From Kribbella turkmenica (GTDB taxonomy: Bacteria; Actinomycetota; Actinomycetes; Propionibacteriales; Kribbellaceae): a stretch of 64,000 bases of DNA. This document shows, piece after piece, positions 1 to 64,000 of the stretch. The position numbers were made by a program, and so were the translations under genes. Position 1 is the stretch's first letter, and the number at the start of each line of letters is the position of its first letter. The notes under the pieces were generated by a model, which saw nothing but the letters and a program-made list of their open reading frames with translations, did not search any database and was not told the DNA's origin. Location of the stretch: assembly GCF_004348725.1 (NCBI RefSeq), contig NZ_SMKR01000012.1:1-64000 (forward strand), read 5' to 3'.

Positions 1-2
1 CG

Positions 3-305
3 CTCTGGTCGGCGATCCCGCACTACATCGCCGGCAGCCCGTGCCCGAAGGCGTCCCTCGCGCTGCTGAGCAAGATCGAGGCCCTGCTGGACCTCCAGAT
101 CCCCGAAGGCGAGCTGCCCGAGCTCGCCCGGGCCTGGCAGCGCGGCGCCGACGAGCTCAGTGAGGAGGACCCGGAGGTGGCGGAGTACGTGCACTCCCTG
201 GAGGAGCAGCGTGACACCGCGGACCTGCCCGAGGCCTCCGGCGACGCGATCGCGGCCGAGTTCGAGCGCTACCTGAAGCGCCGGAACAAGAACCACCCGG
301 ACTGA
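3..305 (+). CDS. PAC2 family protein, C-terminal part
   Basis: The frame is open from the left edge and ends at TGA 303-305, giving the last 100 residues of a protein. The start WSAIPHYIAGSPCPKA followed by LALLSKIEALLDL matches the conserved core of actinobacterial PAC2 (proteasome assembly chaperone-like) proteins, and the acidic tail rich in E/D/R is also usual there. PAC2 proteins in actinomycetes are ATP-grasp-like proteins of uncertain role, sometimes linked to proteasome assembly. The N-terminal two thirds lies outside the window. No terminator is obvious before the next gene. Confidence 0.75.
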   Translation, partial: LWSAIPHYIAGSPCPKASLALLSKIEALLDLQIPEGELPELARAWQRGADELSEEDPEVAEYVHSLEEQRDTADLPEASGDAIAAEFERYLKRRNKNHPD

Positions 306-406
306 CCGCCGCCCGATCACTCTACTGTGGCGTAACGTCACCGATCGTCCTATTCTCGACCGGACGACGACGGCCGCTCGCGGCCGGGTGAGGCCACGGG
401 GAGCGG

Positions 407-1189
407 ATGCGCAGGTCGCGATGGGACGAGCGGGGTGGCGGCTCGGTCGGGGCGCTGGCCGTGCTCGTCGTGCTCGGCGCCGTCGCGGTGGTGGGTGTGC
501 TCGGCAACCGGGACGACCTGCCTGCGGTCGACCTGACCACGCTGGTGAGTTCGTCGACGCACGCGACCATCCCCGACGCACCGCTCGACCCGCAGCCGTA
601 CGCCGGCACCGGCGGCGTGGTCGTCCACCCGCGGACCGAGACCGCCGTCTACACCGCGCCGGACGCGGACGCGTTCGCCAAGGTCGCGCCGACCCAGTTC
701 GGTCCGACCTGGCTGCCCGTGGTCGAACAGACCGACGGCTGGGTCCGAGTCCTGCTGCCGTCCAAACCGAACCGCTCGACCGGGTGGCTGCCGGACGAAG
801 ACCTCGACCGGGCCACCTCGCCGTACCTGATCCGCGTGCACACCGGCTCGCGGACCCTCGAGCTGTTCCGTCAGGGCCGCCGCCTCGGCGTCTGGAAGGC
901 GGGCGTGGGGGCGCGGAAGACGCCGACACCACCCGGCCGCACCTTCCTGCTCGGCTCGATCGTCGACGACCGGCGATCCGCCTCGCCCGTCGTCCTGCCG
1001 CTCGGCGCCCACAGCCCGACCCTGGACACCTTCGGCGGTGGCCCCGGCACGGTCGCGATCCACGGCTGGCCGAGCCCCGACGTGTTCGGCGCGGCCATCA
1101 GCGCCGGCTGCGTCCGCGTGCCGAAGAAGGCCCTCACCGAACTCCAGAAGGTTCCCCTCGGAACCCTCGTCCTGATCGACGGCAAGTAA
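407..1189 (+). CDS. L,D-transpeptidase (YkuD domain), membrane anchored
   Basis: This 260-aa protein has a charged N-terminus, then one hydrophobic segment (about residues 13-33) that acts as a signal anchor. The C-terminal half is a YkuD domain ending in HGW...ISAGCVRV, with catalytic His near 219 and Cys near 235, the form of the family's HG-x(n)-S/H-GC-R motif. Such enzymes make 3-3 peptide cross-links in peptidoglycan outside the cell, or attach proteins to it. The middle part (about 70-130) resembles an SH3-like wall-binding stretch, but that is weaker. The next gene starts 11 bases downstream and is probably co-transcribed. Confidence 0.85.
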   Translation: MRRSRWDERGGGSVGALAVLVVLGAVAVVGVLGNRDDLPAVDLTTLVSSSTHATIPDAPLDPQPYAGTGGVVVHPRTETAVYTAPDADAFAKVAPTQFGPTWLPVVEQTDGWVRVLLPSKPNRSTGWLPDEDLDRATSPYLIRVHTGSRTLELFRQGRRLGVWKAGVGARKTPTPPGRTFLLGSIVDDRRSASPVVLPLGAHSPTLDTFGGGPGTVAIHGWPSPDVFGAAISAGCVRVPKKALTELQKVPLGTLVLIDGK

Positions 1190-1200
1190 ACGGAGAAGAG

Positions 1201-2100
1201 ATGCGACGACACCTCGTGCCGACCGCGCTGACTCTCACCGCGGTGACCGGTGTGGTGGCGTTCAGCCTGGTCGCCAGTTCACCGGTCGGCAACGCGACTG
1301 TCCGGCCGTCGTCGGCGTACGCCGTCAGCGCGGACGGCCAGGTGCCGATCGAGAAGACGCCGTACGCCGAATCGCTCGACGGCAAGCGGCGTAGTTCGTC
1401 GGCGCTCGAACTGCCGGACAACCCGCTGCTGTCGGTCCGGGCCGGGACCGTGTCGGCCGGGAACGACGCGGCGTCGGTGGAGCTGTTCGACGTGACCGTC
1501 GGCCCGGACGTCCTCAGCCGGGTCGAGGTCCCGCCGGAGCTGAAGCAGACCTGCGCCAGCCTGCCGGCGACCGGCGCCGACGACCTGCCGATTCCCGATC
1601 TCCCGCTCCCCGACCTCGGCCTGCCGCTGCCGGCCCCGAGCACGGCCGATCTGCCGGTCAAGAACCTGCCGGAGCTGTGCAACCTGCTGCTCACGCCGCC
1701 GAGCTCGCTGCTCGGGATCGATGCCGTCAACGTCTGGTGCACCGGTGACGACGGCGGCGTCGACATCGGCTCGCTCACGGTGCTCGGGCAGAAGGTCGCC
1801 GTACCGGCCACCGAGGAGTCCGTGACGATCCCGGCCGCCCCGCTGGCCACGATCACCGTCAACGAACGGACCCAGCGGCCGGACGGCTCGTTCACGATCA
1901 CCGGGCTGACGATCAACCTGGGCGACGGCGCTGAGGTGATCCGGCTCGCGTCGGCGACCTGCGCGCCACCGGCCGGCAAGCCGAAGCCGGCGCCGACCCC
2001 GCAGCCGACCCCGCAGCCGACGCTGCCGGCGCCGCTCGACCAGCCGCCGGTCGCGCCGATCCCGACGCCGGTCGAGACCCACCACCCGGTGACCGGCTGA
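1201..2100 (+). CDS. Secreted protein of unknown function with Pro-rich tail
   Basis: ATG 1201 follows GGAGAAGAG, a good ribosome binding site, and gives 299 aa. The frame stays open upstream to 388, but that part only shadows the L,D-transpeptidase gene. The N-terminus is a clear signal peptide with a hydrophobic stretch of about 20 residues. The mature part is beta-rich, has a short PDLPLPDLGLPLP-type stretch near the middle and ends in a Pro/Gln/Thr-rich tail (PTPQPTPQPT). It has a few cysteines that could form disulfides. It resembles actinobacterial 'choice-of-anchor P'-type secreted proteins, but I do not claim a family. The neighbour suggests an envelope role. Confidence 0.7.
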   Translation: MRRHLVPTALTLTAVTGVVAFSLVASSPVGNATVRPSSAYAVSADGQVPIEKTPYAESLDGKRRSSSALELPDNPLLSVRAGTVSAGNDAASVELFDVTVGPDVLSRVEVPPELKQTCASLPATGADDLPIPDLPLPDLGLPLPAPSTADLPVKNLPELCNLLLTPPSSLLGIDAVNVWCTGDDGGVDIGSLTVLGQKVAVPATEESVTIPAAPLATITVNERTQRPDGSFTITGLTINLGDGAEVIRLASATCAPPAGKPKPAPTPQPTPQPTLPAPLDQPPVAPIPTPVETHHPVTG

Positions 2101-2103
2101 GCA

Positions 2104-2466
2104 CTAGAGCTCGCGGGCAGCCGCCGAGATCACGTCGTCCAGGACCGCGCGGGAGTTCGTCAGGTCGGCGATCATCCGGTCGATCCGATCGCGCTCGGCG
2201 GTCAGCTCGGTCACCAGCTCGGGGGTCGCGCGTTCGTTCGGGCCGCCGTCGGGGTCGCGCATGCACGGGAGCAGCTCGGCGATCTTCTTGCTGTGCAGGC
2301 CGGCGGCGTACAACTCCTGGATCAGGATGACCCGGTCGACGGCGCGCTCGGCGTAGTCGCGCTGGCCGCCGGGGGTCCGCTCCGACGCCAGCAGGCCGTG
2401 CTGCTCGTAGTACCGCAGCGACCGTTCGCTCACCCCGGTCCGCCGGGCCAGCTCGCCGATCCGCAT
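2104..2466 (-). CDS. MerR family transcriptional regulator
   Basis: This 120-aa regulator starts at ATG 2466 behind GGAGGA; a longer frame up to 2496 has a non-MerR prefix. MRIGELARRTGVSERSLRYYEQHGLL is the standard MerR winged helix, followed by a coiled-coil dimerisation helix with the short effector region of small MerR proteins. One Cys (LLPCMRD) is present, but there is no metal-binding set. It faces a polysaccharide deacetylase gene, and the 55-base gap holds a MerR-like promoter with an inverted repeat, so it probably controls that gene and itself. Confidence 0.88.
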   Translation of the reverse strand: MRIGELARRTGVSERSLRYYEQHGLLASERTPGGQRDYAERAVDRVILIQELYAAGLHSKKIAELLPCMRDPDGGPNERATPELVTELTAERDRIDRMIADLTNSRAVLDDVISAAAREL

Positions 2467-2483
2467 CGATCCTCCACCGGGAC

Positions 2484-2515
2484 TTGAACCTGACACTGAT
2501 GTCAGATTTTACCGT
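2484..2515 (+). promoter_or_regulatory. MerR-type promoter and operator for the deacetylase gene
   Basis: TTGAAC (2484-2489) and TACCGT (2510-2515) can be read as -35 and -10 boxes with a 20-base spacer, the long spacing typical of MerR-activated promoters. Inside the spacer is a perfect inverted repeat, CTGACA-CTGA-TGTCAG (2490-2505). Transcription from this promoter would begin about 2522, exactly at the deacetylase ATG, which would give a leaderless mRNA. The boxes are read by eye, and no start site is known. Confidence 0.6.
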
Positions 2516-2521
2516 GCCGGT

Positions 2522-3388
2522 ATGACGCTCTTCGACTACAGCCCGATCACCGAACGCCCGCCGCTGACCTGGCCCGACGGCAAGCGGGTCGCCTTCTACG
2601 TCGGCCTCAACATCGAGCACTTCCTGCCCGACCTGCCGTCCACCAGCATCTGGCCGCTCGAACTGAAGCCCGACCCGCTGAACCACGGCTGGCGCGACTA
2701 CGGCGCGCGGGTCGGCATCTGGCGGACCATGGACGTCCTCGACCGCCACGGCGTCCGGGCGAGCGTGCTGCTGAACTCGATGGCGGCCGAGCACAACCCG
2801 CAGATCATCACGGCCGGCGTGGACCGCGGCTGGGCCTGGCTGGCCCACGGCAGGACCAACTCCTCGCTGCACACCGGCCTCGCGCCGGACGAGGAACGCC
2901 GAGTCCTCATTGACATCGTCGACACGATCGAATCCGCCACCGGCAGCCGGCCGAAGGGCTGGATGGGCCCGGGGTTGACCGAGACCCACAACACTCCGGA
3001 ACTGCTGGCCGAGCTCGGGCTGAGCTACGTGCTGGACTGGACCAACGACGATCAGCCCTACCGGCTCAACGTGCCGGGCATGCTCAGCGTCCCGTACACG
3101 GTCGAACTGAACGACCTGATCATCTTCCAGCGCGGCATCACCGGCCCCGAGTTCGTCCAGATGATCAAGGACCAGTACGCCGTTCTCAGCGCCGAGTCGG
3201 AGCACGGCGGCCGGGTGATGCCGTTGGCTCTGCACCCGTTCGTGATCGGGCAGGCGTTCCGGACGAAGTACCTGGACGAGGCACTGGCGTTCCTGGCGTC
3301 ACAGCCCGACGTCTGGCTGACCACGAGCGACGAGATCGCCGCCCATTACACCGCCAGCTTGACCCCGAGCAGCGCGTCAACGGCCTGA
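2522..3388 (+). CDS. Polysaccharide deacetylase family protein (PuuE/allantoinase-like)
   Basis: This 288-aa protein has a NodB-homology-like barrel of the allantoinase/PuuE type: [17 protein letters not shown] near the N-terminus, [20 protein letters not shown], then [21 protein letters not shown] and a late HP in ALHPFVIGQ. These are the places where the family carries its metal and catalytic residues. No signal peptide is present, so it is cytoplasmic and probably acts on a small amide or N-acyl substrate rather than on wall polysaccharide. No ribosome binding site is visible and the -10 box ends 6 bases before ATG, pointing to a leaderless transcript under MerR control. Its 3' end overlaps the convergent mshC by 43 bases. 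Confidence 0.8.
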
Positions 3389-4572
3389 ACGACCAGCGCC
3401 GGCGCCTCGGTGTCGTCGCCGTTCGTCTCGGCCCAGGTGTCGATCGCGGACAGCGCCGCCACCGTGTCGAGGTCGTTCGCGAGCGCGGCACGGACGGCGT
3501 CGACCGCGGCCGCACCGTCCGGTCCCGAGCCGCGGGTCACTGCGCCACGCCAGACGTCCAGCCGCTCCTGGGCGTCCAGCAGCTCGGTCGACGTCCAGAA
3601 CCAGTCCGTGCGGTAGTGGTGCGCGAGGAGCGCCAGCCGGATCGCCATCGGGTCGGATCCGGCCAGGCGCTCCTTCGACACCAGCACCAGGTTGCCCTTG
3701 GACTTCGACATCTTCTCGCCGTCCAGGCCGACCATCGCCTGGTGTACGTAGGCCCGGGCGAACGGGTACTCCCCGGTCGCCACCTGCGCGCCGCTGGCGG
3801 ACATCTCGTGGTGCGGGAAGATCAGGTCCGACCCGCCGCCCTGGACGTCGAATGTCATCCCGAGGTGTTTCAGCGCGATCGCCGAGCACTCCACGTGCCA
3901 GCCCGGCCGGCCGCGGCCGACGGACGAGTCCCAGGCGGGTTCGCCCGGTCGCTCGTGCCGCCACAGCAGGCTGTCCAACGGGTCCCGCTTGCCCTCGCGG
4001 TCCGGGTCGCCGCCGCGCTCGGCGAACAGCTCGCGCATGGTCTCCCGGTCGTACCCGGACACGCCGCCGAAGGCCGGATCTGCTTTCACCGCGAAGTACA
4101 GGTCGCCGTCGACGGAGTAGACCGCGCCCGCCCGCTGCAGGTCCTCGACCGCGCCGGCGACCAGGTCGATCGACTCGACCACGCCGACGTAGCTCTGCGG
4201 CGGGATCACCCGGAGCGCGGTCATGTCGTCGCGGAACAGCTGGATCTCCTGCTCGGCCAAGTCCGTCCACTCCACCCCGGTCGCGGCCGCCCGCTCGAGC
4301 AGCGGATCGTCGACGTCGGTGATGTTCTGCGTGTACTGCACCTCGTACCCGGCGTCACGCCAGACCCGGTTGATCAGGTCGAACGTCACGTACGTGGCCG
4401 CGTGCCCCATGTGGGTGGCGTCATACGGCGTGATCCCGCACACGTACATCCGCGCCGCCCCGCCCTCGGCCGGCGGCACCTCGACCGGCCCTCCGGAGGC
4501 GGTGTCGTAGAGGCGCAGCCGCCGGGCCCGACCCGGCACGACCGGGATGTCTGGTTTCGTCCACGCCTGCAT
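3346..4572 (-). CDS. mshC: Cysteine:glucosaminyl-inositol ligase (mycothiol biosynthesis)
   Basis: MshC joins cysteine to GlcN-Ins using ATP, the third-last step to mycothiol, the main thiol of actinomycetes. The 408-aa length fits the family. Visible class-I synthetase features are Cys45 in [16 protein letters not shown] (zinc ligand and HIGH-like motif, residues 43-57), WHVEC (225-229), [12 protein letters not shown] (245-256, zinc site) and KMSKS (287-291). Start ATG 4572 begins the conserved MQAW sequence; a longer frame to 4635 reads into an IS remnant and has no family similarity. No strong Shine-Dalgarno precedes it, and the IS remnant ends only about 15 bases upstream, so its natural leader may have been altered. 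Confidence 0.95.
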
Positions 4573-4586
4573 GCTCAGGAGCTTAT

Positions 4587-4625
4587 TTGACGTCCTCCCG
4601 GGCATGAACGACGGGGATTCCTTCC
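4587..4625 (-). mobile_element. Decayed right end of an IS200/IS605-type element
   Basis: Read on the minus strand, GGAATCCCCG-TCGTTCATG-CCCGGGAGGACGTCAA resembles the subterminal hairpin and TCAA-like end seen at the right end of many actinobacterial IS200/IS605 elements, here with mismatches in the stem. It lies just downstream of a TnpB fragment in the orientation expected. Assigned from memory of such ends, not from alignment. Confidence 0.45.
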
Positions 4626-4631
4626 GTGCCG

Positions 4632-4973
4632 TCACCCGGCACTCCGGCGGGTTCCTGCTTCGCCGACGACTGCCGGACTCGCGTCCGGTCCTACACCGTC
4701 TCCACAGGCAGTCGCGGCCTGCCCGGCCGCCAGGATATTGCGGGCCGCGTTCTCATCGCGGTCGTGCACAGTTCCGCAATCGCACCGCCATCGGCGATGC
4801 CGGGTGACTTCTTGCTGCCCAGCGCCCCAGACCGAGCACAGCCGGGTGCTTGGATGCAGGGGGCGCCCGCCGCCGGCTGGACGCTGGCCGACCTGCTCAC
4901 CGAACCCGGCGCGCGCGACCGTAGCCACGATCGCCCGCCGGGTCGGGTAAGCCGACGCCTTCAGCTTCAGCAC
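4632..4973 (-). pseudogene. tnpB: TnpB (IS200/IS605 OrfB) C-terminal remnant
   Basis: The 113-aa frame keeps the zinc-ribbon and last RuvC part of TnpB: CSVWGA (ancestral CSVCG with one Cys lost), [19 protein letters not shown], then [14 protein letters not shown] and the usual [11 protein letters not shown] end. The N-terminal ~300 residues are missing, and the residues before CSVWG do not read as TnpB, so frameshifts are likely. TnpB is an RNA-guided nuclease of IS605 elements; this copy cannot be functional. It sits between the SCO1664-family gene and mshC, which are commonly neighbours in actinomycetes, so it marks an old insertion into that cluster. Confidence 0.8.
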
Positions 4974-4985
4974 GTACCTGAACGG

Positions 4986-5777
4986 TCAGAAAGCCGGCCA
5001 GGGAACGGCCGGCCAGTCGTCGCTCGGGTAGGGGTGCACACCGGTCTTCAGCAGCATCGCGCACCGCTCCCGGGTCGCGGTCAGCTCGACCGCGGTGATG
5101 AGCTCGCACAGCTGCTGCCCGAGGCCGCCGGCGAGCTGGTCGGCCAGTGCGCGGACGTCGTCCAGCATGTCGGCCGGGATCGGCTCACCGGCCCAGCCCC
5201 ACAGCACGGTCCGCAGCTTGTCGTCGGCGTTGAAGGTGACTCCGTGGTCGACGCCGAACACGCGCCCGTCCCCGGGGTTCAGCACATGGCCGCCCTTGCG
5301 GTCGGCATTGTTGACCACGGCATCGAACACCGCCATCCGCCGCAGCGCCTGGTTGTCCGCGTGCACCAGCGTCACCGGGTTGTGCCGGCCGTCGAGCGCG
5401 TCGAGGACGCCGATCCAGCCGTCCGGCACCCGGCCCTGCGGGACGATGTCCACCAGCTCGGTCTCCTCCGGCCCGAGGTCGGCCTCCTCGATCCACAGCT
5501 GGACCATGCCCTCGCCGAGCGGACCGTCCCGCAACAGCGTCGGCGGCACCAGCGACCAGCCGAGCGCCTCCGAGACGACGTACGACGCGTACTCACGCTG
5601 GGCCAGCGTGCCGTCCGGGAAGTCCCACAGCGGCCGCTCCCCCTGGACCGGTTTGTAGACCACCGTCGCGGAGTCGTCGCCCCGGCTGACCGAGCCCTGG
5701 AACGTGCCGTTCGACGCCGCCACCAGCCGGCCGTGCAGGGACAGCTCCCCGTGGGCGAGCAGGTCCAGGTCGATCAT
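4986..5777 (-). CDS. SCO1664 family protein (PI3/4-kinase-like fold)
   Basis: This 263-aa protein carries the pattern of the SCO1664 family: ATVVYKPVQGERPLWDFPDGTLAQRE near residue 40, AVFDAVVNNADRKGGHVL and VFGVDHGVTFN. The last two resemble the catalytic and metal-binding loops of PI3/4-type kinases (D-x-x-NNADRK, then D-H-G). Its substrate is unknown. Its ATG overlaps the stop of the DUF3090 gene by four bases (ATGA), so the two are translationally coupled. In actinomycetes this pair is usually found beside mshC and the phosphatase gene upstream. Confidence 0.88.
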   Translation of the reverse strand: MIDLDLLAHGELSLHGRLVAASNGTFQGSVSRGDDSATVVYKPVQGERPLWDFPDGTLAQREYASYVVSEALGWSLVPPTLLRDGPLGEGMVQLWIEEADLGPEETELVDIVPQGRVPDGWIGVLDALDGRHNPVTLVHADNQALRRMAVFDAVVNNADRKGGHVLNPGDGRVFGVDHGVTFNADDKLRTVLWGWAGEPIPADMLDDVRALADQLAGGLGQQLCELITAVELTATRERCAMLLKTGVHPYPSDDWPAVPWPAF

Positions 5778-6349
5778 TCCGGTAGGTGCCTGCGGTAACC
5801 GTTGGCGCGCGGGCAGATGTGGCCGTCCGGGTCGATCGGGCGCCCGCAGAACGGGCAGCTCGGCCGGCCGGACGCAACCAGGGCGACCGCCCGGCGGGCG
5901 AACGCGCGCGCCCGCTCCTCGCTGATCCGGACGATGAACACCTCGGCGTCCTCGGACTCCATCGCGGCCGTGACCGGGTCGGTCTCCTCCAGCTCGGCCT
6001 GCTCGCCGGTGACGACCGAGAACACCTCGATCACCACCCGCTCGGCATCCGCCTCCCAGGCCAGCGTCATCGTCCCGGCCCGGAACTCCTCCTCGATCGG
6101 CTGCTCCAGCGGATCGGTGTCGTCGACCCCGGCCGGGGCCACCGGATCGCGGTCGAAGCGCCGGGCGACCTCGTCCAGCATGACGTCCAGCCGCTCGGCG
6201 AGCGCCATCACCTGTTCCTTCTCACAGGCCACCGACGTCAGCCGGGTGCCGGCCCGCGCCTGCAGGAAGAACGTCCTCGCACCGGGTTCCCCGACGGTGC
6301 CGGCGACGAACCGGTCCGGGTCGTCGTAGGAATGCACAACTCGCGCCAT
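5774..6349 (-). CDS. DUF3090 family protein
   Basis: This 191-aa protein starts MARVVHSYDDPDRFVAGTVGEPG and ends with a four-cysteine zinc-ribbon-like part, CPFCGRPIDPDGHICPRANGYRR, both hallmarks of DUF3090. The middle is rich in acid residues and predicted strands. Function is unknown. It is followed directly by the SCO1664-family gene (4-base overlap) and preceded by a strong hairpin that separates it from the phosphatase gene, so it probably has its own promoter. Confidence 0.88.
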   Translation of the reverse strand: MARVVHSYDDPDRFVAGTVGEPGARTFFLQARAGTRLTSVACEKEQVMALAERLDVMLDEVARRFDRDPVAPAGVDDTDPLEQPIEEEFRAGTMTLAWEADAERVVIEVFSVVTGEQAELEETDPVTAAMESEDAEVFIVRISEERARAFARRAVALVASGRPSCPFCGRPIDPDGHICPRANGYRRHLPE

Positions 6350-6361
6350 GACTAGACCCTA

Positions 6362-6418
6362 GAACATGCCCGTCAGTCCGAGTGCCGCGCAGTAGGCGCG
6401 GGACTGACGGGCAGGTTC
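6362..6418 (-). terminator. Strong hairpin between phosphatase and DUF3090 genes
   Basis: GCCCGTCAGTCC (6368-6379) pairs perfectly with GGACTGACGGGC (6401-6412); GAAC (6362-6365) and GTTC (6415-6418) extend the stem across a two-base mismatch. The 21-base loop is GC-rich. It begins 4 bases downstream of the phosphatase stop on the minus strand. There is no long U tract, as is common in actinomycetes. Confidence 0.75.
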
Positions 6419-6422
6419 TTCG

Positions 6423-7118
6423 TCACCGTCCGCCGACCACCGCGTCCGAGGACTGCTTTCTGGTCCGCTTTCCGGTGGCCGGCTTCGGGACCAGACTGGC
6501 GAGCTCGCTGCCGGAGTCGTTCAGCCGGACCAGGAACGGGCGGGTCTTGGTGTAGGTGATGATCGTGGTCGACGCGGTGTCCACGACGATCCGCTGGAAC
6601 GTGTCCAGGTGCTGCGCGAGGGCGTCCGCGACGATCGCCTTGATCACGTCCCCGTGCGACACCGCAACCCACAGCGCGTCGTCGCCGTGCGACTGCGCCA
6701 GCGCCGCGTCGTGCGCCCGTACGGCGTCCACCGCGCGCTGCTGCATCGCCCGCATCGACTCCCCGTTCGGGAACGTCACGGCCGACGGGTGCTGCTGCAC
6801 GACCGACCACAGCGGGTCCTTCATCAGCGCCGTCAGCTTCTGCCCGGTCCAGTCGCCGTACCCACACTCGGTCAGTCGCCGATCCGTTGCCGGGCGCAAC
6901 TCGGCATGAGGTCTCGCGATCGCCACTGCGGTCTGCTTGCACCGCTCCAGCGGCGAGGTGACGATCGCCGCCAGCGGCAGCTCGGCCAGCCGCTGCGCGA
7001 CCGCCTCGGCCTGCTGCAGACCGGTCTCGTCCAGCTTCACCCCCGGCGTGCGGCCGGCCAGTGTGCCGGACGTGTTCGCGGCGCTGCGGCCGTGCCGGAC
7101 CAGAATCACCGTGGGCAT
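6423..7118 (-). CDS. MSMEG_4193-type histidine phosphatase family protein
   Basis: This 231-aa histidine phosphatase opens with PTVILVRHGRSAANTSG, the RHG motif carrying the phosphoryl-accepting His, and has the second catalytic region SHGDVIKAI. TECGYGDWTGQKL is the usual substrate-side loop of this subgroup (putative phosphomutase, MSMEG_4193 type). ATG 7118 was chosen because RHG normally lies within the first ten residues; the frame extends to 7145 without similarity. The basic tail (KPATGKRTRKQ) is low complexity. It is divergent from corA across 41 bases and ends at a strong hairpin. Confidence 0.9.
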   Translation of the reverse strand: MPTVILVRHGRSAANTSGTLAGRTPGVKLDETGLQQAEAVAQRLAELPLAAIVTSPLERCKQTAVAIARPHAELRPATDRRLTECGYGDWTGQKLTALMKDPLWSVVQQHPSAVTFPNGESMRAMQQRAVDAVRAHDAALAQSHGDDALWVAVSHGDVIKAIVADALAQHLDTFQRIVVDTASTTIITYTKTRPFLVRLNDSGSELASLVPKPATGKRTRKQSSDAVVGGR

Positions 7119-7159
7119 GGTCTGCACGTTATCCGGTCGAGGCAAGCCCTGCTGCCATC

Positions 7160-8140
7160 ATGGGTGGCGTGATCGTGGACTGTGGCGTGTATGCCGAGGG
7201 TGAGCGGCAGGACCTGCCGAAGGATCCCGAGACTGTTGCCCAGGCCATCGACGACGACGGCGCGGCGTTCGGGTGGGTCGGGCTGCACGAGCCGTCGGAC
7301 GCGGAGATGCGCCGGGTGCAGCGGCTGTTCGGCCTGCACGAGCTGGCCGTCGAGGACGCGCTCAAGGCCCACCAGCGTCCCAAGGTCGAGCGCTTCGGCG
7401 ACGCGATCGTCGTCGTGCTCCGGACCCTGTGGTACGTCGACGAGGGCGACGCCGTGGAGACCGGCCAGGTCAGCGTCTTCGTCGGCCCGCGGTACGTCGT
7501 CACCGTCCGGCACGGCGAGGGCGGTGAGCTCGCGACCACCCGGCAGCAGCTGGAGGAACGGGCGTCGATGCTCGGCCACGGCCCGGCCGCCGTTCTCTGG
7601 GCGGTCTGCGACTCGGTCGTCGACGGGTACGAGGAGGTCGCCGACCAGGTCGAGGTCGACGTCGACGAGGTGGAGAGCTCGGTGTTCTCCCCCGAGCGCA
7701 CCAGCGACGCCGAGCGGATCTACAAGCTCAAGCGCGAGGTGCTCGAGATGCGCCGCGCGATCCAGCCGCTGCGCGACCCGATCGAGCAGTTCGCCCACGG
7801 CGTACCCGGGATCAGCCCGAAGGCCGCGCCGTTCTTCCGCGACGTTGCCGACCACGTCAGCCGGGTCTCCGACCAGACCGAGGCGCTCGACACCCTGCTC
7901 AGCTCGGCCCTGGCCGCACATCTCGCCCGGGTCTCGGTCCAGCAGAACGACGACATGCGCCGGATCTCGGCATGGGTCGCGATCGCCGCCGTCCCGACCA
8001 TGGTGGCCGGGATCTACGGGATGAACTTCGACAACATGCCCGAGCTCCGCTGGCACTACGGCTACTACGCCGTACTCCTGCTGATGGCCGCCGTCTGCTT
8101 CACCATGTACCGCTTCTTCCGCAAGGTCGGCTGGCTCTGA
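7160..8140 (+). CDS. corA: CorA-type magnesium/cobalt transporter
   Basis: This 326-aa membrane protein has the family signature GMN (287-289, in GIYGMNFDNMPEL) between two C-terminal helices, and a long acidic N-terminal cytoplasmic domain with coiled-coil helices. CorA forms a pentameric Mg2+ channel gated by internal Mg2+. ATG 7160 gives the expected short start MGGVIVDCGVY; GTG 7169 is an alternative. The longer frame from 7061 reads through the divergent phosphatase promoter and is not used. The gene ends at a long bidirectional hairpin. Confidence 0.92.
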   Translation: MGGVIVDCGVYAEGERQDLPKDPETVAQAIDDDGAAFGWVGLHEPSDAEMRRVQRLFGLHELAVEDALKAHQRPKVERFGDAIVVVLRTLWYVDEGDAVETGQVSVFVGPRYVVTVRHGEGGELATTRQQLEERASMLGHGPAAVLWAVCDSVVDGYEEVADQVEVDVDEVESSVFSPERTSDAERIYKLKREVLEMRRAIQPLRDPIEQFAHGVPGISPKAAPFFRDVADHVSRVSDQTEALDTLLSSALAAHLARVSVQQNDDMRRISAWVAIAAVPTMVAGIYGMNFDNMPELRWHYGYYAVLLLMAAVCFTMYRFFRKVGWL

Positions 8141-8141
8141 T

Positions 8142-8241
8142 GTGCAACTCGACAGGAGGTGTCGCGCTCGGTCGGTCGACGCCACGCTCGCCGGTGAAGT
8201 CCTGACGGACGCCGAGCGGGACACCTCCTGTCGGTTTGCAC
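8142..8241. terminator. Very long inverted repeat, bidirectional terminator
   Basis: Two 30-base arms (8142-8171 and 8212-8241) match at 27 of 30 positions, with a core of GACAGGAGGTGTC against GACACCTCCTGTC, around a 40-base loop that can itself fold. It lies between the convergent ends of corA and uppP and starts one base after the corA stop. Its length is well beyond an ordinary terminator. GACAGGAGGTG also contains an anti-Shine-Dalgarno-like string on each strand. Confidence 0.75.
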
Positions 8242-8247
8242 GCGGGA

Positions 8248-9075
8248 TCAGGTGGCGGTGATCGTGCTGGTGGCGAGCAGGATGACGATGACTATGCCGA
8301 GGAGGACTCGGTAGAACGCGAAGACCTCGATGGTGTGCTTGGCGACGAACTTGAGGAGCCAGGCGACCGAGGCGTAGGCGACGACGAAGCTGACGACCGT
8401 GCCGACCACGACCGGGACCAGCCCGACCGAGCCGTCGAGGGCGTGCGGGAGCTCGAAGATCGCCGCGCCGACGAGGGCCGGGATGCCGAGCAGGAACGCC
8501 ATCTTCGTCGCCGCGACCCGGTCCAGGCCGCAGAACAGGCCGGCCGAGATGGTGGCGCCGGAGCGCGACACCCCGGGGATCAGCGCGAGGCACTGGATGA
8601 CCCCCATCACGACCGCGTCGATCAGCGTGATCCGGGTCAGCGGGCGGCTCTTGCTGCTGAGACGCTCGGCCGCGACCATCACGAACGACCAGCCGATCAG
8701 TGACGCCGCGACCCACCACATGCTCCGCAGCGGGCCGGCGATGATGCTCCGGCCGAGGTACCCGACGACGCAGATCGGCAGCGAGCCGATGATCACGAAC
8801 CAGCCCATCCGGTGATCGAACTCACCCCGGTACTCGGGGTGCCGCAGTCCCTTGAACCACGCGACGGCGTACGTCCGGATGTCCTTCCACATGAACAGCA
8901 CCACGGCCGCGATCGCACCGAACTGGATCACCGCAGTGAACGCCGTGATCGCCGGGTCGTCGATCTGCTGGCCGAGCATCTTCGAGGTGATGGTGAGGTG
9001 CCCGGTGCTCGACACCGGCAGGAACTCGGTCAGGCCCTCGACGATGCCGAGGACGATGGCTTCCCAGATGGACAC
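8248..9075 (-). CDS. uppP: Undecaprenyl-diphosphatase UppP (BacA)
   Basis: UppP removes a phosphate from undecaprenyl diphosphate to recycle the lipid carrier of peptidoglycan synthesis; overexpression gives bacitracin resistance. The 275-aa protein has about eight membrane helices and both signatures: EGLTEFLPVSSTGHL (13-27, with catalytic Glu) and PGVSRSGAT (167-175). Start is GTG 9075, immediately after the TGA of the LLM oxidoreductase gene with no gap, so the two are almost certainly co-transcribed and coupled. Confidence 0.95.
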   Translation of the reverse strand: MSIWEAIVLGIVEGLTEFLPVSSTGHLTITSKMLGQQIDDPAITAFTAVIQFGAIAAVVLFMWKDIRTYAVAWFKGLRHPEYRGEFDHRMGWFVIIGSLPICVVGYLGRSIIAGPLRSMWWVAASLIGWSFVMVAAERLSSKSRPLTRITLIDAVVMGVIQCLALIPGVSRSGATISAGLFCGLDRVAATKMAFLLGIPALVGAAIFELPHALDGSVGLVPVVVGTVVSFVVAYASVAWLLKFVAKHTIEVFAFYRVLLGIVIVILLATSTITAT

Positions 9076-10128
9076 TCAGTCACCCACTCCGGCGAGCTCG
9101 AGCGCCTCGGCGACGGTGCGCAGGTCGGCGATCCGCTGGTCCACGGTCGGCGCGAACGGCGTCAGCGCGACCGTGGTCGCCCCGGCCTCGGCGTACGCGG
9201 TCAGCTTCTCGGCCATCCGCTCCTTGTCGCCGAGCAGCGAGATTCCGTCGATGAACCCGTGCGGTACGGCGGCCATCGCGTCCCGGTGCTGCTTGTCCAG
9301 GTACAGGTCCTGGATCCGCTTGGCCTCCTCGGCGTACCCCATCCGGACCGCGAGCGCGTTGTAGAAGTTCTTCTCCCGGCTGCCCATGCCGCCGATGTAG
9401 AGCGCGGCGTACCCGCGGATCGGGTCGGCCGCGGCCTGCAGGTCGGCACCGGTCATCACCGGCACGGACGCGACGACGTCGAAGTCGTCGAGCCCCTTCT
9501 GACAGGTCTGGCGGCCCGTCGCGATGTGTTTCAACTGCTCTCCCAGATAGGCGGGGTCGTTGAGGATGCCGAGCCAGCCGTCGGCGATCTCGCCGGCCAG
9601 CTCGAGGTTCTTCGGCCCGACCGCGGCCAGGTACACCGGCACGTGGTCGCGGATCGGGTGGATCGACAGCTTGAGCGCCTTGCCCGGGCCGTCGGGCAGC
9701 GGCAGCGTGAAGTGCTCACCTTCGAAGGCCACCGTCTCACGTCGCATCGCCGCGTTCACGATCGCGACGTATTCCCGGGTGCGGGCCAGCGGCTTGTCGA
9801 ACCGGACGCCGTGCCAGCCCTCGGACACCTGCGGTCCGGACACGCCCAGGCCGAGCCGGAACCGGCCGTTGGACAGCCGGTCCAAGGTGGCGGCCGTCAT
9901 CGCGGCCATCGCCGGGGTCCGGGCCGGGATCTGGAACACCGCGGCGCCGACGTCGATGGTCGAGGTCTGGGCGGCGATCCAGGCCAGCAGCGTGGCGGCG
10001 TCCGAACCGTACGCCTCCGCGGCCCAGGTGACCGAGAATCCGAGCCGTTCGGCCTCCTTCACCAGCCTCAGATGATCCAGATGGTCGTCGCCACCGAAGA
10101 CGAAGCCGATGTTGAGTCCGAGTCGCAT
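9076..10128 (-). CDS. LLM class F420-dependent oxidoreductase
   Basis: This 350-aa luciferase-like monooxygenase barrel starts MRLGLNIGFVFGGDDHLD and contains AERLGFSVTWAAEAYGSDA, ATLDRLSNGRFRLGLGVSGP and the typical VYLAAVGPKNLELAGEIADG. These are conserved in F420-dependent actinobacterial members, which move hydride between F420 and small organic substrates; the substrate here cannot be told. ATG 10128 was chosen because the extra 18 residues of the longer frame lack similarity. It is divergent from the aldo/keto reductase across 52 bases. Confidence 0.88.
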   Translation of the reverse strand: MRLGLNIGFVFGGDDHLDHLRLVKEAERLGFSVTWAAEAYGSDAATLLAWIAAQTSTIDVGAAVFQIPARTPAMAAMTAATLDRLSNGRFRLGLGVSGPQVSEGWHGVRFDKPLARTREYVAIVNAAMRRETVAFEGEHFTLPLPDGPGKALKLSIHPIRDHVPVYLAAVGPKNLELAGEIADGWLGILNDPAYLGEQLKHIATGRQTCQKGLDDFDVVASVPVMTGADLQAAADPIRGYAALYIGGMGSREKNFYNALAVRMGYAEEAKRIQDLYLDKQHRDAMAAVPHGFIDGISLLGDKERMAEKLTAYAEAGATTVALTPFAPTVDQRIADLRTVAEALELAGVGD

Positions 10129-10167
10129 GACAGGCGAGCCTAACGAGCCGTTGTCGGTGGCGGCCAA

Positions 10168-10173
10168 TAGGCT
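10168..10173 (+). promoter_or_regulatory. Possible -10 box of a leaderless aldo/keto reductase transcript
   Basis: TAGGCT ends 7 bases before ATG 10181, the distance expected if transcription starts at the start codon. No ribosome binding site is present in the gap. A convincing -35 box was not seen. Confidence 0.35.
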
Positions 10174-10180
10174 CGGTCTC

Positions 10181-11122
10181 ATGCAGCAGCGCTATCTCGG
10201 TCACAGTGGACTGGCGGTGAGCCGCCTCGGTCTCGGCACCATGTCCTGGGGACGGGACACCGACGAGCACGAGGCGCGCGAGCAGCTGGCCGCGTTCGTC
10301 GCGGCCGGTGGGACGCTGATCGACACCGCGGCGGCGTACGGCGACGGTGACAGCGAGCGACTGATCGGCTCTCTGCTCGGCGACGTGGTGGACCGCGACG
10401 ACCTGGTGATCGCGACCAAGGCCGGATTCAGCGTCCGCCGCGGCGAGCGGATCACCGACACCTCCCGCGGCGCCCTGCTGCGCGACCTGGAGGGCTCGCT
10501 GCGCCGGCTGAACGTCGACCACCTCGACCTCTGGCAGCTGCACACCTGGTCGGACGACGTACCGCTGGAGGAGACGCTGTCGGCGCTCGACCATGCGGTC
10601 AGCTCGGGCAAGGTGCGGTATGTCGGCGTTTCGAACTACGCGGGCTGGAAGTCGGCCCGCGCGGTCACCTGGCAGCAGGCCTGGCCCGGTCGCGCGGTCC
10701 CGGTGTCGAACCAGGTGGAGTACTCGCTGCTCGCCCGGGACGCCGAGGCGGACGCGATCCGGGCGGCCGGCGGGCTGGGCATCGGGATCCTGGCCTGGTC
10801 GCCGCTTGGCCGAGGTGTGTTGACTGGCAAGTACCGCACCGGGATCCCGGCGGACTCCCGGGCGGCGTCCCAGCATCTGTCCAGATTCGTCGACCCCTAC
10901 CTGGACGGCCGCGGGTCGGGCATCGTGGAGGCAGTCGCGCGAGCCGCCGACGGGCTCGGCTGGACACCGCTCGAGGTGGCACTCACCTGGGTGCGGGACC
11001 GGCCGGGCGTGTCGGCGGCGATCGTCGGGGCCCGGACGGCGATGCAGCTGAAGTCGGTCCTGGGTGTGGAGGAGCTCACCCTCCCGCCCGCGATCGTCGC
11101 AGCGCTGGAGGACGTGTCGTAG
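10181..11122 (+). CDS. Aldo/keto reductase (YghZ/Kv-beta-like group)
   Basis: This 313-aa NADPH-dependent aldo/keto reductase has the complete catalytic tetrad: Asp48 and Tyr53 in TLIDTAAAYGDGDSE, Lys80 in VIATKAG and His121 in LWQLHTW. The C-terminal cofactor site is represented by WVRDRPGVSAAIVGARTAMQL. It reduces aldehydes or ketones of unknown identity. ATG 10181 starts the usual MQQRYLGHSGL; the longer frame back to 10109 overlaps the divergent gene's start. Eighteen bases downstream lies the DUF5703 gene. Confidence 0.9.
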   Translation: MQQRYLGHSGLAVSRLGLGTMSWGRDTDEHEAREQLAAFVAAGGTLIDTAAAYGDGDSERLIGSLLGDVVDRDDLVIATKAGFSVRRGERITDTSRGALLRDLEGSLRRLNVDHLDLWQLHTWSDDVPLEETLSALDHAVSSGKVRYVGVSNYAGWKSARAVTWQQAWPGRAVPVSNQVEYSLLARDAEADAIRAAGGLGIGILAWSPLGRGVLTGKYRTGIPADSRAASQHLSRFVDPYLDGRGSGIVEAVARAADGLGWTPLEVALTWVRDRPGVSAAIVGARTAMQLKSVLGVEELTLPPAIVAALEDVS

Positions 11123-11140
11123 GCAGGACTGGAGGTGCGG

Positions 11141-11326
11141 ATGGCCGAATACGAACTGCAGCAGTTCGAGGTGTCCAGGACGGAGTCGCGCGGTGCGGTC
11201 CGCCGGTTGCTGACCGAGCACGCCGAGTACGGCGGCTGGGAGCTGGCCCGCCTCCGCCGCTACCCCGACGGCACCCGCCGGGTCTGGCTCCGCCGCCGCA
11301 TCATCCGGGTGATGCGGACCCTGTGA
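11141..11326 (+). CDS. DUF5703 family small protein
   Basis: This 61-aa basic protein, MAEYELQQFEVSRTESRGAV then EHAEYGGWELARLRRYPDGTRRVWLRRRIIR, has the DUF5703 pattern of small actinobacterial proteins of unknown function. ATG 11141 is preceded by GGAGG at 11131-11135, which decides it over the GTG at 11135. It probably shares a transcript with the aldo/keto reductase. Its last 26 bases overlap the end of the convergent LuxR gene. Confidence 0.8.
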   Translation: MAEYELQQFEVSRTESRGAVRRLLTEHAEYGGWELARLRRYPDGTRRVWLRRRIIRVMRTL

Positions 11327-12341
11327 GCAGGGCGGTCACCAGCTCACGGCGACTGCCGACGCCCACTTTGTCGAACGCCGCCCGGACGTGTTCCTGCACC
11401 GTGTGCGGGGACAGACACAGCTGCTCGACGATCTGCCGGGTCGAGTAGCCCTTCAGCAGCAGCTCGGTGACCCGCTGCTGAGCTGGGGTCAGCCCGTGCA
11501 GATCGAGTAGGAACGACCCGAGCTGTGCGGCCGTGGCCGGCTCGATCACTACCGCGGTCCGCCGGCCGTCGGCTCCCTGGAGGGTCGATGCATGCAGCGC
11601 GAGCCACCGGCCGGACCGCGTCCGCACCTTGAGCGCCGGAGGTGCCGGCAGCTCATGGACACGGGTGAGCTGCGCCGCCACGGCTCGCACGGCGACCGGG
11701 ATCTCGGCGGCTCGTGTCGGTTCCAGCTCCGTCATCCAGTGCTCGGCCTCCGCGCTCATCGACGCCAAGCGGTGCGACGCATCGAGGACCACGACCCCCG
11801 GCCCCACCTCGCTGTCGTCGACCCGCCCGGCCAGGAGGCTCCGGCGCAGACCTTCAGCGAGATGCGGCCCGAGGCGACGTACGAGCTGGAGTTCCTGCTC
11901 CGAGAAGCCGGCCGCCGCGTTCTCCCGGTGCAGGCAGATGACACCCCAGCAGCGCCCGTTGGACCTCAGCGCTGCCCGGAGCTCGTCGCCGAGACCGAGC
12001 GGTCGCATCACCTGGACGTACCGGGCGCTGCTCGGCCACTCCCCCTTGGTGGCGTGGCCGAGCGAGTTCACCGGGTCCGGCGCGGCCGCGAGGGCGGTGA
12101 ACTTGTTCACGTCGTCCTGCCCGAACTCGTTCCACAGGAACTGCTCGGTCACCTCGCCGAGCGGCTCGTCCGCGCTCGCCGAGGTGAACAGGACCGTGGC
12201 CGGATCGACCGTCGCGAAGAAGGCCGCGTCGACCGTCATCAGCCGCTTCAGCCGGATCAGCACCTCGGACCGCAGCTGATCGGCGTCCAGCCCCGCGTAG
12301 CACCGCTGGATCAGCACTTCCAGGCGATCCGCCGCCCCCAT
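11301..12341 (-). CDS. LuxR-type (HTH) transcriptional regulator
   Basis: This 346-aa regulator has a C-terminal LuxR helix-turn-helix (LTPAQQRVTELLLKGYSTRQ, then LCLSPHTVQEHVRAAFDKVGV). The N-terminal two thirds resembles a GAF-like sensing module (SNGRCWGVICLHRENAAAGF followed by SEQELQLVRRLGPHLAEGLRR) and a PAS-like middle (GVVVLDASHRLASMSAEAEHW). The ligand is unknown. It lacks the AAA ATPase of the LAL regulators further on. It ends inside the DUF5703 gene on the other strand and lies 10 bases downstream of the SnoaL-like gene, so it may be co-transcribed with it. Confidence 0.85.
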   Translation of the reverse strand: MGAADRLEVLIQRCYAGLDADQLRSEVLIRLKRLMTVDAAFFATVDPATVLFTSASADEPLGEVTEQFLWNEFGQDDVNKFTALAAAPDPVNSLGHATKGEWPSSARYVQVMRPLGLGDELRAALRSNGRCWGVICLHRENAAAGFSEQELQLVRRLGPHLAEGLRRSLLAGRVDDSEVGPGVVVLDASHRLASMSAEAEHWMTELEPTRAAEIPVAVRAVAAQLTRVHELPAPPALKVRTRSGRWLALHASTLQGADGRRTAVVIEPATAAQLGSFLLDLHGLTPAQQRVTELLLKGYSTRQIVEQLCLSPHTVQEHVRAAFDKVGVGSRRELVTALLTGSASPG

Positions 12342-12351
12342 GATCGTGATG

Positions 12352-12777
12352 CTACGACTGATCCGGTACGACGCCCAGTTGCCGGAGGAACCCGAGCTCG
12401 TCGAGTCTCCCCCAGCGCTCGCGGACCAGGCCGTCGCGCACCCGGAAGATGTTGATCCCGGGCAGCCTGACGGTCCTGCCGGTGGGGGCGACCCCCATCA
12501 CCTCGCCACGGTGCGTGCCGGACGCCGTGAACCGCTCCACCACGATGTCGCCCTCGGCAACCAGTTCGTGGAGCTCGCTGTGCCAGTCCGGGAACGCCGC
12601 CCGCATCATCGCGCCGGCGACCCGCATCCCGTCGCGGTCCGGCGTGACCCCGAACGGTGGGTCGTGGTTGACGAAGTCCTCGGCGAGGTAGGTGTCGACC
12701 GCGCCGGGGTCGCCTTTCGTGAACAGCCCGTCGATCAGGTCGCGGACGGTGTCTTTGTTACTTTCCGTAGTACTCAT
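12352..12777 (-). CDS. SnoaL-like ester cyclase family protein
   Basis: This 141-aa protein of the NTF2/SnoaL fold has DLIDGLFTKGDPGAVDTYLA, EDFVNHDP, MMRAAFPDWHSELHELVAEGD, FTASGTHRGEVMGVAPTGR and INIFRVRDGLVRERWGRLDE. This order is typical of the ester-cyclase/polyketide-cyclase-like proteins, a family with many unrelated activities, so the reaction is not known. ATG 12777 was chosen because the family starts a few residues before the first helix. A perfect 18-base palindrome 36 bases upstream is the likely control site. Confidence 0.85.
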   Translation of the reverse strand: MSTTESNKDTVRDLIDGLFTKGDPGAVDTYLAEDFVNHDPPFGVTPDRDGMRVAGAMMRAAFPDWHSELHELVAEGDIVVERFTASGTHRGEVMGVAPTGRTVRLPGINIFRVRDGLVRERWGRLDELGFLRQLGVVPDQS

Positions 12778-12812
12778 GCCATCGATGCTGCGACGCACTC
12801 GTTGCTGTGGGC

Positions 12813-12830
12813 ACCCCAACTAGTTGGGGT
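12813..12830. promoter_or_regulatory. Perfect 18-base palindrome upstream of the SnoaL-like gene
   Basis: ACCCCAACTAGTTGGGGT is identical to its reverse complement. It lies 36 bases before ATG 12777, where a repressor site would block RNA polymerase. It also overlaps the last codons and stop of the decayed GNAT gene. The binding protein is unknown; the neighbouring LuxR regulator or a TetR/MarR protein elsewhere are candidates. Confidence 0.55.
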
Positions 12831-13468
12831 TTCGAAGATCGTGCTGGGCCCGGACGTTGGGTTCTCCGTAGCCGGCGTGATCGTGAGGTACGTCGACGTG
12901 GACCGGGACGCCCCGCGACCTGGACGATCTTGCCGCCGGCTTTGACGGTGACGCGCAACCACGGGTCGGCCGGGACATTCTCCCTGACCTCCTTGATGTA
13001 ATCCGTCATCGGGAGGGCGGCGTCCGTCTTGCCGTTCGGGCGGACCGGCGCGAACAAGGATGCTGTGGCCGTTGGCCTTCACGGCGGCGCGCAACGTAGC
13101 GAGCATCCGGTGGGACAGTCCGCGGCCGAGGTGCGACGGTCGGATCAGGATCTCGAGCGCGCTGGAGACGTTCGGCGTCCGGCCGTGGCGGAGGTCAGCG
13201 AAGCCGCGCTGCAGAACCCCGGTCCCAGCCGCCGGACAACAGCTCGAGACGGTGCTCGTCCGGGAACGAACGGGATGCTGCGGCCGTGGGCGACGAGTTC
13301 GCCGTCCTCGGTCGCGACCACGCACTGGTCCGGTAACGCGTCCGGCAGCAGACCCATGAAGGCGTTGCCGATCGGGTCGTCGTGCATGAACTCCGGCCAC
13401 GCGTCGGCGAAGTCGTACAGCCGCTCCAGGCACTCAGGCCGCTCGGTCAGGGTGGTGCTGACGATCTC
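12820..13468 (-). pseudogene. GNAT family N-acetyltransferase, frameshifted
   Basis: Pieces of one acetyltransferase are spread over all three minus-strand frames in order: TLTERPECLERLYDFADAWP then EFMHDDPIGNAFMGLLPD and ELVAHGRSIPFVP; DEHRLELLSGGWDRG; TPNVSSALEILIRPSHLGRG then LSHRMLATLRAAVKANGHS (the acetyl-CoA part); APVRPNGKTDAALPMTDYIK; and VPVHVDVPHDHAGYGEPNV ending at TAG 12820-12822. At least four frame changes are needed (near 13261, 13200, 13055 and 12925), so the gene is dead or the sequence has several errors here. Its start overlaps the end of the MFS gene, suggesting a former operon. Confidence 0.8.
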
Positions 13469-14648
13469 GCCCCGCAGTCCCGCACCGCGACGGTCCTGCC
13501 TTCACCAGGATGATCAGCGCGACCAGGGTGGTCAGCAGCCCCGCGCCGACCAGCGTGACCTCGGCGCCGGCCGCGGCGATGATCGGCCCGCCGGCCAGCA
13601 TCCCGGCGGAGCTGCCGGCGTTGACGACCACCGTCTGGCCGGAGAGCAACGCGCGCCGCTCCGGGCCGTGCGAGGTCCTGGTGATCAGGACCGAGATGGC
13701 GGCGATCCCGAGGGCCACGCTGATTCCCGAGAGCGCGCCCATCAGCGCGATGACCGGCGGATGCGCCCACAGCCCCATCCCGGTCCAGCAGAGACCCACG
13801 AACGCCCACGCCATCCCGGCCAGGAGCACGGGTGGCAACCGCCGTACGACGGCCAGTGAGACGGCCGTGCCGATCACCGATCCTACGCCGTACCCGGTCA
13901 TCCCGGCTGCCAGGTACACGCCGGGCTCGCCGCGTTGTGCACCGATCACCGACAGGCCGAGCGTGAAGGCGAACCAGGTCGCACACCCGGTCCCCCGGAC
14001 GATCCAGCCGTGGAGTACGTCCGGCCGGTGTCTGAGGCTGGCCCGGATCGAGGGCGTCGGCGTGTCCGCCGGAGCCCGCTCCGCTCTCACTGTGCACGCC
14101 AGGAGCCCTGCGGCCGCGACGGCGACCGCCTCGACCCACAGGAGGCCGTTCGTCAGCCCTGTCGACACCGCGAACGCTCCGACGACCGGTCCGATCATCA
14201 TGCCGATCCTGCGCAGGCCGTCCTGCCAGGTGAGCAGTACGACGGCCTTCCCCTCGCCCCACCGGTCTCCGGTGTCAGCCAGCAGTGCGGACCGGCCGGG
14301 TGTCGCCAGTGCCTCGCTGCACCCGAGCAGCAGCCCGCTGACAACCAACAGTTCGGGTGTGAGCAGTCCCAGCATCGCCGCGGCCGGCACAGTCGCAAGA
14401 GCCAAGGCTTGCACTACGGCAACGACCGCAAGCCGTGAACCCGAATCCACCCACTGCCGCGCCTTCCTGGCCCACCACGGCGACAGCAACACCGGTACGC
14501 CGGACGCACCGCCGACCAGCCCGGTCGCCGCCACCGATCCGGTCTCGTGGAGGATCACGAGCGGCAACGCGACCTGCGCGATCCGGAACGCAAGGTCCGC
14601 CGAGGCCCCACCGGCCAGCAGCGCGAACGCCTCGCTCCTCGCTCTCAT
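13434..14648 (-). CDS. MFS transporter
   Basis: This 404-aa protein has about twelve hydrophobic helices. It begins MRARSEAFALLAGGASADLA, followed by a typical first-half loop (GVPVLLSPWWARKARQWVDSG) and GRSALLADTGDRWGEGKA, as in the enterobactin-exporter-like MFS group. Substrate unknown; a drug or metabolite exporter is likely. ATG 14648 is used; the open frame continues to 15299 through the divergent LysR gene and is a shadow. The C-terminus (SRCGTAGRDRQHHPDRAA) is not helix-like and may be frameshifted, as it runs into the decayed GNAT gene. A divergent LysR regulator 73 bases away probably controls it. Confidence 0.87.
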   Translation of the reverse strand: MRARSEAFALLAGGASADLAFRIAQVALPLVILHETGSVAATGLVGGASGVPVLLSPWWARKARQWVDSGSRLAVVAVVQALALATVPAAAMLGLLTPELLVVSGLLLGCSEALATPGRSALLADTGDRWGEGKAVVLLTWQDGLRRIGMMIGPVVGAFAVSTGLTNGLLWVEAVAVAAAGLLACTVRAERAPADTPTPSIRASLRHRPDVLHGWIVRGTGCATWFAFTLGLSVIGAQRGEPGVYLAAGMTGYGVGSVIGTAVSLAVVRRLPPVLLAGMAWAFVGLCWTGMGLWAHPPVIALMGALSGISVALGIAAISVLITRTSHGPERRALLSGQTVVVNAGSSAGMLAGGPIIAAAGAEVTLVGAGLLTTLVALIILVKAGPSRCGTAGRDRQHHPDRAA

Positions 14649-14709
14649 GCCCGCGATTCTTGGGGATATCAGATCGTCCGGGTAGCCGGCGAGTCTTCGG
14701 TGCTTGCCA

Positions 14710-14715
14710 TAGGCT
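14710..14715 (+). promoter_or_regulatory. Possible -10 box of a leaderless LysR transcript
   Basis: TAGGCT lies 6 bases before ATG 14722, which has no Shine-Dalgarno sequence. The same hexamer occurs at the same place before the aldo/keto reductase gene. The -35 box is not clear. Confidence 0.35.
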
Positions 14716-14721
14716 GAAGCT

Positions 14722-15582
14722 ATGGCCTCATTACCAGCGGTCGAGGACCTCCGGCTGGTGCAGGCGATCGCCCGCACCGGCTCGGTCGGCACCGCCGCCC
14801 GCGAGCTGCGCATCTCGCAACCGTCCGCGTCCCAGCGACTGGCCCGGCTGGAGCGAATGTGCGGCACCAGGTTGTTCGAGCGCGACACCCGCGGCGCCCG
14901 TCCGACCCCCGCCGGCGCCGAGCTCGGCCGCCGGGCCGACCACATCCTCGGCCACCTCGAGGAGGTGTACGACGCCACCCGCGCGGCCGCCGCCGGCCAC
15001 CGGCTCGTGATCGGCACCTTCGCCAGCATGGCCCCGATCCTGTTCCCGGTCCTCGACGCGGCCCTGCCCGACCTGGAAATCCAGCAGCAGGTGGACCACG
15101 GCCACTTCCTGGTCGAGCGGATCGCCGAGGGCACCACGGACGCCGCGTTCATCGCCATCGCCGACCAGATGACGCTGCCTCGTGGGACCGTCGCCCGCCG
15201 GGTCGGCCGGGACGAGCTCGTCCTGTTCGTCCCGCCCGGCGCGGCACCACCGGGCCGCGGCAGACAACCGCTGAAGGACCGCCCGATCCCGTTCTCCACC
15301 TACGACCGTGGCGCCGAGGACATCCACGCCCGCCTGGTCGCACTCGGTGCCGTCCCGCGCCGGGGCGTGACACTGGGAACCACGGTCGGCATGGCGCGCC
15401 GCCGTACGCAACTGGCCCTGGTGCCGCGCAGCGCGCTCGCCACGGAGCTCCGTCCGGGCGAGCGGCTGGTGCCCGCGCCGTTCCGCTACCGCCTCACGCT
15501 CTCCCTCGTCACCACGCCGACCCCGCCGAAGCCGCTGATCCGGCACCTACCGAACCTCCGGACCACTCTCAACCTCTTGTGA
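14722..15582 (+). CDS. LysR family transcriptional regulator
   Basis: This 286-aa protein has an N-terminal LysR helix-turn-helix (DLRLVQAIARTGSVGTAA then ISQPSASQRLARLERMCGTR and LFERDTRGARPTPAG) and a periplasmic-binding-like effector domain (HRLVIGTFASMAPILFPVL). The effector is unknown. It lies back to back with the MFS gene, the classic arrangement in which a LysR protein controls the neighbouring transporter and itself. The effector domain is on the short side for the family. Confidence 0.9.
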   Translation: MASLPAVEDLRLVQAIARTGSVGTAARELRISQPSASQRLARLERMCGTRLFERDTRGARPTPAGAELGRRADHILGHLEEVYDATRAAAAGHRLVIGTFASMAPILFPVLDAALPDLEIQQQVDHGHFLVERIAEGTTDAAFIAIADQMTLPRGTVARRVGRDELVLFVPPGAAPPGRGRQPLKDRPIPFSTYDRGAEDIHARLVALGAVPRRGVTLGTTVGMARRRTQLALVPRSALATELRPGERLVPAPFRYRLTLSLVTTPTPPKPLIRHLPNLRTTLNLL

Positions 15583-15626
15583 GCCGGGCCCCGGCGGGAC
15601 GACGCTGGTCGGTGGGGGTGAGTCCG

Positions 15627-15896
15627 ATGACAGTACGGCAGTGGACGGTGGACATCACGATCGACGAGGTCGAGGGCGAACGGACGACGCACGCCGAGGC
15701 CAGGTTGCGAACCGACGGAGAACAGCTGGCCGGCCGCGGTACGGCGTACCGGCACCCGCACGATGTCGAAGTACCGCAGATCGGCGACGAGCTCGCGGCC
15801 GCCCGGGCGCTGTCGGAGCTGTCGCACCGGCTGGTGCTCGCGGCGGCCCAGGACATCGAGGAGGTCACGCACCGGCCGCCGCGGCTGAAGCGCTGA
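15627..15896 (+). CDS. DUF1876 domain-containing protein
   Basis: This 89-aa protein, MTVRQWTVDITIDEVEGERT then LAGRGTAYRHPHDVEVPQIG and DELAAARALSELSHRLV, is a typical DUF1876 protein: a small alpha/beta protein whose strands and C-terminal helix resemble a double-stranded-RNA-binding fold. The role is unknown; relatives are often induced in stress or dormancy. GGTGGGGGTG supplies the ribosome binding site for ATG 15627. It converges on the M20 peptidase gene with only 2 bases between the stops. Confidence 0.88.
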   Translation: MTVRQWTVDITIDEVEGERTTHAEARLRTDGEQLAGRGTAYRHPHDVEVPQIGDELAAARALSELSHRLVLAAAQDIEEVTHRPPRLKR

Positions 15897-15898
15897 AC

Positions 15899-17230
15899 CT
15901 ACGCCTCGTCCAGGAAGCGGTCCAGGACCCGGGAGCCGAACTCCAGGGACGCCGTCGGCACGCGCTCGTCGATGCCGTGGAACATGCCCATGAAGTCCAG
16001 GTCCGGCGGCAGCTGCAGCGGGACGAAGCCGAAGCAGCGGATGCCGAGCCGGCTCCACGACTTCGCGTCCGTACCGCCCGACATCAGCAGCGGCGCGGTC
16101 CGGCTCTGCGGGTCCTCGGCGGCCAGGCACGCCTTCATCGCCTCGACCAGGCCACCGCTGAACTCGGTCTCGAGCGCGATGTCCTCGACCACGGTCTCGC
16201 GCTGCACCTTGTCGCCGATCAGCTCGTCGACGGTCGCGAAGAACTCGTCCTCGTACCCCGGCAGGAACCGGCCGTCGACGTGCGCCTCGGCGTCCCCCGG
16301 GATCACATTCACCTTGTACCCGGCGTTCAGCATGGTCGGATTGGCCGTGTTCCGGATGGTGGCACCGAACATCCGGCTGAACGAGCCCAGCTTCGCCAGC
16401 GTGGCGGTCATGTCCTCCGGGTCGAGCTCCACCCCGAGCACGTCCTCCAGCGTCTTCAGGAACTCCCGGACCGTCGACGTGAGCCGCAGCGGCCACTCGT
16501 GCCCGCCGATCCGGGTGACCGCCTCGACCAGGTTGGTGACCGCGTTGTCGTGGTTCACCATCGATCCGTGGCCCGCCGTACCCCGGGCCTTGAGCCGCAT
16601 CCAGCTCATCCCCTTCTCGGCGGTCTCGATCAGGTACAGCCGCAGGTCGTCCTGCACCGTGACCGAGAACCCGCCGACCTCGCCGATCCCCTCGGTGCAG
16701 TCCGCGACGGTGTCCGGATGGTTGTTGATCAGCCACTGCGCGCCGTACACCCCGCCGGCCTCCTCGTCAGCGGTGAACACCAGCCGGACCGGCCGCCGCG
16801 GCTTCACCCCGGCCCGCTGCCGCGCCCGGACCACCGACAGCACCATCGCGTCGAAGTCCTTCATGTCGACCGCGCCCCGGCCCCACACGCACCCGTCGAA
16901 GATGTCCCCGGCGAACGGATCCACCTTCCAGTCCTTCGCGTCCGCCGGTACGACGTCCAGGTGCCCGTGGACGAGCAACGGGTCGGCCGACTGGTCCTCG
17001 CCCTCCCAGTGAGCCACCAGCGTCGCCCGGCCCGGCTCCGACTCGTAGATCGTGGACTCGATCCCGACCTCGTCCAGCTTGGCCGCGACGTACTCCGCGG
17101 CCACCCGCTCTCCGTTGCTCTTGCCGTTGCCGTAGTTCGTGGTGTCGATCCGGATCAGCTCGCTGCAGAGCTCCACCACCTCGGCGTCGGGGGTGTACGA
17201 CGTACGCTCGCTGGGCGTCGGAGTAGTCAT
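15899..17230 (-). CDS. M20 family metallo-hydrolase (dipeptidase/deacylase type)
   Basis: This 443-aa di-zinc hydrolase shows the M20 metal and catalytic residues: His90 and Asp92 in HGHLDVVPA, bridging Asp122 in WGRGAVDMKD, general-base Glu156 and Glu157 in FTADEEAGG, and a late His in MFHGIDERVP. A dimerisation (lid) domain lies around 190-310. The family cuts small peptides or acyl-amino acids in the cytosol; the exact substrate cannot be read. ATG 17230 was preferred over the longer frame to 17260. It is divergent from the small gene at 17287. Confidence 0.92.
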   Translation of the reverse strand: MTTPTPSERTSYTPDAEVVELCSELIRIDTTNYGNGKSNGERVAAEYVAAKLDEVGIESTIYESEPGRATLVAHWEGEDQSADPLLVHGHLDVVPADAKDWKVDPFAGDIFDGCVWGRGAVDMKDFDAMVLSVVRARQRAGVKPRRPVRLVFTADEEAGGVYGAQWLINNHPDTVADCTEGIGEVGGFSVTVQDDLRLYLIETAEKGMSWMRLKARGTAGHGSMVNHDNAVTNLVEAVTRIGGHEWPLRLTSTVREFLKTLEDVLGVELDPEDMTATLAKLGSFSRMFGATIRNTANPTMLNAGYKVNVIPGDAEAHVDGRFLPGYEDEFFATVDELIGDKVQRETVVEDIALETEFSGGLVEAMKACLAAEDPQSRTAPLLMSGGTDAKSWSRLGIRCFGFVPLQLPPDLDFMGMFHGIDERVPTASLEFGSRVLDRFLDEA

Positions 17231-17286
17231 GCCGCCTATCCTCCCCCGCTCGAATGACATCCCGCACAGCCGGGTATCTGAAAGGT

Positions 17287-17523
17287 ATGAGAGGCGACCG
17301 GGTAGAGATCGTCGTCGACACCGGCAGCGGCGTGTCGACGTACGAGATCACCGCGACCAAGGCCGGCCGCCGGGTCGAGATCAACTCCACCCGGAACCTG
17401 ACCGAGGTCGTCGAGGTCACCCGGTCCGGCACGCCGATCCGTACCGCCCGCTTCCTCTCGGCCCGCGTGATCGCTCTGGTCGAGCATCCCGCCGGCTCGG
17501 CAGACGGCTCGGCACCGGTCTGA
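17287..17523 (+). CDS. Small conserved hypothetical protein
   Basis: This 78-aa protein from ATG 17287 is mostly short strands (DRVEIVVDTGSGVSTYEITA, KAGRRVEINSTR, TEVVEVTRSGTPIRTARFLS), with no signal peptide, membrane helix or motif I recognise. I take it as real because its codon use matches its neighbours and its TGA overlaps the next ATG (TGATG), implying coupled translation with the hydrolase. Confidence 0.65.
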   Translation: MRGDRVEIVVDTGSGVSTYEITATKAGRRVEINSTRNLTEVVEVTRSGTPIRTARFLSARVIALVEHPAGSADGSAPV

Positions 17524-18161
17524 TGACCGAGCGAGTGACGCTCGAGTCGACCGGCCTGGAACTGCCCGGAGACCTGGTCGTGCCGGCGTCGGCGAACGGT
17601 CTGGTGATCTTCGCCCACGGCAGTGACAGCAGCCGGCACAGTCCCCGGAACCAGTACGTCGCGCACGTCCTCAACGAGGCTCGGCTCGCCACGTTGCTCT
17701 TCGACCTGCTGACGGCGGAGGAGGCAGCCGATCGGCGCAACGTCTTCGACATCCCCTTCCTGGCCGGCCGGCTGGACGCTGCTCATCGGTGGGCGGCTGA
17801 TCGGCATGGCGAACTGCCGGTCGGGTACTTCGGCGCCAGCACTGGCGGAGCCGCCGCGCTGTGGACCGCGGGCGAGGGCGCCGGTGTCGGCGTCGGCGTC
17901 GGCGCGGTGGTCTCGCGCGGCGGCCGCGTCGACCTGGCCGGTCCGCGGCTGGCAGCAGTCACCGCGCCGACACTGCTGATCGTCGGCGCGCTCGATGCCG
18001 ACGTACTCGAGGTCAACCGCGCCGCCCAGGACGAGCTGCGATGCGTCAACGAGCTCCAGGTCGTCGCCGGCGCCACCCATCTCTTCTCCGAACCCGGCAC
18101 GCTCGAGCAGGTCGCCGTACTGGCCCGCGACTGGTTCCGCCGTGAATTGGCCGGCCACTGA
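17523..18161 (+). CDS. Alpha/beta hydrolase (dienelactone-hydrolase-like)
   Basis: This 212-aa compact hydrolase has GLVIFAHGSDSSRHSPRNQY (oxyanion region), LLFDLLTAEEAADRRNVFDI, the nucleophile elbow GYFGASTGGAAALW with Ser, APTLLIVGALDAD with the acid, and VVAGATHLFSEPGTLEQVA with the catalytic His. This is the pattern of small actinobacterial hydrolases sometimes fused to phosphoribosyltransferases; here it stands alone. Substrate unknown. Its start overlaps the preceding small gene and its end overlaps the endonuclease V gene by 20 bases, so the three form an operon. Confidence 0.87.
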   Translation: MTERVTLESTGLELPGDLVVPASANGLVIFAHGSDSSRHSPRNQYVAHVLNEARLATLLFDLLTAEEAADRRNVFDIPFLAGRLDAAHRWAADRHGELPVGYFGASTGGAAALWTAGEGAGVGVGVGAVVSRGGRVDLAGPRLAAVTAPTLLIVGALDADVLEVNRAAQDELRCVNELQVVAGATHLFSEPGTLEQVAVLARDWFRRELAGH

Positions 18162-18810
18162 GGCCCATCTGGTCTCGTCCCAGCGAAACCTTGCCCGGGC
18201 GAGACCGCCACAATGGACACCCGAAGGCCAGTACCTGGTCGGCGGAGCGTGGATCTGCTTTCCCCGCGGCCTGTCCGGGAAGGGGTCGGCGGGTGACCGG
18301 GCCTGGGCCGCCGCGGTCGTGATGGATCGAGGCGGAGTCGTCGGACGGTGCCTGGTTCCCGGTCAGGCCTCGGCTCCGTACGTACCCGGTCTGCTCGCTC
18401 TCCGTCTCGGCCCGCTCCTAGCGGACGTCGTACGCCGGCTCGCACCGCAACCCGACGTACTTCTGCTGGACGGGACCGGGCGGGATCATCCGCGCCGAGC
18501 CGGGCTGGCGTTGCAGTTGGGCGCCGTACTGGAGCTGCCTACGGTCGGCGTGACTCACCGCCCGCTGACCGCCTCCGGCGACTGGCCGGCCGACGTACTG
18601 GGCGCGGCCTCGCCGCTGTTCATCGGACCAGACCAGGTCGCGACCTGGCTGCGCACCAAGCAGGGCACCCACCCGCTCGTAGTCCACCCGGGCTGGCGCA
18701 CCGACCTGGCCTCGGCGGTAGCCGTCGCCACCCGATCCCTCGCCGGGCACCGGACCCCCGAGCCGCTACGACGAGCGCGCCAGGCCGCTCGGCTGCTCAG
18801 AGAACCGTGA
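18142..18810 (+). CDS. Endonuclease V homologue lacking the first catalytic Asp
   Basis: From GTG 18142 this is 222 aa, the usual size. PYVPGLLALRLGPLLADVVR, PDVLLLDGTGRDHPRRAGLA and LPTVGVTHRPL are the conserved core of endonuclease V, which cleaves beside deoxyinosine. LLDGTG holds the second metal Asp. However, the first metal site, GADVGF in E. coli, reads GGAWICFPRG, with Trp where the catalytic Asp should be, followed by an inserted Gly/Ser-rich loop. The same change may be common to an actinobacterial subgroup. Activity is doubtful. It overlaps the hydrolase gene by 20 bases. Confidence 0.82.
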   Translation: MNWPATEAHLVSSQRNLARARPPQWTPEGQYLVGGAWICFPRGLSGKGSAGDRAWAAAVVMDRGGVVGRCLVPGQASAPYVPGLLALRLGPLLADVVRRLAPQPDVLLLDGTGRDHPRRAGLALQLGAVLELPTVGVTHRPLTASGDWPADVLGAASPLFIGPDQVATWLRTKQGTHPLVVHPGWRTDLASAVAVATRSLAGHRTPEPLRRARQAARLLREP

Positions 18811-18920
18811 GGCATCACCGCCGAAGGGTCCTCTCGGCCCGATGTGAATTCCACCCTTGGTGTTTGCTACTGTTCTCCGGTCAGCACCACTCCGGCCCAC
18901 CCGGAGCGGTCAGACCACTC

Positions 18921-19006
18921 GTCCGGGTGGCGGAATAGGCAGACGCGCTAGCTTGAGGTGCTAGTGCCCTTCGCGGGGCGTGGGGGTTCAAGTCCCCCCT
19001 CGGACA
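18921..19006 (+). tRNA. tRNA-Leu (anticodon GAG)
   Basis: An 86-base class II tRNA. The acceptor GTCCGGG pairs with CTCGGAC and is followed by discriminator A. Anticodon stem CTAGC/GCTAG encloses loop TTGAGGT, giving GAG, which reads CUC and CUU leucine codons. A variable arm (CCCTTCGCGGGG) and T arm GGGGG-TTCAAGT-CCCCC follow. The 3' CCA is not encoded. No integrated element is seen at its 3' end. Confidence 0.95.
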
Positions 19007-19126
19007 CTTGGCAGCAGGCCTGGCAGGGCAGCCGCCACGGACACACCCAACTCGAAGCGGCACAAAGATCCGAAGTCAGTCGTCGGTCTCGCGTTTGAGG
19101 TGTTCGACGGGACCCGGCTGGTGGTT

Positions 19127-20152
19127 CTATTCCTCGTGCGGGTCGTCCACGAAGTCGCCACGCAGCGGGATCTCGTCTGCGCGGGCCGGATCCAGCGTGA
19201 AGACCGTGCCCTCGGCGACGGACTCCAGGAGCGCCCCCATCGTCGCGTACGCCGTCCGGACCAGCATCCCGGAACTCTTCTGCCCGATATCGCCGCGCAT
19301 CTCGACCAGGACACTGCCGGCACCGCGAATACCGTAAGAGTTGCGCGCGATCCCGCGGGGCAGCGTGCCCGGGTACTGGCTGACCTCCGCGAAGCCGTAA
19401 TGCATCAGCGTGTCGAAGATGGCCAGGCACATCTGCCGCGACAGCGCGACCGCCGGGGCCGGCGCGTCGGGGTGGTTCGGCCAGAAGATCGACGTGGTGA
19501 TCAGGTCACCGTCGTCGCTGCGGTAGGAGCCCTGATGGTGGTAGTCGACGACCATCGCCGGCTGGTACCGAATGGCGACCCGCTGCACTGCGGCTGCCTC
19601 GGGCACCGGGTTGTCCTCGGGTGCCACGGCGGGATCGTGCCACCGGTTGACGTCGAAGCCGACGCCCGGCGTACAGAACGCACCGGAACAGTCCGGGTCA
19701 TGGTTCTGCCGCTGGAACCGCTCGGAGCCGTCCGGGTTCACCTTCGGAATGACCAGCAGGGTGACCTTGCGAAGAATCGCGTCCCAGCCGGCGCCGCCGT
19801 TGCCGAGCCGCTGCAGCAATTGCAGCGCGGCCTCGGTGCCGAGCGGCTCGTTGCCGTGCTGCTGGGTGATGTAGAGGACCTTCGTCGGACCGGTGCCCAC
19901 CTTCGCCAGGTAGAGATCGCGGCCTTCGTTCGACCGGCCGACGGTCTCCAGCGAGACCCGGCCCTTGGACTGGCGCTGGATTTGCCGGAGCGCCTTCACC
20001 ATCTCGTCGTACGAGTGCAGGCGCTCGAGCCGCACCTGCTGAGAGTCCTGAACCCAGGGGCCGTTCGGGATCGTCTGCGGGTCGGCTGCCGCAGTGGCCG
20101 TGGAGGCGAGGGCTAGCCCGAACACAAGGAACGCGGAAACCAGTCGGCGCAT
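19127..20152 (-). CDS. Secreted M14 family zinc carboxypeptidase
   Basis: This 341-aa protein begins with a signal peptide (RRLVSAFLVFGLALASTATA). The M14 set is complete: zinc ligands His99 and Glu102 in HGNEPLGTE, a third His near 205 in DYHHQGSY, the substrate-binding Asn-Arg in FDVNRWH (169-170) and catalytic Glu284 in SVLVEMRGDIG. It should remove C-terminal residues from peptides outside the cell. A short insertion (DPDCSGAFCTPG) could form a disulfide. ATG 20152 has AAAGG 8-9 bases upstream. It is convergent with the tRNA. Confidence 0.92.
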   Translation of the reverse strand: MRRLVSAFLVFGLALASTATAAADPQTIPNGPWVQDSQQVRLERLHSYDEMVKALRQIQRQSKGRVSLETVGRSNEGRDLYLAKVGTGPTKVLYITQQHGNEPLGTEAALQLLQRLGNGGAGWDAILRKVTLLVIPKVNPDGSERFQRQNHDPDCSGAFCTPGVGFDVNRWHDPAVAPEDNPVPEAAAVQRVAIRYQPAMVVDYHHQGSYRSDDGDLITTSIFWPNHPDAPAPAVALSRQMCLAIFDTLMHYGFAEVSQYPGTLPRGIARNSYGIRGAGSVLVEMRGDIGQKSSGMLVRTAYATMGALLESVAEGTVFTLDPARADEIPLRGDFVDDPHEE

Positions 20153-20470
20153 GGCGGGCACCTTTCGAGGAGAAGTCTTCGCTCGTGCGGCTCACCCTAG
20201 ACACCTCACCTGCCCCCGGCAACGCCTCGCCGGTCGAACCCGGCCAGTCCGCCCCACCCTGCTGCACTGCCCGTAGAGCGCAGGGCGGTCGCGAGCAAAC
20301 CATGGCCGGTCTGGCGACGGCGCGCGCTGCGCTCGGGTGTCCGGTGGATCTCATCCAGGGCGGTGCGCACTCAAGGTCAAGAAGCCACAGCCGGACGTTC
20401 TCGGTGCCGCAGTAGATGTACAGCGGCCGCGATTGAGGAACGGCACCGAAGCGCACACTATGCTGGCTCA
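20153..20470. other. Intergenic stretch without a recognised gene
   Basis: This 318-base gap separates the divergent carboxypeptidase and beta-propeller genes. Frames are open on both strands, but none has a family match or good start. It should hold the promoters of both secreted-protein genes; no clear -35/-10 pair or strong inverted repeat stands out. Confidence 0.6.
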
Positions 20471-21700
20471 ATGCGCGGGCTGAGTGCGATTCCCGCAGTG
20501 CTCTGCACAGCCGCGGTACTGACCGCGGCCGGATGCTCGGGTCCCGCCGCGCCCGCAGCATCGGCGCCGGGGTCCACGGCTCCCAGCAGCGGTTCCCCGA
20601 CCTCCCCCGCGCCGGTATCCGCGAGTACGCCGACGCCGACCGCCACCCGACCGTCGCCGACTCCGACGGTCCCACCCAGCACCCGGTTCAAGGACCCGTC
20701 CGGTCAATTGGTCCGCTCCGTCAACCGCTACGCCACCGGGCGAGCTCCCAAGCAGGTCGCATTCACCCCCGACGGCAAGGAACTCTGGGTGACGCTGCTC
20801 GGCGGCGACGGCGTCGCCGTGCACAACGCGGTATCGGGTGCCAAGTTGGCAGGCATCCGGCTCGGCCGGCACGGCGGCGCAGTCGAGGTGATCTTCACCC
20901 GCGATGGCACCACCGCATACGTGTCGCAGATGGAGACACACACCGTCTGGCAGGTCGACGTCGCCACCCGGCGAGTACGGCGCAGCGTGGATGTCAAGGG
21001 CGCCTGGACGAAAGTGCTGTCGCTGTCGCCGGACGAACGGACGCTCTACGCCGCGAACTGGATCAGCCACGACGTGTCGGTGATCGACCTACCGTCGTGG
21101 CGGGTGCAGAAAGTCATCCCGACCGTGCACACTCCGCGCGGCCTCTACCCGTCGCCCGACGGGCGAAGCCTCTACGTCGCCGGCTACGACAACGGCGAAC
21201 TCGCGAGGATCGACCTTCGCAGCGGCAAGCAGAAACTCCTGCTCCGCACGGGTGGCGCGATGCGGCACCTGGTCGGCGACGGCCGACGGCTCTACGCCAG
21301 CGACATGGGCACCGCGTCCGTCTACGTCGTCGACCTGGCGTCCGCCAAGGTACGGCGGCTGGCGAGAGTCGACGATCACCCCAACACCATCGACCTCAGC
21401 CCGGACGGCAGAGTGTTGTACGTATCCTGCCGCGGCCGAAACAATCCGAAGAGCTACTACATCCCTGGCCCCGAATGGGGCTCCGTGGTCGTACTGGACG
21501 CAAGGACCGGACGGCCGCTCGACGCCATCGTGGCCGGCAACCAGACCACCGGGCTCGACGTCAGCGACGACGGCGGCCTGCTGGCGATCTCCGATTTCCT
21601 GGACAACCGAATCCGGCTCTACACCGTCCCGCCGTACGAGGGGCTCGCCGGCGGGAACGGCGGCTTCTGGTCCGGGCACAGGGCGGTGCTGACCAAGTAA
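20471..21700 (+). CDS. YVTN/YncE-type beta-propeller lipoprotein
   Basis: This 409-aa exported protein has a short signal peptide and lipobox-like TAAGCS (Cys22), then a Pro/Ser/Thr linker (about 25-70) with many PTPT-type pairs, then repeated blades: FTPDGKELWVTLLGGDGVAV, FTRDGTTAYVSQMETHTVWQ, LSPDERTLYAANWISHDVSV, PSPDGRSLYVAGYDNGELAR, LSPDGRVLYVSCRGRN. Each blade has the xxPDGxxLYV signature of YVTN/YncE propellers, about seven in all. Such proteins bind ligands or partners at the cell surface; none is known here. The longer frame back to 20363 is not used, as ATG 20471 starts the signal sequence. Confidence 0.88.
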   Translation: MRGLSAIPAVLCTAAVLTAAGCSGPAAPAASAPGSTAPSSGSPTSPAPVSASTPTPTATRPSPTPTVPPSTRFKDPSGQLVRSVNRYATGRAPKQVAFTPDGKELWVTLLGGDGVAVHNAVSGAKLAGIRLGRHGGAVEVIFTRDGTTAYVSQMETHTVWQVDVATRRVRRSVDVKGAWTKVLSLSPDERTLYAANWISHDVSVIDLPSWRVQKVIPTVHTPRGLYPSPDGRSLYVAGYDNGELARIDLRSGKQKLLLRTGGAMRHLVGDGRRLYASDMGTASVYVVDLASAKVRRLARVDDHPNTIDLSPDGRVLYVSCRGRNNPKSYYIPGPEWGSVVVLDARTGRPLDAIVAGNQTTGLDVSDDGGLLAISDFLDNRIRLYTVPPYEGLAGGNGGFWSGHRAVLTK

Positions 21701-21874
21701 GCCACTGGTCCGAGACCTGGGCCGGCGCAAAGGCCGAACCCGCAGGCTTGGTTACCGGCCCGCACTCTCGAGGGCGGTCGGGTTGAACCGCGCATCCTGA
21801 GAGCATCCCGCCTGATACCCTCGGCAACCAGCTGATCCGTCGAGCGAGTCAGCCCCAACTTCGGCGACGGTGGT

Positions 21875-21967
21875 TCAGTCCTTCCGGTACAGCGGCGTAC
21901 CGCGGCCGGTTTCGACGTACTGCTTGAGGCTTGTCATCAGCTGGCCCCAGGTCATCGCGGCACTGGG
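21875..21967 (-). pseudogene. C-terminal scrap of an SRPBCC-type protein
   Basis: The minus strand reads AAMTWGQLMTSLKQYVETGR then GTPLYRKD and stop. WGQ-x(4)-LKQYVETG resembles the last helix of SRPBCC/AHSA1-like proteins. Everything before it is missing or out of frame, because the neighbouring VOC remnant begins there. Identification rests on one helix and is tentative. Confidence 0.4.
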
Positions 21968-21999
21968 GAAGGCCCGACGCCGCTCACCCAGCCGTCGTG

Positions 22000-22573
22000 G
22001 TCGAAAAGCACGTCGAGGTGATCGTCATTTCGGTATCCGACGTCGCATAGCGAAGGAGTTCTACCAGCGCTTGGGATGGCGCTTGGACGTCACGCCTTCC
22101 GGTGTCGTTCAGTTCACGCCACCTGGCTCGTGGTGCTCCGTACAGCTCGACTCGGCCCCCAGCATGGCCACGCCCGGCTCGGCGAAGGCGTACCTCGTCG
22201 TCTCAGACATCGTGGCCGCCCGGAACGCCATCACTGCCGCCGGTGTCGACGTCGACGAGATCTTCCACACTGGCCCTCACGGACCATCGAGCGGACCGGA
22301 CCCCGAGCGTCGTACGTACCGCTCGCGCGCCTCGTTCACTGATCCCGACGGCAACATCTGGCTGCTGCAGGAGGTCACCGCCCGGCTTCCCGGTCGCGTC
22401 GACCTCGCGGGCACGTCGTACAGCTGGTCGGCGACCTCCGAGACGCGCTGCTCCGCGCTGCGCGCGCCCACGGCGAGCACGAGCAGCGCACCGGCGAGAA
22501 GGACGCGACCTGGCCGGACTGGTACGCCACCTACATGGTCGCCGAGCAGGCCGGCACCGAGTTGCCGACCTGA
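22000..22573 (+). pseudogene. VOC (glyoxalase-fold) protein, frameshifted
   Basis: Three ordered pieces of one VOC protein lie in different frames: EKHVEVIVISVSDV up to about 22045; AKEFYQRLGWRLDVTPSGVV, LVVSDIVAARNAITAAGVDV and FTDPDGNIWLLQEVTARLPG from about 22050 to 22420; then GDLRDALLRAARAHGEHEQR and WPDWYATYMVAEQAGTELPT ending at TGA 22571-22573. In intact relatives these form one chain of about 190 aa, with the C-terminal helical part fixed to the VOC domain. Two frameshifts (near 22047 and 22430) break it. No intact start codon is evident. Confidence 0.78.
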
Positions 22574-22609
22574 CCATCGCGGTACCCGCTCGGCGCACTC
22601 TTCGCCGCA

Positions 22610-25396
22610 TCAGGGCTCCGCGTTGATCCCTCGCAGCGCGTCGCCCAATTGCCGGCGCGCGGTGAGGCGCAACTTCGTGAAGACCTTGCGGATGTGCCAC
22701 TCGACGGTGCGTGGGCTGATGAAGAGCTCCGAGGCGATCTCGGCATTGGTGAGGCCGCTCGCCGCGAGCCGGGCGATGTGCAGTTCCTGCGCCGTGAGCT
22801 CGTGCTGCGTGTCGACCGTCTGTCTACGGACTGTCTCGCCGGTGGCGTTGAGCTCGCGGCGTGCTCGGCCAGCGAACGCCTCCAGGCCCATCGCTGCCAT
22901 CGCGTCGTACGACGATCGGAGTTGTTCACGTGCTTCCAGTCGGCGACCGGCACGTCGGAGCCACTCGCCGTACAGCAACCGGGCCCGAGCCGACTCGACG
23001 CGCAGGTTCGTGCGCTCAAGGCGGTCGACCGCTTCACGGTAAAGCTCCTCGGCGCGGGGACCGTCGAGTTGCGCCTGCGAACGCGCCGCGACGCCCGCGG
23101 CCCAGTCCGTGCCGCTCGCCCGAGCTGTCTCGGCCAGCTGCTCGGCGGCATCCGCGGCCGCGGCAGAGTGACCGGTACGAGATGCTGCTTCCACGAGCTC
23201 GACAAGACTCCAGGACCTGACCACCATCTCCTCAGGGTGGGCGGCGGCCGCGCGTGCGGATTCGAGAGCTGCCGGATACCGGCCATGACTATTGCTCAGC
23301 AATGCGTTCGCCCAATGAGTCAGGGAGACGCTGAGCCCTTCACCACGCGCGGCGGCGTCACGCCGCTCCGACGCGAGAAACCGCGTCGTGTGATCGTCAC
23401 GCCCCTCGAAAGCGGCGAGGCCGATAGCTCCGTACGGCGTCATCCTGATCTGTGCGAGCTCGGTCGCGGCCTCCGCCTCGTGCACCAGGGCCGCCGCGGC
23501 GGGCAGGTCGCCGGAGAACAAATCCACGAAGACACGCGAATTGAGCGCCAGCGGCAGTGCGCTCACCGCACCCGAAGCCCGAGCGATGCGCAGATGCCGA
23601 CGGGCCAGCTGGTCCCAGGCCTTGCCGTCCCTCAGGTCGATCGCGACCACCGTCGCCAGCCAGAGAAACCGGACCGCTTCCTGGACGGGGATGTCGTCGC
23701 TGTCAAACGCCTGGACTGCGGCTCGGAGCATCGGAGCCGCCGTTTGGTAGCCCTCGTCGAAAAGCACTGCCAGTGCACGCAGCAGGTCATCCCCACGCCG
23801 TGGCTGCGACGGTTTCGGTACGTCGCGCACCATCAGGGCAACGGCCATCGCGCCCGGATCGGTGGCGAGGTGTCCGGCGAACCAGGCCGCGGTGAACGCG
23901 TCGACATAACTCTCCAGGGCCAACTCGACATCGAGCGGCTCCAACCGGCGAGCAGCACCCACCAGCAACGGGAGAGCTTCTCGACCCTGATTGGCCGCCA
24001 GTCCGATCTGAGCGCGTAGAACGTCGACGCGGGCACGCTGAAGCTCGTCGAGCGGTCCGTGCTCGGTCACCGCGAGCAGTTGCGCAGCAGCCTCGAGAGA
24101 TCCGGCCTGCATCATGGCTTGTGCCGCATTCAGTCGACGCTGGACGCGGTCTGCGGCGTTGGGCGTCAGCACGGCCGCCCGCTCAAGGAACGCGGCGGCA
24201 GCGGCCAGTCCCCCTTGTGCCAGTGCACGATCCGCGGAGTGTTCGAGCTGCGCCGCGACGGCCTCGTCCGGACCCGTAGCCGCGGATGCGCGATGCCAGG
24301 CCTGCCGATCAGGGTCCGCCTGCCGGTCGGTGGCCTCGGCCAGCGCCCGGTGTGCCGCCTGACGCTCCACTACGGTGGCCGAGCGGTACGCAACCGAACG
24401 CACCAGAGGATGCCGGAACCGAACAGTCTGGCGGAGTTCGATCAGCCCAGCTTCTTCGGCCGAGCGGGCGGCATCGACGCCGATGCCGAGCCGCTGGGCC
24501 GCACGCCACAGCAGGCGAACATCGCCGAGCGGCTCTGCGGCCGCGGTGAGCAGCAGAAGGCGCGAGTCGTGCGGCAGCAGCTCGACCTCATGGCGAAACC
24601 CCTCCTCCATCCGGCCTGTCAGGGTTCTCTTCCCCACCGTGGCGCCAGGCGCCGGACCGAAGCTGAGCTCAGCCGCGGTGAACCATCGCGGCAGCTCCAG
24701 CAATGCCAGCGGATTCCCGTGCGACTCGGCCAGGATGCGGTCTCGCACGCGCTCGTCGAGGTGACCGCTCACGGCCGATTCGAGCATCTCCCGAGCATCT
24801 GGCATGGCCAGACCATGCAGTGACAGGCCGGGGAGACCCGCCCATGTCTTGGCCCTCTCGCCCGGCCTGACCGCGACGACCAAAGCGACGGAGTGGGCGA
24901 TGGACTGTGCCGTCAGCCGGCGAGCCACGAAGGCGAGCGTTCGCACGGAGGCTTGATCAAGCCACTGTGCGTCATCGACGACGCACACCACCGGGCCGTC
25001 CTTGGCGCCTTCGGACAGCAAGGTCGAGGTGGCGAGACCGACCAGAAACTGGTTCGGTGGAGTGCCCTCGCGCAAGCCGAACGCTGTTGCGAGAGCGTCC
25101 GCCTGCGGCCCCGGAAGTCGATCGAGCATGTGCAACAACGGCTCGCACAGCTCCTGCAAGCCCGCGAATGCGAGTTCCATCTGCGATTCCACGCCGGCAA
25201 CGTGCAAGATGCGACAGTCCGCTGCCGCTGCCTCGACGTACTCGAGCAGAGCGCTCTTGCCGATGCCGGGCGCACCGCGCAGGACGACAACACCATGGCC
25301 GCCCAAACGCGCGGAGGCGACAAGGCGGTCCAGCACCTCACACTCGTCGCGCCGGCCCCGCAGGTACGGCCGTGGACGGTTGGTTCTCCCCGACAC
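22610..25396 (-). CDS. LAL-type AAA-LuxR transcriptional regulator (copy 1)
   Basis: This 928-aa large ATP-binding LuxR regulator has an N-terminal AAA module with Walker A GAPGIGKS (41-48) and Walker B VVCVVDDAQWLD, a long alpha-helical TPR-like middle, and a C-terminal LuxR HTH (LTAQELHIARLAASGLTNAE then LFISPRTVEWHIRKVFTKL). GTG 25396 is preferred to ATG 25486: it follows GGAGGAGG and yields exactly the length of its paralogue at 26588-29374. LAL proteins are usually pathway activators responding to a small molecule. It is divergent from the crotonase gene that separates it from the paralogue. Confidence 0.9.
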   Translation of the reverse strand: MSGRTNRPRPYLRGRRDECEVLDRLVASARLGGHGVVVLRGAPGIGKSALLEYVEAAAADCRILHVAGVESQMELAFAGLQELCEPLLHMLDRLPGPQADALATAFGLREGTPPNQFLVGLATSTLLSEGAKDGPVVCVVDDAQWLDQASVRTLAFVARRLTAQSIAHSVALVVAVRPGERAKTWAGLPGLSLHGLAMPDAREMLESAVSGHLDERVRDRILAESHGNPLALLELPRWFTAAELSFGPAPGATVGKRTLTGRMEEGFRHEVELLPHDSRLLLLTAAAEPLGDVRLLWRAAQRLGIGVDAARSAEEAGLIELRQTVRFRHPLVRSVAYRSATVVERQAAHRALAEATDRQADPDRQAWHRASAATGPDEAVAAQLEHSADRALAQGGLAAAAAFLERAAVLTPNAADRVQRRLNAAQAMMQAGSLEAAAQLLAVTEHGPLDELQRARVDVLRAQIGLAANQGREALPLLVGAARRLEPLDVELALESYVDAFTAAWFAGHLATDPGAMAVALMVRDVPKPSQPRRGDDLLRALAVLFDEGYQTAAPMLRAAVQAFDSDDIPVQEAVRFLWLATVVAIDLRDGKAWDQLARRHLRIARASGAVSALPLALNSRVFVDLFSGDLPAAAALVHEAEAATELAQIRMTPYGAIGLAAFEGRDDHTTRFLASERRDAAARGEGLSVSLTHWANALLSNSHGRYPAALESARAAAAHPEEMVVRSWSLVELVEAASRTGHSAAAADAAEQLAETARASGTDWAAGVAARSQAQLDGPRAEELYREAVDRLERTNLRVESARARLLYGEWLRRAGRRLEAREQLRSSYDAMAAMGLEAFAGRARRELNATGETVRRQTVDTQHELTAQELHIARLAASGLTNAEIASELFISPRTVEWHIRKVFTKLRLTARRQLGDALRGINAEP

Positions 25397-25615
25397 GACC
25401 TCCTCCAGACACCTCGTTCTCACGCTCGCGGCGGATTCCGTGGCGGGCGACGCCCAGATCTCCCGGAAGGGCATCGATCGGCGCACACCCGTTCAGGCTA
25501 AACCTGGCCGAAGCACCAGTGCATCGGCCAGTGCCTAGTACTGGCGCGATCACGTGCACGGTGAGTGATGGTCGAGTCGTCGGCCCCAGGCGGGTCTGGT
25601 GATCGGAGAACTTCG

Positions 25616-26479
25616 ATGAACGCTCAACAGTTCCACGTCACCGAGGTCTCGGACGCCTATTGGAGAGCGTCGTTCGGCAACGGACCGGTGAACCTGATCG
25701 ACCCCGACACGATCGAGCAGCTCAGCGACCTCGTCGCCCGGATCGAGAAGGCTCCCGCGCTCGCTGTCGTGGTCTTCAACAGCCTGAACCCCGACTTCTT
25801 CATGGCGCATTGGGACATCACCGCCGACCGTGCCCGGGTCGCTACGATGCGGCCAGGCCCGACCGGCCTGCACCCGTATGTGGACAACCTGGTCCGGTTG
25901 AGCAAGGTCTCCGCGGTCACCATCGCGGCCGTCCGGGGCCGGGCCCGTGGCGCCGGCAGCGAGTTCTTGCTGGCAACCGACATCCGGTTCGCGGGGCACA
26001 ACGCCGTACTCGGTCAGGTGGAGCTCGGCATGGGAGCTGTGCCGGGCGGTGGGGCGATGGCCCGTCTGGCTCGATTGGTCGGCCGGTCGCGGGCGGCCGA
26101 GATCGTCCTCGGTGCCGATGACTTCCCGGCTGCGCTCGCCGAGCGATACGGCTACGTCAACCGGGTCGTCCCCGACAGCGACCTCGACGACTTCGTCGAT
26201 CGATTCGCACGCCGTATCGCCGACTTCGACACGACCGCGATCGCCGGCGCCAAGGCACTGCTGGACCTCGCGTCGCTGCCCGCCGACGAGGAGTTCGGGC
26301 CCGGAATGACCGCGTTCCTCCAGACAGCGTGGCGGCCGGTGAACGTCGCACGGATGCGCGACCTGCTCGCACGCGGCCTGCAGACGCCGACAGGCGCCGA
26401 ACTCGACCTCGGTCAGGCAGTCGGTGAGGCCGGGGCTCCACCGAACGAGGTTGATCAGAACAGTCGGGCTTCCGGCTGA
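25616..26479 (+). CDS. Enoyl-CoA hydratase/isomerase (crotonase) family protein
   Basis: This 287-aa crotonase-fold protein has the oxyanion-hole region GRARGAGSEFLLATDIRFA and the trimer helix VELGMGAVPGGGAMARLARL, both typical. The N-terminus lacks the usual NALS-type A-site motif and reads FNSLNPDFFMAHWDI, so the acyl-CoA substrate is uncertain and it could be a diverged isomerase. ATG 25616 follows CGGAGAAC. It sits between two LAL regulators, one divergent and one downstream on the same strand, which suggests it is a target of one or both. Confidence 0.82.
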   Translation: MNAQQFHVTEVSDAYWRASFGNGPVNLIDPDTIEQLSDLVARIEKAPALAVVVFNSLNPDFFMAHWDITADRARVATMRPGPTGLHPYVDNLVRLSKVSAVTIAAVRGRARGAGSEFLLATDIRFAGHNAVLGQVELGMGAVPGGGAMARLARLVGRSRAAEIVLGADDFPAALAERYGYVNRVVPDSDLDDFVDRFARRIADFDTTAIAGAKALLDLASLPADEEFGPGMTAFLQTAWRPVNVARMRDLLARGLQTPTGAELDLGQAVGEAGAPPNEVDQNSRASG

Positions 26480-26587
26480 GAAGCGTTGCCCGCAGCCGGA
26501 GTCAGTGCCAAAGTGAGACCTGCGCCAGGCTCCGACGTCGCCCCATGCCGAGGCCTCTCTGCCACGGATCAGGACGATGGGGTGGTC

Positions 26588-29374
26588 ATGACTGTCAGCT
26601 CAGGATGGCCGGGCCTCCGTGGACGTCGGTCCGAGTGCGAATCGTTGATCTCACTGCTCAGTGCCGCTCGAAACGGACAAAGCCAGGTCATCGTTCTTAC
26701 TGGCGATGCCGGGATCGGCAAGACGGCCCTGTTGCAGTACCTGCTGGACAACGCCGACGGGTACGGCGTGAGCCGGGCCGCCGGTGTCGAGTCGGAGATG
26801 GAGCTCGCCTTCGCGAGCTTGCACCAGTTGTGTATTCCCTTTCTCGACCGGCTGGATCGGTTGCCGCTTCCGCAGCGGACAGCACTCGACACCACTTTCG
26901 GCCTCGCGTCAGGCCCTCCGCCCGATCGGTTCATCCTCGGGTTAGGCGTGCTCAACCTGCTGAGCTCTGCAGCCGAGGAGCAGCCGCTGCTCTGCGTCAT
27001 CGACGACGCGCAGTGGCTCGACCAGGCATCTGCGCAGACACTGGAGTTCGTCGCCCGGCGGCTTCGCGCGGAGCCCATTGCGATGGCATTCGGTCTCCGT
27101 ACGACGGATGAACAGCCGATACTCACCGCATTACCTCAGTTGCCGGTGCCCGGACTGAACAACCGCGATGCCGCCGGCCTGCTGGATTCGGTGCTGGCCG
27201 GTCGGCTCGACGCCGAGGTCCGGGACCGCTTGGTGTCGGAGTCGCACGGCAACCCGCTCGCCCTGCTCGAGCTCCCGCGCGAATTGGTTTCCGCCGGCCG
27301 GGGGCACAGTGTTGAGAACAGCCCGAGCGCCAGTCTGACCGGTCGCTTGGAGGACGGGTTTCTCCGGAAGCTGGAATCTCTACCGGCCCAGGCCCGGCGA
27401 CTACTGGTCCTCTCGGCCGCCGACCCAGTGGGAGATGTCGACCTGGTACGTCGCGCTGGACAACGACTCGGGATCGGCGACGAGGCGATCTCCGCGGCCG
27501 AATCGACGGGCCTCCTCGAACTGCGTCACAGAGTCGAGTTCAGGCACCCACTCGTGCGGTCGGCCGTCTACCGTGCGGCTGTTCCGGAGGAACGGCGTAC
27601 GGTCCATCAGGCGCTCGCCGATGTCACTGATCCGGTTGGGGACCCGGACCGGCAGGCCTGGCATCGTTCCCGCGCAGCCGCCGGTCCCGACGAATCGGTC
27701 GCGACCGCACTCGTACAGTCAGCCGACCGTGCCCTCGGACGCGGTGGACTTATGGCGGCGGCATCATTCCTCGAAGCTGCCGCGACGCTCACACCTGAAC
27801 CCGATCACCGAGCGCAGCGATCGCTGGCAGCCGCGCAAGCAAAGATGACGGCGGGTGTTTTCGACGACGCTCTGTCATTGCTCGCCGAGGCACAGGCCGG
27901 GCCGCTCGTCGAGACAGAGAGTGCGCGGGTGGACTTGCTGCAGGCGCAGATCTCCCATTACTCGGAAGGCGGAAACAAAGGGCTCCCGCTACTCCTCGCT
28001 GCCGCTGCCCGACTCGAGCCGCTCGACCCGAAGCTCGCCCGGGAGACATACCTCGACGCCTTCGCCGCGGCCATGTTCGCCGGCCGGCTCGCATCCGGAT
28101 CCGGCATCGGCATGCGGCAAGTCGCCGAAGCCATCCGCGAGATTCAACTTCCGGCAGCGGCCGGCAAGTCCGATGTGATGCTGCAAGGGATCGGGGTGCT
28201 CTACACCGAGGGCTACGCGGCGGCGGCTCCCGGACTGCTCGATACCGTGCGCGCGTTCGGTTCCGACGAACTCACCATGGACGAGTCCGTGCGCTTCGCC
28301 TGGCTCGCGGCCTGCGCGGCGTGTGATCTCTTCGACGACGACAACTGGGACGTCCTCACCCGAAGACACCTGGCTGCAATTCGCGAGATCGGTGCCTTGA
28401 GCGTGCTGCCGGTCGCCCTCAACAGCCGCATCATCTACGACCTGTACAGCGGCGACTTGGCCGAGGCGGAGGCCTTGGTCGCCGAATGCGCCTGGGTCGC
28501 CGAGGTGACCGGAGGGCAGAACACGATGATGCCGTACGGCGAGGTCTGCCTCAGCGCCATCCGCGGCGACGCAGGACGGGCGGAACCGCGCTTCCGCAAA
28601 CTGCTCGACGATGTCACAGCGCGCGGTGAAGGGGTGGGCCTGAACATGATCGGCTGGTTCCAGGCTGTCATGTTCAGCGGCCTGGGCCGCCACGCGGAAG
28701 CGTTGACCGCTGCCCGGCTGGCCGCCGACTCACCACTCGAACTCGGGCCACCGAAGTGGGCTCTCGCCGAAGTCGTCGAGGCGGGCGTGCACAGCGAGAA
28801 CACCGCGGAAGCTACGGTGGCATTCGAACAGCTCTCGTCCTTCACCCAGGCCAGCAGCACCGACGCGGCATTAGGAGTCGAGGCCGGCCGGAAAGCTCTA
28901 CTGTGCTCGGGCCGCGCGGCGGAAGACTGCTATCGAGAAGAAGCCGAGAGGCTGGCGCGTACGACGCTCCAAGTCGAGCGCGCCCGAGCTCAGCTCCGGT
29001 ACGGCGAATGGCTGCGACGTGAGAACCGTCGCGGGGACGCACGCACTCAGTTGCGCCTTGCGTTCGAGACGTTCAGCACGATGGGTCTCGGCGGATTCGC
29101 CGAGCGTGCACGCCAAGAACTCGCCGCGACAGGCGAGACTGTTCGCCGACGAACGGTCGAATCGACCCGGAATCTCACCGCGCAGGAGACGCACATCGCC
29201 CGGCTCGCGGTAGAAGGTCTGACCAACTCCGAAATCGGCGACGCACTCTTCCTCAGCGCCCGGACGGTGGAATGGCATCTGCGCAAGGTTTACACCAAGC
29301 TCGGCGTCCAAACCCGCAGAGACTTACGTCAGTCCCTACCGGAGCCGGCGGAAGCCTCGACGAAAACACCCTGA
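26588..29374 (+). CDS. LAL-type AAA-LuxR transcriptional regulator (copy 2)
   Basis: This 928-aa paralogue of the regulator at 22610-25396 is similar throughout: Walker A GDAGIGKT (39-46), Walker B LLCVIDDAQWLDQAS, sensor-like SHGNPLALLELPRELV, a helical middle, and LuxR HTH (LTAQETHIARLAVEGLTNSE then LFLSARTVEWHLRKVYTKL). ATG 26588 is behind GGGGTGG; the frame extends to 26486 without similarity. It lies 108 bases after the crotonase stop and may be co-transcribed. The pair probably arose by duplication. Confidence 0.9.
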   Translation: MTVSSGWPGLRGRRSECESLISLLSAARNGQSQVIVLTGDAGIGKTALLQYLLDNADGYGVSRAAGVESEMELAFASLHQLCIPFLDRLDRLPLPQRTALDTTFGLASGPPPDRFILGLGVLNLLSSAAEEQPLLCVIDDAQWLDQASAQTLEFVARRLRAEPIAMAFGLRTTDEQPILTALPQLPVPGLNNRDAAGLLDSVLAGRLDAEVRDRLVSESHGNPLALLELPRELVSAGRGHSVENSPSASLTGRLEDGFLRKLESLPAQARRLLVLSAADPVGDVDLVRRAGQRLGIGDEAISAAESTGLLELRHRVEFRHPLVRSAVYRAAVPEERRTVHQALADVTDPVGDPDRQAWHRSRAAAGPDESVATALVQSADRALGRGGLMAAASFLEAAATLTPEPDHRAQRSLAAAQAKMTAGVFDDALSLLAEAQAGPLVETESARVDLLQAQISHYSEGGNKGLPLLLAAAARLEPLDPKLARETYLDAFAAAMFAGRLASGSGIGMRQVAEAIREIQLPAAAGKSDVMLQGIGVLYTEGYAAAAPGLLDTVRAFGSDELTMDESVRFAWLAACAACDLFDDDNWDVLTRRHLAAIREIGALSVLPVALNSRIIYDLYSGDLAEAEALVAECAWVAEVTGGQNTMMPYGEVCLSAIRGDAGRAEPRFRKLLDDVTARGEGVGLNMIGWFQAVMFSGLGRHAEALTAARLAADSPLELGPPKWALAEVVEAGVHSENTAEATVAFEQLSSFTQASSTDAALGVEAGRKALLCSGRAAEDCYREEAERLARTTLQVERARAQLRYGEWLRRENRRGDARTQLRLAFETFSTMGLGGFAERARQELAATGETVRRRTVESTRNLTAQETHIARLAVEGLTNSEIGDALFLSARTVEWHLRKVYTKLGVQTRRDLRQSLPEPAEASTKTP

Positions 29375-29381
29375 TCGCTCG

Positions 29382-29424
29382 CCGCCCGGTCTGCGCCGGC
29401 TTCGACCAAGGGTTCTGCGGGCGG
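29382..29424. terminator. Possible terminator between LAL copy 2 and DUF2630
   Basis: CCGCCCG (29382-29388) can pair with CGGGCGG (29418-29424) around a 29-base loop. It lies right between the convergent ends of the two genes. The stem is short, so confidence is low. Confidence 0.35.
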
Positions 29425-29673
29425 TCATTGGAGGTAGCGCTCCACCTGGTTGGCGGGACGGACCGCAGCTACGTCGGGGTCACCTCCGGCCGTGCGCAGT
29501 GCGCGCCGCTGCCGGAGCAGGTCCCAGCACTGGTCGAGCTCGACCTCGACCGCCCGCAGTCGTTGGAGCTGCGCCGCCTGATCGCGGGTGCGCTCGGCGG
29601 GGTTCCCGCGCAGGCTGTGTTCCTCGCCGACAAGGCGTCGGATGACGTCGGGGACGGACTCATCGGTACGCAT
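29425..29673 (-). CDS. DUF2630 family protein
   Basis: This 82-aa helical protein has IRRLVGEEHSLRGNPAE then RTRDQAAQLQRLRAVEVELD, QCWDLLRQRRALRTAGGDPD and VRPANQVERYLQ. It fits DUF2630, whose members have an EEHxLR start, a long amphipathic helix and QCWDLLRQRRA. Function is unknown; the shape suggests a small coiled-coil protein. It lies 145 bases downstream of the aldehyde dehydrogenase gene on the same strand. Confidence 0.88.
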   Translation of the reverse strand: MRTDESVPDVIRRLVGEEHSLRGNPAERTRDQAAQLQRLRAVEVELDQCWDLLRQRRALRTAGGDPDVAAVRPANQVERYLQ

Positions 29674-29818
29674 GGCATCTCCTGTGGGCCTCGGATTCGG
29701 TTGGTCGTGCGGTGGTAGTCAGCCCGTGGGTCACGCCGGCCGACGGAGCATCGGTCTCGCCGGCCGGCGGAGACGCGGGAACATTCGGCGGAGCTCAGAG
29801 TCCAGACAGGGCGCAGGA

Positions 29819-31252
29819 TCAGCCGGTGTACTGGGCGTAGGTCTTGAACTCCTGGAACTCCTCGAGCGCGCGGATACCGTTGAGCCGGCCGATTCCGCTC
29901 TGGTTGAAGCCGCCCTCCTCGTACTCGTCTACCACGACGGCCCAGGTGTTCGTCCACACCGTGCCCGCGCGAAGCCGGCGACCGATCCGGCGCGGCCGGT
30001 CAACGTCCCGGGTCCACACCGAGGCGGCAAGACCGTACTCGGTGCAGTTGGCCAGCCGGACCGCGTCATCCTCGGACTCGAAGGTCTCGAACGTTGCCAC
30101 CGGTCCGAAGACCTCATGCTGCACGATGTCGAGGTTCGGATCGTCGACGGCAACCAGGGACGGATGGTAGTGCGCACTGCCCGCCTCACGAAGACCGCCA
30201 CGGACCAGCACAGTGCCCTTCTTGCCAGCCTCCTCGACGAGCTCGTCGACACGCTGAGCGTTCGCCGCGTCGATCATCGGTCCCATCTGGCTCTGCGGAT
30301 CATCGCCCGGGCCGACCCGGATGGCGGACAGCGACTCGACCATGCGGTCACGTAGCTCGGCCGCGATGCGCCGCTGGACGAGGATGCGGCTGCCCGTCAT
30401 GCAGAACTGACCGGTGAACGTCGTGATCGCGGCAGTGAGAACGGGCACCGCCGTGTCCAGGTCGGCGTCGTCGAAGACGATCATCGGCGTCTTGCCACCC
30501 AGTTCGAGCGCCAGTCGCTTGAGCCGCGGAGCGGCGTTGGCCATGATCTGGCGGCCGACCTTCGTGCTGCCGGTGTAGCTGAGGACATCGACATCAGGCG
30601 ATGAGACAAGCAGGCGCGCCAAGTCGCTGCCAGACTCGGTGAGCGATGACAGGACGCCGGCGGGCAGGCTCGGGATTTCGCCGAGGAGTCGATGGAACAG
30701 GCCGTTCACCATTCCGGTCTGTGCAGGCATCTTGCTGACCACGGTGCAGCCTGCCGCGAGGGCTGGCGCAAGTGAGCGCACCAACAGGATCACCGGCGAG
30801 TTCCACGGGGTGATGATCCCAGCGACGCCGATCGGCTCGGGCACAGAACTCATGTGCAGACCTGGTGAGACCTCCGAGGCGCGTCCGCCCTGGCTCAGTG
30901 CCAGTGCGGCGTAGTAGTGGAACTTCGGAGCTGCGAGACCGACCTCGAAAGCGGCATCCTTCAAGATCTTGCCGTTCTCGCGGGCAAGCAGCAGGACGAG
31001 TTCGTCCGAGTGGCGCTCGACCGCATCGGCCAGCTCGGTGAGGACGCGATGGCGCAAACGGCGGTCCCTTGCCCAGTCGGTCTGCTCGAAGGCTCGCCGC
31101 GCCGCGGTGATGGCCTGGATTCCCTGCTGGGCATCGGCATCCGCGTAGGTGCCGAGAACCGAGCCGTCAGCCGGACTGACGGACTTGTTCTCGTTCGCAG
31201 AGTCCACAAGTTCTCCGTCGACGTACTGTCGCGCCACTGTCATGGTTGTCAT
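29819..31252 (-). CDS. Aldehyde dehydrogenase family protein
   Basis: This 477-aa NAD(P)-dependent dehydrogenase has Asn151 in IITPWNSP, the cofactor Lys174 in VVSKMPAQT, Glu250 in LALELGGKTP and catalytic Cys284 in FTGQFCMTGSR. It oxidises an aldehyde to the acid; the Gln-Phe-Cys-Met context and the VVSKMPAQ stretch set it apart from the common betaine and benzaldehyde enzymes. ATG 31252 follows CCGGAGGAAGCA; the frame continuing to 31495 is a shadow of the neighbouring gene. The reductase gene ends 38 bases upstream, so the two probably form one transcript. Confidence 0.92.
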   Translation of the reverse strand: MTTMTVARQYVDGELVDSANENKSVSPADGSVLGTYADADAQQGIQAITAARRAFEQTDWARDRRLRHRVLTELADAVERHSDELVLLLARENGKILKDAAFEVGLAAPKFHYYAALALSQGGRASEVSPGLHMSSVPEPIGVAGIITPWNSPVILLVRSLAPALAAGCTVVSKMPAQTGMVNGLFHRLLGEIPSLPAGVLSSLTESGSDLARLLVSSPDVDVLSYTGSTKVGRQIMANAAPRLKRLALELGGKTPMIVFDDADLDTAVPVLTAAITTFTGQFCMTGSRILVQRRIAAELRDRMVESLSAIRVGPGDDPQSQMGPMIDAANAQRVDELVEEAGKKGTVLVRGGLREAGSAHYHPSLVAVDDPNLDIVQHEVFGPVATFETFESEDDAVRLANCTEYGLAASVWTRDVDRPRRIGRRLRAGTVWTNTWAVVVDEYEEGGFNQSGIGRLNGIRALEEFQEFKTYAQYTG

Positions 31253-31290
31253 TGCTTCCTCCGGATCATCCTTCTGTTTGGCCGGCTGGC

Positions 31291-32220
31291 TCAGCCGAAG
31301 AGCTTTCGGAATCCGTCCCGCCATGACGGATAGTCCGGGGCGAAGCCCAGCTCCGCCTTCGCCTTGGCGTTGCTGGCCGCCGGGAGGTGATTGCCGTAGT
31401 ACACGGCCTGGACGCCGATCTGCTCCTCGGCCTCCTCCTCCGAGATCCGGCGCGGCCGCGGGGCATCCAGGAGCTGGGCCAAGTACGGCAGCCAATCGGA
31501 TTGGGGAGCAGGTTCGTCGTCCACGACGTTGTAGATGCCCGGGCCACCGCGGTCTACGGCTGCCACGGTGACCGATGCCGCGTCACGGACATGAACGAAC
31601 GGGTACTGCCCGGCGCCGTCGCCGACGATCGGCATCTCGCCCGCCGTGACCGCCGTGACGATGTCTCCACCAGGACCGATCGCAGTGCCCTCGCCGTACA
31701 GGAATCCGTACCGAAGAACCACGCCTTCGATGCCCGGAGTGTCCAGCACCAGGTTCTCGGCCGCGATGTTGGCCTTGACGTGCTCTCCGATCGGCCCCGG
31801 ACCGTCCAGGTACGGCGGCGCCGACTCGTCCGTCGTACCTGAGCCGGGCTGGATCATGAAGCTGGCGCTCTGCGCGACGACCCTCAGACTGCCGGCCTCA
31901 CGGGCCGCCTTCATCAGTGCCTTCGTGCCCTCGCGCCGCAGCCGGTTGGTCACAGCCAGCCAGGCACCGTAGTCACGAGACGGCACCGAGAGCGCAGTCA
32001 TCAGGTTGACGATCACCTGCGGCTGGGCCTCGACGATCACTTGGCCGACCTCGATCTCGTCGAGACCGTTCATCAAGACCGGCCGTGCCCCGAGTCCCTC
32101 CACGAGGGAAACGCCCTGATGGCGACGGGTGCTGACGGTGACCTGGTGGCCGCGGTCGACCAGCGCCTCGACGACGGGCCGGCCTACAACCCCTGTTCCT
32201 CCTGCGACGAAGACCCGCAT
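31291..32220 (-). CDS. NAD(P)-dependent epimerase/reductase (extended SDR)
   Basis: This 309-aa protein starts MRVFVAGGTGVVGRPVVEAL with the GxxGxxG nucleotide site (8-13 region). It ends in a substrate domain with AGQYPFVHVRDAASVTVAAV and YNVVDDEPAPQSDWL, as in atypical/extended SDR proteins of the NAD-dependent epimerase group; the Tyr-x3-Lys is not obvious. The substrate is unknown. Two in-frame ATGs exist; 32220 is chosen because AAGGGAG lies six bases before it, whereas it abuts the one at 32226. The frame reaches back to 32712 only by reading through a GH15 scrap. Confidence 0.85.
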   Translation of the reverse strand: MRVFVAGGTGVVGRPVVEALVDRGHQVTVSTRRHQGVSLVEGLGARPVLMNGLDEIEVGQVIVEAQPQVIVNLMTALSVPSRDYGAWLAVTNRLRREGTKALMKAAREAGSLRVVAQSASFMIQPGSGTTDESAPPYLDGPGPIGEHVKANIAAENLVLDTPGIEGVVLRYGFLYGEGTAIGPGGDIVTAVTAGEMPIVGDGAGQYPFVHVRDAASVTVAAVDRGGPGIYNVVDDEPAPQSDWLPYLAQLLDAPRPRRISEEEAEEQIGVQAVYYGNHLPAASNAKAKAELGFAPDYPSWRDGFRKLFG

Positions 32221-32340
32221 GGTCATCTCCCTTGAGTTTCTCGCTGTGCCTGGCAGGTTCATCGTGGGTCGCTCGAGGCGCATCTCGCCCCCGGTGCAGT
32301 CCCTGGTCCTGCAACGGGTCGGCGCAACTACGGGCCGGAT

Positions 32341-32601
32341 AGCTGCGGCGTTCCCGACCCGGACGGGCCTCGAGCTTGCATACCCGGGTAGCCAGTCGAG
32401 CGTCTGCTCGGGGATGTGATCGGTCCCGCCGACGGCGTACATGATCTGCAGGTCCGAAGGATTGTCGATCACGCTACGCACCAGGCAGTCGCGCCAGGCC
32501 TCGGCCTCTGCGAGGAAACCACTGGCGAGAAACGCCTTGAGGGTGAAGGTTGCGGTCAACCGGCTGATCCATTCGGTCCAGAACGCCTCTTTGTCAACGA
32601 G
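32341..32601 (-). pseudogene. Internal fragment of a glycoside hydrolase family 15 enzyme
   Basis: About 87 residues in one frame match the middle of GH15 glucoamylase/trehalase-like enzymes: LKAFLASGFLAEAEAWRDCL, PSDLQIMYAVGGTDHIPEQT, then LDWLPGYASSRPVRVGNAA. In intact enzymes of about 600 aa this region holds a substrate-binding loop (WLPGY-x-GSRPVRIGNAA). Both ends are missing: it starts after VDKEAFWTEW and stops right after GNAA. It lies just upstream of, and in frame with, the reductase gene. Confidence 0.75.
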
Positions 32602-32795
32602 GACGGCGCTGGCTGCTGGAGCGGCTCGACCGGCCGCGTCGCCGCGGCAAAACCGCAAACACGGGCCGGAACGGTGTGCCCGTGAACCAGGGAGGGGACC
32701 AGGGAAGCCCACGGGCGCAACGGATGGCGGAGAGCACCACTCTCAGAGAGGACGACAGACCACAGCGGATCTGTCCCTTTCGAAGGAGTCCCTCC

Positions 32796-33911
32796 ATGAG
32801 CACCTCTCCCTCAGATCCGCCCACGAAGGTCGTCAGCGACGTGTCGCAATCCCACGCGGTCCGGCGCCCCTTCTCGCGCCGTCGATTCGTCGGCACTGCC
32901 GCGGCAGCTACCGGGGTGTCACTGCTCGGCGGGCTGGCGACATCCACCGCCTCCGCAGCGCCGAAGCGGTTGCTGGACGGCATCGGCTCGGTCTCCACCG
33001 CTCCGAGGCTCCCGGCCGGTTTCACCAGGACCTTCAGGAGCCGGTTCATCGAGGCCAACGGCGTCCGCCAGCACGCGGTCATCGGCGGTGACGGTCCCCC
33101 GCTGCTGTTGGTGCACGGCTGGCCGGAGAACTGGTTCGCCTGGCGCTTCCTGATGCCGGCGCTGGCTCGCGACTTCACTGTCATCGCCGTCGACCAGCGC
33201 GGTATCGGGCTGACTGAAAAGACCCGCGACGGGTACGACACAGCTACTTTGGCCGACGACCTGGCCGCACTCATGACCGAACTCGGCCACCAGCAGTTCG
33301 CTGTGGTCGGTCACGACACCGGCTACATCATCGGCTACGCGCTCGCCGCCGACCACCGCGACCGGGTCAGCCGTTTGGTCGTCGCTGAGATCCCCGGACC
33401 ACCGGGAGTTGTAGACCCCGAGCACGCCCCGCCACCCTTGTTCCTTCCCGAGTTCCTCAACAACAGGCTCTGGCACATCCCATTCAACCGCGTCAACGAC
33501 GAGCTGATCGTCGACATGGTTAGAAGCAACGCCGACGCCTTCTACCGCTACGAGTTCACCGTTCAGGGCGGTGGAGCGACGCTGCCGGACTACGCCATCG
33601 ACTACTACGTCAGCCTGTACAACCGCGACCGGAACGCCCTGCGAGCCAGCTTCGGTCTCTATCGTGCATGGGACGCCATCCTGACGCAGAACGGACAACG
33701 CCAGCACACAAAGCTGACGATCCCGGTTCTCGGGATCGGTGGCGAAAACAGCTGGGGTCCTGCCGCGGCAGGGGGCATCAAGCCCGCTGCGAGCGACGTA
33801 CAGACCGCGGTCATCGCCGGCGTCGGGCACTGGGTCGCCGAGCAGGCGCCCGCGCAGATGCTCGAGGTGTTGGGCACGTTCCTGGCCCCGTATCTGAAGG
33901 CCACCGGGTAG
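32796..33911 (+). CDS. Tat-exported alpha/beta hydrolase (epoxide-hydrolase-like)
   Basis: This 371-aa protein opens with a Tat signal (RRPFSRRRFVGTAAAATGVS, cleaved around residue 55 after ASA), so it is exported folded. The catalytic part has HGWPE (108-111, oxyanion), nucleophile Asp174 in VVGHDTGY, a helical cap and catalytic His in GVGHWVAEQAP. An Asp nucleophile and HGWP indicate the epoxide hydrolase/haloalkane dehalogenase group. ATG 32796 has AAGGAG at the right distance; the longer frame from 32676 is not used. It is divergent from the reductase, and the universal stress gene follows by 32 bases. Confidence 0.9.
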   Translation: MSTSPSDPPTKVVSDVSQSHAVRRPFSRRRFVGTAAAATGVSLLGGLATSTASAAPKRLLDGIGSVSTAPRLPAGFTRTFRSRFIEANGVRQHAVIGGDGPPLLLVHGWPENWFAWRFLMPALARDFTVIAVDQRGIGLTEKTRDGYDTATLADDLAALMTELGHQQFAVVGHDTGYIIGYALAADHRDRVSRLVVAEIPGPPGVVDPEHAPPPLFLPEFLNNRLWHIPFNRVNDELIVDMVRSNADAFYRYEFTVQGGGATLPDYAIDYYVSLYNRDRNALRASFGLYRAWDAILTQNGQRQHTKLTIPVLGIGGENSWGPAAAGGIKPAASDVQTAVIAGVGHWVAEQAPAQMLEVLGTFLAPYLKATG

Positions 33912-33943
33912 ACCCCGCATCCTCTGGCCCAAGGGAACCGCTC

Positions 33944-34849
33944 ATGTATCACTTGGACGCACTACGCCGCGAACGGCCTCGAACCACCTCTTTCGTCCTG
34001 GTGGCCGTTGACAGCCCGACGGACGGTGTCGACGCCGTCGCCTGGGCTGCGGCCGAAGCATCGGCTCGGCAGGCGACCCTCCACATTCTGCACGTCATTC
34101 CCTGGGAACCGTTCGGACTTGACTACGTCGGACAGGGCGACGCCGGCGCGTACGACGCCGCCCAGCGATTGCCGGACAAGGCCGCGGAGCGCGCCCGACG
34201 GGTTGCGCCCCACGTCGCGATCACCACCCGGATCCATACCGGCGAGCCCGCCCGCGCTATCGCGCTCGAGGGTGACCGAGCAGACCTGATCGTGCTGGGT
34301 CGCGGCGCCACCTGTCACCCCCGCCGTCGTTCGAGAAGGTCAGTGACCCTGCAGGTCGCCGCCCGGTCGCAGCGGCCCGTCGCCGTGGTTGGCGACGCCG
34401 GGACGCCGCAACCCGGGAGCGCCGCCGGCCGGGTCGTCGCTGTGATGCCCTCCGATCACGATCCAGCACGCGGCATGGGCTGTCCTGGGAGCTGCCTTCA
34501 ACGCTGCTCACCGGCGTGGGATCGGAGTCATTGTGGTTGTCGACGCGCCCGACGCGCCACAGCGGGCGGAACCACCGTCGACGACCTCGTGCGGCAACAC
34601 ATGTACGTCTTCTTCGACATCGATCTGCAACGACAGCCGTTGACTGGTCCACGCGGTTCTCTCTTGACGCACGCATCACGGTCCGCCGCCCTCGTCGTGT
34701 TCGCCGTGCCCGAGAGCCGAGTCGCCCGGTGGCGATGCAGATCCGCCATCGGTCGGCTGCTCCAAACCATCCCGGCCCTCATCACGTTCGTTCACCATCG
34801 CCCCAGTCCTCTGCTGCACAGAACGAGCCCTCTCGGCGGCCCTCGATAA
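33944..34849 (+). CDS. Universal stress protein, two domains, with compensating frameshifts
   Basis: The frame is 301 aa from ATG 33944 (AAGGGAAC upstream). Domain 1 is a normal UspA fold: FVLVAVDSPTDGVDAVAWAA then ADLIVLGRGA, although the G-x2-G-x9-GS nucleotide motif is altered (GRGATCHPRRRSRRSVTLQV). Domain 2 begins GRVVAVMPSDHD, then reads nonsense from about 34458 to 34565, and resumes as VDDLVRQHMYVFFDID then SRSAALVVFAVPES and ITFVHHRP. In the nonsense stretch another frame gives AWAVLGAAFNAAHRRGIGVI then VVVDAPDAP, the missing helix and strand. So two opposite frameshifts keep the ends in frame. Confidence 0.7.
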   Translation: MYHLDALRRERPRTTSFVLVAVDSPTDGVDAVAWAAAEASARQATLHILHVIPWEPFGLDYVGQGDAGAYDAAQRLPDKAAERARRVAPHVAITTRIHTGEPARAIALEGDRADLIVLGRGATCHPRRRSRRSVTLQVAARSQRPVAVVGDAGTPQPGSAAGRVVAVMPSDHDPARGMGCPGSCLQRCSPAWDRSHCGCRRARRATAGGTTVDDLVRQHMYVFFDIDLQRQPLTGPRGSLLTHASRSAALVVFAVPESRVARWRCRSAIGRLLQTIPALITFVHHRPSPLLHRTSPLGGPR

Positions 34850-34911
34850 CTGGCTCCAGCACCGTCCCGACCCATCAGCCGATCGACGCGAACACATCGT
34901 GGGACGACTTG

Positions 34912-35422
34912 ATGCAGAATCACTTCGCACAGATTTACTGGCTCGCCTGCGGCTTGACCTGTGATCGTCATGACGCCTGCGACCTCACCCAGGACGTCTT
35001 CGTTCAGGTCTTCCGCAGCGTGGCGACGTACGCGCCCGGAAACTTCGACGGGTGGCTGTACCGGATCACGGTGAACCTGTTTCGTTCCCAGGTCCGTCGC
35101 GACCGTAGAGTCCGGCTACAGCGATTTCGTGAGGATGTCGTCGACCAGCACACGGCTGGTCGGCAGAACCCGGAGGAACTGCTGGCGGATTCGGATCGTC
35201 GACAACGACAGCCGTGATGCCCTGGCGGACCTGCCTCCCGAATACCGCGTCGCCGTGTTGCTCAGAGACATCGACGGTCTGAGCAACAAGGAGGTCGCGC
35301 CCGTTCTCGACATCAAACCAGGCACCGTTGGCAGCCGCCTGCACCGCGGACGTGCGCGACTGCGCGCTGCCCTTGCCCACCGCGCTCCGCCATTGGCATC
35401 ACGGGGAGGACTTCATGCGTAG
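34912..35422 (+). pseudogene. ECF RNA polymerase sigma factor (SigE-like), frameshifted
   Basis: Region 2 is in one frame: MQNHFAQIYWLACGLTCDRH then CDLTQDVFVQVFRSVATYAP and FDGWLYRITVNLFRSQVRRD, ending at TGA 35215-35217. Region 4 is in the next frame: SRDALADLPPEYRVAVLLRD then LSNKEVAPVLDIKPGTVGSR and LHRGRARLRAAL, ending at TAG 35422. Removing one base near 35193 would join NPEELLADS to IVDNDSRDA and restore the chain. The normal N-terminal ~20 residues before WDDL also lack a start codon in frame; ATG 34912 is the first. Such factors steer stress-response transcription. Its end overlaps the NDH-2 start by 8 bases. Confidence 0.8.
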
Positions 35423-36764
35423 GATCCTGATCGTCGGTGGCGGCTACGCCGGCTTCTACGCGGCGTGGAAACTGGAGAAGAGACTCCGGTCGGGCGACGC
35501 CGAGGTCACTCTCGTGGACCGCCGACCGTACATGACCTATCAGCCCTTCCTCCCCGAAGTGGTGGCTGGTTCGATCGAGGCGCGACACGCAGCGGTGTCG
35601 CATCGGCGTCATCTAAGCCGCACCCGCCTGGTCGCCGGCATGGTGACCGCGATCGATCACGCGCACCGTGTGGTGACGGTGGCGCACGTCGACGGGCACG
35701 GCATCGAACTCGGGTACGACGTCATCGTCGTCACAGCTGGAGCCGTCACCCGCAAATTCGCCGTACCTGGTATCGCCGAGCAGGCGATCGGCCTCAAGAA
35801 CGTCGAAGAGGCCGTTGCCATCCGGGACAAGTTGCTCACCGCGTTCGACCTGGCCTCCGGTCTCGCGCCCGGGCCACGCCGCCGCAAACTGCTCACAGTC
35901 ACCTTCGTCGGCGGCGGATTCACCGGAGTCGAAGGCTTCGGCGAGCTATTGTCACTCGCTACCGCGCTACTCAAGCGCTACCCGGAGGTGAGCCGGGACG
36001 AGCTGCGGTTCCACCTCGTCGAGGCGTCAGGCCGGATCCTGCCCGAAGTCACCGACCGGCCGGGACGCTGGGTGGTGAACTCACTGGAACGGCGCGGTGC
36101 CAGCGTCCACCTGAACACACAGGTGACCTCAACAGTCGGCGGGCACGTTGTGCTCTCTACCGGCGAGGAGTTCGACTCCGAGCTGATCGTGTGGACCACC
36201 GGCAACGGCGTCAATCCCGTCATCGGCAGGCACACCGATCTACCCGTCGACCAACGCGGCCTGATCGTCGTACGGCCCGACCTGCGGGTCGGCACCGACG
36301 ACGACCCCGTGCCCGATGCCTGGGCTGCGGGCGACGACGCCGCGGTGCCCGATCTCGCGTCGCCTGTTCCGGGCGCGCTCACGGTGCCGAACGCCCAGCA
36401 TGCCTACCGGCAGGGGAAACTCCTCGCGCGCAACATCGCCGCCACCCTGAAGGGCAAGCGACCGAGGAAGTACCTCCACCACAGCCTGGGCGCGATCGCG
36501 ACTCTCGGCATCGGCCGCGGCATCTTCCAGTACGGGCGCCTTGTCATCACCGGGTTGCCAGCCTGGCTGATGCACCGGGGCTACCACGTACTGGCCGTCC
36601 CCAGCTGGGAGCGCAAGATCCGGGTCCTCGCGATCTGGCTGACCGCGGCCGTGTTCGGCCGGGACATCGTCTCGCTGGCCTCGGTACAACATCCACGCGC
36701 AGCCTTCGTCACCGGCGGCGAGTCGACCGTTCCGACCGAGAGCGTGTCGCGAACAGCGGAGTAG
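35415..36764 (+). CDS. Type II NADH dehydrogenase-like FAD oxidoreductase
   Basis: This 449-aa protein opens MRRILIVGGGYAGFYAAWKL with the FAD GxGxxG site (8-13). It has a second nucleotide site TVTFVGGGFTGVEGFGEL for NADH, and DAWAAGDDAAVPD for the FAD pyrophosphate. The C-terminal LHHSLGAIATLGIGRGIFQY, YHVLAVPSWERKIRVLAIW tail is the membrane-binding amphipathic region of NDH-2 enzymes. It passes electrons from NADH to quinone without pumping protons. GGGGAGG lies 6 bases upstream of ATG 35415, which sits inside the end of the sigma-factor gene, implying coupling before that gene decayed. Confidence 0.9.
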   Translation: MRRILIVGGGYAGFYAAWKLEKRLRSGDAEVTLVDRRPYMTYQPFLPEVVAGSIEARHAAVSHRRHLSRTRLVAGMVTAIDHAHRVVTVAHVDGHGIELGYDVIVVTAGAVTRKFAVPGIAEQAIGLKNVEEAVAIRDKLLTAFDLASGLAPGPRRRKLLTVTFVGGGFTGVEGFGELLSLATALLKRYPEVSRDELRFHLVEASGRILPEVTDRPGRWVVNSLERRGASVHLNTQVTSTVGGHVVLSTGEEFDSELIVWTTGNGVNPVIGRHTDLPVDQRGLIVVRPDLRVGTDDDPVPDAWAAGDDAAVPDLASPVPGALTVPNAQHAYRQGKLLARNIAATLKGKRPRKYLHHSLGAIATLGIGRGIFQYGRLVITGLPAWLMHRGYHVLAVPSWERKIRVLAIWLTAAVFGRDIVSLASVQHPRAAFVTGGESTVPTESVSRTAE

Positions 36765-36780
36765 TCGAGGCCGAACTGAC

Positions 36781-36900
36781 CTACCCCAACATGGCGACGA
36801 CCACGAGCACCGCCGCCGTGAGTGGCGCCACCATCAGCCCGAGCCCAATGCCTTGTGCCACGATCCCTGACAGGATCGTGCCGACATAGCCGGAGCCAGG
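36781..36900 (-). pseudogene. Scrap of a DHA2-type MFS transporter
   Basis: The minus strand reads GYVGTILSGIVAQGIGLGLM then VAPLTAAVLVVVAMLG and stop. Drug:H+ antiporter-2 proteins have a helix very like this (LPGIVxFGLGLGLMVAPLTATVLA) in their second half. Here it is cut off on both sides. Only about 35 residues support the call. Confidence 0.5.
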
Positions 36901-36954
36901 CAGCCCTGCGCCAGCCACACCTGAGCGCCTGCGATCAGCGCGACCCAGCGGCCT

Positions 36955-37080
36955 GGGGGAATCGGTCGTGATCAACCCTAACGACTTCGGCGTCACCTGG
37001 AACGCGCTCGAGGGCGGCGTCGTCCTCGTCTCCGAGAAGGTCACCTTGAAGATCGAGTCTCTGTCATCCGGAACGCGTGA
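36955..37080 (+). pseudogene. C-terminal fragment of a YceI family protein
   Basis: ESVVINPNDFGVTWNALEGG then VVLVSEKVTLKIES and stop is nearly the same as the end of the intact YceI gene at 41074-41625 (STVINRKDFGVTWNAMLEGG then GVLVSEKITLEIE). The first ~140 residues are absent. It is followed by a second shared gene, so a two-gene module was duplicated. Confidence 0.8.
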
Positions 37081-37089
37081 TCCTCGGCC

Positions 37090-37404
37090 ATGCACGGCGC
37101 GGATGATGTCGCCGTGTCCGACGGCGAGGCGGTCGCACCGGCGCTCGTGGAGCGGGTGTTGACGGTCGGCGAACTGGTGTACGCCGACGGCGCGACGCAG
37201 GTCTTCGACACCAACGGCGGGACGACATACGTCGAGAACGGTCGACCGACCCAGTGGCACACCGACGGGGACGGCCAGTTCGGCTCATTCTGGCCACCCA
37301 GCCACCGCAACACCTACGACCTGCGCTGGTCGAGGACGGCATCGTCGTCAGGCTCCGCCTCACCGAGCGCCCGTACACGATTCGACGGCCGCTACCGACA
37401 TTGA
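37090..37404 (+). pseudogene. FWPPS-motif hypothetical protein, copy 1, frameshifted end
   Basis: The frame (104 aa) reads VLTVGELVYADGATQVFDTN then GGTTYVENGRPTQWHTDGDG and FGSFWPPSHRNTYDLRW, and then loses sense. One missing base after DLRW (near 37328) hides the natural end VEDGIVVRLRLTERP in the next frame. The intact form would be a small beta-rich protein of unknown function. A second damaged copy is at 41633-41911, also after a YceI gene. ATG 37090 lies 10 bases after the YceI stop. Confidence 0.65.
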
Positions 37405-37524
37405 TCGCGAGCCCCCCGGGCCGAGTAGACCCGGGAGCAGACCAGGGCCTTCCACGGGCGCCCCGTCAAGATCAGAAGAGCAGGCTCAGTGGCGTCACCA
37501 ACCGCATCAGGTCTCGCGAAAGAG

Positions 37525-37605
37525 ATCCTGACCACCTTGCGGCCTGGCAGGTGCCGGACCTCTGCACGACCGAGATCCGTGCGGCCTTCAGATCGCGGCG
37601 CCAAG
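37525..37605 (+). pseudogene. C-terminal scrap of an epoxide hydrolase
   Basis: HLAAWQVPDLCTTEIRAAFR just upstream of the intact epoxide hydrolase matches the last residues of that protein (HFAAWEEPELFTTEVRAAFS). The catalytic His-Phe-Ala-Ala-Trp context is retained apart from H-L. It shows that a second hydrolase gene once stood in tandem and was lost apart from its tail. Confidence 0.72.
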
Positions 37606-37613
37606 GAGGCGAG

Positions 37614-38810
37614 ATGAGCACCACCCTCGACACCACGACCGGGATTCAGTCTTTCCAGGTCGACGTTCCACAGGAGCAGATCGACGACTTGCGCCGGCGC
37701 ATCGCGGCCACGCGCTGGCCCAGCAAGGAACTCGTCGGAGACCGATCGCAGGGCGTGCAGCTGACGACCCTGCAGGAACTCGCCCGCTACTGGACGAGCG
37801 AGTACGACTGGCGCAAGTGCGAGGCCAGACTGAACGCACTACCGCAGTTCACCACCGAGATCGACGGGGTCGAAATCCACTTCGTCCACGTCAGGTCGCG
37901 GCATGAGAACGCGTTGCCGCTGATCATGACCCATGGCTGGCCCGGCTCAGTCATCGAACTACTCGACACAGTCGGCCCGCTCACCGACCCGACCGCTCAC
38001 GGCGGCAAGGCCGAAGACGCATTCCATCTCGTGCTGCCGTCCTTGCCCGGCTACGGTTTCTCTGGCGAGCCAACCGAACTCGGCTGGGAGAACGGCCCCA
38101 TCGCACAAGCCTGGGCGAAGCTCATGGATCGCCTCGGGTACACCCGCTACGTTGCCCAGGGTGGCGATGTCGGTGCCGCGGTCACGGACGCGATGGGGCG
38201 CCAAGGGCCCGACGGGCTGGTGGGAATCCACGTCAACCTGCTTGCGACGGCGCTGGGCATCGTCGATCTGCTGCCGGCCGAGTCCGAGCAGGAACGCGCT
38301 GCGCACGCCGCGCTCAAAACGTTCACCACGGACGGCTTCGGCTACTTCCTGGAGCAGTCCACCCGGCCGCAGACGATTGGCTACTCCCTGCTGGATTCAC
38401 CCATCGGACTGGCGGCGTGGATGCTCGACCATGACACGGACAGCTACTACAAGATCTCTCGCGCGTTCGTCGACGGCGAGCCCGTCGGCAACCTGACCCG
38501 GGACAGCATCCTCGATAACATCACGCTGTACTGGCTGACCGGCACCGGCGCCTCGGCCGCCAGGTGGTACTGGGAGTTCGGACAATTCCTACACGGAGCG
38601 GCCGGCCATGCTCCTCCGCCGGTTTCGGCTCCCGTCGGCTTCACAACGTTCCCGGGCGAAATCTGGGCTGCCCCGCGCAGTTGGGTCGAGACCGTCTACC
38701 CCGGCGTCGCCTACTTCAACGAGGTCGACAGCGGCGGCCACTTCGCCGCCTGGGAGGAGCCGGAGCTCTTCACGACTGAGGTGCGGGCCGCATTCAGTTC
38801 ACTACGGTAG
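37614..38810 (+). CDS. Epoxide hydrolase family protein (with EHN domain)
   Basis: This 398-aa protein has an N-terminal epoxide-hydrolase EHN domain (FQVDVPQEQIDDLRRRIAAT, LQELARYWTSEYDWRKCEAR), oxyanion motif HGWPGS (107-112), nucleophile Asp185 in AQGGDVGAAVT and catalytic His near 376 in GGHFAAWEEPEL. The family opens epoxides to diols, and bacterial members also act on related substrates. AAGGAGG stands before ATG 37614. Immediately upstream is the tail of a former tandem copy; a further fragment lies at 61.9 kb. Confidence 0.92.
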   Translation: MSTTLDTTTGIQSFQVDVPQEQIDDLRRRIAATRWPSKELVGDRSQGVQLTTLQELARYWTSEYDWRKCEARLNALPQFTTEIDGVEIHFVHVRSRHENALPLIMTHGWPGSVIELLDTVGPLTDPTAHGGKAEDAFHLVLPSLPGYGFSGEPTELGWENGPIAQAWAKLMDRLGYTRYVAQGGDVGAAVTDAMGRQGPDGLVGIHVNLLATALGIVDLLPAESEQERAAHAALKTFTTDGFGYFLEQSTRPQTIGYSLLDSPIGLAAWMLDHDTDSYYKISRAFVDGEPVGNLTRDSILDNITLYWLTGTGASAARWYWEFGQFLHGAAGHAPPPVSAPVGFTTFPGEIWAAPRSWVETVYPGVAYFNEVDSGGHFAAWEEPELFTTEVRAAFSSLR

Positions 38811-38925
38811 CGGCAACACGGCCGATGCCCTCCTGCACCGCCGCGATCCGTCTGGCGCAACGGGGGCGCGTTGCTTACCCCTGCTGTCACCACGCCGACC
38901 CGACTCCCGCGCTCATGGCAGAAAC

Positions 38926-38948
38926 GCCCGACGGGTACACCGTCGGGC
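38926..38948. terminator. Hairpin after the epoxide hydrolase gene
   Basis: GCCCGACGG (38926-38934) and CCGTCGGGC (38940-38948) form a perfect 9-bp stem with a 5-base loop. It lies 116 bases after the epoxide hydrolase stop. The rest of 38811-39083 holds no recognised gene. Confidence 0.65.
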
Positions 38949-39083
38949 ATCTCCATCGGGAGTCGGGCAAGGCGCCCGTTCATGCCACGCATGGCAATGG
39001 CCGGGCTGTCCACGACCGGACCCGCGAGGGTCTCGCACAGCGCCTGCTCAACTCTGCATCGAACTGATTGTGTTGGAGGAGTT

Positions 39084-39789
39084 ATGCGGTTGACATCGAT
39101 CGGGCGCCCGCTTACAGCCGGGCTCCTGGCCATTCTCCTGGTCGTTGCAGCGGCCATCTACGTTGTTGATGACGATGGCGGCAGTGGATCGGGCACCACC
39201 GCACAGACCAGGGGTCGAATCACAATCTGGACGTCGAACAACGCCGAGGAGGTGGCCTGGGGCAACCAGATGGTCGCTGCCTGGAACTCGTCTCACTCGG
39301 ACCAGAAGATCACCGCCCAGGAGATTCCAGCCGGCAAGAGTTCCGAAGAGGTCCTCGGTGCGGCCATCACAGCGGGCAACGCGCCCCGCCTGATCTTCAA
39401 CACATCACCCGCGTCGGTATCGCAGTTCCAGAAGCAGGGTGGCCTGGTGGCGCTCGACAGCCTCGATGACGGTACGTCGTATGTCGAGGACCGCAGCGGC
39501 ACGGCCGCCGGGCAGTACAAGTCGAACGATGGCAAGTACTTCCAGCTGCCGTGGAAGTCGAACCCAGTAATGATCTTCTACGACAAGAAGGCCTTCGCAA
39601 AGGCGGGCCTGGATCCGGACAGGCCGGAGCTGGCCACCTACGACCAATTTCTCACCAGCTCGCGGAAGCTGGTCGCGACGCAAGCCGCGAAATTCGCGCC
39701 ACCCATCGCCTGAGGTCAAGAAGGTCGCCGCGTTCTGGCGGACGATGTACGCCGACAAACTCGCGGCCCAGGAGAAGGACGGGCAGTGA
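39084..39789 (+). pseudogene. Extracellular solute-binding protein with internal deletion
   Basis: ATG 39084 (TTGGAGGAG upstream) starts a family-1 sugar-binding protein: a membrane-anchor N-terminus, then RITIWTSNNAEEVAWGNQMV, and FQLPWKSNPVMIFYDKKAFA, GLDPDRPELATYDQFLTSSR. At about 39705 it breaks off and ends at TGA 39711-39713 (209 aa). Another frame then gives the normal C-terminus VKKVAAFWRTMYADKLAAQE to TGA 39787-39789. Intact proteins have about 430 aa, so about 200 residues were deleted and the reading frame lost. No permease genes are next to it. Confidence 0.85.
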
Positions 39790-39858
39790 TGCGAAGAACG
39801 AGCGTTCCGGTCCCTGCCCCCAATGTGGGTAAAGCTCCGGCCCGGCCGTCCACGGTGC

Positions 39859-40890
39859 TCATGGCTCCGTCCTCGCGATCCGCCGGCCGGCCAGCACCCG
39901 AACGGCAAAGTCGCGAAGAGTGCAACCGAGGATGGCCAGGATTGACACCGTGCAGACAGTCAGGATCAGCCAGGCAACAACCTCCCAACCGTCGAACTCG
40001 AGGCCGGCTGCCCAGCGGACTCCAATGGCGCCCGCTACCGCGAGCGGGAAGGTGAAGACCCAGTGCTGCGAGCTGAACGGCAGCCGCAGGTAGTCGGGCA
40101 CGAAGAAGAGTTGGACCAGCAGGGTGAAAACGGTGACGCCGCCGACCGCCGCCTGCAGATGATCGATCTCGCCGTTCGTGATGGCGAACCATGCGAGGCT
40201 GGCTGTTCCTGGCGGCGACAACAGGATGGAAAGGACGGGCTTGAAGGGCTCCGGAAGCGGTGTACCGAAGAACAGGCGACTGGTGATGACGGCTCCCAGA
40301 AGCAACCAGAAGTAGGTCCCGACGCCGAACACCGCGATGGCCGCGGAGCGGTCGCCCACGGCAACCAGGCCGATGGCGGCGATGAACGGGCCCGCCACCA
40401 CCGGCAGGAAGTAGCCCGGGTGCATCGCGTCCTGCTCCAGCGGCGCGCTGAGCCAGTGCGCCACCAACGCCGCTGCATTGATCGCGAGCGCGGCAACGGC
40501 GACGTAGGTCAGCCACTGAGCGGCTTGGCCGAGGCCGGTCGCGTAGCGCGCGATCAGGAGGATCGCGATCACCGGGACGTAGGCAGTGAGCGGGCCGAAC
40601 AGCGGATGGCGGAGATCCACCTTGAACCCGCCGGAGTCGTTCCGGATAGCGCCGACGACGTACATGCCGGTAAAGGTCGCCCAGACGACGGCGGAGGCCG
40701 CGTACGCCAGGTCGGCGGGTGCCGCTGGCGCGCCGAGGTGCCGGCCCGCCGCCTCCCAGGCACCACCCAGCCCGGCCAGGCCGAGCGGGATCGAGAACAA
40801 GGCGATGGGCAGTACCGAACCCGAGAACCTGGCCGCGTGCTTCGCGGCCGGCGAAACCGATGTCTTCGAAGCTGTGCTTGTGGATGTCAT
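39859..40890 (-). CDS. TDT family transporter (SLAC1/TehA-like)
   Basis: This 343-aa membrane protein has about ten helices: FSGSVLPIALFSIPLGLAGL, HPLFGPLTAYVPVIAILLIA, HPGYFLPVVAGPFIAAIGLV, TYFWLLLGAVITSRLFFGTP and LSPPGTASLAWFAI. These are features of the tellurite-resistance/dicarboxylate transporter (SLAC1) fold, which conducts or exports anions such as tellurite-related species, sulfite, malate or chloride. The substrate here is open. ATG 40890 fits the start of the first helix. It is divergent from YceI across 183 bases. Confidence 0.88.
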   Translation of the reverse strand: MTSTSTASKTSVSPAAKHAARFSGSVLPIALFSIPLGLAGLGGAWEAAGRHLGAPAAPADLAYAASAVVWATFTGMYVVGAIRNDSGGFKVDLRHPLFGPLTAYVPVIAILLIARYATGLGQAAQWLTYVAVAALAINAAALVAHWLSAPLEQDAMHPGYFLPVVAGPFIAAIGLVAVGDRSAAIAVFGVGTYFWLLLGAVITSRLFFGTPLPEPFKPVLSILLSPPGTASLAWFAITNGEIDHLQAAVGGVTVFTLLVQLFFVPDYLRLPFSSQHWVFTFPLAVAGAIGVRWAAGLEFDGWEVVAWLILTVCTVSILAILGCTLRDFAVRVLAGRRIARTEP

Positions 40891-41073
40891 CGTCTCCCAC
40901 TCTCGATTGCCGTACGAGCACGATCGCCGTCGGCGGCCCCGCGACGAACCAGGGAGGCCCCCTGGCTGTGCCCCTGGGCGCGACCCGTGGATCGGCCAGT
41001 GTCTCCTCCGGGCGCGATCGTTGGCCCGACGGAGCCAAGCTGAGACGCAGCCAGCTACCAGCGAGGAGACACC

Positions 41074-41625
41074 ATGAAGACCGCATCAACAGACCTCACC
41101 GGCGAATACACCATCGACACCGCCCATAGCCGCGTCGGCTTCGTTGCCCGGCACGCCATGGTTACCAAGGTGCGAGGATCCTTCAACGATTGGGAGGGCT
41201 CAGCCCACGTCGACGGCGAGAACCCCGCGAACTCCTCGGTGCGGGTCAGCATCCAGGCCAGCAGCATCGACACCCGCAACAGTCAGCGCGACGAGCACCT
41301 GCGCAGCAACGACTTCCTCCACATGAGCATTTACCCGGAGATCACCTTCACGTCGACCGCCGTCGAACAGATTGACGACAGCACCTACCGGGTGACCGGT
41401 GACCTCACCATCCGCGGCGTCACCAAACCGGTCAGGATCGACTTCGAGTACGTCGGTACGGCCGTCGACCCATACGGCAATCGGCGACTCGGTCTAGAGG
41501 GGTCGACCGTGATCAATCGCAAGGACTTCGGCGTCACCTGGAACGCGATGCTAGAGGGCGGCGGCGTCCTCGTCTCCGAAAAGATCACCCTCGAGATCGA
41601 GGTTTCCGCGATCAGGAACGCGTGA
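41074..41625 (+). CDS. YceI family protein
   Basis: This 183-aa protein has GEYTIDTAHSRVGFVARHAM, KVRGSFNDWEGSAHVDG, SNDFLHMSIYPEITFTSTAV, YRVTGDLTIRGVTKPVRIDF and DFGVTWNAMLEGGGVLVSEK, the whole order of a YceI lipocalin-like beta barrel that binds isoprenoid or long-chain lipids. No signal peptide is present, so it is probably cytoplasmic here. It is followed by a damaged FWPPS protein gene. An earlier partial copy of both genes is at 36.96-37.4 kb. Confidence 0.92.
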   Translation: MKTASTDLTGEYTIDTAHSRVGFVARHAMVTKVRGSFNDWEGSAHVDGENPANSSVRVSIQASSIDTRNSQRDEHLRSNDFLHMSIYPEITFTSTAVEQIDDSTYRVTGDLTIRGVTKPVRIDFEYVGTAVDPYGNRRLGLEGSTVINRKDFGVTWNAMLEGGGVLVSEKITLEIEVSAIRNA

Positions 41626-41632
41626 CCCCGGC

Positions 41633-41911
41633 GTGCAGGGCTTGGACGGTGTCGACGCGTCCGACGGCGACCTGGTTGCGGCCGCGCTGGTCCAGCGGGC
41701 GCTGACGGCGGGCGAGTTCGTGTTCCCTGACGGTGCGACGCAGGTCTTCGAGCCCGGCGGCGGGACGACGTACAAAGAGAACGGACGTCCGACCCCCGGC
41801 GAGTGGTACACCGAGAGAGACGGCCGGTTCGGCTAGTTCTGGCCGCCCAGCTACCGCAACACCTACGAGCTCCGCTGGACCGTCGAGAACGCGCCCATCG
41901 TGGGACTCTGA
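41633..41911 (+). pseudogene. FWPPS-motif hypothetical protein, copy 2, premature stop
   Basis: From GTG 41633 it reads LVQRALTAGEFVFPDGATQV then GGTTYKENGRPTPGEWYTER and DGRFG, then an in-frame TAG at 41834-41836, then continues FWPPSYRNTYELRWTVENAP to TGA 41909-41911. Copy 1 has TCA where this copy has TAG, so the stop is probably a mutation. About 92 aa in total. Function unknown. Unlike copy 1, the TAG rather than a frameshift breaks it. Confidence 0.7.
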
Positions 41912-41952
41912 CGTAGTGATGTCCTGGTGGTAGTCGCGAGGCGGGTGGGAGT

Positions 41953-42645
41953 ATGGGCGAGGGGATGGGGCAGCAGCCGTCGCGGCGGCCGCCGGTGTCG
42001 CTGAGTGGGCTTGATATCAGCCGTAACCCGCATGTGCAGTTCCTGGTGACTGAGCACTGGAGTCTGCTCGCTACTCGCGGCATGACGTGGAGTGAAATCT
42101 TCAGCCGGACCGGGACGTACCTGACGGTTCTGTCGGCCGCGGTCATCGCGCTCTCCTTTGTGGCGAACGCGACAGGCTTCGGGTCGGACTTCCGGACGTT
42201 CGCGATGCTGATCCTTCCGGTGGTCCTGCTCATTGGTGTGGGGACCTTCTTCCGGCTGATCGAGGCGGATGTCGAGGACGCCTGGCTGGTGCTCGGGATG
42301 AACCGGTTGCGGCATGCCTACATCGAGCTCGCCCCGGAGCTGGAGCCGTATTTCGTCGCAAGCCATCACGACGACAAACCGGGCCTGATGCAGACGTACG
42401 CTTTTCGAAGCCGGGTCGGTGTCACGCATTGGCTCTCGGGATCGCCGCTCATCGTGGGCGTTGTCGACGCGGTCGTGACTGGCGTGCTTGCCGCGGTTGT
42501 CTGTCAGGCACTGGGCGCGGGCGCCGGGGCGCGTACGGTGATCGGTGTCACCGCCGCTGTCGCAGCGGCTGTGGTGCTCGGAACAATTGGCTACCGGAAG
42601 GTCCATCAGGTTAGCCGCGACTACCACCCGCTGTTCCCCCGCTGA
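41953..42645 (+). CDS. Conserved membrane protein of unknown function
   Basis: This 230-aa protein has a soluble start, then two helices (YLTVLSAAVIALSFVANAT; TFAMLILPVVLLIGVGTFFR), a conserved soluble loop (DVEDAWLVLGMNRLRHAYIE then LAPELEPYFVASHHDDKPGL) and two more helices (SPLIVGVVDAVVTGVLAAVV; VIGVTAAVAAAVVLGTIGYR). I have seen this arrangement in actinobacterial hypothetical proteins but know no function. The GMNRLRHAYIELAP and HHDD stretches look like the functional face. Confidence 0.78.
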   Translation: MGEGMGQQPSRRPPVSLSGLDISRNPHVQFLVTEHWSLLATRGMTWSEIFSRTGTYLTVLSAAVIALSFVANATGFGSDFRTFAMLILPVVLLIGVGTFFRLIEADVEDAWLVLGMNRLRHAYIELAPELEPYFVASHHDDKPGLMQTYAFRSRVGVTHWLSGSPLIVGVVDAVVTGVLAAVVCQALGAGAGARTVIGVTAAVAAAVVLGTIGYRKVHQVSRDYHPLFPR

Positions 42646-42777
42646 TCGCCAACTCTGGTCAGGGCCGGTAGCGGCCGCCGGATCGGGTGCCGGCGCAATC
42701 GGTGAAGCGGACCATGCGCCGAGAGCGTCTCGCGCACGGCGGCCGGACAGCACCCAGTACCCCGCCAACTGCTGGTG

Positions 42778-43408
42778 TCAGCTCGGCTTGCTCGCGTCGA
42801 TGAACTGCTTGATGCGGGGAAGCTGACCGGGGTCGACGGTGTGGCCGCCGGAGAACGGCAGGAGTTCGACGTCCGGGTCTCGTCGACGGAGTTGTTTGGT
42901 CAGCCTGCTGGTCTGCTCGGGCGTGCCCATCGGGTCGCTCTCGCCGTTCACGATGAGCACCCGCCTGCCGGCCAGCGCGTGGTCCTTGGGCTCGTCGTCG
43001 GCGAAGGGCAGCATCGCGGCCAGCAGTACTGCGCCGACCAGTGACTCGGGTGCCGCAGCAGCAGCCCGGAGGCCATGTTGGCTCCGTTGGAGAAGCCGAC
43101 GGCCAGCCAGGAGCCAGCGGGCACGTCGTACTTCTTCTCGGCGGCGACGGGAATGCGGCCAGCTCGTCGGCGCGCAGCCGAAGGTCGTCCTCATCGAACA
43201 CGCCCTCCCGGAGCCCGCGGAAGTGCCGAGCCATCCCTTGCTCCGACACCGTCCCCCGAGGCGACAGCAAGGGTGCGCCGGGCGCCAGGTGCTGCCGCAG
43301 TACGACGAGGTCGTGCTCGTCGCCGCCCGTGCCATGCAGCAACAGCAGCGGGGGCGCGGAGGAACCCGGTTGCCAGACGTGCAGCCGCCGGAGCGGGTCC
43401 TCGCTCAT
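42778..43408 (-). pseudogene. Alpha/beta hydrolase (MhqD-like), frameshifted
   Basis: Three pieces in three frames make one ~205-aa hydrolase: MSEDPLRRLHVWQPG then PPLLLLHGTGGDEHDLVVLR and GVFDEDDLRLRADELAAF; then VAAEKKYDVPAGSWLAVGFS with the nucleophile Ser in GFSNGANMA; then ESLVGAVLLAAMLPFADDEP, LIVNGESDPMGTPEQ with the acid and FSGGHTVDPGQLP with His, to TGA. All catalytic residues remain, but frame changes near 43149 and 43055 split them. It starts inside the stop of the MhqO-like gene (4-base overlap), as in mhqO-mhqD pairs for quinone detoxification. Confidence 0.8.
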
Positions 43409-44382
43409 CTGTCGGCGTCGTCCGGCTGCGGGGCAGGTGGCACGCGCAGCGCTGGCAACGAGGCCTGGATCTGCTCGCGGTTCGGTTCGAGCCAGGGCGG
43501 AAGCTTCAGGTGCTGGCCGAGTTTCAGCAGCGGTTCGTCAATGGTGAAGCCTGGCTGGTCGGTGGCGATCTCCAGCAGGACACCGCCCGGTTCGCGAAAG
43601 TAGATCGAGGTGAAGTACTGCCGGTCGATGATCTCGGTCACCTGTACTCCGGCCTCGATCAACTCCATGCACCATTTCGCCTGGGTCTCGCCGTCGGGTG
43701 CCCGGAACGCGATGTGGTGGACCGTTCCCGCTGCCTGAACTCCACGAGACACGTTGCTGGGCCGGACGTCGACCGCCGTACCCTCGACTCCGCCGGACAT
43801 CACGAACCGTGACCCATCGGATGTGTCCTGACCGTGTCGCATCCCCAGCATGCCCGCGAGCATCTCCGCCGTCGGGTCGAGCAACTGCTCCGTCATGGTG
43901 ACCGAGAAGAGCCCGCGGATCGCGTTGTCGAACGGTATGGCGGCGACGCCGTCCCAGCCGGACCGGGCGTCACCGTCGGAAGCGACCAACTCGATCACCA
44001 GGCCGTCGGGATCGCGCAGCCGCAACACCTCCTCATCGGAGGTGGCGACCGGGGCGTCCGCGTCGACGCCGAGGCTCTGCAAGCGCTGCTGCCACCAGCC
44101 GAGCGAGTCCGGCGGGAGGCTGAACGCTGTGGCTGTCGTGAGACCTGTGCCCTGTCTGCCGTTCGGAGCTCCCGGCCAGGGAAAGAACGTCAGCAGGGTT
44201 GACGGCCGGCCCGAGGCGTCGCCGTAGTACAGGTGATAGGTGTCCGGGGCGTCGAAATTGACCGTCCTCTTCACCAGTCGCAAACCCAGCACCGTGGTGT
44301 AGAAATCGACGTTGCGCTGCGGATCCTCCGCAATGGCAGTCACATGATGCAGACCATGTGGTGCGACCGAGTCAACCACCAC
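43405..44382 (-). CDS. MhqO-like ring-cleaving dioxygenase (VOC family)
   Basis: This 325-aa two-domain VOC protein begins HGLHHVTAIAEDPQRNVDFY and GLRLVKRTVNFDAPDTYHLY, as in MhqO of Bacillus. Likely metal ligands are His in LHHVTAIAEDP, His in AGTVHHIAFRAPDGE and Glu in GGVLLEIATDQPGF. Family members cleave or remove hydroquinone-type compounds. The gene is translationally coupled with a hydrolase gene of the MhqD type, now broken, so the pair made a quinone-stress unit. No MarR-type regulator (MhqR) lies next to it. Confidence 0.85.
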   Translation of the reverse strand: MVVDSVAPHGLHHVTAIAEDPQRNVDFYTTVLGLRLVKRTVNFDAPDTYHLYYGDASGRPSTLLTFFPWPGAPNGRQGTGLTTATAFSLPPDSLGWWQQRLQSLGVDADAPVATSDEEVLRLRDPDGLVIELVASDGDARSGWDGVAAIPFDNAIRGLFSVTMTEQLLDPTAEMLAGMLGMRHGQDTSDGSRFVMSGGVEGTAVDVRPSNVSRGVQAAGTVHHIAFRAPDGETQAKWCMELIEAGVQVTEIIDRQYFTSIYFREPGGVLLEIATDQPGFTIDEPLLKLGQHLKLPPWLEPNREQIQASLPALRVPPAPQPDDADR

Positions 44383-44439
44383 TCATCTCCTCCCAGCCCG
44401 CACACCCAGGACGACATCAGCCGCCCCTTCTCGAGACTA

Positions 44440-44935
<496 letters not shown>

Positions 44936-45142
44936 GACAAAACCACTGCAACGACTCACACGGGTGAATGCTTGGTCCGACGTACTCTCCCAAGTCTTCC
45001 GGTGCTTGGATCTTCTGGTGTGCGAACGAGTTCCGTGCCTTTCCGCGCTCAACCTCCGTTGACATGCGTATCTGCATCCCTGTGTCGGTGTACGGGTGCG
45101 CCTCGTTTGCTGGGCCATGGTCTGTTTGATCGGGCCGACACG

Positions 45143-45690
45143 TCATTCGTCGGCTTCGTACAACGCGAGGAACACGGTGCCCGATGTTGGCTGGCGGACC
45201 TGGACCCGCAGTATTGCTGTGCCTGCCAGGCGGGGTCTTGCAGCCTGGTCGGACGGCTCGATGTTGCCCATGTCCGTGTTCCGGTGAAATCGTGTCAGAC
45301 ACTGGTCCGGAATACGGCCGAGTTCCGCCAGACGAATCTTGGCGCCGGGGCGAACCTTGGCTCCACCGAGCCGCACGAAGAAGCGACGATCGGCCGGGGT
45401 GGGATGCTGATCGGTGGCGCCATGGGAGATCGATGCGGTGGTGACGGTCTTGAGGTGGTAATTCTTGCCGTCGACCTCGTGCACAATCTCGAGGGCACCC
45501 CCGGGGACCTGTCGTTCCTCGCCACGGTCATAGATTGCCAGGCCCAGGCGAGACTGCGCACTGGCCTGTGAGGCGTCTGGTCCGGGCTTCGCGAAGGTAG
45601 CGGTCCACTCGAGGGTGGAACCCACCTGGAGCTTGAGACCGGGAACGTGGACGGGCCTATCGATCCCAATACCGCGTCTCCGAGGGACTG
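45143..45690 (-). pseudogene. Unrecognised protein fragment
   Basis: An open frame encodes PVHVPGLKLQVGSTLEWTAT then LEIVHEVDGKNYHLKTVTTA, DQHPTPADRRFFVRLGGAKV, RPGAKIRLAELGRIPDQCLT and VQVRQPTSGTVFLALYEADE to TGA. Its composition looks like real protein, with strands and a clean C-terminus, but there is no start codon in frame except GTG 45625 inside the conserved-looking part, so it appears to be the tail of a larger gene. I do not recognise the family. It lies between decayed gap and other non-coding scraps. Confidence 0.4.
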
Positions 45691-46080
45691 GTCAACGCAA
45701 TCGCTAACGCTGCGCGACCTCGACCAGTTGAGCGAAATCGCCACCTGTCGCCACGGCATCGATGTCGCCTGGGGTCCGAACAGTACAGGTACCGCATGAC
45801 TTTCGTAGTGGAGACCTTCCAGCGCATCGTTGTTGAATGCTGGCCAGGTTCGCCGAGCACCGCAGCGAGCAGTGTCCGGCTGCTGATCTGCTTCCGGTAG
45901 GTGAGGTCGGCAGCCGTTACGTCGCCAACTGGCGGCGAAACAATCACGCCTGGCGTCATGAACAGACCTGTTTCGATCGATCGGAGTCGTCGACCCACCT
46001 CGGCCAGACGGTGGCCCACGCCATGCCAGCGATGATGTACGAGTCGAACCGGTAGCCCTCGTTTCTGTGCCTTGCCGGGG
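45691..46080. other. Stretch without a supportable gene
   Basis: Frames on the minus strand (for example through 45657-46019) read pieces such as ADLTYRKQISSRTLLAAVLG that look protein-like but match nothing I know, and they change frame. I regard this as further degenerate DNA between the gap remnant and the 46-51 kb operon. Confidence 0.45.
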
Positions 46081-47043
46081 TCATTGCTCGTTCATCACGA
46101 TGAGCGCCTTGACGAAGCCATCGGGCTTGGCGCGTAGGTCCGCGTAAGCCTGGTCGATGTCGCTCAGCGGGTAGCGGTGGGTGAACAGTGACGCGTAGTC
46201 GATGCGGCCGCCGGCGGCGATGTCGAGGCCACGCCGGATGCTGTCGGTGAGCTGCCGCTGGTCGCGGACGTGTCCGTTGACGACGTCGAGGGCCTTCCAG
46301 TTCCAGGCCTGCAGGTCGACCGTGCGTGTGCCCTGGTGGTAGCCGACGATGTCGAGTGTGCCGCCTGATCGCGTGAGCGCGGTGGCCAGGTCAAGGCCGC
46401 CCTGGGTGCCGCTCACCTCGAAGACGACGTCGAACGCGTCGGTCATCTGATCCATGTCCTCGGGGTCGCGCGCGGAGGAGGCGCCGTACGCCAGTGCGGC
46501 GCACTTGGCGTCCGCTCGCACGTCGATCGCGACGAGCTCGCCGATGGGACTGGTCGCGAGGAGTTGGAGCAGGCACAGCCCCATGAAACCGGCTCCGACC
46601 ACGGCGACGCGATCGCCGGTGTCGACCCGAGCTCGGCGCAGAGCCTCGACGACGCAACCGAGTGGCTCGCCGATGCCGGCCTCGTAGCCGAGTCCGGGCG
46701 GTACGACGACGGCGTACTCGGCCGGCACGACGATCAGTTCGGTGAACGAGGCGGTCCACCGGCCGGTGACGAGGTTGCCGATCGCGATTGGGCCGACACC
46801 GCCGCCGACCTCGAGAACGCGGCCGACCGGCTCGTGCCCGAGGGTTCTCGGGACGCCCTCGACCGGGCCGCGCGTCCACGTCGGCAGCTCGCTGGCGCAC
46901 AGGCCGTTCGCGATCACCTGGATCAGTACTTCGCCTGGCCCGGGCGGATCCACTTCGGTTTCCTTGAGCTGTGAGGTCGCCGGCCCGACGAGGACGCTGT
47001 GGCGGGCTACCCGATCCTCTCGGTGGAGTGCGGGTGTCGTCAC
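46081..47043 (-). CDS. Zinc-type alcohol/polyol dehydrogenase (MDR family)
   Basis: This 320-aa medium-chain dehydrogenase has GLCASEL with the zinc Cys, LGHEPVGRVLEVGG with His-Glu, and the NAD(P) site VAVVGAGFMGLCLLQLLA then IDVRADAKCAAL. The lobe with four structural-zinc cysteines is missing or shortened, as in the sorbitol- and threonine-dehydrogenase-like subgroups with small catalytic domains. Its GTG 47043 overlaps the permease stop (GTGA). As the last gene of an ABC importer operon, it probably oxidises the imported sugar or polyol. Confidence 0.88.
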   Translation of the reverse strand: MTTPALHREDRVARHSVLVGPATSQLKETEVDPPGPGEVLIQVIANGLCASELPTWTRGPVEGVPRTLGHEPVGRVLEVGGGVGPIAIGNLVTGRWTASFTELIVVPAEYAVVVPPGLGYEAGIGEPLGCVVEALRRARVDTGDRVAVVGAGFMGLCLLQLLATSPIGELVAIDVRADAKCAALAYGASSARDPEDMDQMTDAFDVVFEVSGTQGGLDLATALTRSGGTLDIVGYHQGTRTVDLQAWNWKALDVVNGHVRDQRQLTDSIRRGLDIAAGGRIDYASLFTHRYPLSDIDQAYADLRAKPDGFVKALIVMNEQ

Positions 47044-47864
47044 TTCACGGCTCCTTGCATCAACGCCTTGAGGAAGTTGCGCTGGAAGATCAGGAAGATC
47101 ACCAGCGAGGGCAGGATGATGAGCAGGGATCCGGCGCACAGCAGCACGATGTCGGTGCCGTACTGGCCTTGGAAGGCGCCCAGGCCGCCGGCCACGGTTC
47201 GCTTCGTCGGGTCGTCGACGAGGACGAGGGGCAGCAGGTACTGGTTCCAGCTGGCGAGGAAGAACAGCACCGCCAGCGCGGACCATGCGGAGGTGGCGAG
47301 TGGCAGGTGGATGCGGCGGAACGTCTGCCAGGTGTTGGCGCCGTCGACCTTCGCGGCTTCGGTGAGCGCCGGTTCGGCGCCGAGGAAGTGCGCGCGCATC
47401 CAGAAGACACCGAAGGGCATGAGCAGTCCGATGAGCGGCAGGATGATCGCCAGCCGCGTTCCGAGCAGGCCCATGCTCTGGAGGTCGTAGTACAGCGGGG
47501 TGATGAGCGCCTCGAATGGCAGGGTGAGCCCGACGAGCAGAAGGCCGTAGATCGCCTTGCCGAACGGCACGTTCAGCTGGGCGAGGGCGTAGCCCGCGGC
47601 GGTGGCCATGGCGACCGTGGCCGGGACGACACCCAGCACGATGATGGTGCTCGAGCGAAACAAGGCGACGAAGTTCGCCGCGCTCCACGCGTCGACGAAG
47701 TTGTGCCAGTGCGGGTCGCTCGGCCAGCTGAGTCCCTGGGGCGTGCTGCCCGGTTCCGCTAGCGCCGTGGTGAACATACTCAGCAGCGGCACGACCGCGA
47801 ACAGCATCAGTGCCAGCAGGATCGCGGTGCGCGTGACCCGGTGGGTGATCCCGGACGTCGTCAT
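47040..47864 (-). CDS. Carbohydrate ABC transporter permease (MalG-like)
   Basis: This 274-aa inner-membrane permease has six helices and the EAA loop EAAKVDGANTWQTFRRIHLP that docks the ATPase, typical of the CUT1 family's second permease. The C-terminus FQRNFLKALMQGAVK is also standard. ATG 47864 has GGAGGGAGAA and overlaps the stop of the first permease (ATGA). No ATPase gene is in the operon; a shared MsiK-type ATPase encoded elsewhere is usual for such actinobacterial importers. Confidence 0.93.
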   Translation of the reverse strand: MTTSGITHRVTRTAILLALMLFAVVPLLSMFTTALAEPGSTPQGLSWPSDPHWHNFVDAWSAANFVALFRSSTIIVLGVVPATVAMATAAGYALAQLNVPFGKAIYGLLLVGLTLPFEALITPLYYDLQSMGLLGTRLAIILPLIGLLMPFGVFWMRAHFLGAEPALTEAAKVDGANTWQTFRRIHLPLATSAWSALAVLFFLASWNQYLLPLVLVDDPTKRTVAGGLGAFQGQYGTDIVLLCAGSLLIILPSLVIFLIFQRNFLKALMQGAVK

Positions 47865-48829
47865 TTCTCCCTCCCGAGACGCTGGATCGGCCAGATGATC
47901 AGCAGCACAAGTGCGGCCAGGAACACCGCGAGCGCCGAGGCCTGGCCGACGTGCTGCTGCAGGAACGTAAGCCGGTAGATCTCCACGCCGGGAACCATCG
48001 TCTGGTAGCCGGGGCCGCCCTGTGTCGCGATCTGGACGACGTCGAAGCTCGCCAGCGCCGCGATCATCGTGAACGTCGTACACACGACGAGCTCCCGCCG
48101 CAGCCCGGGCAGTGTCACGGCGAAGAACTCGCTGATCCGCCCGGCGCCGTCCAGTCGAGCGGCCTCGTAGAGTGCCGGATCGATCTTGCCGATGCCCGCG
48201 AGCAGCAACACCGTGCAGAAGCCGAGCATCACCCAGACTCCGATCACGCCGACCGCGGGCAAGGCGAAGGTGAAGTCACCGAGCCACGCCCGGGCGTGCC
48301 TGTCGAGGCCGACCGCGCGCAGGACCTGGTTGACCAGCCCGTCGGAGGAGTACATCCAGGTCCAGGCGATGCCGGCCGCGACCAGGGGCAGCACCTGCGG
48401 GACGAACAGCACTACCCGGGCGGTCGTGCTGAACGCGCCAGGCCGGAGTTCGCGGATGAATGAAGCGGCGATGAGCCCGAGGCCCACCGGCAGGATCGTG
48501 TAGAAGATGATGAGGATGAATGCGTGCTCCACGGAGTGCAGCAGCTCCGGCTGGGTGAAGATCGCCTTCCAGTTGTCCAGCCCGGCCGGGGTCGCCGGGC
48601 CGATGCCGTCCCAGTCGTAGAACGAGTACTGAACGGACTGCAGCATCGGATACAGCACGAACACGGCGTACATGCCGAACGCCGGCGCGATCCAGAGGAG
48701 CGCACTCCAGTGCCGGGTCCGCGGTGGGATTGGGCGCGGTACGGCGGGTTGCGTTGCGGCCGGCGCGCCAGACGGGCCCGTCATGGACGAAGCCTGCCGC
48801 ATCACCGGCGGGCTCGAGATGCTCCGCAC
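47861..48829 (-). CDS. Sugar ABC transporter permease (MalF-like)
   Basis: This 322-aa CUT1 permease has six helices, an N-terminal Pro-rich cytoplasmic stretch, and the EAA-like loop YEAARLDGAGRISEFFAVTL. The first periplasmic part SVQYSFYDWDGIGPATPAGL and GLDNWKAIFTQP are standard. GTG 48829 is chosen because GGAGGTG stands seven bases upstream; ATGs at 48862, 48802 and 48784 are possible. It sits 29 bases after the binding-protein stop and overlaps the next permease by four bases. Confidence 0.9.
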   Translation of the reverse strand: MRSISSPPVMRQASSMTGPSGAPAATQPAVPRPIPPRTRHWSALLWIAPAFGMYAVFVLYPMLQSVQYSFYDWDGIGPATPAGLDNWKAIFTQPELLHSVEHAFILIIFYTILPVGLGLIAASFIRELRPGAFSTTARVVLFVPQVLPLVAAGIAWTWMYSSDGLVNQVLRAVGLDRHARAWLGDFTFALPAVGVIGVWVMLGFCTVLLLAGIGKIDPALYEAARLDGAGRISEFFAVTLPGLRRELVVCTTFTMIAALASFDVVQIATQGGPGYQTMVPGVEIYRLTFLQQHVGQASALAVFLAALVLLIIWPIQRLGREK

Positions 48830-48858
48830 GGCATCACCTCCGGTTCGGTTCGCCGGAA

Positions 48859-50211
48859 TCATTGCCCGAGGTCGCGCTCGTAGTCGGACTGCACCTTGGC
48901 CGCGTACGCCTCGGGCGTCGTCTTGCCGGCCAGCAGCAGCTGCGTTTGCGGGATGAGGCTGTTGACGTGGATCGACGCCGTGGCATCAGCCATGAACCCG
49001 ACCAGCCCGTTGCTCGTCAGCAACTCCTGGAACGCGCTGACTGTGGCCGCGACCGCCGACCCCTGGGGCGCGGTCGGCGCGGACGCGTTCGACGGACCCG
49101 CAGGGACGAGGCCGCCGAGGGTCACCGTGGCCTGCCGCGCCTGCTGGTTCGTCTGCACGAAGTCCAGGAACGCGGCCGCGACATCTGCGTTGGGCGACTT
49201 CGCCGGGATACCCAGGTTGGCCGCGGCTGTCATCGCGTACGACGGGCCACCGGCCTCGCCGGGCGGGAAGAGGAAGAACCCGAACTCGCCGGCCCCGGCC
49301 TTGTCGAGTCCAGGCGCCTGCCAGTTCCCGCTCGGGAAGAACACACCGTTGCCCTTGACGAATTCGGCCGGCGCCCGGGTCTGGTCGATGTCGTTCACGT
49401 CGGCCGGCAAGTACCCGTCTTGTCCCCAGCGTTGCAGCGTCGTGGCGGCCTTCACCGTTGCCGGATTGTCGATACTCGCGCCGGGCTTGGCGTAGTTCCA
49501 GTCCTGGACGGCCTGCGCGTCGCCGGCGGAGGACATCACCAGGTTCTGCAGTGGATAGACGCTGCCGCCGTCCTTGCCGTTGATCATGATCGGCTGCAAG
49601 CCGGCGTCCTTCGCCTTGGCGAGCAGTTGCCCGAACTCGGCGACGGTCGCCGGTGGTCGCGTCATCCCGATCCGCTGCGCGAGAGCCTTGTTGTAGTACA
49701 CCCCGGTCAGGCCGAACCCGGCGCCGGCGGCGTAGAGCGCGCCTGTCCCACGCTGCTTGCCGTCCGGACCGACGCGGGTGGAAGCGAACTGCGACTGCGG
49801 CCACTGGTCCCACCCGTACGTTTTGGCATAGGGGTCCAGGCTGGTCAGCAGGCGGTCCTCGATCAGGTTGCCCAACTGCGAGACGCGGACCAGGTCAGGC
49901 ACGTTGCTCCCGGCAAGAATGCGCGCGATGGTCGTGGTCAGGGTGGCGTAATCCTGGTTCTCCACCTTGACCGTGACGTTGTCGTACTTGGCGTGGAACA
50001 GCTCGCCGAGTGCGGTGTAGAACGGGACGTCGACGCCGCTGTTGACGAGCAGCTTCAGCGTGACGGGCTCACTGCCGACGCCGGTGGACACCGGCTTGGA
50101 CGGCGCCGGGCCGGCGTCGGAGTTCCCGCCGGGTGCACAGGCGTTGAGGAGCAGCAGTACGGCGACCGCGGCCACCTGGACGATTCTGCGGTACTGCGTC
50201 AGCGATCGCAC
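48859..50211 (-). CDS. Extracellular sugar-binding lipoprotein of ABC importer
   Basis: This 450-aa family-1 solute-binding protein has signal peptide and lipobox LLNAC with Cys25, then VTLKLLVNSGVDVPFYTALG, ARILAGSNVPDLVRVSQLGN, TGVYYNKALAQRIGMTRPPA, FVKGNGVFFPSGNWQAPGLD and AFLDFVQTNQQARQA. The protein captures the sugar outside the membrane for the two permeases that follow. GTG 50211 has GAGGGAG six bases upstream. Its first 13 bases overlap the end of the esterase gene, so translation is linked. Confidence 0.92.
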   Translation of the reverse strand: MRSLTQYRRIVQVAAVAVLLLLNACAPGGNSDAGPAPSKPVSTGVGSEPVTLKLLVNSGVDVPFYTALGELFHAKYDNVTVKVENQDYATLTTTIARILAGSNVPDLVRVSQLGNLIEDRLLTSLDPYAKTYGWDQWPQSQFASTRVGPDGKQRGTGALYAAGAGFGLTGVYYNKALAQRIGMTRPPATVAEFGQLLAKAKDAGLQPIMINGKDGGSVYPLQNLVMSSAGDAQAVQDWNYAKPGASIDNPATVKAATTLQRWGQDGYLPADVNDIDQTRAPAEFVKGNGVFFPSGNWQAPGLDKAGAGEFGFFLFPPGEAGGPSYAMTAAANLGIPAKSPNADVAAAFLDFVQTNQQARQATVTLGGLVPAGPSNASAPTAPQGSAVAATVSAFQELLTSNGLVGFMADATASIHVNSLIPQTQLLLAGKTTPEAYAAKVQSDYERDLGQ

Positions 50212-51236
50212 GACATCTCCCTCGAAGGCTCGTTGGCGTGACTGGACTGAAAGGCGAGGCGCACGGCGGTGCCGGCCACACCGACGGCGTGATGCGCGTC
50301 GGTCATGACGGTGAACATCTCGAAGAAGCCGTGGATCTGGCCCGCGTAGTCGAACAGCTCGACCGGTACACCGGCCGTCCCCAAGCGCTGGGCGTAGTCC
50401 TCGGCCTCACCTCGGAGGAAGTCGTGTTCGGCAGTGATGATCGTCGCGGGCGCGACCCCGTACACGGACTCGGCATGGAGCGGGGACGCGTACGACGTCT
50501 TGCGAACGACTGGGTCGGGCACATAGGTCTCCCAGATGTGTTTCAGCCGTCGGTAGCTGTTGGAGCCGAACCCCGGCCGGCCCGCGAAGTCCGCGTACCG
50601 TCTCCGGAACGCGACCTTGTAATCGGTGTCCTCGACGCTGTCGAGCGCAGGGTAGACGAGCAGTTGGGACGCTAGCCGGACGCCCTCATCGCGCGCCTTG
50701 AGTGCCGCTGCCGCGGCGAGATTGCCGCCCGAACTGTCGCCACCGACGGCCACGCCGTCGAACCTGCGCGATGCCCACGTGACAGCGGTCCACACGTCGT
50801 CGAAGCCGGCCGGGAAGGGATATTCGGGCGCGAGCCGATAGTCGATCGACAAAACCGCGCAGGCGGCCCGGTTCGCCAACGCGCGGGCGACACCGTCGGC
50901 GGTGTCGAGGTCGCCATGGATCCAGCCGCCGCCGTGCGCCCAGACCAGCACCTCCCGTTCCGCGCCGGTCGTCCGGTAGAGCCGGCTCGGTACGCCGTCC
51001 GCGTCGACCGACTCGACGGAGGCCACCGACAAGGGCTCGCCGGTCACTGCCAAGACCTTCGCGCATGCGTCCGCGCGCACTATCTCGATGTCGGCGCTCC
51101 ACGGGTCGGGCGACGATTCGGCGCTGTCCAGGAATGCCTGAACCTGCTCGTGCGGGCTCGGCGGAGCGCCCTCATGGCGAACGACCGGGTGTTCCCGCCG
51201 GAAAGCTGCACTCATTGAATCGGCCTTCCCGCTCAT
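50199..51236 (-). CDS. HSL-type alpha/beta hydrolase (esterase)
   Basis: This 345-aa esterase of the hormone-sensitive-lipase group has the oxyanion motif HGGGW (101-105), IDYRLAPEYPFPAGFDD, nucleophile Ser168 in VGGDSSGGN and a late His in GQIHGFFEMF. It has no signal peptide. It is the first gene of the minus-strand operon esterase, sugar-binding protein, two permeases, dehydrogenase; it could remove acyl groups from the imported substrate in the cytosol. ATG 51236 is used, with ATG 51215 (GGAAGG upstream) a possible alternative. It lies 8 bases from the TetR operator palindrome. Confidence 0.9.
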   Translation of the reverse strand: MSGKADSMSAAFRREHPVVRHEGAPPSPHEQVQAFLDSAESSPDPWSADIEIVRADACAKVLAVTGEPLSVASVESVDADGVPSRLYRTTGAEREVLVWAHGGGWIHGDLDTADGVARALANRAACAVLSIDYRLAPEYPFPAGFDDVWTAVTWASRRFDGVAVGGDSSGGNLAAAAALKARDEGVRLASQLLVYPALDSVEDTDYKVAFRRRYADFAGRPGFGSNSYRRLKHIWETYVPDPVVRKTSYASPLHAESVYGVAPATIITAEHDFLRGEAEDYAQRLGTAGVPVELFDYAGQIHGFFEMFTVMTDAHHAVGVAGTAVRLAFQSSHANEPSREMSCDR

Positions 51237-51243
51237 CGATTCC

Positions 51244-51261
51244 AGACTGAGTACTCAGTCT
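51244..51261. promoter_or_regulatory. TetR operator, perfect 18-base palindrome
   Basis: AGACTGAGTACTCAGTCT equals its own reverse complement. It lies 8 bases before the esterase ATG 51236 and 80 bases before the TetR GTG 51341, in the divergent intergenic region. Size and position fit a TetR-family repressor site for the minus-strand operon. Confidence 0.75.
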
Positions 51262-51274
51262 GTTTTCCAAAACT

Positions 51275-51292
51275 ACCGACTACTCAGTCAGT
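51275..51292. promoter_or_regulatory. Second, imperfect TetR operator
   Basis: ACCGACT-ACTC-AGTCAGT is an imperfect inverted repeat (6 of 7 arm bases match) and shares TACTCAGTC with the perfect palindrome at 51244-51261. The two centres are 31 bases apart, about three helical turns, so two repressor dimers could lie on the same DNA face. Confidence 0.5.
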
Positions 51293-51340
51293 TGTCTATG
51301 CTTGGCCACGACCGTCCCGACCAATGCGAGGAGATCGACT

Positions 51341-51964
51341 GTGCCCGCTGCCCAGCAGCCCAAGACCTCCGCCAAGGGCCTCGAGACGCGGGAGCGCATC
51401 GTCGACGTCGCCGTACGATTCATCGCCCGGAACGGCGCGCGTGGCACGAGCCTCGCCGACATCGCGGCCGAGGCGGGTGTGTCCCAGACCGGCTTGCTGT
51501 ATCACTTCCGCAGCAAGGAGGCCCTGCTCAACGCCGTTCTGGATCGCCACCTGGCCTTTTCCGAGGAGTGGCTGTGGGGCGACGGGCCCGACCCCGGCAT
51601 CAAGATCGTAGACATCGTCGCCAGGCACATGGCCAGCTGGCCGAGCCAGCACGACGACAAGGTGTACAGCCTGCTCGGCATGAACACTGTCGTGCTCGGG
51701 GAGAACGTCAGCCCCGACACCGACCTCCACCCGCGCCTGGTCGAGGGCTACCGGACGACGATCGACCGAGTGACAGCGACCCTGCGCTCAGCACAGCAAC
51801 GCGGCGAGATACGCGACGACATCGACCCGCGGCTCAAAGCAATGGAGATCATCGCGTACTGCTACGGCCTAGAGGCCGCGTGGCTGGTGGATCCGACGAT
51901 CCCGGTCGCCGACGCAGCCGCCCAATGGGCAGCGCAACAGACTACGCAAATGGCGTCATCATGA
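51341..51964 (+). CDS. TetR family transcriptional regulator
   Basis: This 207-aa repressor has an N-terminal TetR HTH (TRERIVDVAVRFIARNGARG then TSLADIAAEAGVSQTGLLYH and FRSKEALLNAVLDRHL) and a helical ligand domain. GTG 51341 is preferred as GAGGAGATC lies upstream; TTG 51302 gives 13 extra residues and would place the start beyond the operator. It is divergent from the esterase/ABC operon and two inverted repeats lie between, so it very probably represses that operon and itself until the substrate or a derivative binds. Confidence 0.88.
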   Translation: MPAAQQPKTSAKGLETRERIVDVAVRFIARNGARGTSLADIAAEAGVSQTGLLYHFRSKEALLNAVLDRHLAFSEEWLWGDGPDPGIKIVDIVARHMASWPSQHDDKVYSLLGMNTVVLGENVSPDTDLHPRLVEGYRTTIDRVTATLRSAQQRGEIRDDIDPRLKAMEIIAYCYGLEAAWLVDPTIPVADAAAQWAAQQTTQMASS

Positions 51965-52180
51965 CGACAGGGTGCCCGGAAGCTCGGCACTGATCGAACT
52001 GACAGTCCACGGTGCCGGCGAGTTCAAATACTCTCGACCCATCCCCCATGCTCGCGGCCGGATTGACAAGACTTGTGGCCGAGGGACCCTCACCCGCTCG
52101 CCACCGAGCCGCGAGGAGCTCATGAGGCTCGACCGTCTATCAGTGCCTGCGCGGCACCTAGGTGCGCCCTTCAGCCCGTT
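51965..52180. other. Intergenic stretch without recognised gene
   Basis: Between the TetR stop and the recombinase scrap I see no supportable frame. A small imperfect hairpin (CGGCC at about 52050 with GGCCG about 20 bases on) is the only structure noted. Confidence 0.4.
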
Positions 52181-52390
52181 TCAGCCGTTGAGCGCCAGGC
52201 GTGTGGTTAAGGTGCGTGTTCCTCCTCGGACACCAACGCTAAAAGCCACGCACAGCGGGGCTGATGCAGCCTTCAGGCGATCTGGTTTCGTGGTTGTAAC
52301 TCGTAGCCCAAGCGTTTTGTACAGAGCAGCCATGTCATTCGCGTCGGCTTGCTCCAGAGCGGTCGTCATGTCGCCCAGTTCCTGAATCAT
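52181..52390 (-). pseudogene. C-terminal scrap of a serine recombinase
   Basis: MIQELGDMTTALEQADANDM then AALYKTLGLRVTT matches the last helical part of large serine recombinases/integrases (GLGDM-x(5)-L-x-DADPADKAELYRRLGLRLTY). The catalytic and zinc-ribbon domains are absent, and a stop stands just before the ATG. The remaining 30 residues do not fit. It points to the end of a former phage or integrative element. Confidence 0.65.
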
Positions 52391-52486
52391 CTACCTCCTC
52401 GCGCAGATATCTGGACACCCGCCATCGCTGACCCTGGCACCGAAGTTCGTGCGCAGGTCGACTGTGTTCTGAGCTGGGCGTTCGCG

Positions 52487-52511
52487 AAGGGGTGCGGGAT
52501 TCGAACCCGGG
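52487..52511 (-). other. tRNA 3'-end-like sequence, possible att remnant
   Basis: On the minus strand CCCGGGTTCGAATCCCGC resembles a tRNA T arm (TTCGAAT loop, stem pairs at 4 of 5 positions), followed by ACCCC as in an acceptor strand. No 5' half is present. It lies directly after the Lrp gene stop and near the recombinase scrap, as an attachment-site copy would. Confidence 0.35.
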
Positions 52512-53492
52512 TCAGAGATCCCGCGCGCCGAGGGGGACGCGCACGCCGGACCGCTTCATCGCTTGCAGCACGACCGAGACCTGCACACTCTGCACCTGGC
52601 TTCGCCAGGAGCCGGCCACCAGCCCGTACAGGGAGGCCTGATCCGGGACCGCGACATTCACGGCGAGATCGAACTCGCCGGCGATCGCGATCGCCTCGCG
52701 GACGTGCGGATCGGCGACCAACCGGGCGGTGAAGGATTCCAGGCGGCCCGGCAGCACCCTGATCCACAAGATCGCCTCGACCGGGTAGCCCAGATACCTC
52801 GGCTCGACCACCGCCCTTGACCACAGGTGACCGTTGTTCTGCAGCCATTCCAGGCGACGCCTGGCCGTGGACTCACTGATCCCGGCCCGAAGCGCGATCG
52901 TGGTCAGGCTGGCACGTCCGTCTTCGGCGAGCACCCGGACGATCGCGCGGTCGGTCGGTGAGAGTAGTGGCGGGTCGTCGGTGTTCGGCTGCTGCACACC
53001 GTGCGGCGGGGTCTCGAGCGCGGCGATCTGCGCGGGATTCAAGATGGGCGGACGCCACTGCCGGACCGAACGCAGTACCCGCAGGATCGGATCGGCCTGC
53101 GCCCGTACCAGCCCGACGGTTGCCGGCAGTTCATCGAGAACCAAGGCCGGCAGGTCAGCTGTGCTGACCCGAATCTCAGCCACGCACTCGATCGTCCCGG
53201 TGAGCGCGTAGGCGAACACACTGTCGGACCGCTGTGCGAGGGCGGTCGCCGTGGTGCGCACCGCCCCGATCGCACACTCTGCTCGCACCAGCACGGCCGC
53301 GTTGGGCCCGAAAAGCGCGGAGATGCGTACGACGTTCCTGGCGATCAATTCGGCACCGCGCCGCATGACCGTACGCTCCGACTCGCCCAGCACATCGGCG
53401 ATCCGACTCCACGGCGCGCGGCCATCCACCTGAAGCGCCGCGACGATCCTGCGGTCGAGATCATCCAGCGTTGGCGCCTGCTCCGGTGTCAT
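52512..53492 (-). CDS. Lrp/AsnC regulator with two HTH-ligand domains
   Basis: This 326-aa protein has a duplicated architecture. HTH 1 is LDDLDRRIVAALQVDGRAPW then SRIADVLGESERTVMRRGAE, and HTH 2 is LSPTDRAIVRVLAEDGRASL then TTIALRAGISESTARRRLEW. Each is followed by a RAM-like alpha/beta domain (AYALTGTIECVAEIRVSTAD; IAIAGEFDLAVNVAVPDQAS). Ordinary Lrp has one copy and about 150 aa. Its ATG overlaps the stop of the AceE-like gene. AcdR, an Lrp protein, controls acdS in Pseudomonas; this one may play that part here, sensing an amino acid. Confidence 0.88.
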   Translation of the reverse strand: MTPEQAPTLDDLDRRIVAALQVDGRAPWSRIADVLGESERTVMRRGAELIARNVVRISALFGPNAAVLVRAECAIGAVRTTATALAQRSDSVFAYALTGTIECVAEIRVSTADLPALVLDELPATVGLVRAQADPILRVLRSVRQWRPPILNPAQIAALETPPHGVQQPNTDDPPLLSPTDRAIVRVLAEDGRASLTTIALRAGISESTARRRLEWLQNNGHLWSRAVVEPRYLGYPVEAILWIRVLPGRLESFTARLVADPHVREAIAIAGEFDLAVNVAVPDQASLYGLVAGSWRSQVQSVQVSVVLQAMKRSGVRVPLGARDL

Positions 53493-55807
53493 CGGCCGAG
53501 CACCGACAGCGCGGCGTCCACAATGGCCGCGGTGTCGAGGCCGTGCAGCCGGTAGGCGTCCGGCAGGCTGCTGGACTGCCCGAAGTCCCGGACGCCCAGG
53601 CAGCGAATCGGATCACCGCGAGGCCCGGCCAGGAACGCGAGGGTGTGCGGATGACCGTCCAGGACGGTGACAAGAGCGGAGTGTCTTCCGGGCGGGAACA
53701 GCACGTTGGCGATGTCGGTGCCATCGTGTCCGGCCAGGTCCCCGCGCGAAGAGAAGGAGCGGTACACCAGGTCGGGGCTGGTCAGGCAGACCACCCCCGC
53801 GAGGATTCCCTTGCTGTTGAGGACCTCTGCCGCCGCCAGCACCTCAGGCATCACCGCGCCGACGCCGACCAGGATCACTTGCTCCTCAGCAGGGTCATGT
53901 TCGGTGAGCCGGTAACCGCCCGCGACCGCATGCCGGCGCCGACGCTCCTTGAGCCCCGGATCCTCCGGGACCCGCGCAGCCAACTGGTCGAGCGGGCGCG
54001 TGGTGAGCCGGAAGTACGCCGAGGTTCCACCAGGTACGCCGATCTGGCGAATCGCCTCCAGCAGACACCACTCCAGGTCCTGGGCGAAGGCCGGCTCCCA
54101 TGCCACACACCCCGGTTGCTCCAGACCGATCGACGGGGTGGAGATGGACTGATGGGCGCCGCCTTCGGAAGCGAGCGTGACGCCGGACGGTGTGCCGACA
54201 AGGATGGACTGCCCACCGGCGTAGATGCTGTAGGACCAGGGCTCCAGCGCCCGGGACACGAACGGGTCGTAGATCGTCGCGATCGGGATCAGCCGTTCGC
54301 CCCATCTGCTCCAGGTGGCACCGAGCTCGCCGAGCAGGCCCACCAGGTTGACCTCGGCGATGCCCAGCTCGATGTGCTGCCCGCTGGTCACCTCCGACCA
54401 GCGCAACAGGCGCTCGCGGTCGTCGGCGAACCAATCGTGTCGATCCGCTACCGACCACACGCCGGTCTTGTTGATCCAGCCGCCCACGTTGGTGGAGGAC
54501 GCCACATCAGGGCTGGTGGTGACCACACGCGCCGCGACACCGGGCGCGGCCCGGTGCAGGTCGGTGAGAAACCGGCCGAAGGCGGCCTGCGTCGACACGG
54601 TCGACCGATGCGCATGACCCAGGGTCCGCGGTACGTCGAGGTCCGGGCCGGGGATCACTCGACGACGCGCCAAGGTCTCACCGCGTTGCCGGCACAGCTC
54701 TGCGGCTACATCGTCGGGTGCGAACACCCGCCATGGGTACGCCGGATCGGTCCCGCAAAACTCCGCCAGCGCTGCCATCTGCTGAGCTGTCAGCAGGGCC
54801 GAGTGGTTGTTCGGATGGCCCTCTGTGGGCAGCCCGCGGCCCTTGATGGTGTAGGCGAAGATCACGGTGGGCCGATCGGTGGCCACAGCGCCGTAGGTGT
54901 CGAGCAGCAAGCCGATGTCGTGACCGCCGAGGTCACGTACGGCGTTCGTCAGCTCAGCCGCCGGGATCGAGCGCACCAGGTTCACCAACGCGGGATCCTG
55001 TACGTCGCCGATCAATCGCTCGGCCACATCGCGTACGTCGGCTCGCAGGATGCGCTGATACTCCTCGTTGGGCATCAGTTCCAGCCGTCGGCGGAGAGCC
55101 TCGCCCCCATCCTGCTCGAACAGCGTGGAGATGCCGCGGCCCCACTTCAGCGTGATGACCTGCCAGCCGGCGGCCTCGAACATCCTTTGCAGCCGGTGGA
55201 TCTGCACATCCGGCACCACCCGGTCCAGCGACTGCCGGTTCAGGTCGACGATCCACAGCAGCTCGCCGAGGCGGGCCGCGCTGGGTTCGGCCACCGCCTC
55301 CCAGATCGCCCCCTCGTCGAGTTCGGCGTCACCGAGCAGGCTGATGAACCGTCCGGCCTGCTCCGTGCTCGCGAAATGCGAGCGCACGTACCGATGAGCC
55401 ATCGCCGCCCACAGCGGCGCGGTCGCGCCGATGCCGACCGAACCGGTGGAGAAATCCACGGTGTCGGGATCCTTGAGCCGGCTGGGATAGCTCTGCAAGC
55501 CTCCCAGTTCCCGCAGGCGTGGGAGGTATGCCTGGTCGAGGTCGCCCAGCAGGTAGTTGATGGCGTGCAGCACCGGCGACGCGTGCGGCTTCACCGACAC
55601 CCGGTCGGTGTGGTCGAGCTCGGAGAACCACAAGGACACCATGATGTCCACCATCGACGCGCTCGATGCCTGGTGACCGCCGACCTTGACGCCAGTCTCG
55701 TTCGGCCGGCCGGCGTTGGCGGCGTCGACGATCGCGGTCGAGAGCCACAGCACCCTGGTTGCGATCCGACGCAGGGTTTTCAGGTCCGGGGCGGTCGCCG
55801 TACTCAC
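53489..55807 (-). CDS. AceE-like thiamine-diphosphate E1 / transketolase-like enzyme
   Basis: This 772-aa protein resembles homodimeric pyruvate dehydrogenase E1 (AceE): [59 protein letters not shown], the ThDP motif [15 protein letters not shown] to VDLNRQSLD (159-195), [20 protein letters not shown], and the pyrimidine domain [20 protein letters not shown] with its Glu. It is shorter than AceE (about 890 aa). It should decarboxylate a 2-oxo acid. Coupling by 4-base overlap to acdS, whose product is 2-oxobutyrate, makes that the likely substrate. No E2 or E3 gene is nearby. Confidence 0.85.
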
Positions 55808-56823
55808 GAGAACGCACCGGCATAGGCATTCAACGCGGGCTGGCCGCCCAGGTGTGCATACAGCACTGTGGAGTCCTTGCTGATCTCACCACTGCTGACC
55901 AGATCGATCAGGCCGGCCATGGACTTGCCCTCGTAGACGGGGTCGGTGATCATCCCCTCGAGTCCACCGGCGAGCCGGATCGCCTCGATGGTCGACTCCA
56001 CCGGAACGCCGTACAGGTCGCCGGCCCAACCCTCGAGCACCGTGATCTCGTCCTCGCGGAGCTCACGCTCCAGACCGATCAGCTGTGCGGTGGCGCGGGC
56101 GATCCGGCCGACCTGTTCGCGGGTCTGCTCGATCTTCGCCGAGGCGTCGATGCCGAGCACGCGGCGCGGGCGGCCGCCGGCGGCTTCGAGCGCCGCGAAG
56201 CCGGCGATCATGCCGGCATGGGTCGAGCCGGTGACCGTGCAGACGACGATCGTGTCGAAGAAGACGCCCAACTCCCGCTCCTGCTCCGCCACCTCGTACG
56301 CCCAGTTGGCGAAGCCGAGCCCACCGAGCGGGTGCTCCGAGGCGCCTGCCGGGATCGGGTACGGCTTGCCTCCGTTCGCCTCGACCTCGTCCAGAGCGTC
56401 CTGCCACGACTGCCGGATGCCGATGTCGAAACCCGCCGGGTCCAGCCGTGTGTCGGCACCCATGATCCGCGACAGCAGAACGTTGCCGACCTTGTCGTTC
56501 CCGGGGTCGTCCCAGTCGACCCAGCGCTCCTGCACGAGACGGACCTTGAGGCCGAGCTTCGCACCGACCGCCGCCACCTGGCGGGTGTGGTTCGACTGGT
56601 AGCCGCCGATCGACACAAGGGTGTCAGCCCCGGACGCGAGTACGTCGGGCACGATGTACTCCAGCTTGCGGGTCTTGTTGCCACCGAAGGCAAGCCCGGA
56701 GTTGCAGTCCTCCCGCTTGGCCCACAGCTGGGCGCCGCCCAGGTGGGCGGTGAGCCGGTCGAGCCGGTGCACCGGGCTCGGGCCGAAGGTCAGCGGGAAG
56801 CGCTCGAAGTCGGTGATGGCCAT
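55804..56823 (-). CDS. acdS: 1-aminocyclopropane-1-carboxylate (ACC) deaminase
   Basis: AcdS splits ACC, the plant ethylene precursor, into ammonia and 2-oxobutyrate. The 339-aa protein matches Pseudomonas AcdS along its length: [39 protein letters not shown] with PLP Lys50, [14 protein letters not shown] with the catalytic Ser, [12 protein letters not shown], and [13 protein letters not shown] with the Tyr-Glu pair and [13 protein letters not shown] with the Leu that separate true deaminases from D-cysteine desulfhydrases. It overlaps the AceE-like gene by four bases and lies 53 bases downstream of a GntR regulator gene. It is typical of plant-associated soil bacteria. Confidence 0.95.
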
Positions 56824-56876
56824 GTTTCTCCTCAGAGGACGGGCCGCTCTGGTTCGCCGGCCTACGGGTCGGCCGG

Positions 56877-57563
56877 TCAGCCGGCCTGGGTGTGCGGGTC
56901 GATGTCGGCAGCGACGTCGACCAGCGCGAGCAGGGTCTGCCAGTTCTGCCGGGCCGCACGGGCGGCAGCGTCGGCATCGCCGGCCTCGCAGAGATGGATG
57001 ATCTGGTTGTGGAGGGCAATTGATCCCCGGCCGTCGAGGCTCGAGAACCGCAACCTCTCCAGCCGGCGGAGCACCGCGGTCACCTGCTCGAGCACCGTGG
57101 CGATCACCGGGTTGGCGCTCGCCGCGACCGCGACCGAGTGGAAGTCGTCGTCGGCCTGGAGGGCAGCGTCCGCGTCCCGCGCGTCCATTGCGCTGGTGAA
57201 GCGATCATTGGCCTCGCGCATCGCACGGATGTCGGCGTCCGAGAGGTTCGGGATGGCTTCCCGGACCGCCAGTTCGTGCAGCGCCGCCGCCACCGACTGT
57301 GCCGACCGGATCTCGCGCACATCGATGGGGCTGACGATCGTGTAGCGCCCCGGTTTCGTCTGCACCAGACCGGATCGCTCCAGCCGGCCGATCGCCTCAC
57401 GGATGGGGGTGCGGCTGACCCCGAGCCACTGGCCGAGTTCGGCGTCATTGAGCCGCTCCCCCGGCGTGAGCGTTCCGTCGATGATCGCGTTACGCAGCGC
57501 CGTATAGGCGTCATCGCGCAGCAGCGATCTCGCGACGAGTCCACGACTCTCAGGAACCGGCAT
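56877..57563 (-). CDS. GntR family regulator (FCD type)
   Basis: This 228-aa protein has an N-terminal winged helix ([20 protein letters not shown] then [20 protein letters not shown] and [17 protein letters not shown]) and an all-helical FCD ligand domain whose metal ligands are probably Asp in ADDDFH, His in DFHSVAV and His in [15 protein letters not shown] regulators sense carboxylates. ATG 57563 starts the known MPVPESRG-like leader; the frame goes to 57599. It lies between transporter and acdS genes on one strand, so it probably controls the whole set. Confidence 0.9.
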
Positions 57564-57615
57564 GCGAAATATTGCACGTCGGATATGGCAGCCTGTCAAG
57601 GCACCTTGGAGTGAT

Positions 57616-59166
57616 TCACCGCACGGGAACGCCGGGCCCTAGATGGAGGCCGAGGAGATACCAGATGGCGAAGAACGCGGTCCAGGCGACCAGCATCACC
57701 AAGGCGATCGGCAGCGTGTACGACGCCAGAGTGCCGATCCCGGCGCTACGGCGATACCGCTGCATGTAGCCCAGTGCCAGCACGAAGTAGGCGCTCATCG
57801 GGGTGACCGCGTTGGTACACGAGTCGCCGATCCGGAACACCGTCTGGGCCACCTCGGGCGACACATCGACGTACATCAGCATCGGCACCACGATCGGCGC
57901 GATCAGCGACCACATCGCCGAACCGCTGGTGACCAGCACATTCATGACGCTGACCAGCCCGACCAGCGCGATCAGGAAAACGAGCGTGGGGGCGTCCAGC
58001 TGCTTCAGGAGCGCGGCGCCGTCGACCGCGACGACCGAGCCGATCTTGGTCCAGGAGAAGTATGCGAGGAACTGCGAGATCGAGAAGAACAACACCACGA
58101 CCGGAGCGATCAGCTTGACGCCCTCGGCCATCAGGCCGGGCACCTCGCCGAGCTTCCGGACGGAGCCGGTGACGCGGCCGTAGACGACCCCCATCGATGC
58201 GAAGATCACTGCGACCATCACGGCGATGTTGAGCACCAGTGTCGACCGGACGATGGAGCCGTCCTCGCCCCGCAACGGCGACCCCGCGGGCAAAGTGACC
58301 GCGACGGCGGCTCCGATCACCAGCAGCCCAGTGATCCCAGCCAGCCACAGACCGCGGCGCTCGACCCCGGAAAGCGAGAGGTCCACGGGTTCGGCGTCCT
58401 GGTCGTCGGCACCGGATTCCGGGCGCCGGCCGAGGACCAGCTCGATCATGACGGTGACCACGAGAGCGACGAGCAGTGACGAGGCGGCGTTCCAGTAGTA
58501 GCTCGCCAGTGGGGTGACGACGTAGCCGGGGTCGACCACTCGAGCCGCGCTGGTCGAGATCGATGCGAGGATCGCATCGGACGGGGTGACCAGAGGGCTC
58601 GCGTTGTAGCCCGCCGACACCGCGACGTACGCCGTCACGATGCCGATCACCGGGCTCCGCCCGACCGCCTTGAACGCCAGGGCGGCCATCGGGATCAGGA
58701 TCACGAAGGCTGCGTCGAAGGCGGCATGGGAGACGGTGCCAGCGAACGCCACGGCGAAGGTGACCCATTTCGGCGGGAGCTTGACGATCGTGCCGCGCAG
58801 CGCGGCCTCGGTCAGGCCGCTCTTCTCGGCGACCGCGACACCCATCAAAGCGGTCACCACCACCGGCAGCGCTGGGAAGCCCGCGAAGTTGTCGAGCGCC
58901 GAGCCCAACGCGAACGCCAGGCCGTCCATCGAGAGCAGGTTCGTCACGCTCGCCGTCTTGCCGGTGCCGGGGAGCCGGACCGAGACGTGCTGGTGTGCCA
59001 AGATCGCACTGACCACGGCGAGCACACCACTCAGGATCCAGAACAGCCAGAAGGGATGCGGAAGCCGGTTGCCGAGCCGCTCGATGCCGGCCAGGAGCCC
59101 GAAGAGCCGGCGCATGATGGGCGACATCTCCTTGAACGCGGATACGTCGGGGGTGTTGGTTGCCAT
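57616..59166 (-). CDS. AbgT family transporter
   Basis: This 516-aa membrane protein has about twelve helices and the AbgT family traits: RLGNRLPHPFWLFWILSGVL near the start, GFPALPVVVTALMGVAVAEK SGL, AAFVILIPMAALAFKAVGRS, ASPLVTPSDAILA and RIGDSCTNAVTPMSAYFVLA. Family members carry p-aminobenzoyl-glutamate (E. coli AbgT) or export sulfonamides. An N-acyl amino acid is therefore a likely cargo. It is the first gene of the minus-strand acdS operon and divergent from an amidase gene, a pairing that recalls abgT with the AbgA/AbgB amidohydrolase. Confidence 0.9.
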   Translation of the reverse strand: MATNTPDVSAFKEMSPIMRRLFGLLAGIERLGNRLPHPFWLFWILSGVLAVVSAILAHQHVSVRLPGTGKTASVTNLLSMDGLAFALGSALDNFAGFPALPVVVTALMGVAVAEKSGLTEAALRGTIVKLPPKWVTFAVAFAGTVSHAAFDAAFVILIPMAALAFKAVGRSPVIGIVTAYVAVSAGYNASPLVTPSDAILASISTSAARVVDPGYVVTPLASYYWNAASSLLVALVVTVMIELVLGRRPESGADDQDAEPVDLSLSGVERRGLWLAGITGLLVIGAAVAVTLPAGSPLRGEDGSIVRSTLVLNIAVMVAVIFASMGVVYGRVTGSVRKLGEVPGLMAEGVKLIAPVVVLFFSISQFLAYFSWTKIGSVVAVDGAALLKQLDAPTLVFLIALVGLVSVMNVLVTSGSAMWSLIAPIVVPMLMYVDVSPEVAQTVFRIGDSCTNAVTPMSAYFVLALGYMQRYRRSAGIGTLASYTLPIALVMLVAWTAFFAIWYLLGLHLGPGVPVR

Positions 59167-59348
59167 GAGGCCTCCCGTGCTCTGAGGGATGGCCGGACGT
59201 TAGTCAACCTCCTGTGGCCGGCGACACAAAGCGGCCGGGAAAGTGCCGTTGTGGCGGAATCGGCCGCGAGTACGGCGGATATCGCCGACCGGCGGCCTGG
59301 AGCGGGACCACCATTGGCGAGCGCTGCACGATTCTTCACGATGTGGGC
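59167..59348. promoter_or_regulatory. Divergent promoter region of AbgT operon and amidase
   Basis: This 182-base gap must hold the promoters of both units and the sites for the GntR and perhaps Lrp regulator. TGTGGCCGGCGACACA near 59212 is an imperfect inverted repeat; no strong operator could be picked by eye. ATG 59349 has no clear ribosome binding site. Confidence 0.4.
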
Positions 59349-60773
59349 ATGACGACCTCCGACATCTGCCAACTCAGCCTGGTCGAGCTCACCCGGCACC
59401 TCCGCGAGCGGCGGCTCTCCGCCACCGAGGCGCTGCAGGCGCACTTCGCGCGGATCGAGCAGGTCAACCCGATCATCAACGCGATCTGCACCATCGACGC
59501 CGAAGGGGCGGCGCGGGCTGCGGCCGCGGCCGACGCCCGGGCGACCTCAGGCGAACTGCTCCCACCCCTGCACGGCGTACCGATGACCCATAAGGACACC
59601 CACGACACCGCGGGCCTTCGCACGACCTCTGGCTGCCCAGTCTTCGCAGACCGGACGCCAACGAGCGATGCACCCGTTGTCGCTCGCCTCAAGGATGCCG
59701 GGGTGGTGACCACCGGCAAGTCCAACGTGCCCGAGTTGGGTGCCGGGTCGCACACCTTCAACCCCCTGTTCGGGACGACCACGAACCCGTACAACCCGAC
59801 CCGGAGCGCCGGAGGTTCCAGCGGTGGCGTCGCCGCGGCGGTCGCGGCCGGCATCCAGCCGGCCGGTGATGCCAGCGACATGGGCGGTTCCATCCGCACG
59901 CCGTCCTCGTTCTGCAACCTGGTCGGGCTGCGCCCCTCGGCGGGACAGGTGCCGCTCGGCAGCGCGGACCCGTGGGCCTGGATCTCCCGGAAGGGAGCGA
60001 TCGCGCGCACGGTCGCCGACTTGCAGCTGATGATGTCTGTTCTGGCCGGGCCACATCCCGCCTCGGGGATCCATCCAGCGGCTCCGCTTGCGGTTCCGCA
60101 GTCAGTCGCGAACGGCGACCTGACCGGACTTCGCATCGGATACAGCAGGGACTTCGGTCTAGGAGTGCCGGTCGAGCCAGGCGTGCTCAAGGTGATCGAC
60201 GCGCAGATCAGCCTGCTCTCCGACCTCGGAGCGGTGGTCGAGCACGCCTGCCCCGACCTGCGGGACGCCGACGAGGTGTTCCAGACCACTCGGGCCTTCG
60301 ACTTCGCGGCGAGCTACGGGCAGCTCTACGAGTACCACCGGGATGAGATCAAACCCGCTCTGCAGTGGAACCTGCGCAAGGGCGTCGAGCTCACCTCCGG
60401 CGACCTGCGCTCGGCCGTCCGTGCCCGGACCCGTCTCTTCCGTTCCACCTCGGCGTTCTTCGAAGAGTACGACGTACTGGTCGCGCCTGCGGTCCAGGTC
60501 GCACCGTTCGACGCCGGATTGGAGTACCCGGTAGAGATTGCCGGTCAGCCAATGGAGAACTACCTCGACTGGATGCGGGCCGCCACACTGATCTCCGCCA
60601 CGGGGCTGCCCGCGATGTCGGTACCCGCCGGCTTCGACGCCGAAGGCCTCCCGGTGGGCCTCCAGTTGGTCGGCCCCGACGGGTCCGACAACTTCCTGAT
60701 GGCCCTCGCCGCGGCGTATGAAACGGCCAACCCGCAGCACCACCACCGCCCTCAGCTCGTCGACGACGCATGA
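59349..60773 (+). CDS. Amidase signature family enzyme
   Basis: This 474-aa enzyme has the Ser-cisSer-Lys triad: Lys82 in MTHKDTHD, Ser157 in SAGGSSGGVAAAV and nucleophile Ser181 in ASDMGGSIRTP. The spacings (75 and 24 residues) are those of fatty-acid amide hydrolase and other members. The family hydrolyses linear amides. Being divergent from AbgT and acdS, it may cut an imported N-acyl amino acid. It starts at ATG 59349, as the residues before it in the open frame lack similarity. Confidence 0.92.
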   Translation: MTTSDICQLSLVELTRHLRERRLSATEALQAHFARIEQVNPIINAICTIDAEGAARAAAAADARATSGELLPPLHGVPMTHKDTHDTAGLRTTSGCPVFADRTPTSDAPVVARLKDAGVVTTGKSNVPELGAGSHTFNPLFGTTTNPYNPTRSAGGSSGGVAAAVAAGIQPAGDASDMGGSIRTPSSFCNLVGLRPSAGQVPLGSADPWAWISRKGAIARTVADLQLMMSVLAGPHPASGIHPAAPLAVPQSVANGDLTGLRIGYSRDFGLGVPVEPGVLKVIDAQISLLSDLGAVVEHACPDLRDADEVFQTTRAFDFAASYGQLYEYHRDEIKPALQWNLRKGVELTSGDLRSAVRARTRLFRSTSAFFEEYDVLVAPAVQVAPFDAGLEYPVEIAGQPMENYLDWMRAATLISATGLPAMSVPAGFDAEGLPVGLQLVGPDGSDNFLMALAAAYETANPQHHHRPQLVDDA

Positions 60774-60958
60774 ACTCCGAACCGGCCGTTCACCCCGACC
60801 ACAACCGAATCGCCTCACGTTCAGGGCAGTGTGCGGTATGCGGTTGGTTCCACGGCCCGCGCTGCGCGATCCAGCGCCCGGGCCAGCGCCGATCGGATGC
60901 CCGTCGCGTGCCGCCTCCGGCGAGACCGCTTCACCTCGGGAACGACGCGCGCATTTAG
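60770..60958 (+). CDS. Small ORF, doubtful
   Basis: A 62-aa frame starts in an ATGA overlap with the amidase stop and contains CAVCGWFHGPRC, three cysteines and a His that could form a metal site, but the rest is Arg/Pro-rich and lacks any family resemblance. It may be only a chance frame. No ribosome binding site is needed if it is coupled. Confidence 0.25.
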   Translation: MNSEPAVHPDHNRIASRSGQCAVCGWFHGPRCAIQRPGQRRSDARRVPPPARPLHLGNDARI

Positions 60959-61075
60959 GCTTGGCGCTGTCCACGTCCGACTTCACCTGCCTGATGGCCA
61001 TCAGCATCGCGGCGTCATATTGCCCGTGCATGGGTCGGTCCACCTCCATCCGATTGAGGGACTGTAAGAAGTTCG

Positions 61076-61453
61076 GTGCTGGAGTCCGCGCTGGAGGGCG
61101 AGATCACCGATCACCTGGGCTATGACAAGCATGATCCGGCCGGCCGGGCTACGGGTAATTCCCGCAACGGGGTGCGGTCCAAGATGGTTCTGACCGATAT
61201 CGGCGAGGTGGACATCGATGTGCCGCGCGACCGCGACGGCAGTTTCGAGCCGAGGATCGCCGGCGTTGCGGCAGAAGCATCTGAGCGGTGTGGATGAGAT
61301 GGTGATCTCGTTGTGGGCGAAGGGGCTGACGACTGGTGAGATCTCCGCGCATCTGGCCCAGGTGTATGGGGCGCAGGTGTCGCGGCAGACGATCTCTACG
61401 ATCACCGACGAGGTGGTCGAGGGGATGGTCGAGTGGCAGAACCGGCCGCTGAC
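61076..61453 (+). pseudogene. IS256 family transposase fragment
   Basis: VLESALEGEITDHLGYDKHD then GNSRNGVRSKMVLTDIGEVD and PRDRDGSFEPRI in one frame, then QKHLSGVDEMVISLWAKGLT then GEISAHLAQVYGAQVSRQTI and DEVVEGMVEWQNRPL in another, match the N-terminal third of Mutator/IS256 transposases in order. A frameshift near 61260 separates them. The first ~50 residues and the DDE catalytic core are missing. Upstream, TGTAAGAAGTTCGGTG resembles an IS256-type end, which would mean an internal deletion close to the start. Confidence 0.85.
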
Positions 61454-61456
61454 CAG

Positions 61457-61654
61457 GTGCGCTCGGCCCGAACACTCCTCGCCGAGCCCGATCACTCGGT
61501 CACCTGAATCGCCAAGCTGTTCGGCGTCAGTCGCTCGACGATCTACAGATACCTGCCCGAACTGAGTGGAGGTTCCCGAGTTGAGCTGCTGGCTGGGGAA
61601 TCTGCCTCGGTCATCGAGACACCTGCCGAGGAGGCTGACACAAAGCTAGCCTGA
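61457..61654 (+). pseudogene. Tail of a serine recombinase/resolvase, with stop
   Basis: SARTLLAEPDHSVT, stop (TGA), IAKLFGVSRSTIYRYLPEL is the C-terminal HTH of Tn3-type resolvases (LLAEPDHSVTDIARLLGVSRSTIYKYVPEL), followed by a short tail to TGA 61652-61654. It begins directly where the IS256 fragment breaks off, so two mobile pieces have been joined. Confidence 0.75.
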
Positions 61655-61698
61655 CTACAGGCAACGGATTCGGAGCCGCCGGCTCACAAGCGCCCGTC

Positions 61699-61890
61699 AG
61701 TGCCTCGTGGCCACGACCGCAGCGCCTGCGACGATGAGGACCGTCGAGAGGATAAGGAGCCCACTGGCGAGGCGAATTCTCCAAAGTTCCCGGGCAAGCA
61801 CCCGTTCCCACAGGTCGATGGCCTGGGACTCGGTCTGGGCGACGCGGGCGGCGATCGGGTTGAGGGCCCGGGTGGGGCGTACGCGAAGCA
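61699..61890 (-). pseudogene. C-terminal scrap of a membrane protein
   Basis: The minus strand reads ALNPIAARVAQTESQAIDLW, ERVLARELWRIRLASGLLIL and STVLIVAGAAVVATRH, then TGA. An amphipathic helix, one clear membrane helix and a short basic end make a believable protein terminus. The family is not known to me. It meets a plus-strand epoxide-hydrolase fragment at about 61890, where its upstream part ends. Confidence 0.45.
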
Positions 61891-62140
61891 GCAGGCGACC
61901 CGACCGCAGACCATCGGCTACTCGCTCGTCGACTCACCGGTCGGGCTTCTTGCCTGGATCCTTGACAAGTTCGCCGAGTGGTCGGATACCGAAGACAGCC
62001 CGTTCGAAACGATCTCCAGAGACAGGGTTCTCGACGACGTCACCCTGTACTGGCTGACGCGGACCGGCGCATCGTCGGCCCGCATCTACTACGAAAGCCA
62101 CAACTCGCTGGACCCCGAACTTCGGGTCGACGTCCCGTCA
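61891..62140 (+). pseudogene. Internal fragment of an epoxide hydrolase
   Basis: TRPQTIGYSLVDSPVGLLAW then ILDKF and VLDDVTLYWLTRTGASSARI, YYES align with the cap and following region of the intact enzyme at 37614-38810 (TRPQTIGYSLLDSPIGLAAW; DNITLYWLTGTGASAARWYW). Both the nucleophile half and the catalytic His are absent. The identity is clear; the gene is dead. Confidence 0.82.
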
Positions 62141-62245
62141 GCAATCAGTCCGACTCCGACCAGCAGGTCCGGCCGACGCTCGTGATCCGCGAGTCAACCG
62201 GCAGACCACGAGCGCCCCATCCCGCAACCGATACGGACTGCCTTT

Positions 62246-64000
62246 TCAGCGGAACGTAGCTCGGACCGTGTCCCGCGCGATCTCGTCGCCGTGCTCGGTC
62301 AGGCGGACCACGATCGTCTTCGGTCCGCTGCCGTGGTCGGTGGTGTTCAGCTGGAAGGACCAGTCGTTCAGCCCGGTCGCAGGACGCCAGGCCTGCGGGT
62401 CGGTCGCGGCGTTGCGCGACACGACTTGCCACTCGGGCGACGCGGCCGGCTCGACCGTGAAGCGGCTCGTCGCCGCAGCGGAGGTCGTCGTGTCGATGCG
62501 CGCCCGCGAGTACACGAGGTGTTCCCCGGCCGGTAGCTTGCCCAGGTCGGCGCGCCATGTGCCGCTGTTCTCGTCGAGTACGGCTCGCACCGGCGTGGCG
62601 AACGACGCATCGTCCACGGAGACCTCGATGACGCGGGTGGCCGGGTGGTCCCCCGCACCAGCCGGGTCCTCGCCCTGGTCCGGGAAGCTGTAGCTGCCTC
62701 CAGCAACGACATTCTGGTCGTCGTAGACCATGGAGCCACCGGCCGGTGAGGTGATCGTCGTTCCGAAGTCGAAGCCGGTCGCTGGTAGCGGCGCGGGTTC
62801 GATGGCGAGCTTCGAGGCATGTGCGCCTTCGTGCCCGATTGCCCAGGACCTTGCCCCGAGCAACTGCAGCTGGAAGGTCAACGCCTCACCAGTGAAAGCC
62901 GGGCGCGTAATCTCGAACGAGAAGGAGTACTTCGTCCAGCAGGCCTCGCCGAGGGTCGGACACGCAGCACCCGTCGGACCGCTCGCGGTGACCGGCTGCA
63001 GAAGGCCTTCGCCCTTGCCGATCTCACGATCGGTCGCCATCAGTACGCCGGTGGGCCGAACCACACTCGGCGTCTCGGCGGCCAGGAACAGCTCGACGTT
63101 CACCTTCGATCCAGCCGGCAACGGAGCGTCAAGCGTGTCAGTGGCGGCGAAGATGGCCACCGGCCGGAACGCAGCCACCACACTCGTCACCCGGCTGTCG
63201 AAGCAGGGCTCTCGGTCCCCGGACGTGTCGCTGCGGTCCATGTACTGCTCGTTGTTCGCCGCCGTACAGTCGAGCGGGTCCGTGGACCTGGTGACCTTCC
63301 GGTGCAGCCAATAGGTCAACGGGTTCGAGCCGAGCGTCCGCAGGCCCACCTCGGGGTTCTTGCTCTGGGCGACCTTTCGCAGGGTCGACAGGGCCGCATC
63401 TTCCGTGGTCAGTTGCGATGCGTCCAGTCCGAGCCCGCCGGCCAGCGCGTCGGAGTCCGTCTTGCCGTCGCCGTCGCGGTCGAACCCGCCCCACAGCGTA
63501 TCCCGCACAGCGCGGTCGTACGAGAAGAACTCGTCCTCATAGGTCCGGTCGGGCATCGGTGCCGCACCGACCAGTACGTCGACCGCCCGGCCCGCGGAGT
63601 TCGGCGTCGCGGCACCGTAACCCTCGAACAAGACATTGGTGGCAGCCACGGAGGAAGCCGTCAACGGATACGGGTACACCGACGGGTCGTTGTCCTGGTT
63701 CAGCGGGAACGCCGTCTTCAGCACCGCCTGCCTCAATTCGTCGCGCGTCAGCGCACCGTCGGCGAGGAAGATGCTGTCGTCCATCGGCAGTCCTTTGGCG
63801 ACCACCTGGCCGGGCTTCTGTCCCGCCGCGGGATCGCCGATTGCCGCGCGGACCTTGGTCAGGACGGTGCCGAAGACCCCGGCGGTGTACGGCGTCGCGG
63901 CCGACGTGCCACCGAAGGCGCATTGGCCGACCGTACCGGAGCGGCACGCCGACGGCAGGTTGCCGTCACCCCACGCGGAGACATGGACAGGGATGCCGTC
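62246..64000 (-). CDS. S8 family serine protease, C-terminal part
   Basis: The frame is open from the right edge to TGA 62246-62248 (584 residues seen). At the edge it reads VSAWGDGNLPSACRSGTVGQ then CAFGGTSAATPYTAGVFGTV, the subtilase motif with nucleophile Ser in GTSAATP. A following ~500-residue part is beta-rich, with a DRDGDGKTDSDALAGG calcium-loop-like stretch and Ig-like end (TRVIEVSVDDASFATPVRAV). The Asp and His of the triad lie beyond the window. It is secreted by family rule. The long C-terminal part probably binds substrate or calcium. Confidence 0.88.
   Translation of the reverse strand, partial: DGIPVHVSAWGDGNLPSACRSGTVGQCAFGGTSAATPYTAGVFGTVLTKVRAAIGDPAAGQKPGQVVAKGLPMDDSIFLADGALTRDELRQAVLKTAFPLNQDNDPSVYPYPLTASSVAATNVLFEGYGAATPNSAGRAVDVLVGAAPMPDRTYEDEFFSYDRAVRDTLWGGFDRDGDGKTDSDALAGGLGLDASQLTTEDAALSTLRKVAQSKNPEVGLRTLGSNPLTYWLHRKVTRSTDPLDCTAANNEQYMDRSDTSGDREPCFDSRVTSVVAAFRPVAIFAATDTLDAPLPAGSKVNVELFLAAETPSVVRPTGVLMATDREIGKGEGLLQPVTASGPTGAACPTLGEACWTKYSFSFEITRPAFTGEALTFQLQLLGARSWAIGHEGAHASKLAIEPAPLPATGFDFGTTITSPAGGSMVYDDQNVVAGGSYSFPDQGEDPAGAGDHPATRVIEVSVDDASFATPVRAVLDENSGTWRADLGKLPAGEHLVYSRARIDTTTSAAATSRFTVEPAASPEWQVVSRNAATDPQAWRPATGLNDWSFQLNTTDHGSGPKTIVVRLTEHGDEIARDTVRATFR

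Follow-up and report, generated by a model that had tools for sequence, protein, structure and literature searches.

The DNA analysed here, referred to below as the window, comprises 64,000 nucleotides of a Kribbella turkmenica contig and carries a gene for a universal stress protein (Usp)-like product, adjoined by a gene for an ECF sigma factor (Table 1). The main frame of the Usp-like gene runs without a stop over 301 codons, and the Usp profile PF00582 matches residues 18–149 of its product with an E-value of 1.7e-18 (68.0 bits, against a cut-off of 24); the orthologue of the related genome G013 scores 57.1 bits. The window protein is 59% identical to the orthologue of G013 and 58% identical to that of G012, both of which are uninterrupted and 302 residues long. 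Gene order around the G013 gene is that of the window (alpha/beta hydrolase, Usp, ECF sigma factor, pyridine-nucleotide oxidoreductase), and the G012 neighbourhood has the same order.

The gene is present as a single copy in its own genome (351 contigs, 7.45 Mb searched). A search of 38 genomes of the genus with the G013 protein as the query gave seven matches at E 1e-20, located in the window's own genome, G013, G012, G016 (in two pieces), G006, G009 and G019. The copies of the first four, found in 4 of the 38 genomes, were taken as probable orthologues, and the remaining three (35–37% identity to the query) as putative paralogues. Among 342 genomes drawn from the order, with six candidates scored per genome, all six matches at E 1e-25 fell within the same genus. 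A literature search returned no paper on a universal stress protein in Kribbella or on tandem Usp motifs in actinobacteria, and a profile search of solved structures with both intact orthologues (G012, G013) gave no matches up to E 0.01.

Table 1. Features of the window discussed in the text, in window positions.
Feature	Position	Strand	Basis or remark
Usp-like gene, main open frame, 301 aa	33944–34849	+	Open frame; PF00582 match; orthologues
Base present here but absent from G012, G013 and G016; shifted segment begins	34464–34468	+	DNA alignments; interval narrowed by eye
Shifted segment, with the other frame encoding helix 1 of domain 2 and the strand after it	34467–34559	+	Peptide matches, paralogue alignment
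Base absent here but present in G012, G013 and G016; return to the main frame	34557–34567	+	DNA alignments; interval narrowed by eye
ECF sigma-factor gene (region 2, then region 4; start approximate), uncompensated +1 between 35159 and 35191	34849–35422	+	
Partial copy of 41490–41878, with a short out-of-frame stretch at 37325–37365	36949–37396	+	Comparison with G013 and within the window
Gene in three successive frames relative to G013	42751–43438	-	Alpha/beta-hydrolase-like by eye only

Compared with the PF00582 family, the window protein matches the profile in domain 1 and shares the two-domain layout of the paralogues; it differs in that domain 2 of the intact orthologues has no profile match and that both domains lack the ATP motif. 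Searched alone, the last 144 residues of the G013 and G012 proteins gave no listed Usp match at E up to 10, with HMMER filters that drop most matches above about 0.1, and the same residues can be aligned to the second domain of two-domain paralogues. The ATP-binding subclass of Usp proteins is marked by the motif G-2x-G-9x-G-S/T. Read by eye from the alignment, G-2x-G-9x-G-S is visible in the paralogues L016 and L023 and absent from the window protein and from the intact orthologues G012 and G013. The earlier note had regarded an altered nucleotide motif in domain 1 as an additional reason to doubt the function of this copy. The alteration is real, but it adds no such doubt because the intact orthologues are also without the motif, and its absence is best read as a trait of this Usp subfamily rather than damage.

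The same note had described a Usp helix and strand lying in another frame at 34458–34565, with both flanks in the main frame, and had attributed this to two opposite one-base changes. Comparison with the orthologues confirmed the arrangement at approximately 34467–34560, the codon-by-codon borders lying slightly inside the claimed range, and DNA alignments with the relatives bore out the two opposite changes relative to the ancestral frame. In the alignment of four Usp copies (window, G012, G013, G016), the window has an extra base at column 526 (34468) and lacks a base at column 618, after 34559, and it is the only one of the four to carry the pair. Pairwise alignment with G013 resolved three frame runs: 33998–34466 (offset 0), 34468–34564 (+1) and 34565–34627 (0). 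The window gene thus has two cancelling indels, neither divisible by three, relative to an intact relative, which is the definition of a compensatory pair.

Translated from 34455, the segment's own frame reads ITIQHAAWAVLGAAFNAAHRRGIGVIVVVDAPDAPQR. The out-of-frame peptide matched G013 residues 175–207 (67% over 33 amino acids, E 1.3e-14) and G012 residues 176–200 (80% over 25 amino acids, E 3.9e-12), while the main-frame peptide of the same DNA had no significant match to the orthologues (best E 0.55). Smith–Waterman scores against domain 2 of G013 were 123 for the out-of-frame and 21 for the main-frame peptide, the highest of 2000 base shuffles being 43. Aligned with two-domain paralogues, the segment occupies the expected place of the first helix of domain 2 and the strand that follows it, the names of these elements being those we assume from the general Usp fold. 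Across the segment, the main frame encodes 34 residues, including five Cys and seven Arg. Relative to the intact orthologues, 33–34 residues are scrambled, yet no stop interrupts the main frame before the native C-terminus, and the C-terminal part of the protein remains similar to the orthologues.

The G016 orthologue (L004) carries a lesion of its own, an uncompensated +1 in the same domain-2 loop, 19 alignment columns upstream of that in the window. No predicted gene in the 60 kb fetched from G016 matched the window sigma factor or oxidoreductase at 50% identity or above. The position of the G016 lesion bears on a scheme in which ribosomes enter and leave the segment by programmed frameshifting, which would account for a conserved sequence sitting in another frame. 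The hallmark of such a mechanism is a shift conserved at the same place in relatives; G012 and G013 read straight through, and G016 is shifted at a different place. We consider programmed frameshifting very unlikely.

Within the segment, divergence is 20% from G013 and 29% from G012, as compared to 26% and 28–30% in the rest of the gene. Counted against both relatives, the relatives' third codon position accounts for 23 of 44 differences inside the segment and for 218 of 432 outside it (alignment columns 1–520 and 619–880). As third-position differences are equally frequent in the two parts, the shift is either recent or artefactual; the segment would thus have evolved in the ancestral frame for nearly all the time since the species split. 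The codon-position differences of the segment relative to G012 and G013 showed nothing to suggest adaptation in the new frame.

These counts also bear on the idea that selection kept the pair, the second indel having rescued the C-terminal half of the protein and the new segment of 33–34 residues being tolerated or useful. Such a history agrees with the restored net frame, open to a C-terminal part that still resembles the orthologues, and it has documented parallels: Biba, Klink and Bazykin (2022, PMC8935012) report compensatory frameshift pairs in vertebrates and insects, with 624 candidate genes reduced by filtering to six of high confidence, in which the indels are 7–99 nt apart. However, the ancestral frame is still reflected in the segment's differences from the relatives, conserved residues have given way to the Cys- and Arg-containing stretch, and the neighbouring sigma gene has a break that nothing compensates. 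Moreover, by our reasoning, chance alone would give two one-base indels opposite signs in about half of all cases. We regard a selected pair as unlikely. It is very unlikely that the pair exists in the organism, has become fixed in the species and serves a function, with the Cys/Arg-rich segment replacing the helix–strand core of domain 2 and offering a new surface (e.g., a metal- or redox-sensing one).

In the sigma gene, regions 2 and 4 lie in different frames: there is one extra base relative to both G013 and G012, and the first frame stops between the two regions. Together with the Usp pair, this amounts to three frame changes within about 730 bases. A plasmid search gave short partial matches to two plasmid records, both under the sigma gene. 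Further downstream, 36949–37329 is a 78% partial copy of 41490–41878, and the whole of this feature is apparently a remnant. A solute-binding-protein frame at 38871–39713 matches only positions 7–148 of the 307-position SBP_bac_1 profile and is possibly truncated. The piece of the minus-strand three-frame gene that was tried in a Pfam search found no match. Pieces of the stretch between 37.4 and 44.4 kb lie elsewhere or are reordered in the G013 region.

On a larger scale, the contig falls into three parts relative to G013: window positions 1–20000 correspond to 5.19–5.22 Mb and 22000–42000 to about 7.39–7.42 Mb, while 44000–64000 gives mostly short scattered matches. This last part may be an island or a junction. 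The contig measures 67 kb, as compared to about 22 kb for C32 and C34, which flank it in the contig list. At 22613–25414 (minus strand) and 26501–29365 (plus strand) lie two large neighbouring genes in divergent orientation, which are paralogues: the two G013 homologues each match not only their own counterpart but, at about 50% identity, the other gene as well.

Frame changes were surveyed in 91 genes of the assembly by comparison with G013, counting frame runs that spanned 36 bases or more at 60% identity or above. The survey recovered ten frame changes in five genes: two in the Usp gene, one in the sigma gene, two in the partial copy (37051–37425), two in the gene at 43438–42751 and three in a gene of contig L060 (18596–19825, minus strand), where the successive changes lead back to the first frame. 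Broken genes numbered 4 of 16 between 21 and 45 kb of the window, with seven of the ten changes, and none of 19 between 1 and 21 kb. The comparison covered four of 16 control contigs and found 1 of 16 genes broken in L060 and none in L049 (15 genes), L055 (18) or L061 (7). L060 had been selected since an ab initio frame-switch scan had flagged it; L049 had one candidate in that scan, and L055 and L061 had none. The clean stretches (window 1–21 kb, L049, L055 and L061) therefore hold no frame change in 59 genes, and the concentration of breaks in the 21–45 kb stretch argues against a uniform error rate.

As yardsticks, the numbers of broken genes were 0 of 20 for G013 against G012, 1 of 20 for G012 against G013, 3 of 12 for G013 against G016 (including Usp) and 0 of 19 for G012 against G016. 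With G012 as the partner, 1 of 15 genes in the 21–45 kb stretch was flagged, namely the sigma gene; the Usp pair passed unflagged there, although the four-way DNA alignment does show it relative to G012. Counting candidates without a nearby stop, the ab initio scan listed 12 in the 67-kb contig and 19 in 307 kb of control sequence, and, in the relatives, 3 in 80 kb of G013, 5 in 80 kb of G012 and 5 in 60 kb of G016. We preferred the homology comparison because many scan candidates may be overlapping genes. Closer inspection covered L052, L053, L060 and the 43-kb gene; L053 reads as one long frame, and L052 looks broken by eye only.

The ratio of divergence at codon positions 1 and 2 to that at position 3 ranged from 0.37 to 0.55 in the five broken genes, against a median of 0.29 in the other 86 (Mann–Whitney p = 0.001; the broken genes rank 4, 6, 8, 9 and 26 of 91), suggesting that the broken genes are weakly constrained. 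Because weak constraint on Usp is also seen when the intact relatives G012 and G013 are compared with each other, the high ratio of the window gene partly reflects a trait of the family.

The earlier note left the choice between an evolutionary patch and two nearby sequencing errors; both were considered and neither is proved, a third reading, ordinary decay, fitting best. Errors are the main rival, ahead of a selected patch: two close sequencing or assembly errors would have arisen in a locally poor stretch that also hit the sigma gene (35.19 kb), the true gene being a continuous Usp frame. The crowding of three frame changes, the draft state of the assembly and the lack of any trace of evolution in the new frame are all compatible with this, and Antonov et al. 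(2013, PMC3711429) expect singleton frameshifts validated by homology to be sequencing errors rather than genuine indels. Errors would not, however, depend on constraint, as the breaks do; no base run longer than three lies right at either Usp site; the 59 clean genes include the 19 at 1–21 kb of the same contig; and G016, another assembly, is broken in the same loop. Errors are thus conceivable but doubtful as an explanation.

We consider it probable that the indels are real and recent, that they affect a dispensable gene within a rearranged block undergoing decay, and that they compensated each other by chance. An insertion would have struck the loop that follows strand 1 of domain 2 in the source strain, and a deletion about 95 bases downstream would have restored the phase. 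With some 33 codons out of frame, a Cys/Arg-rich peptide would take the place of helix 1 and strand 2 of domain 2. The restoration of the frame would be a matter of chance, two opposite slips having occurred in a gene whose shifted frames stay open over long distances. When the relatives' genes are read one base early starting at the corresponding point, no stop is met for 48 (G013), 309 (G012) and 183 (G016) codons, so no rescue by the second indel has to be assumed. We infer that the indels are present in the DNA of the organism, that domain 2 of the window protein is inactive and that chance rather than selection restored the frame; domain 2 of the Usp-like protein appears to be dispensable.

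Decay is supported by the intact syntenic orthologues in G013 and G012 next to a sigma gene broken without compensation, by the separate lesion in G016, by breaks that cluster in one stretch and track weak constraint, and by the partial duplicate and the half-profile solute-binding-protein frame within the block. Against it, the case comes from one strain and is judged from the assembled sequence of a 351-contig draft, indels in a locally poor stretch would cluster too, the weak constraint on Usp extends to intact relatives, and the lone broken control gene sits in the contig picked after a scan flag. G012 and G013 keep 74% identity over the whole protein, so the protein is not useless everywhere. 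No second strain of the species was found: scans of a named genome collection, which may omit records of the window's own genome or very near ones, gave 55 and 60 pattern stretches, none of them confirmed by tblastn.

For annotation, the case calls for caution, as the main frame would pass as an intact 301-residue stress protein despite the scrambled stretch in domain 2 and the broken sigma neighbour. If the pair were real and functional, it would provide a bacterial compensated frameshift with unshifted relatives in hand, and an instance of protein novelty by compensatory frameshift.

Among known systems, the locus resembles the compensatory pairs of vertebrates and insects (PMC8935012) in having two opposite 1-nt indels about 95 nt apart, inferred by comparison with relatives, and a segment unlike the ancestral one. 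It differs from them in being a single bacterial sequence with one carrier, which would place it in the low-confidence class of that paper, and in having a broken neighbour gene and probably undergoing decay. A second parallel is provided by singleton frame transitions in prokaryotes, which Antonov et al. (PMC3711429) attribute to sequencing error, recent indels, overlapping genes or rare recoding. As in those frameshifted genes and pseudogenes, the frame transition here is validated by homology and occurs in one genome only at the exact place; unlike them, its two changes cancel, and the relative G016 is altered in the same loop. Overall, the window Usp gene is most likely a further, ordinary member of these known kinds, compensatory pairs and singleton frame transitions, rather than an example of a new mechanism.
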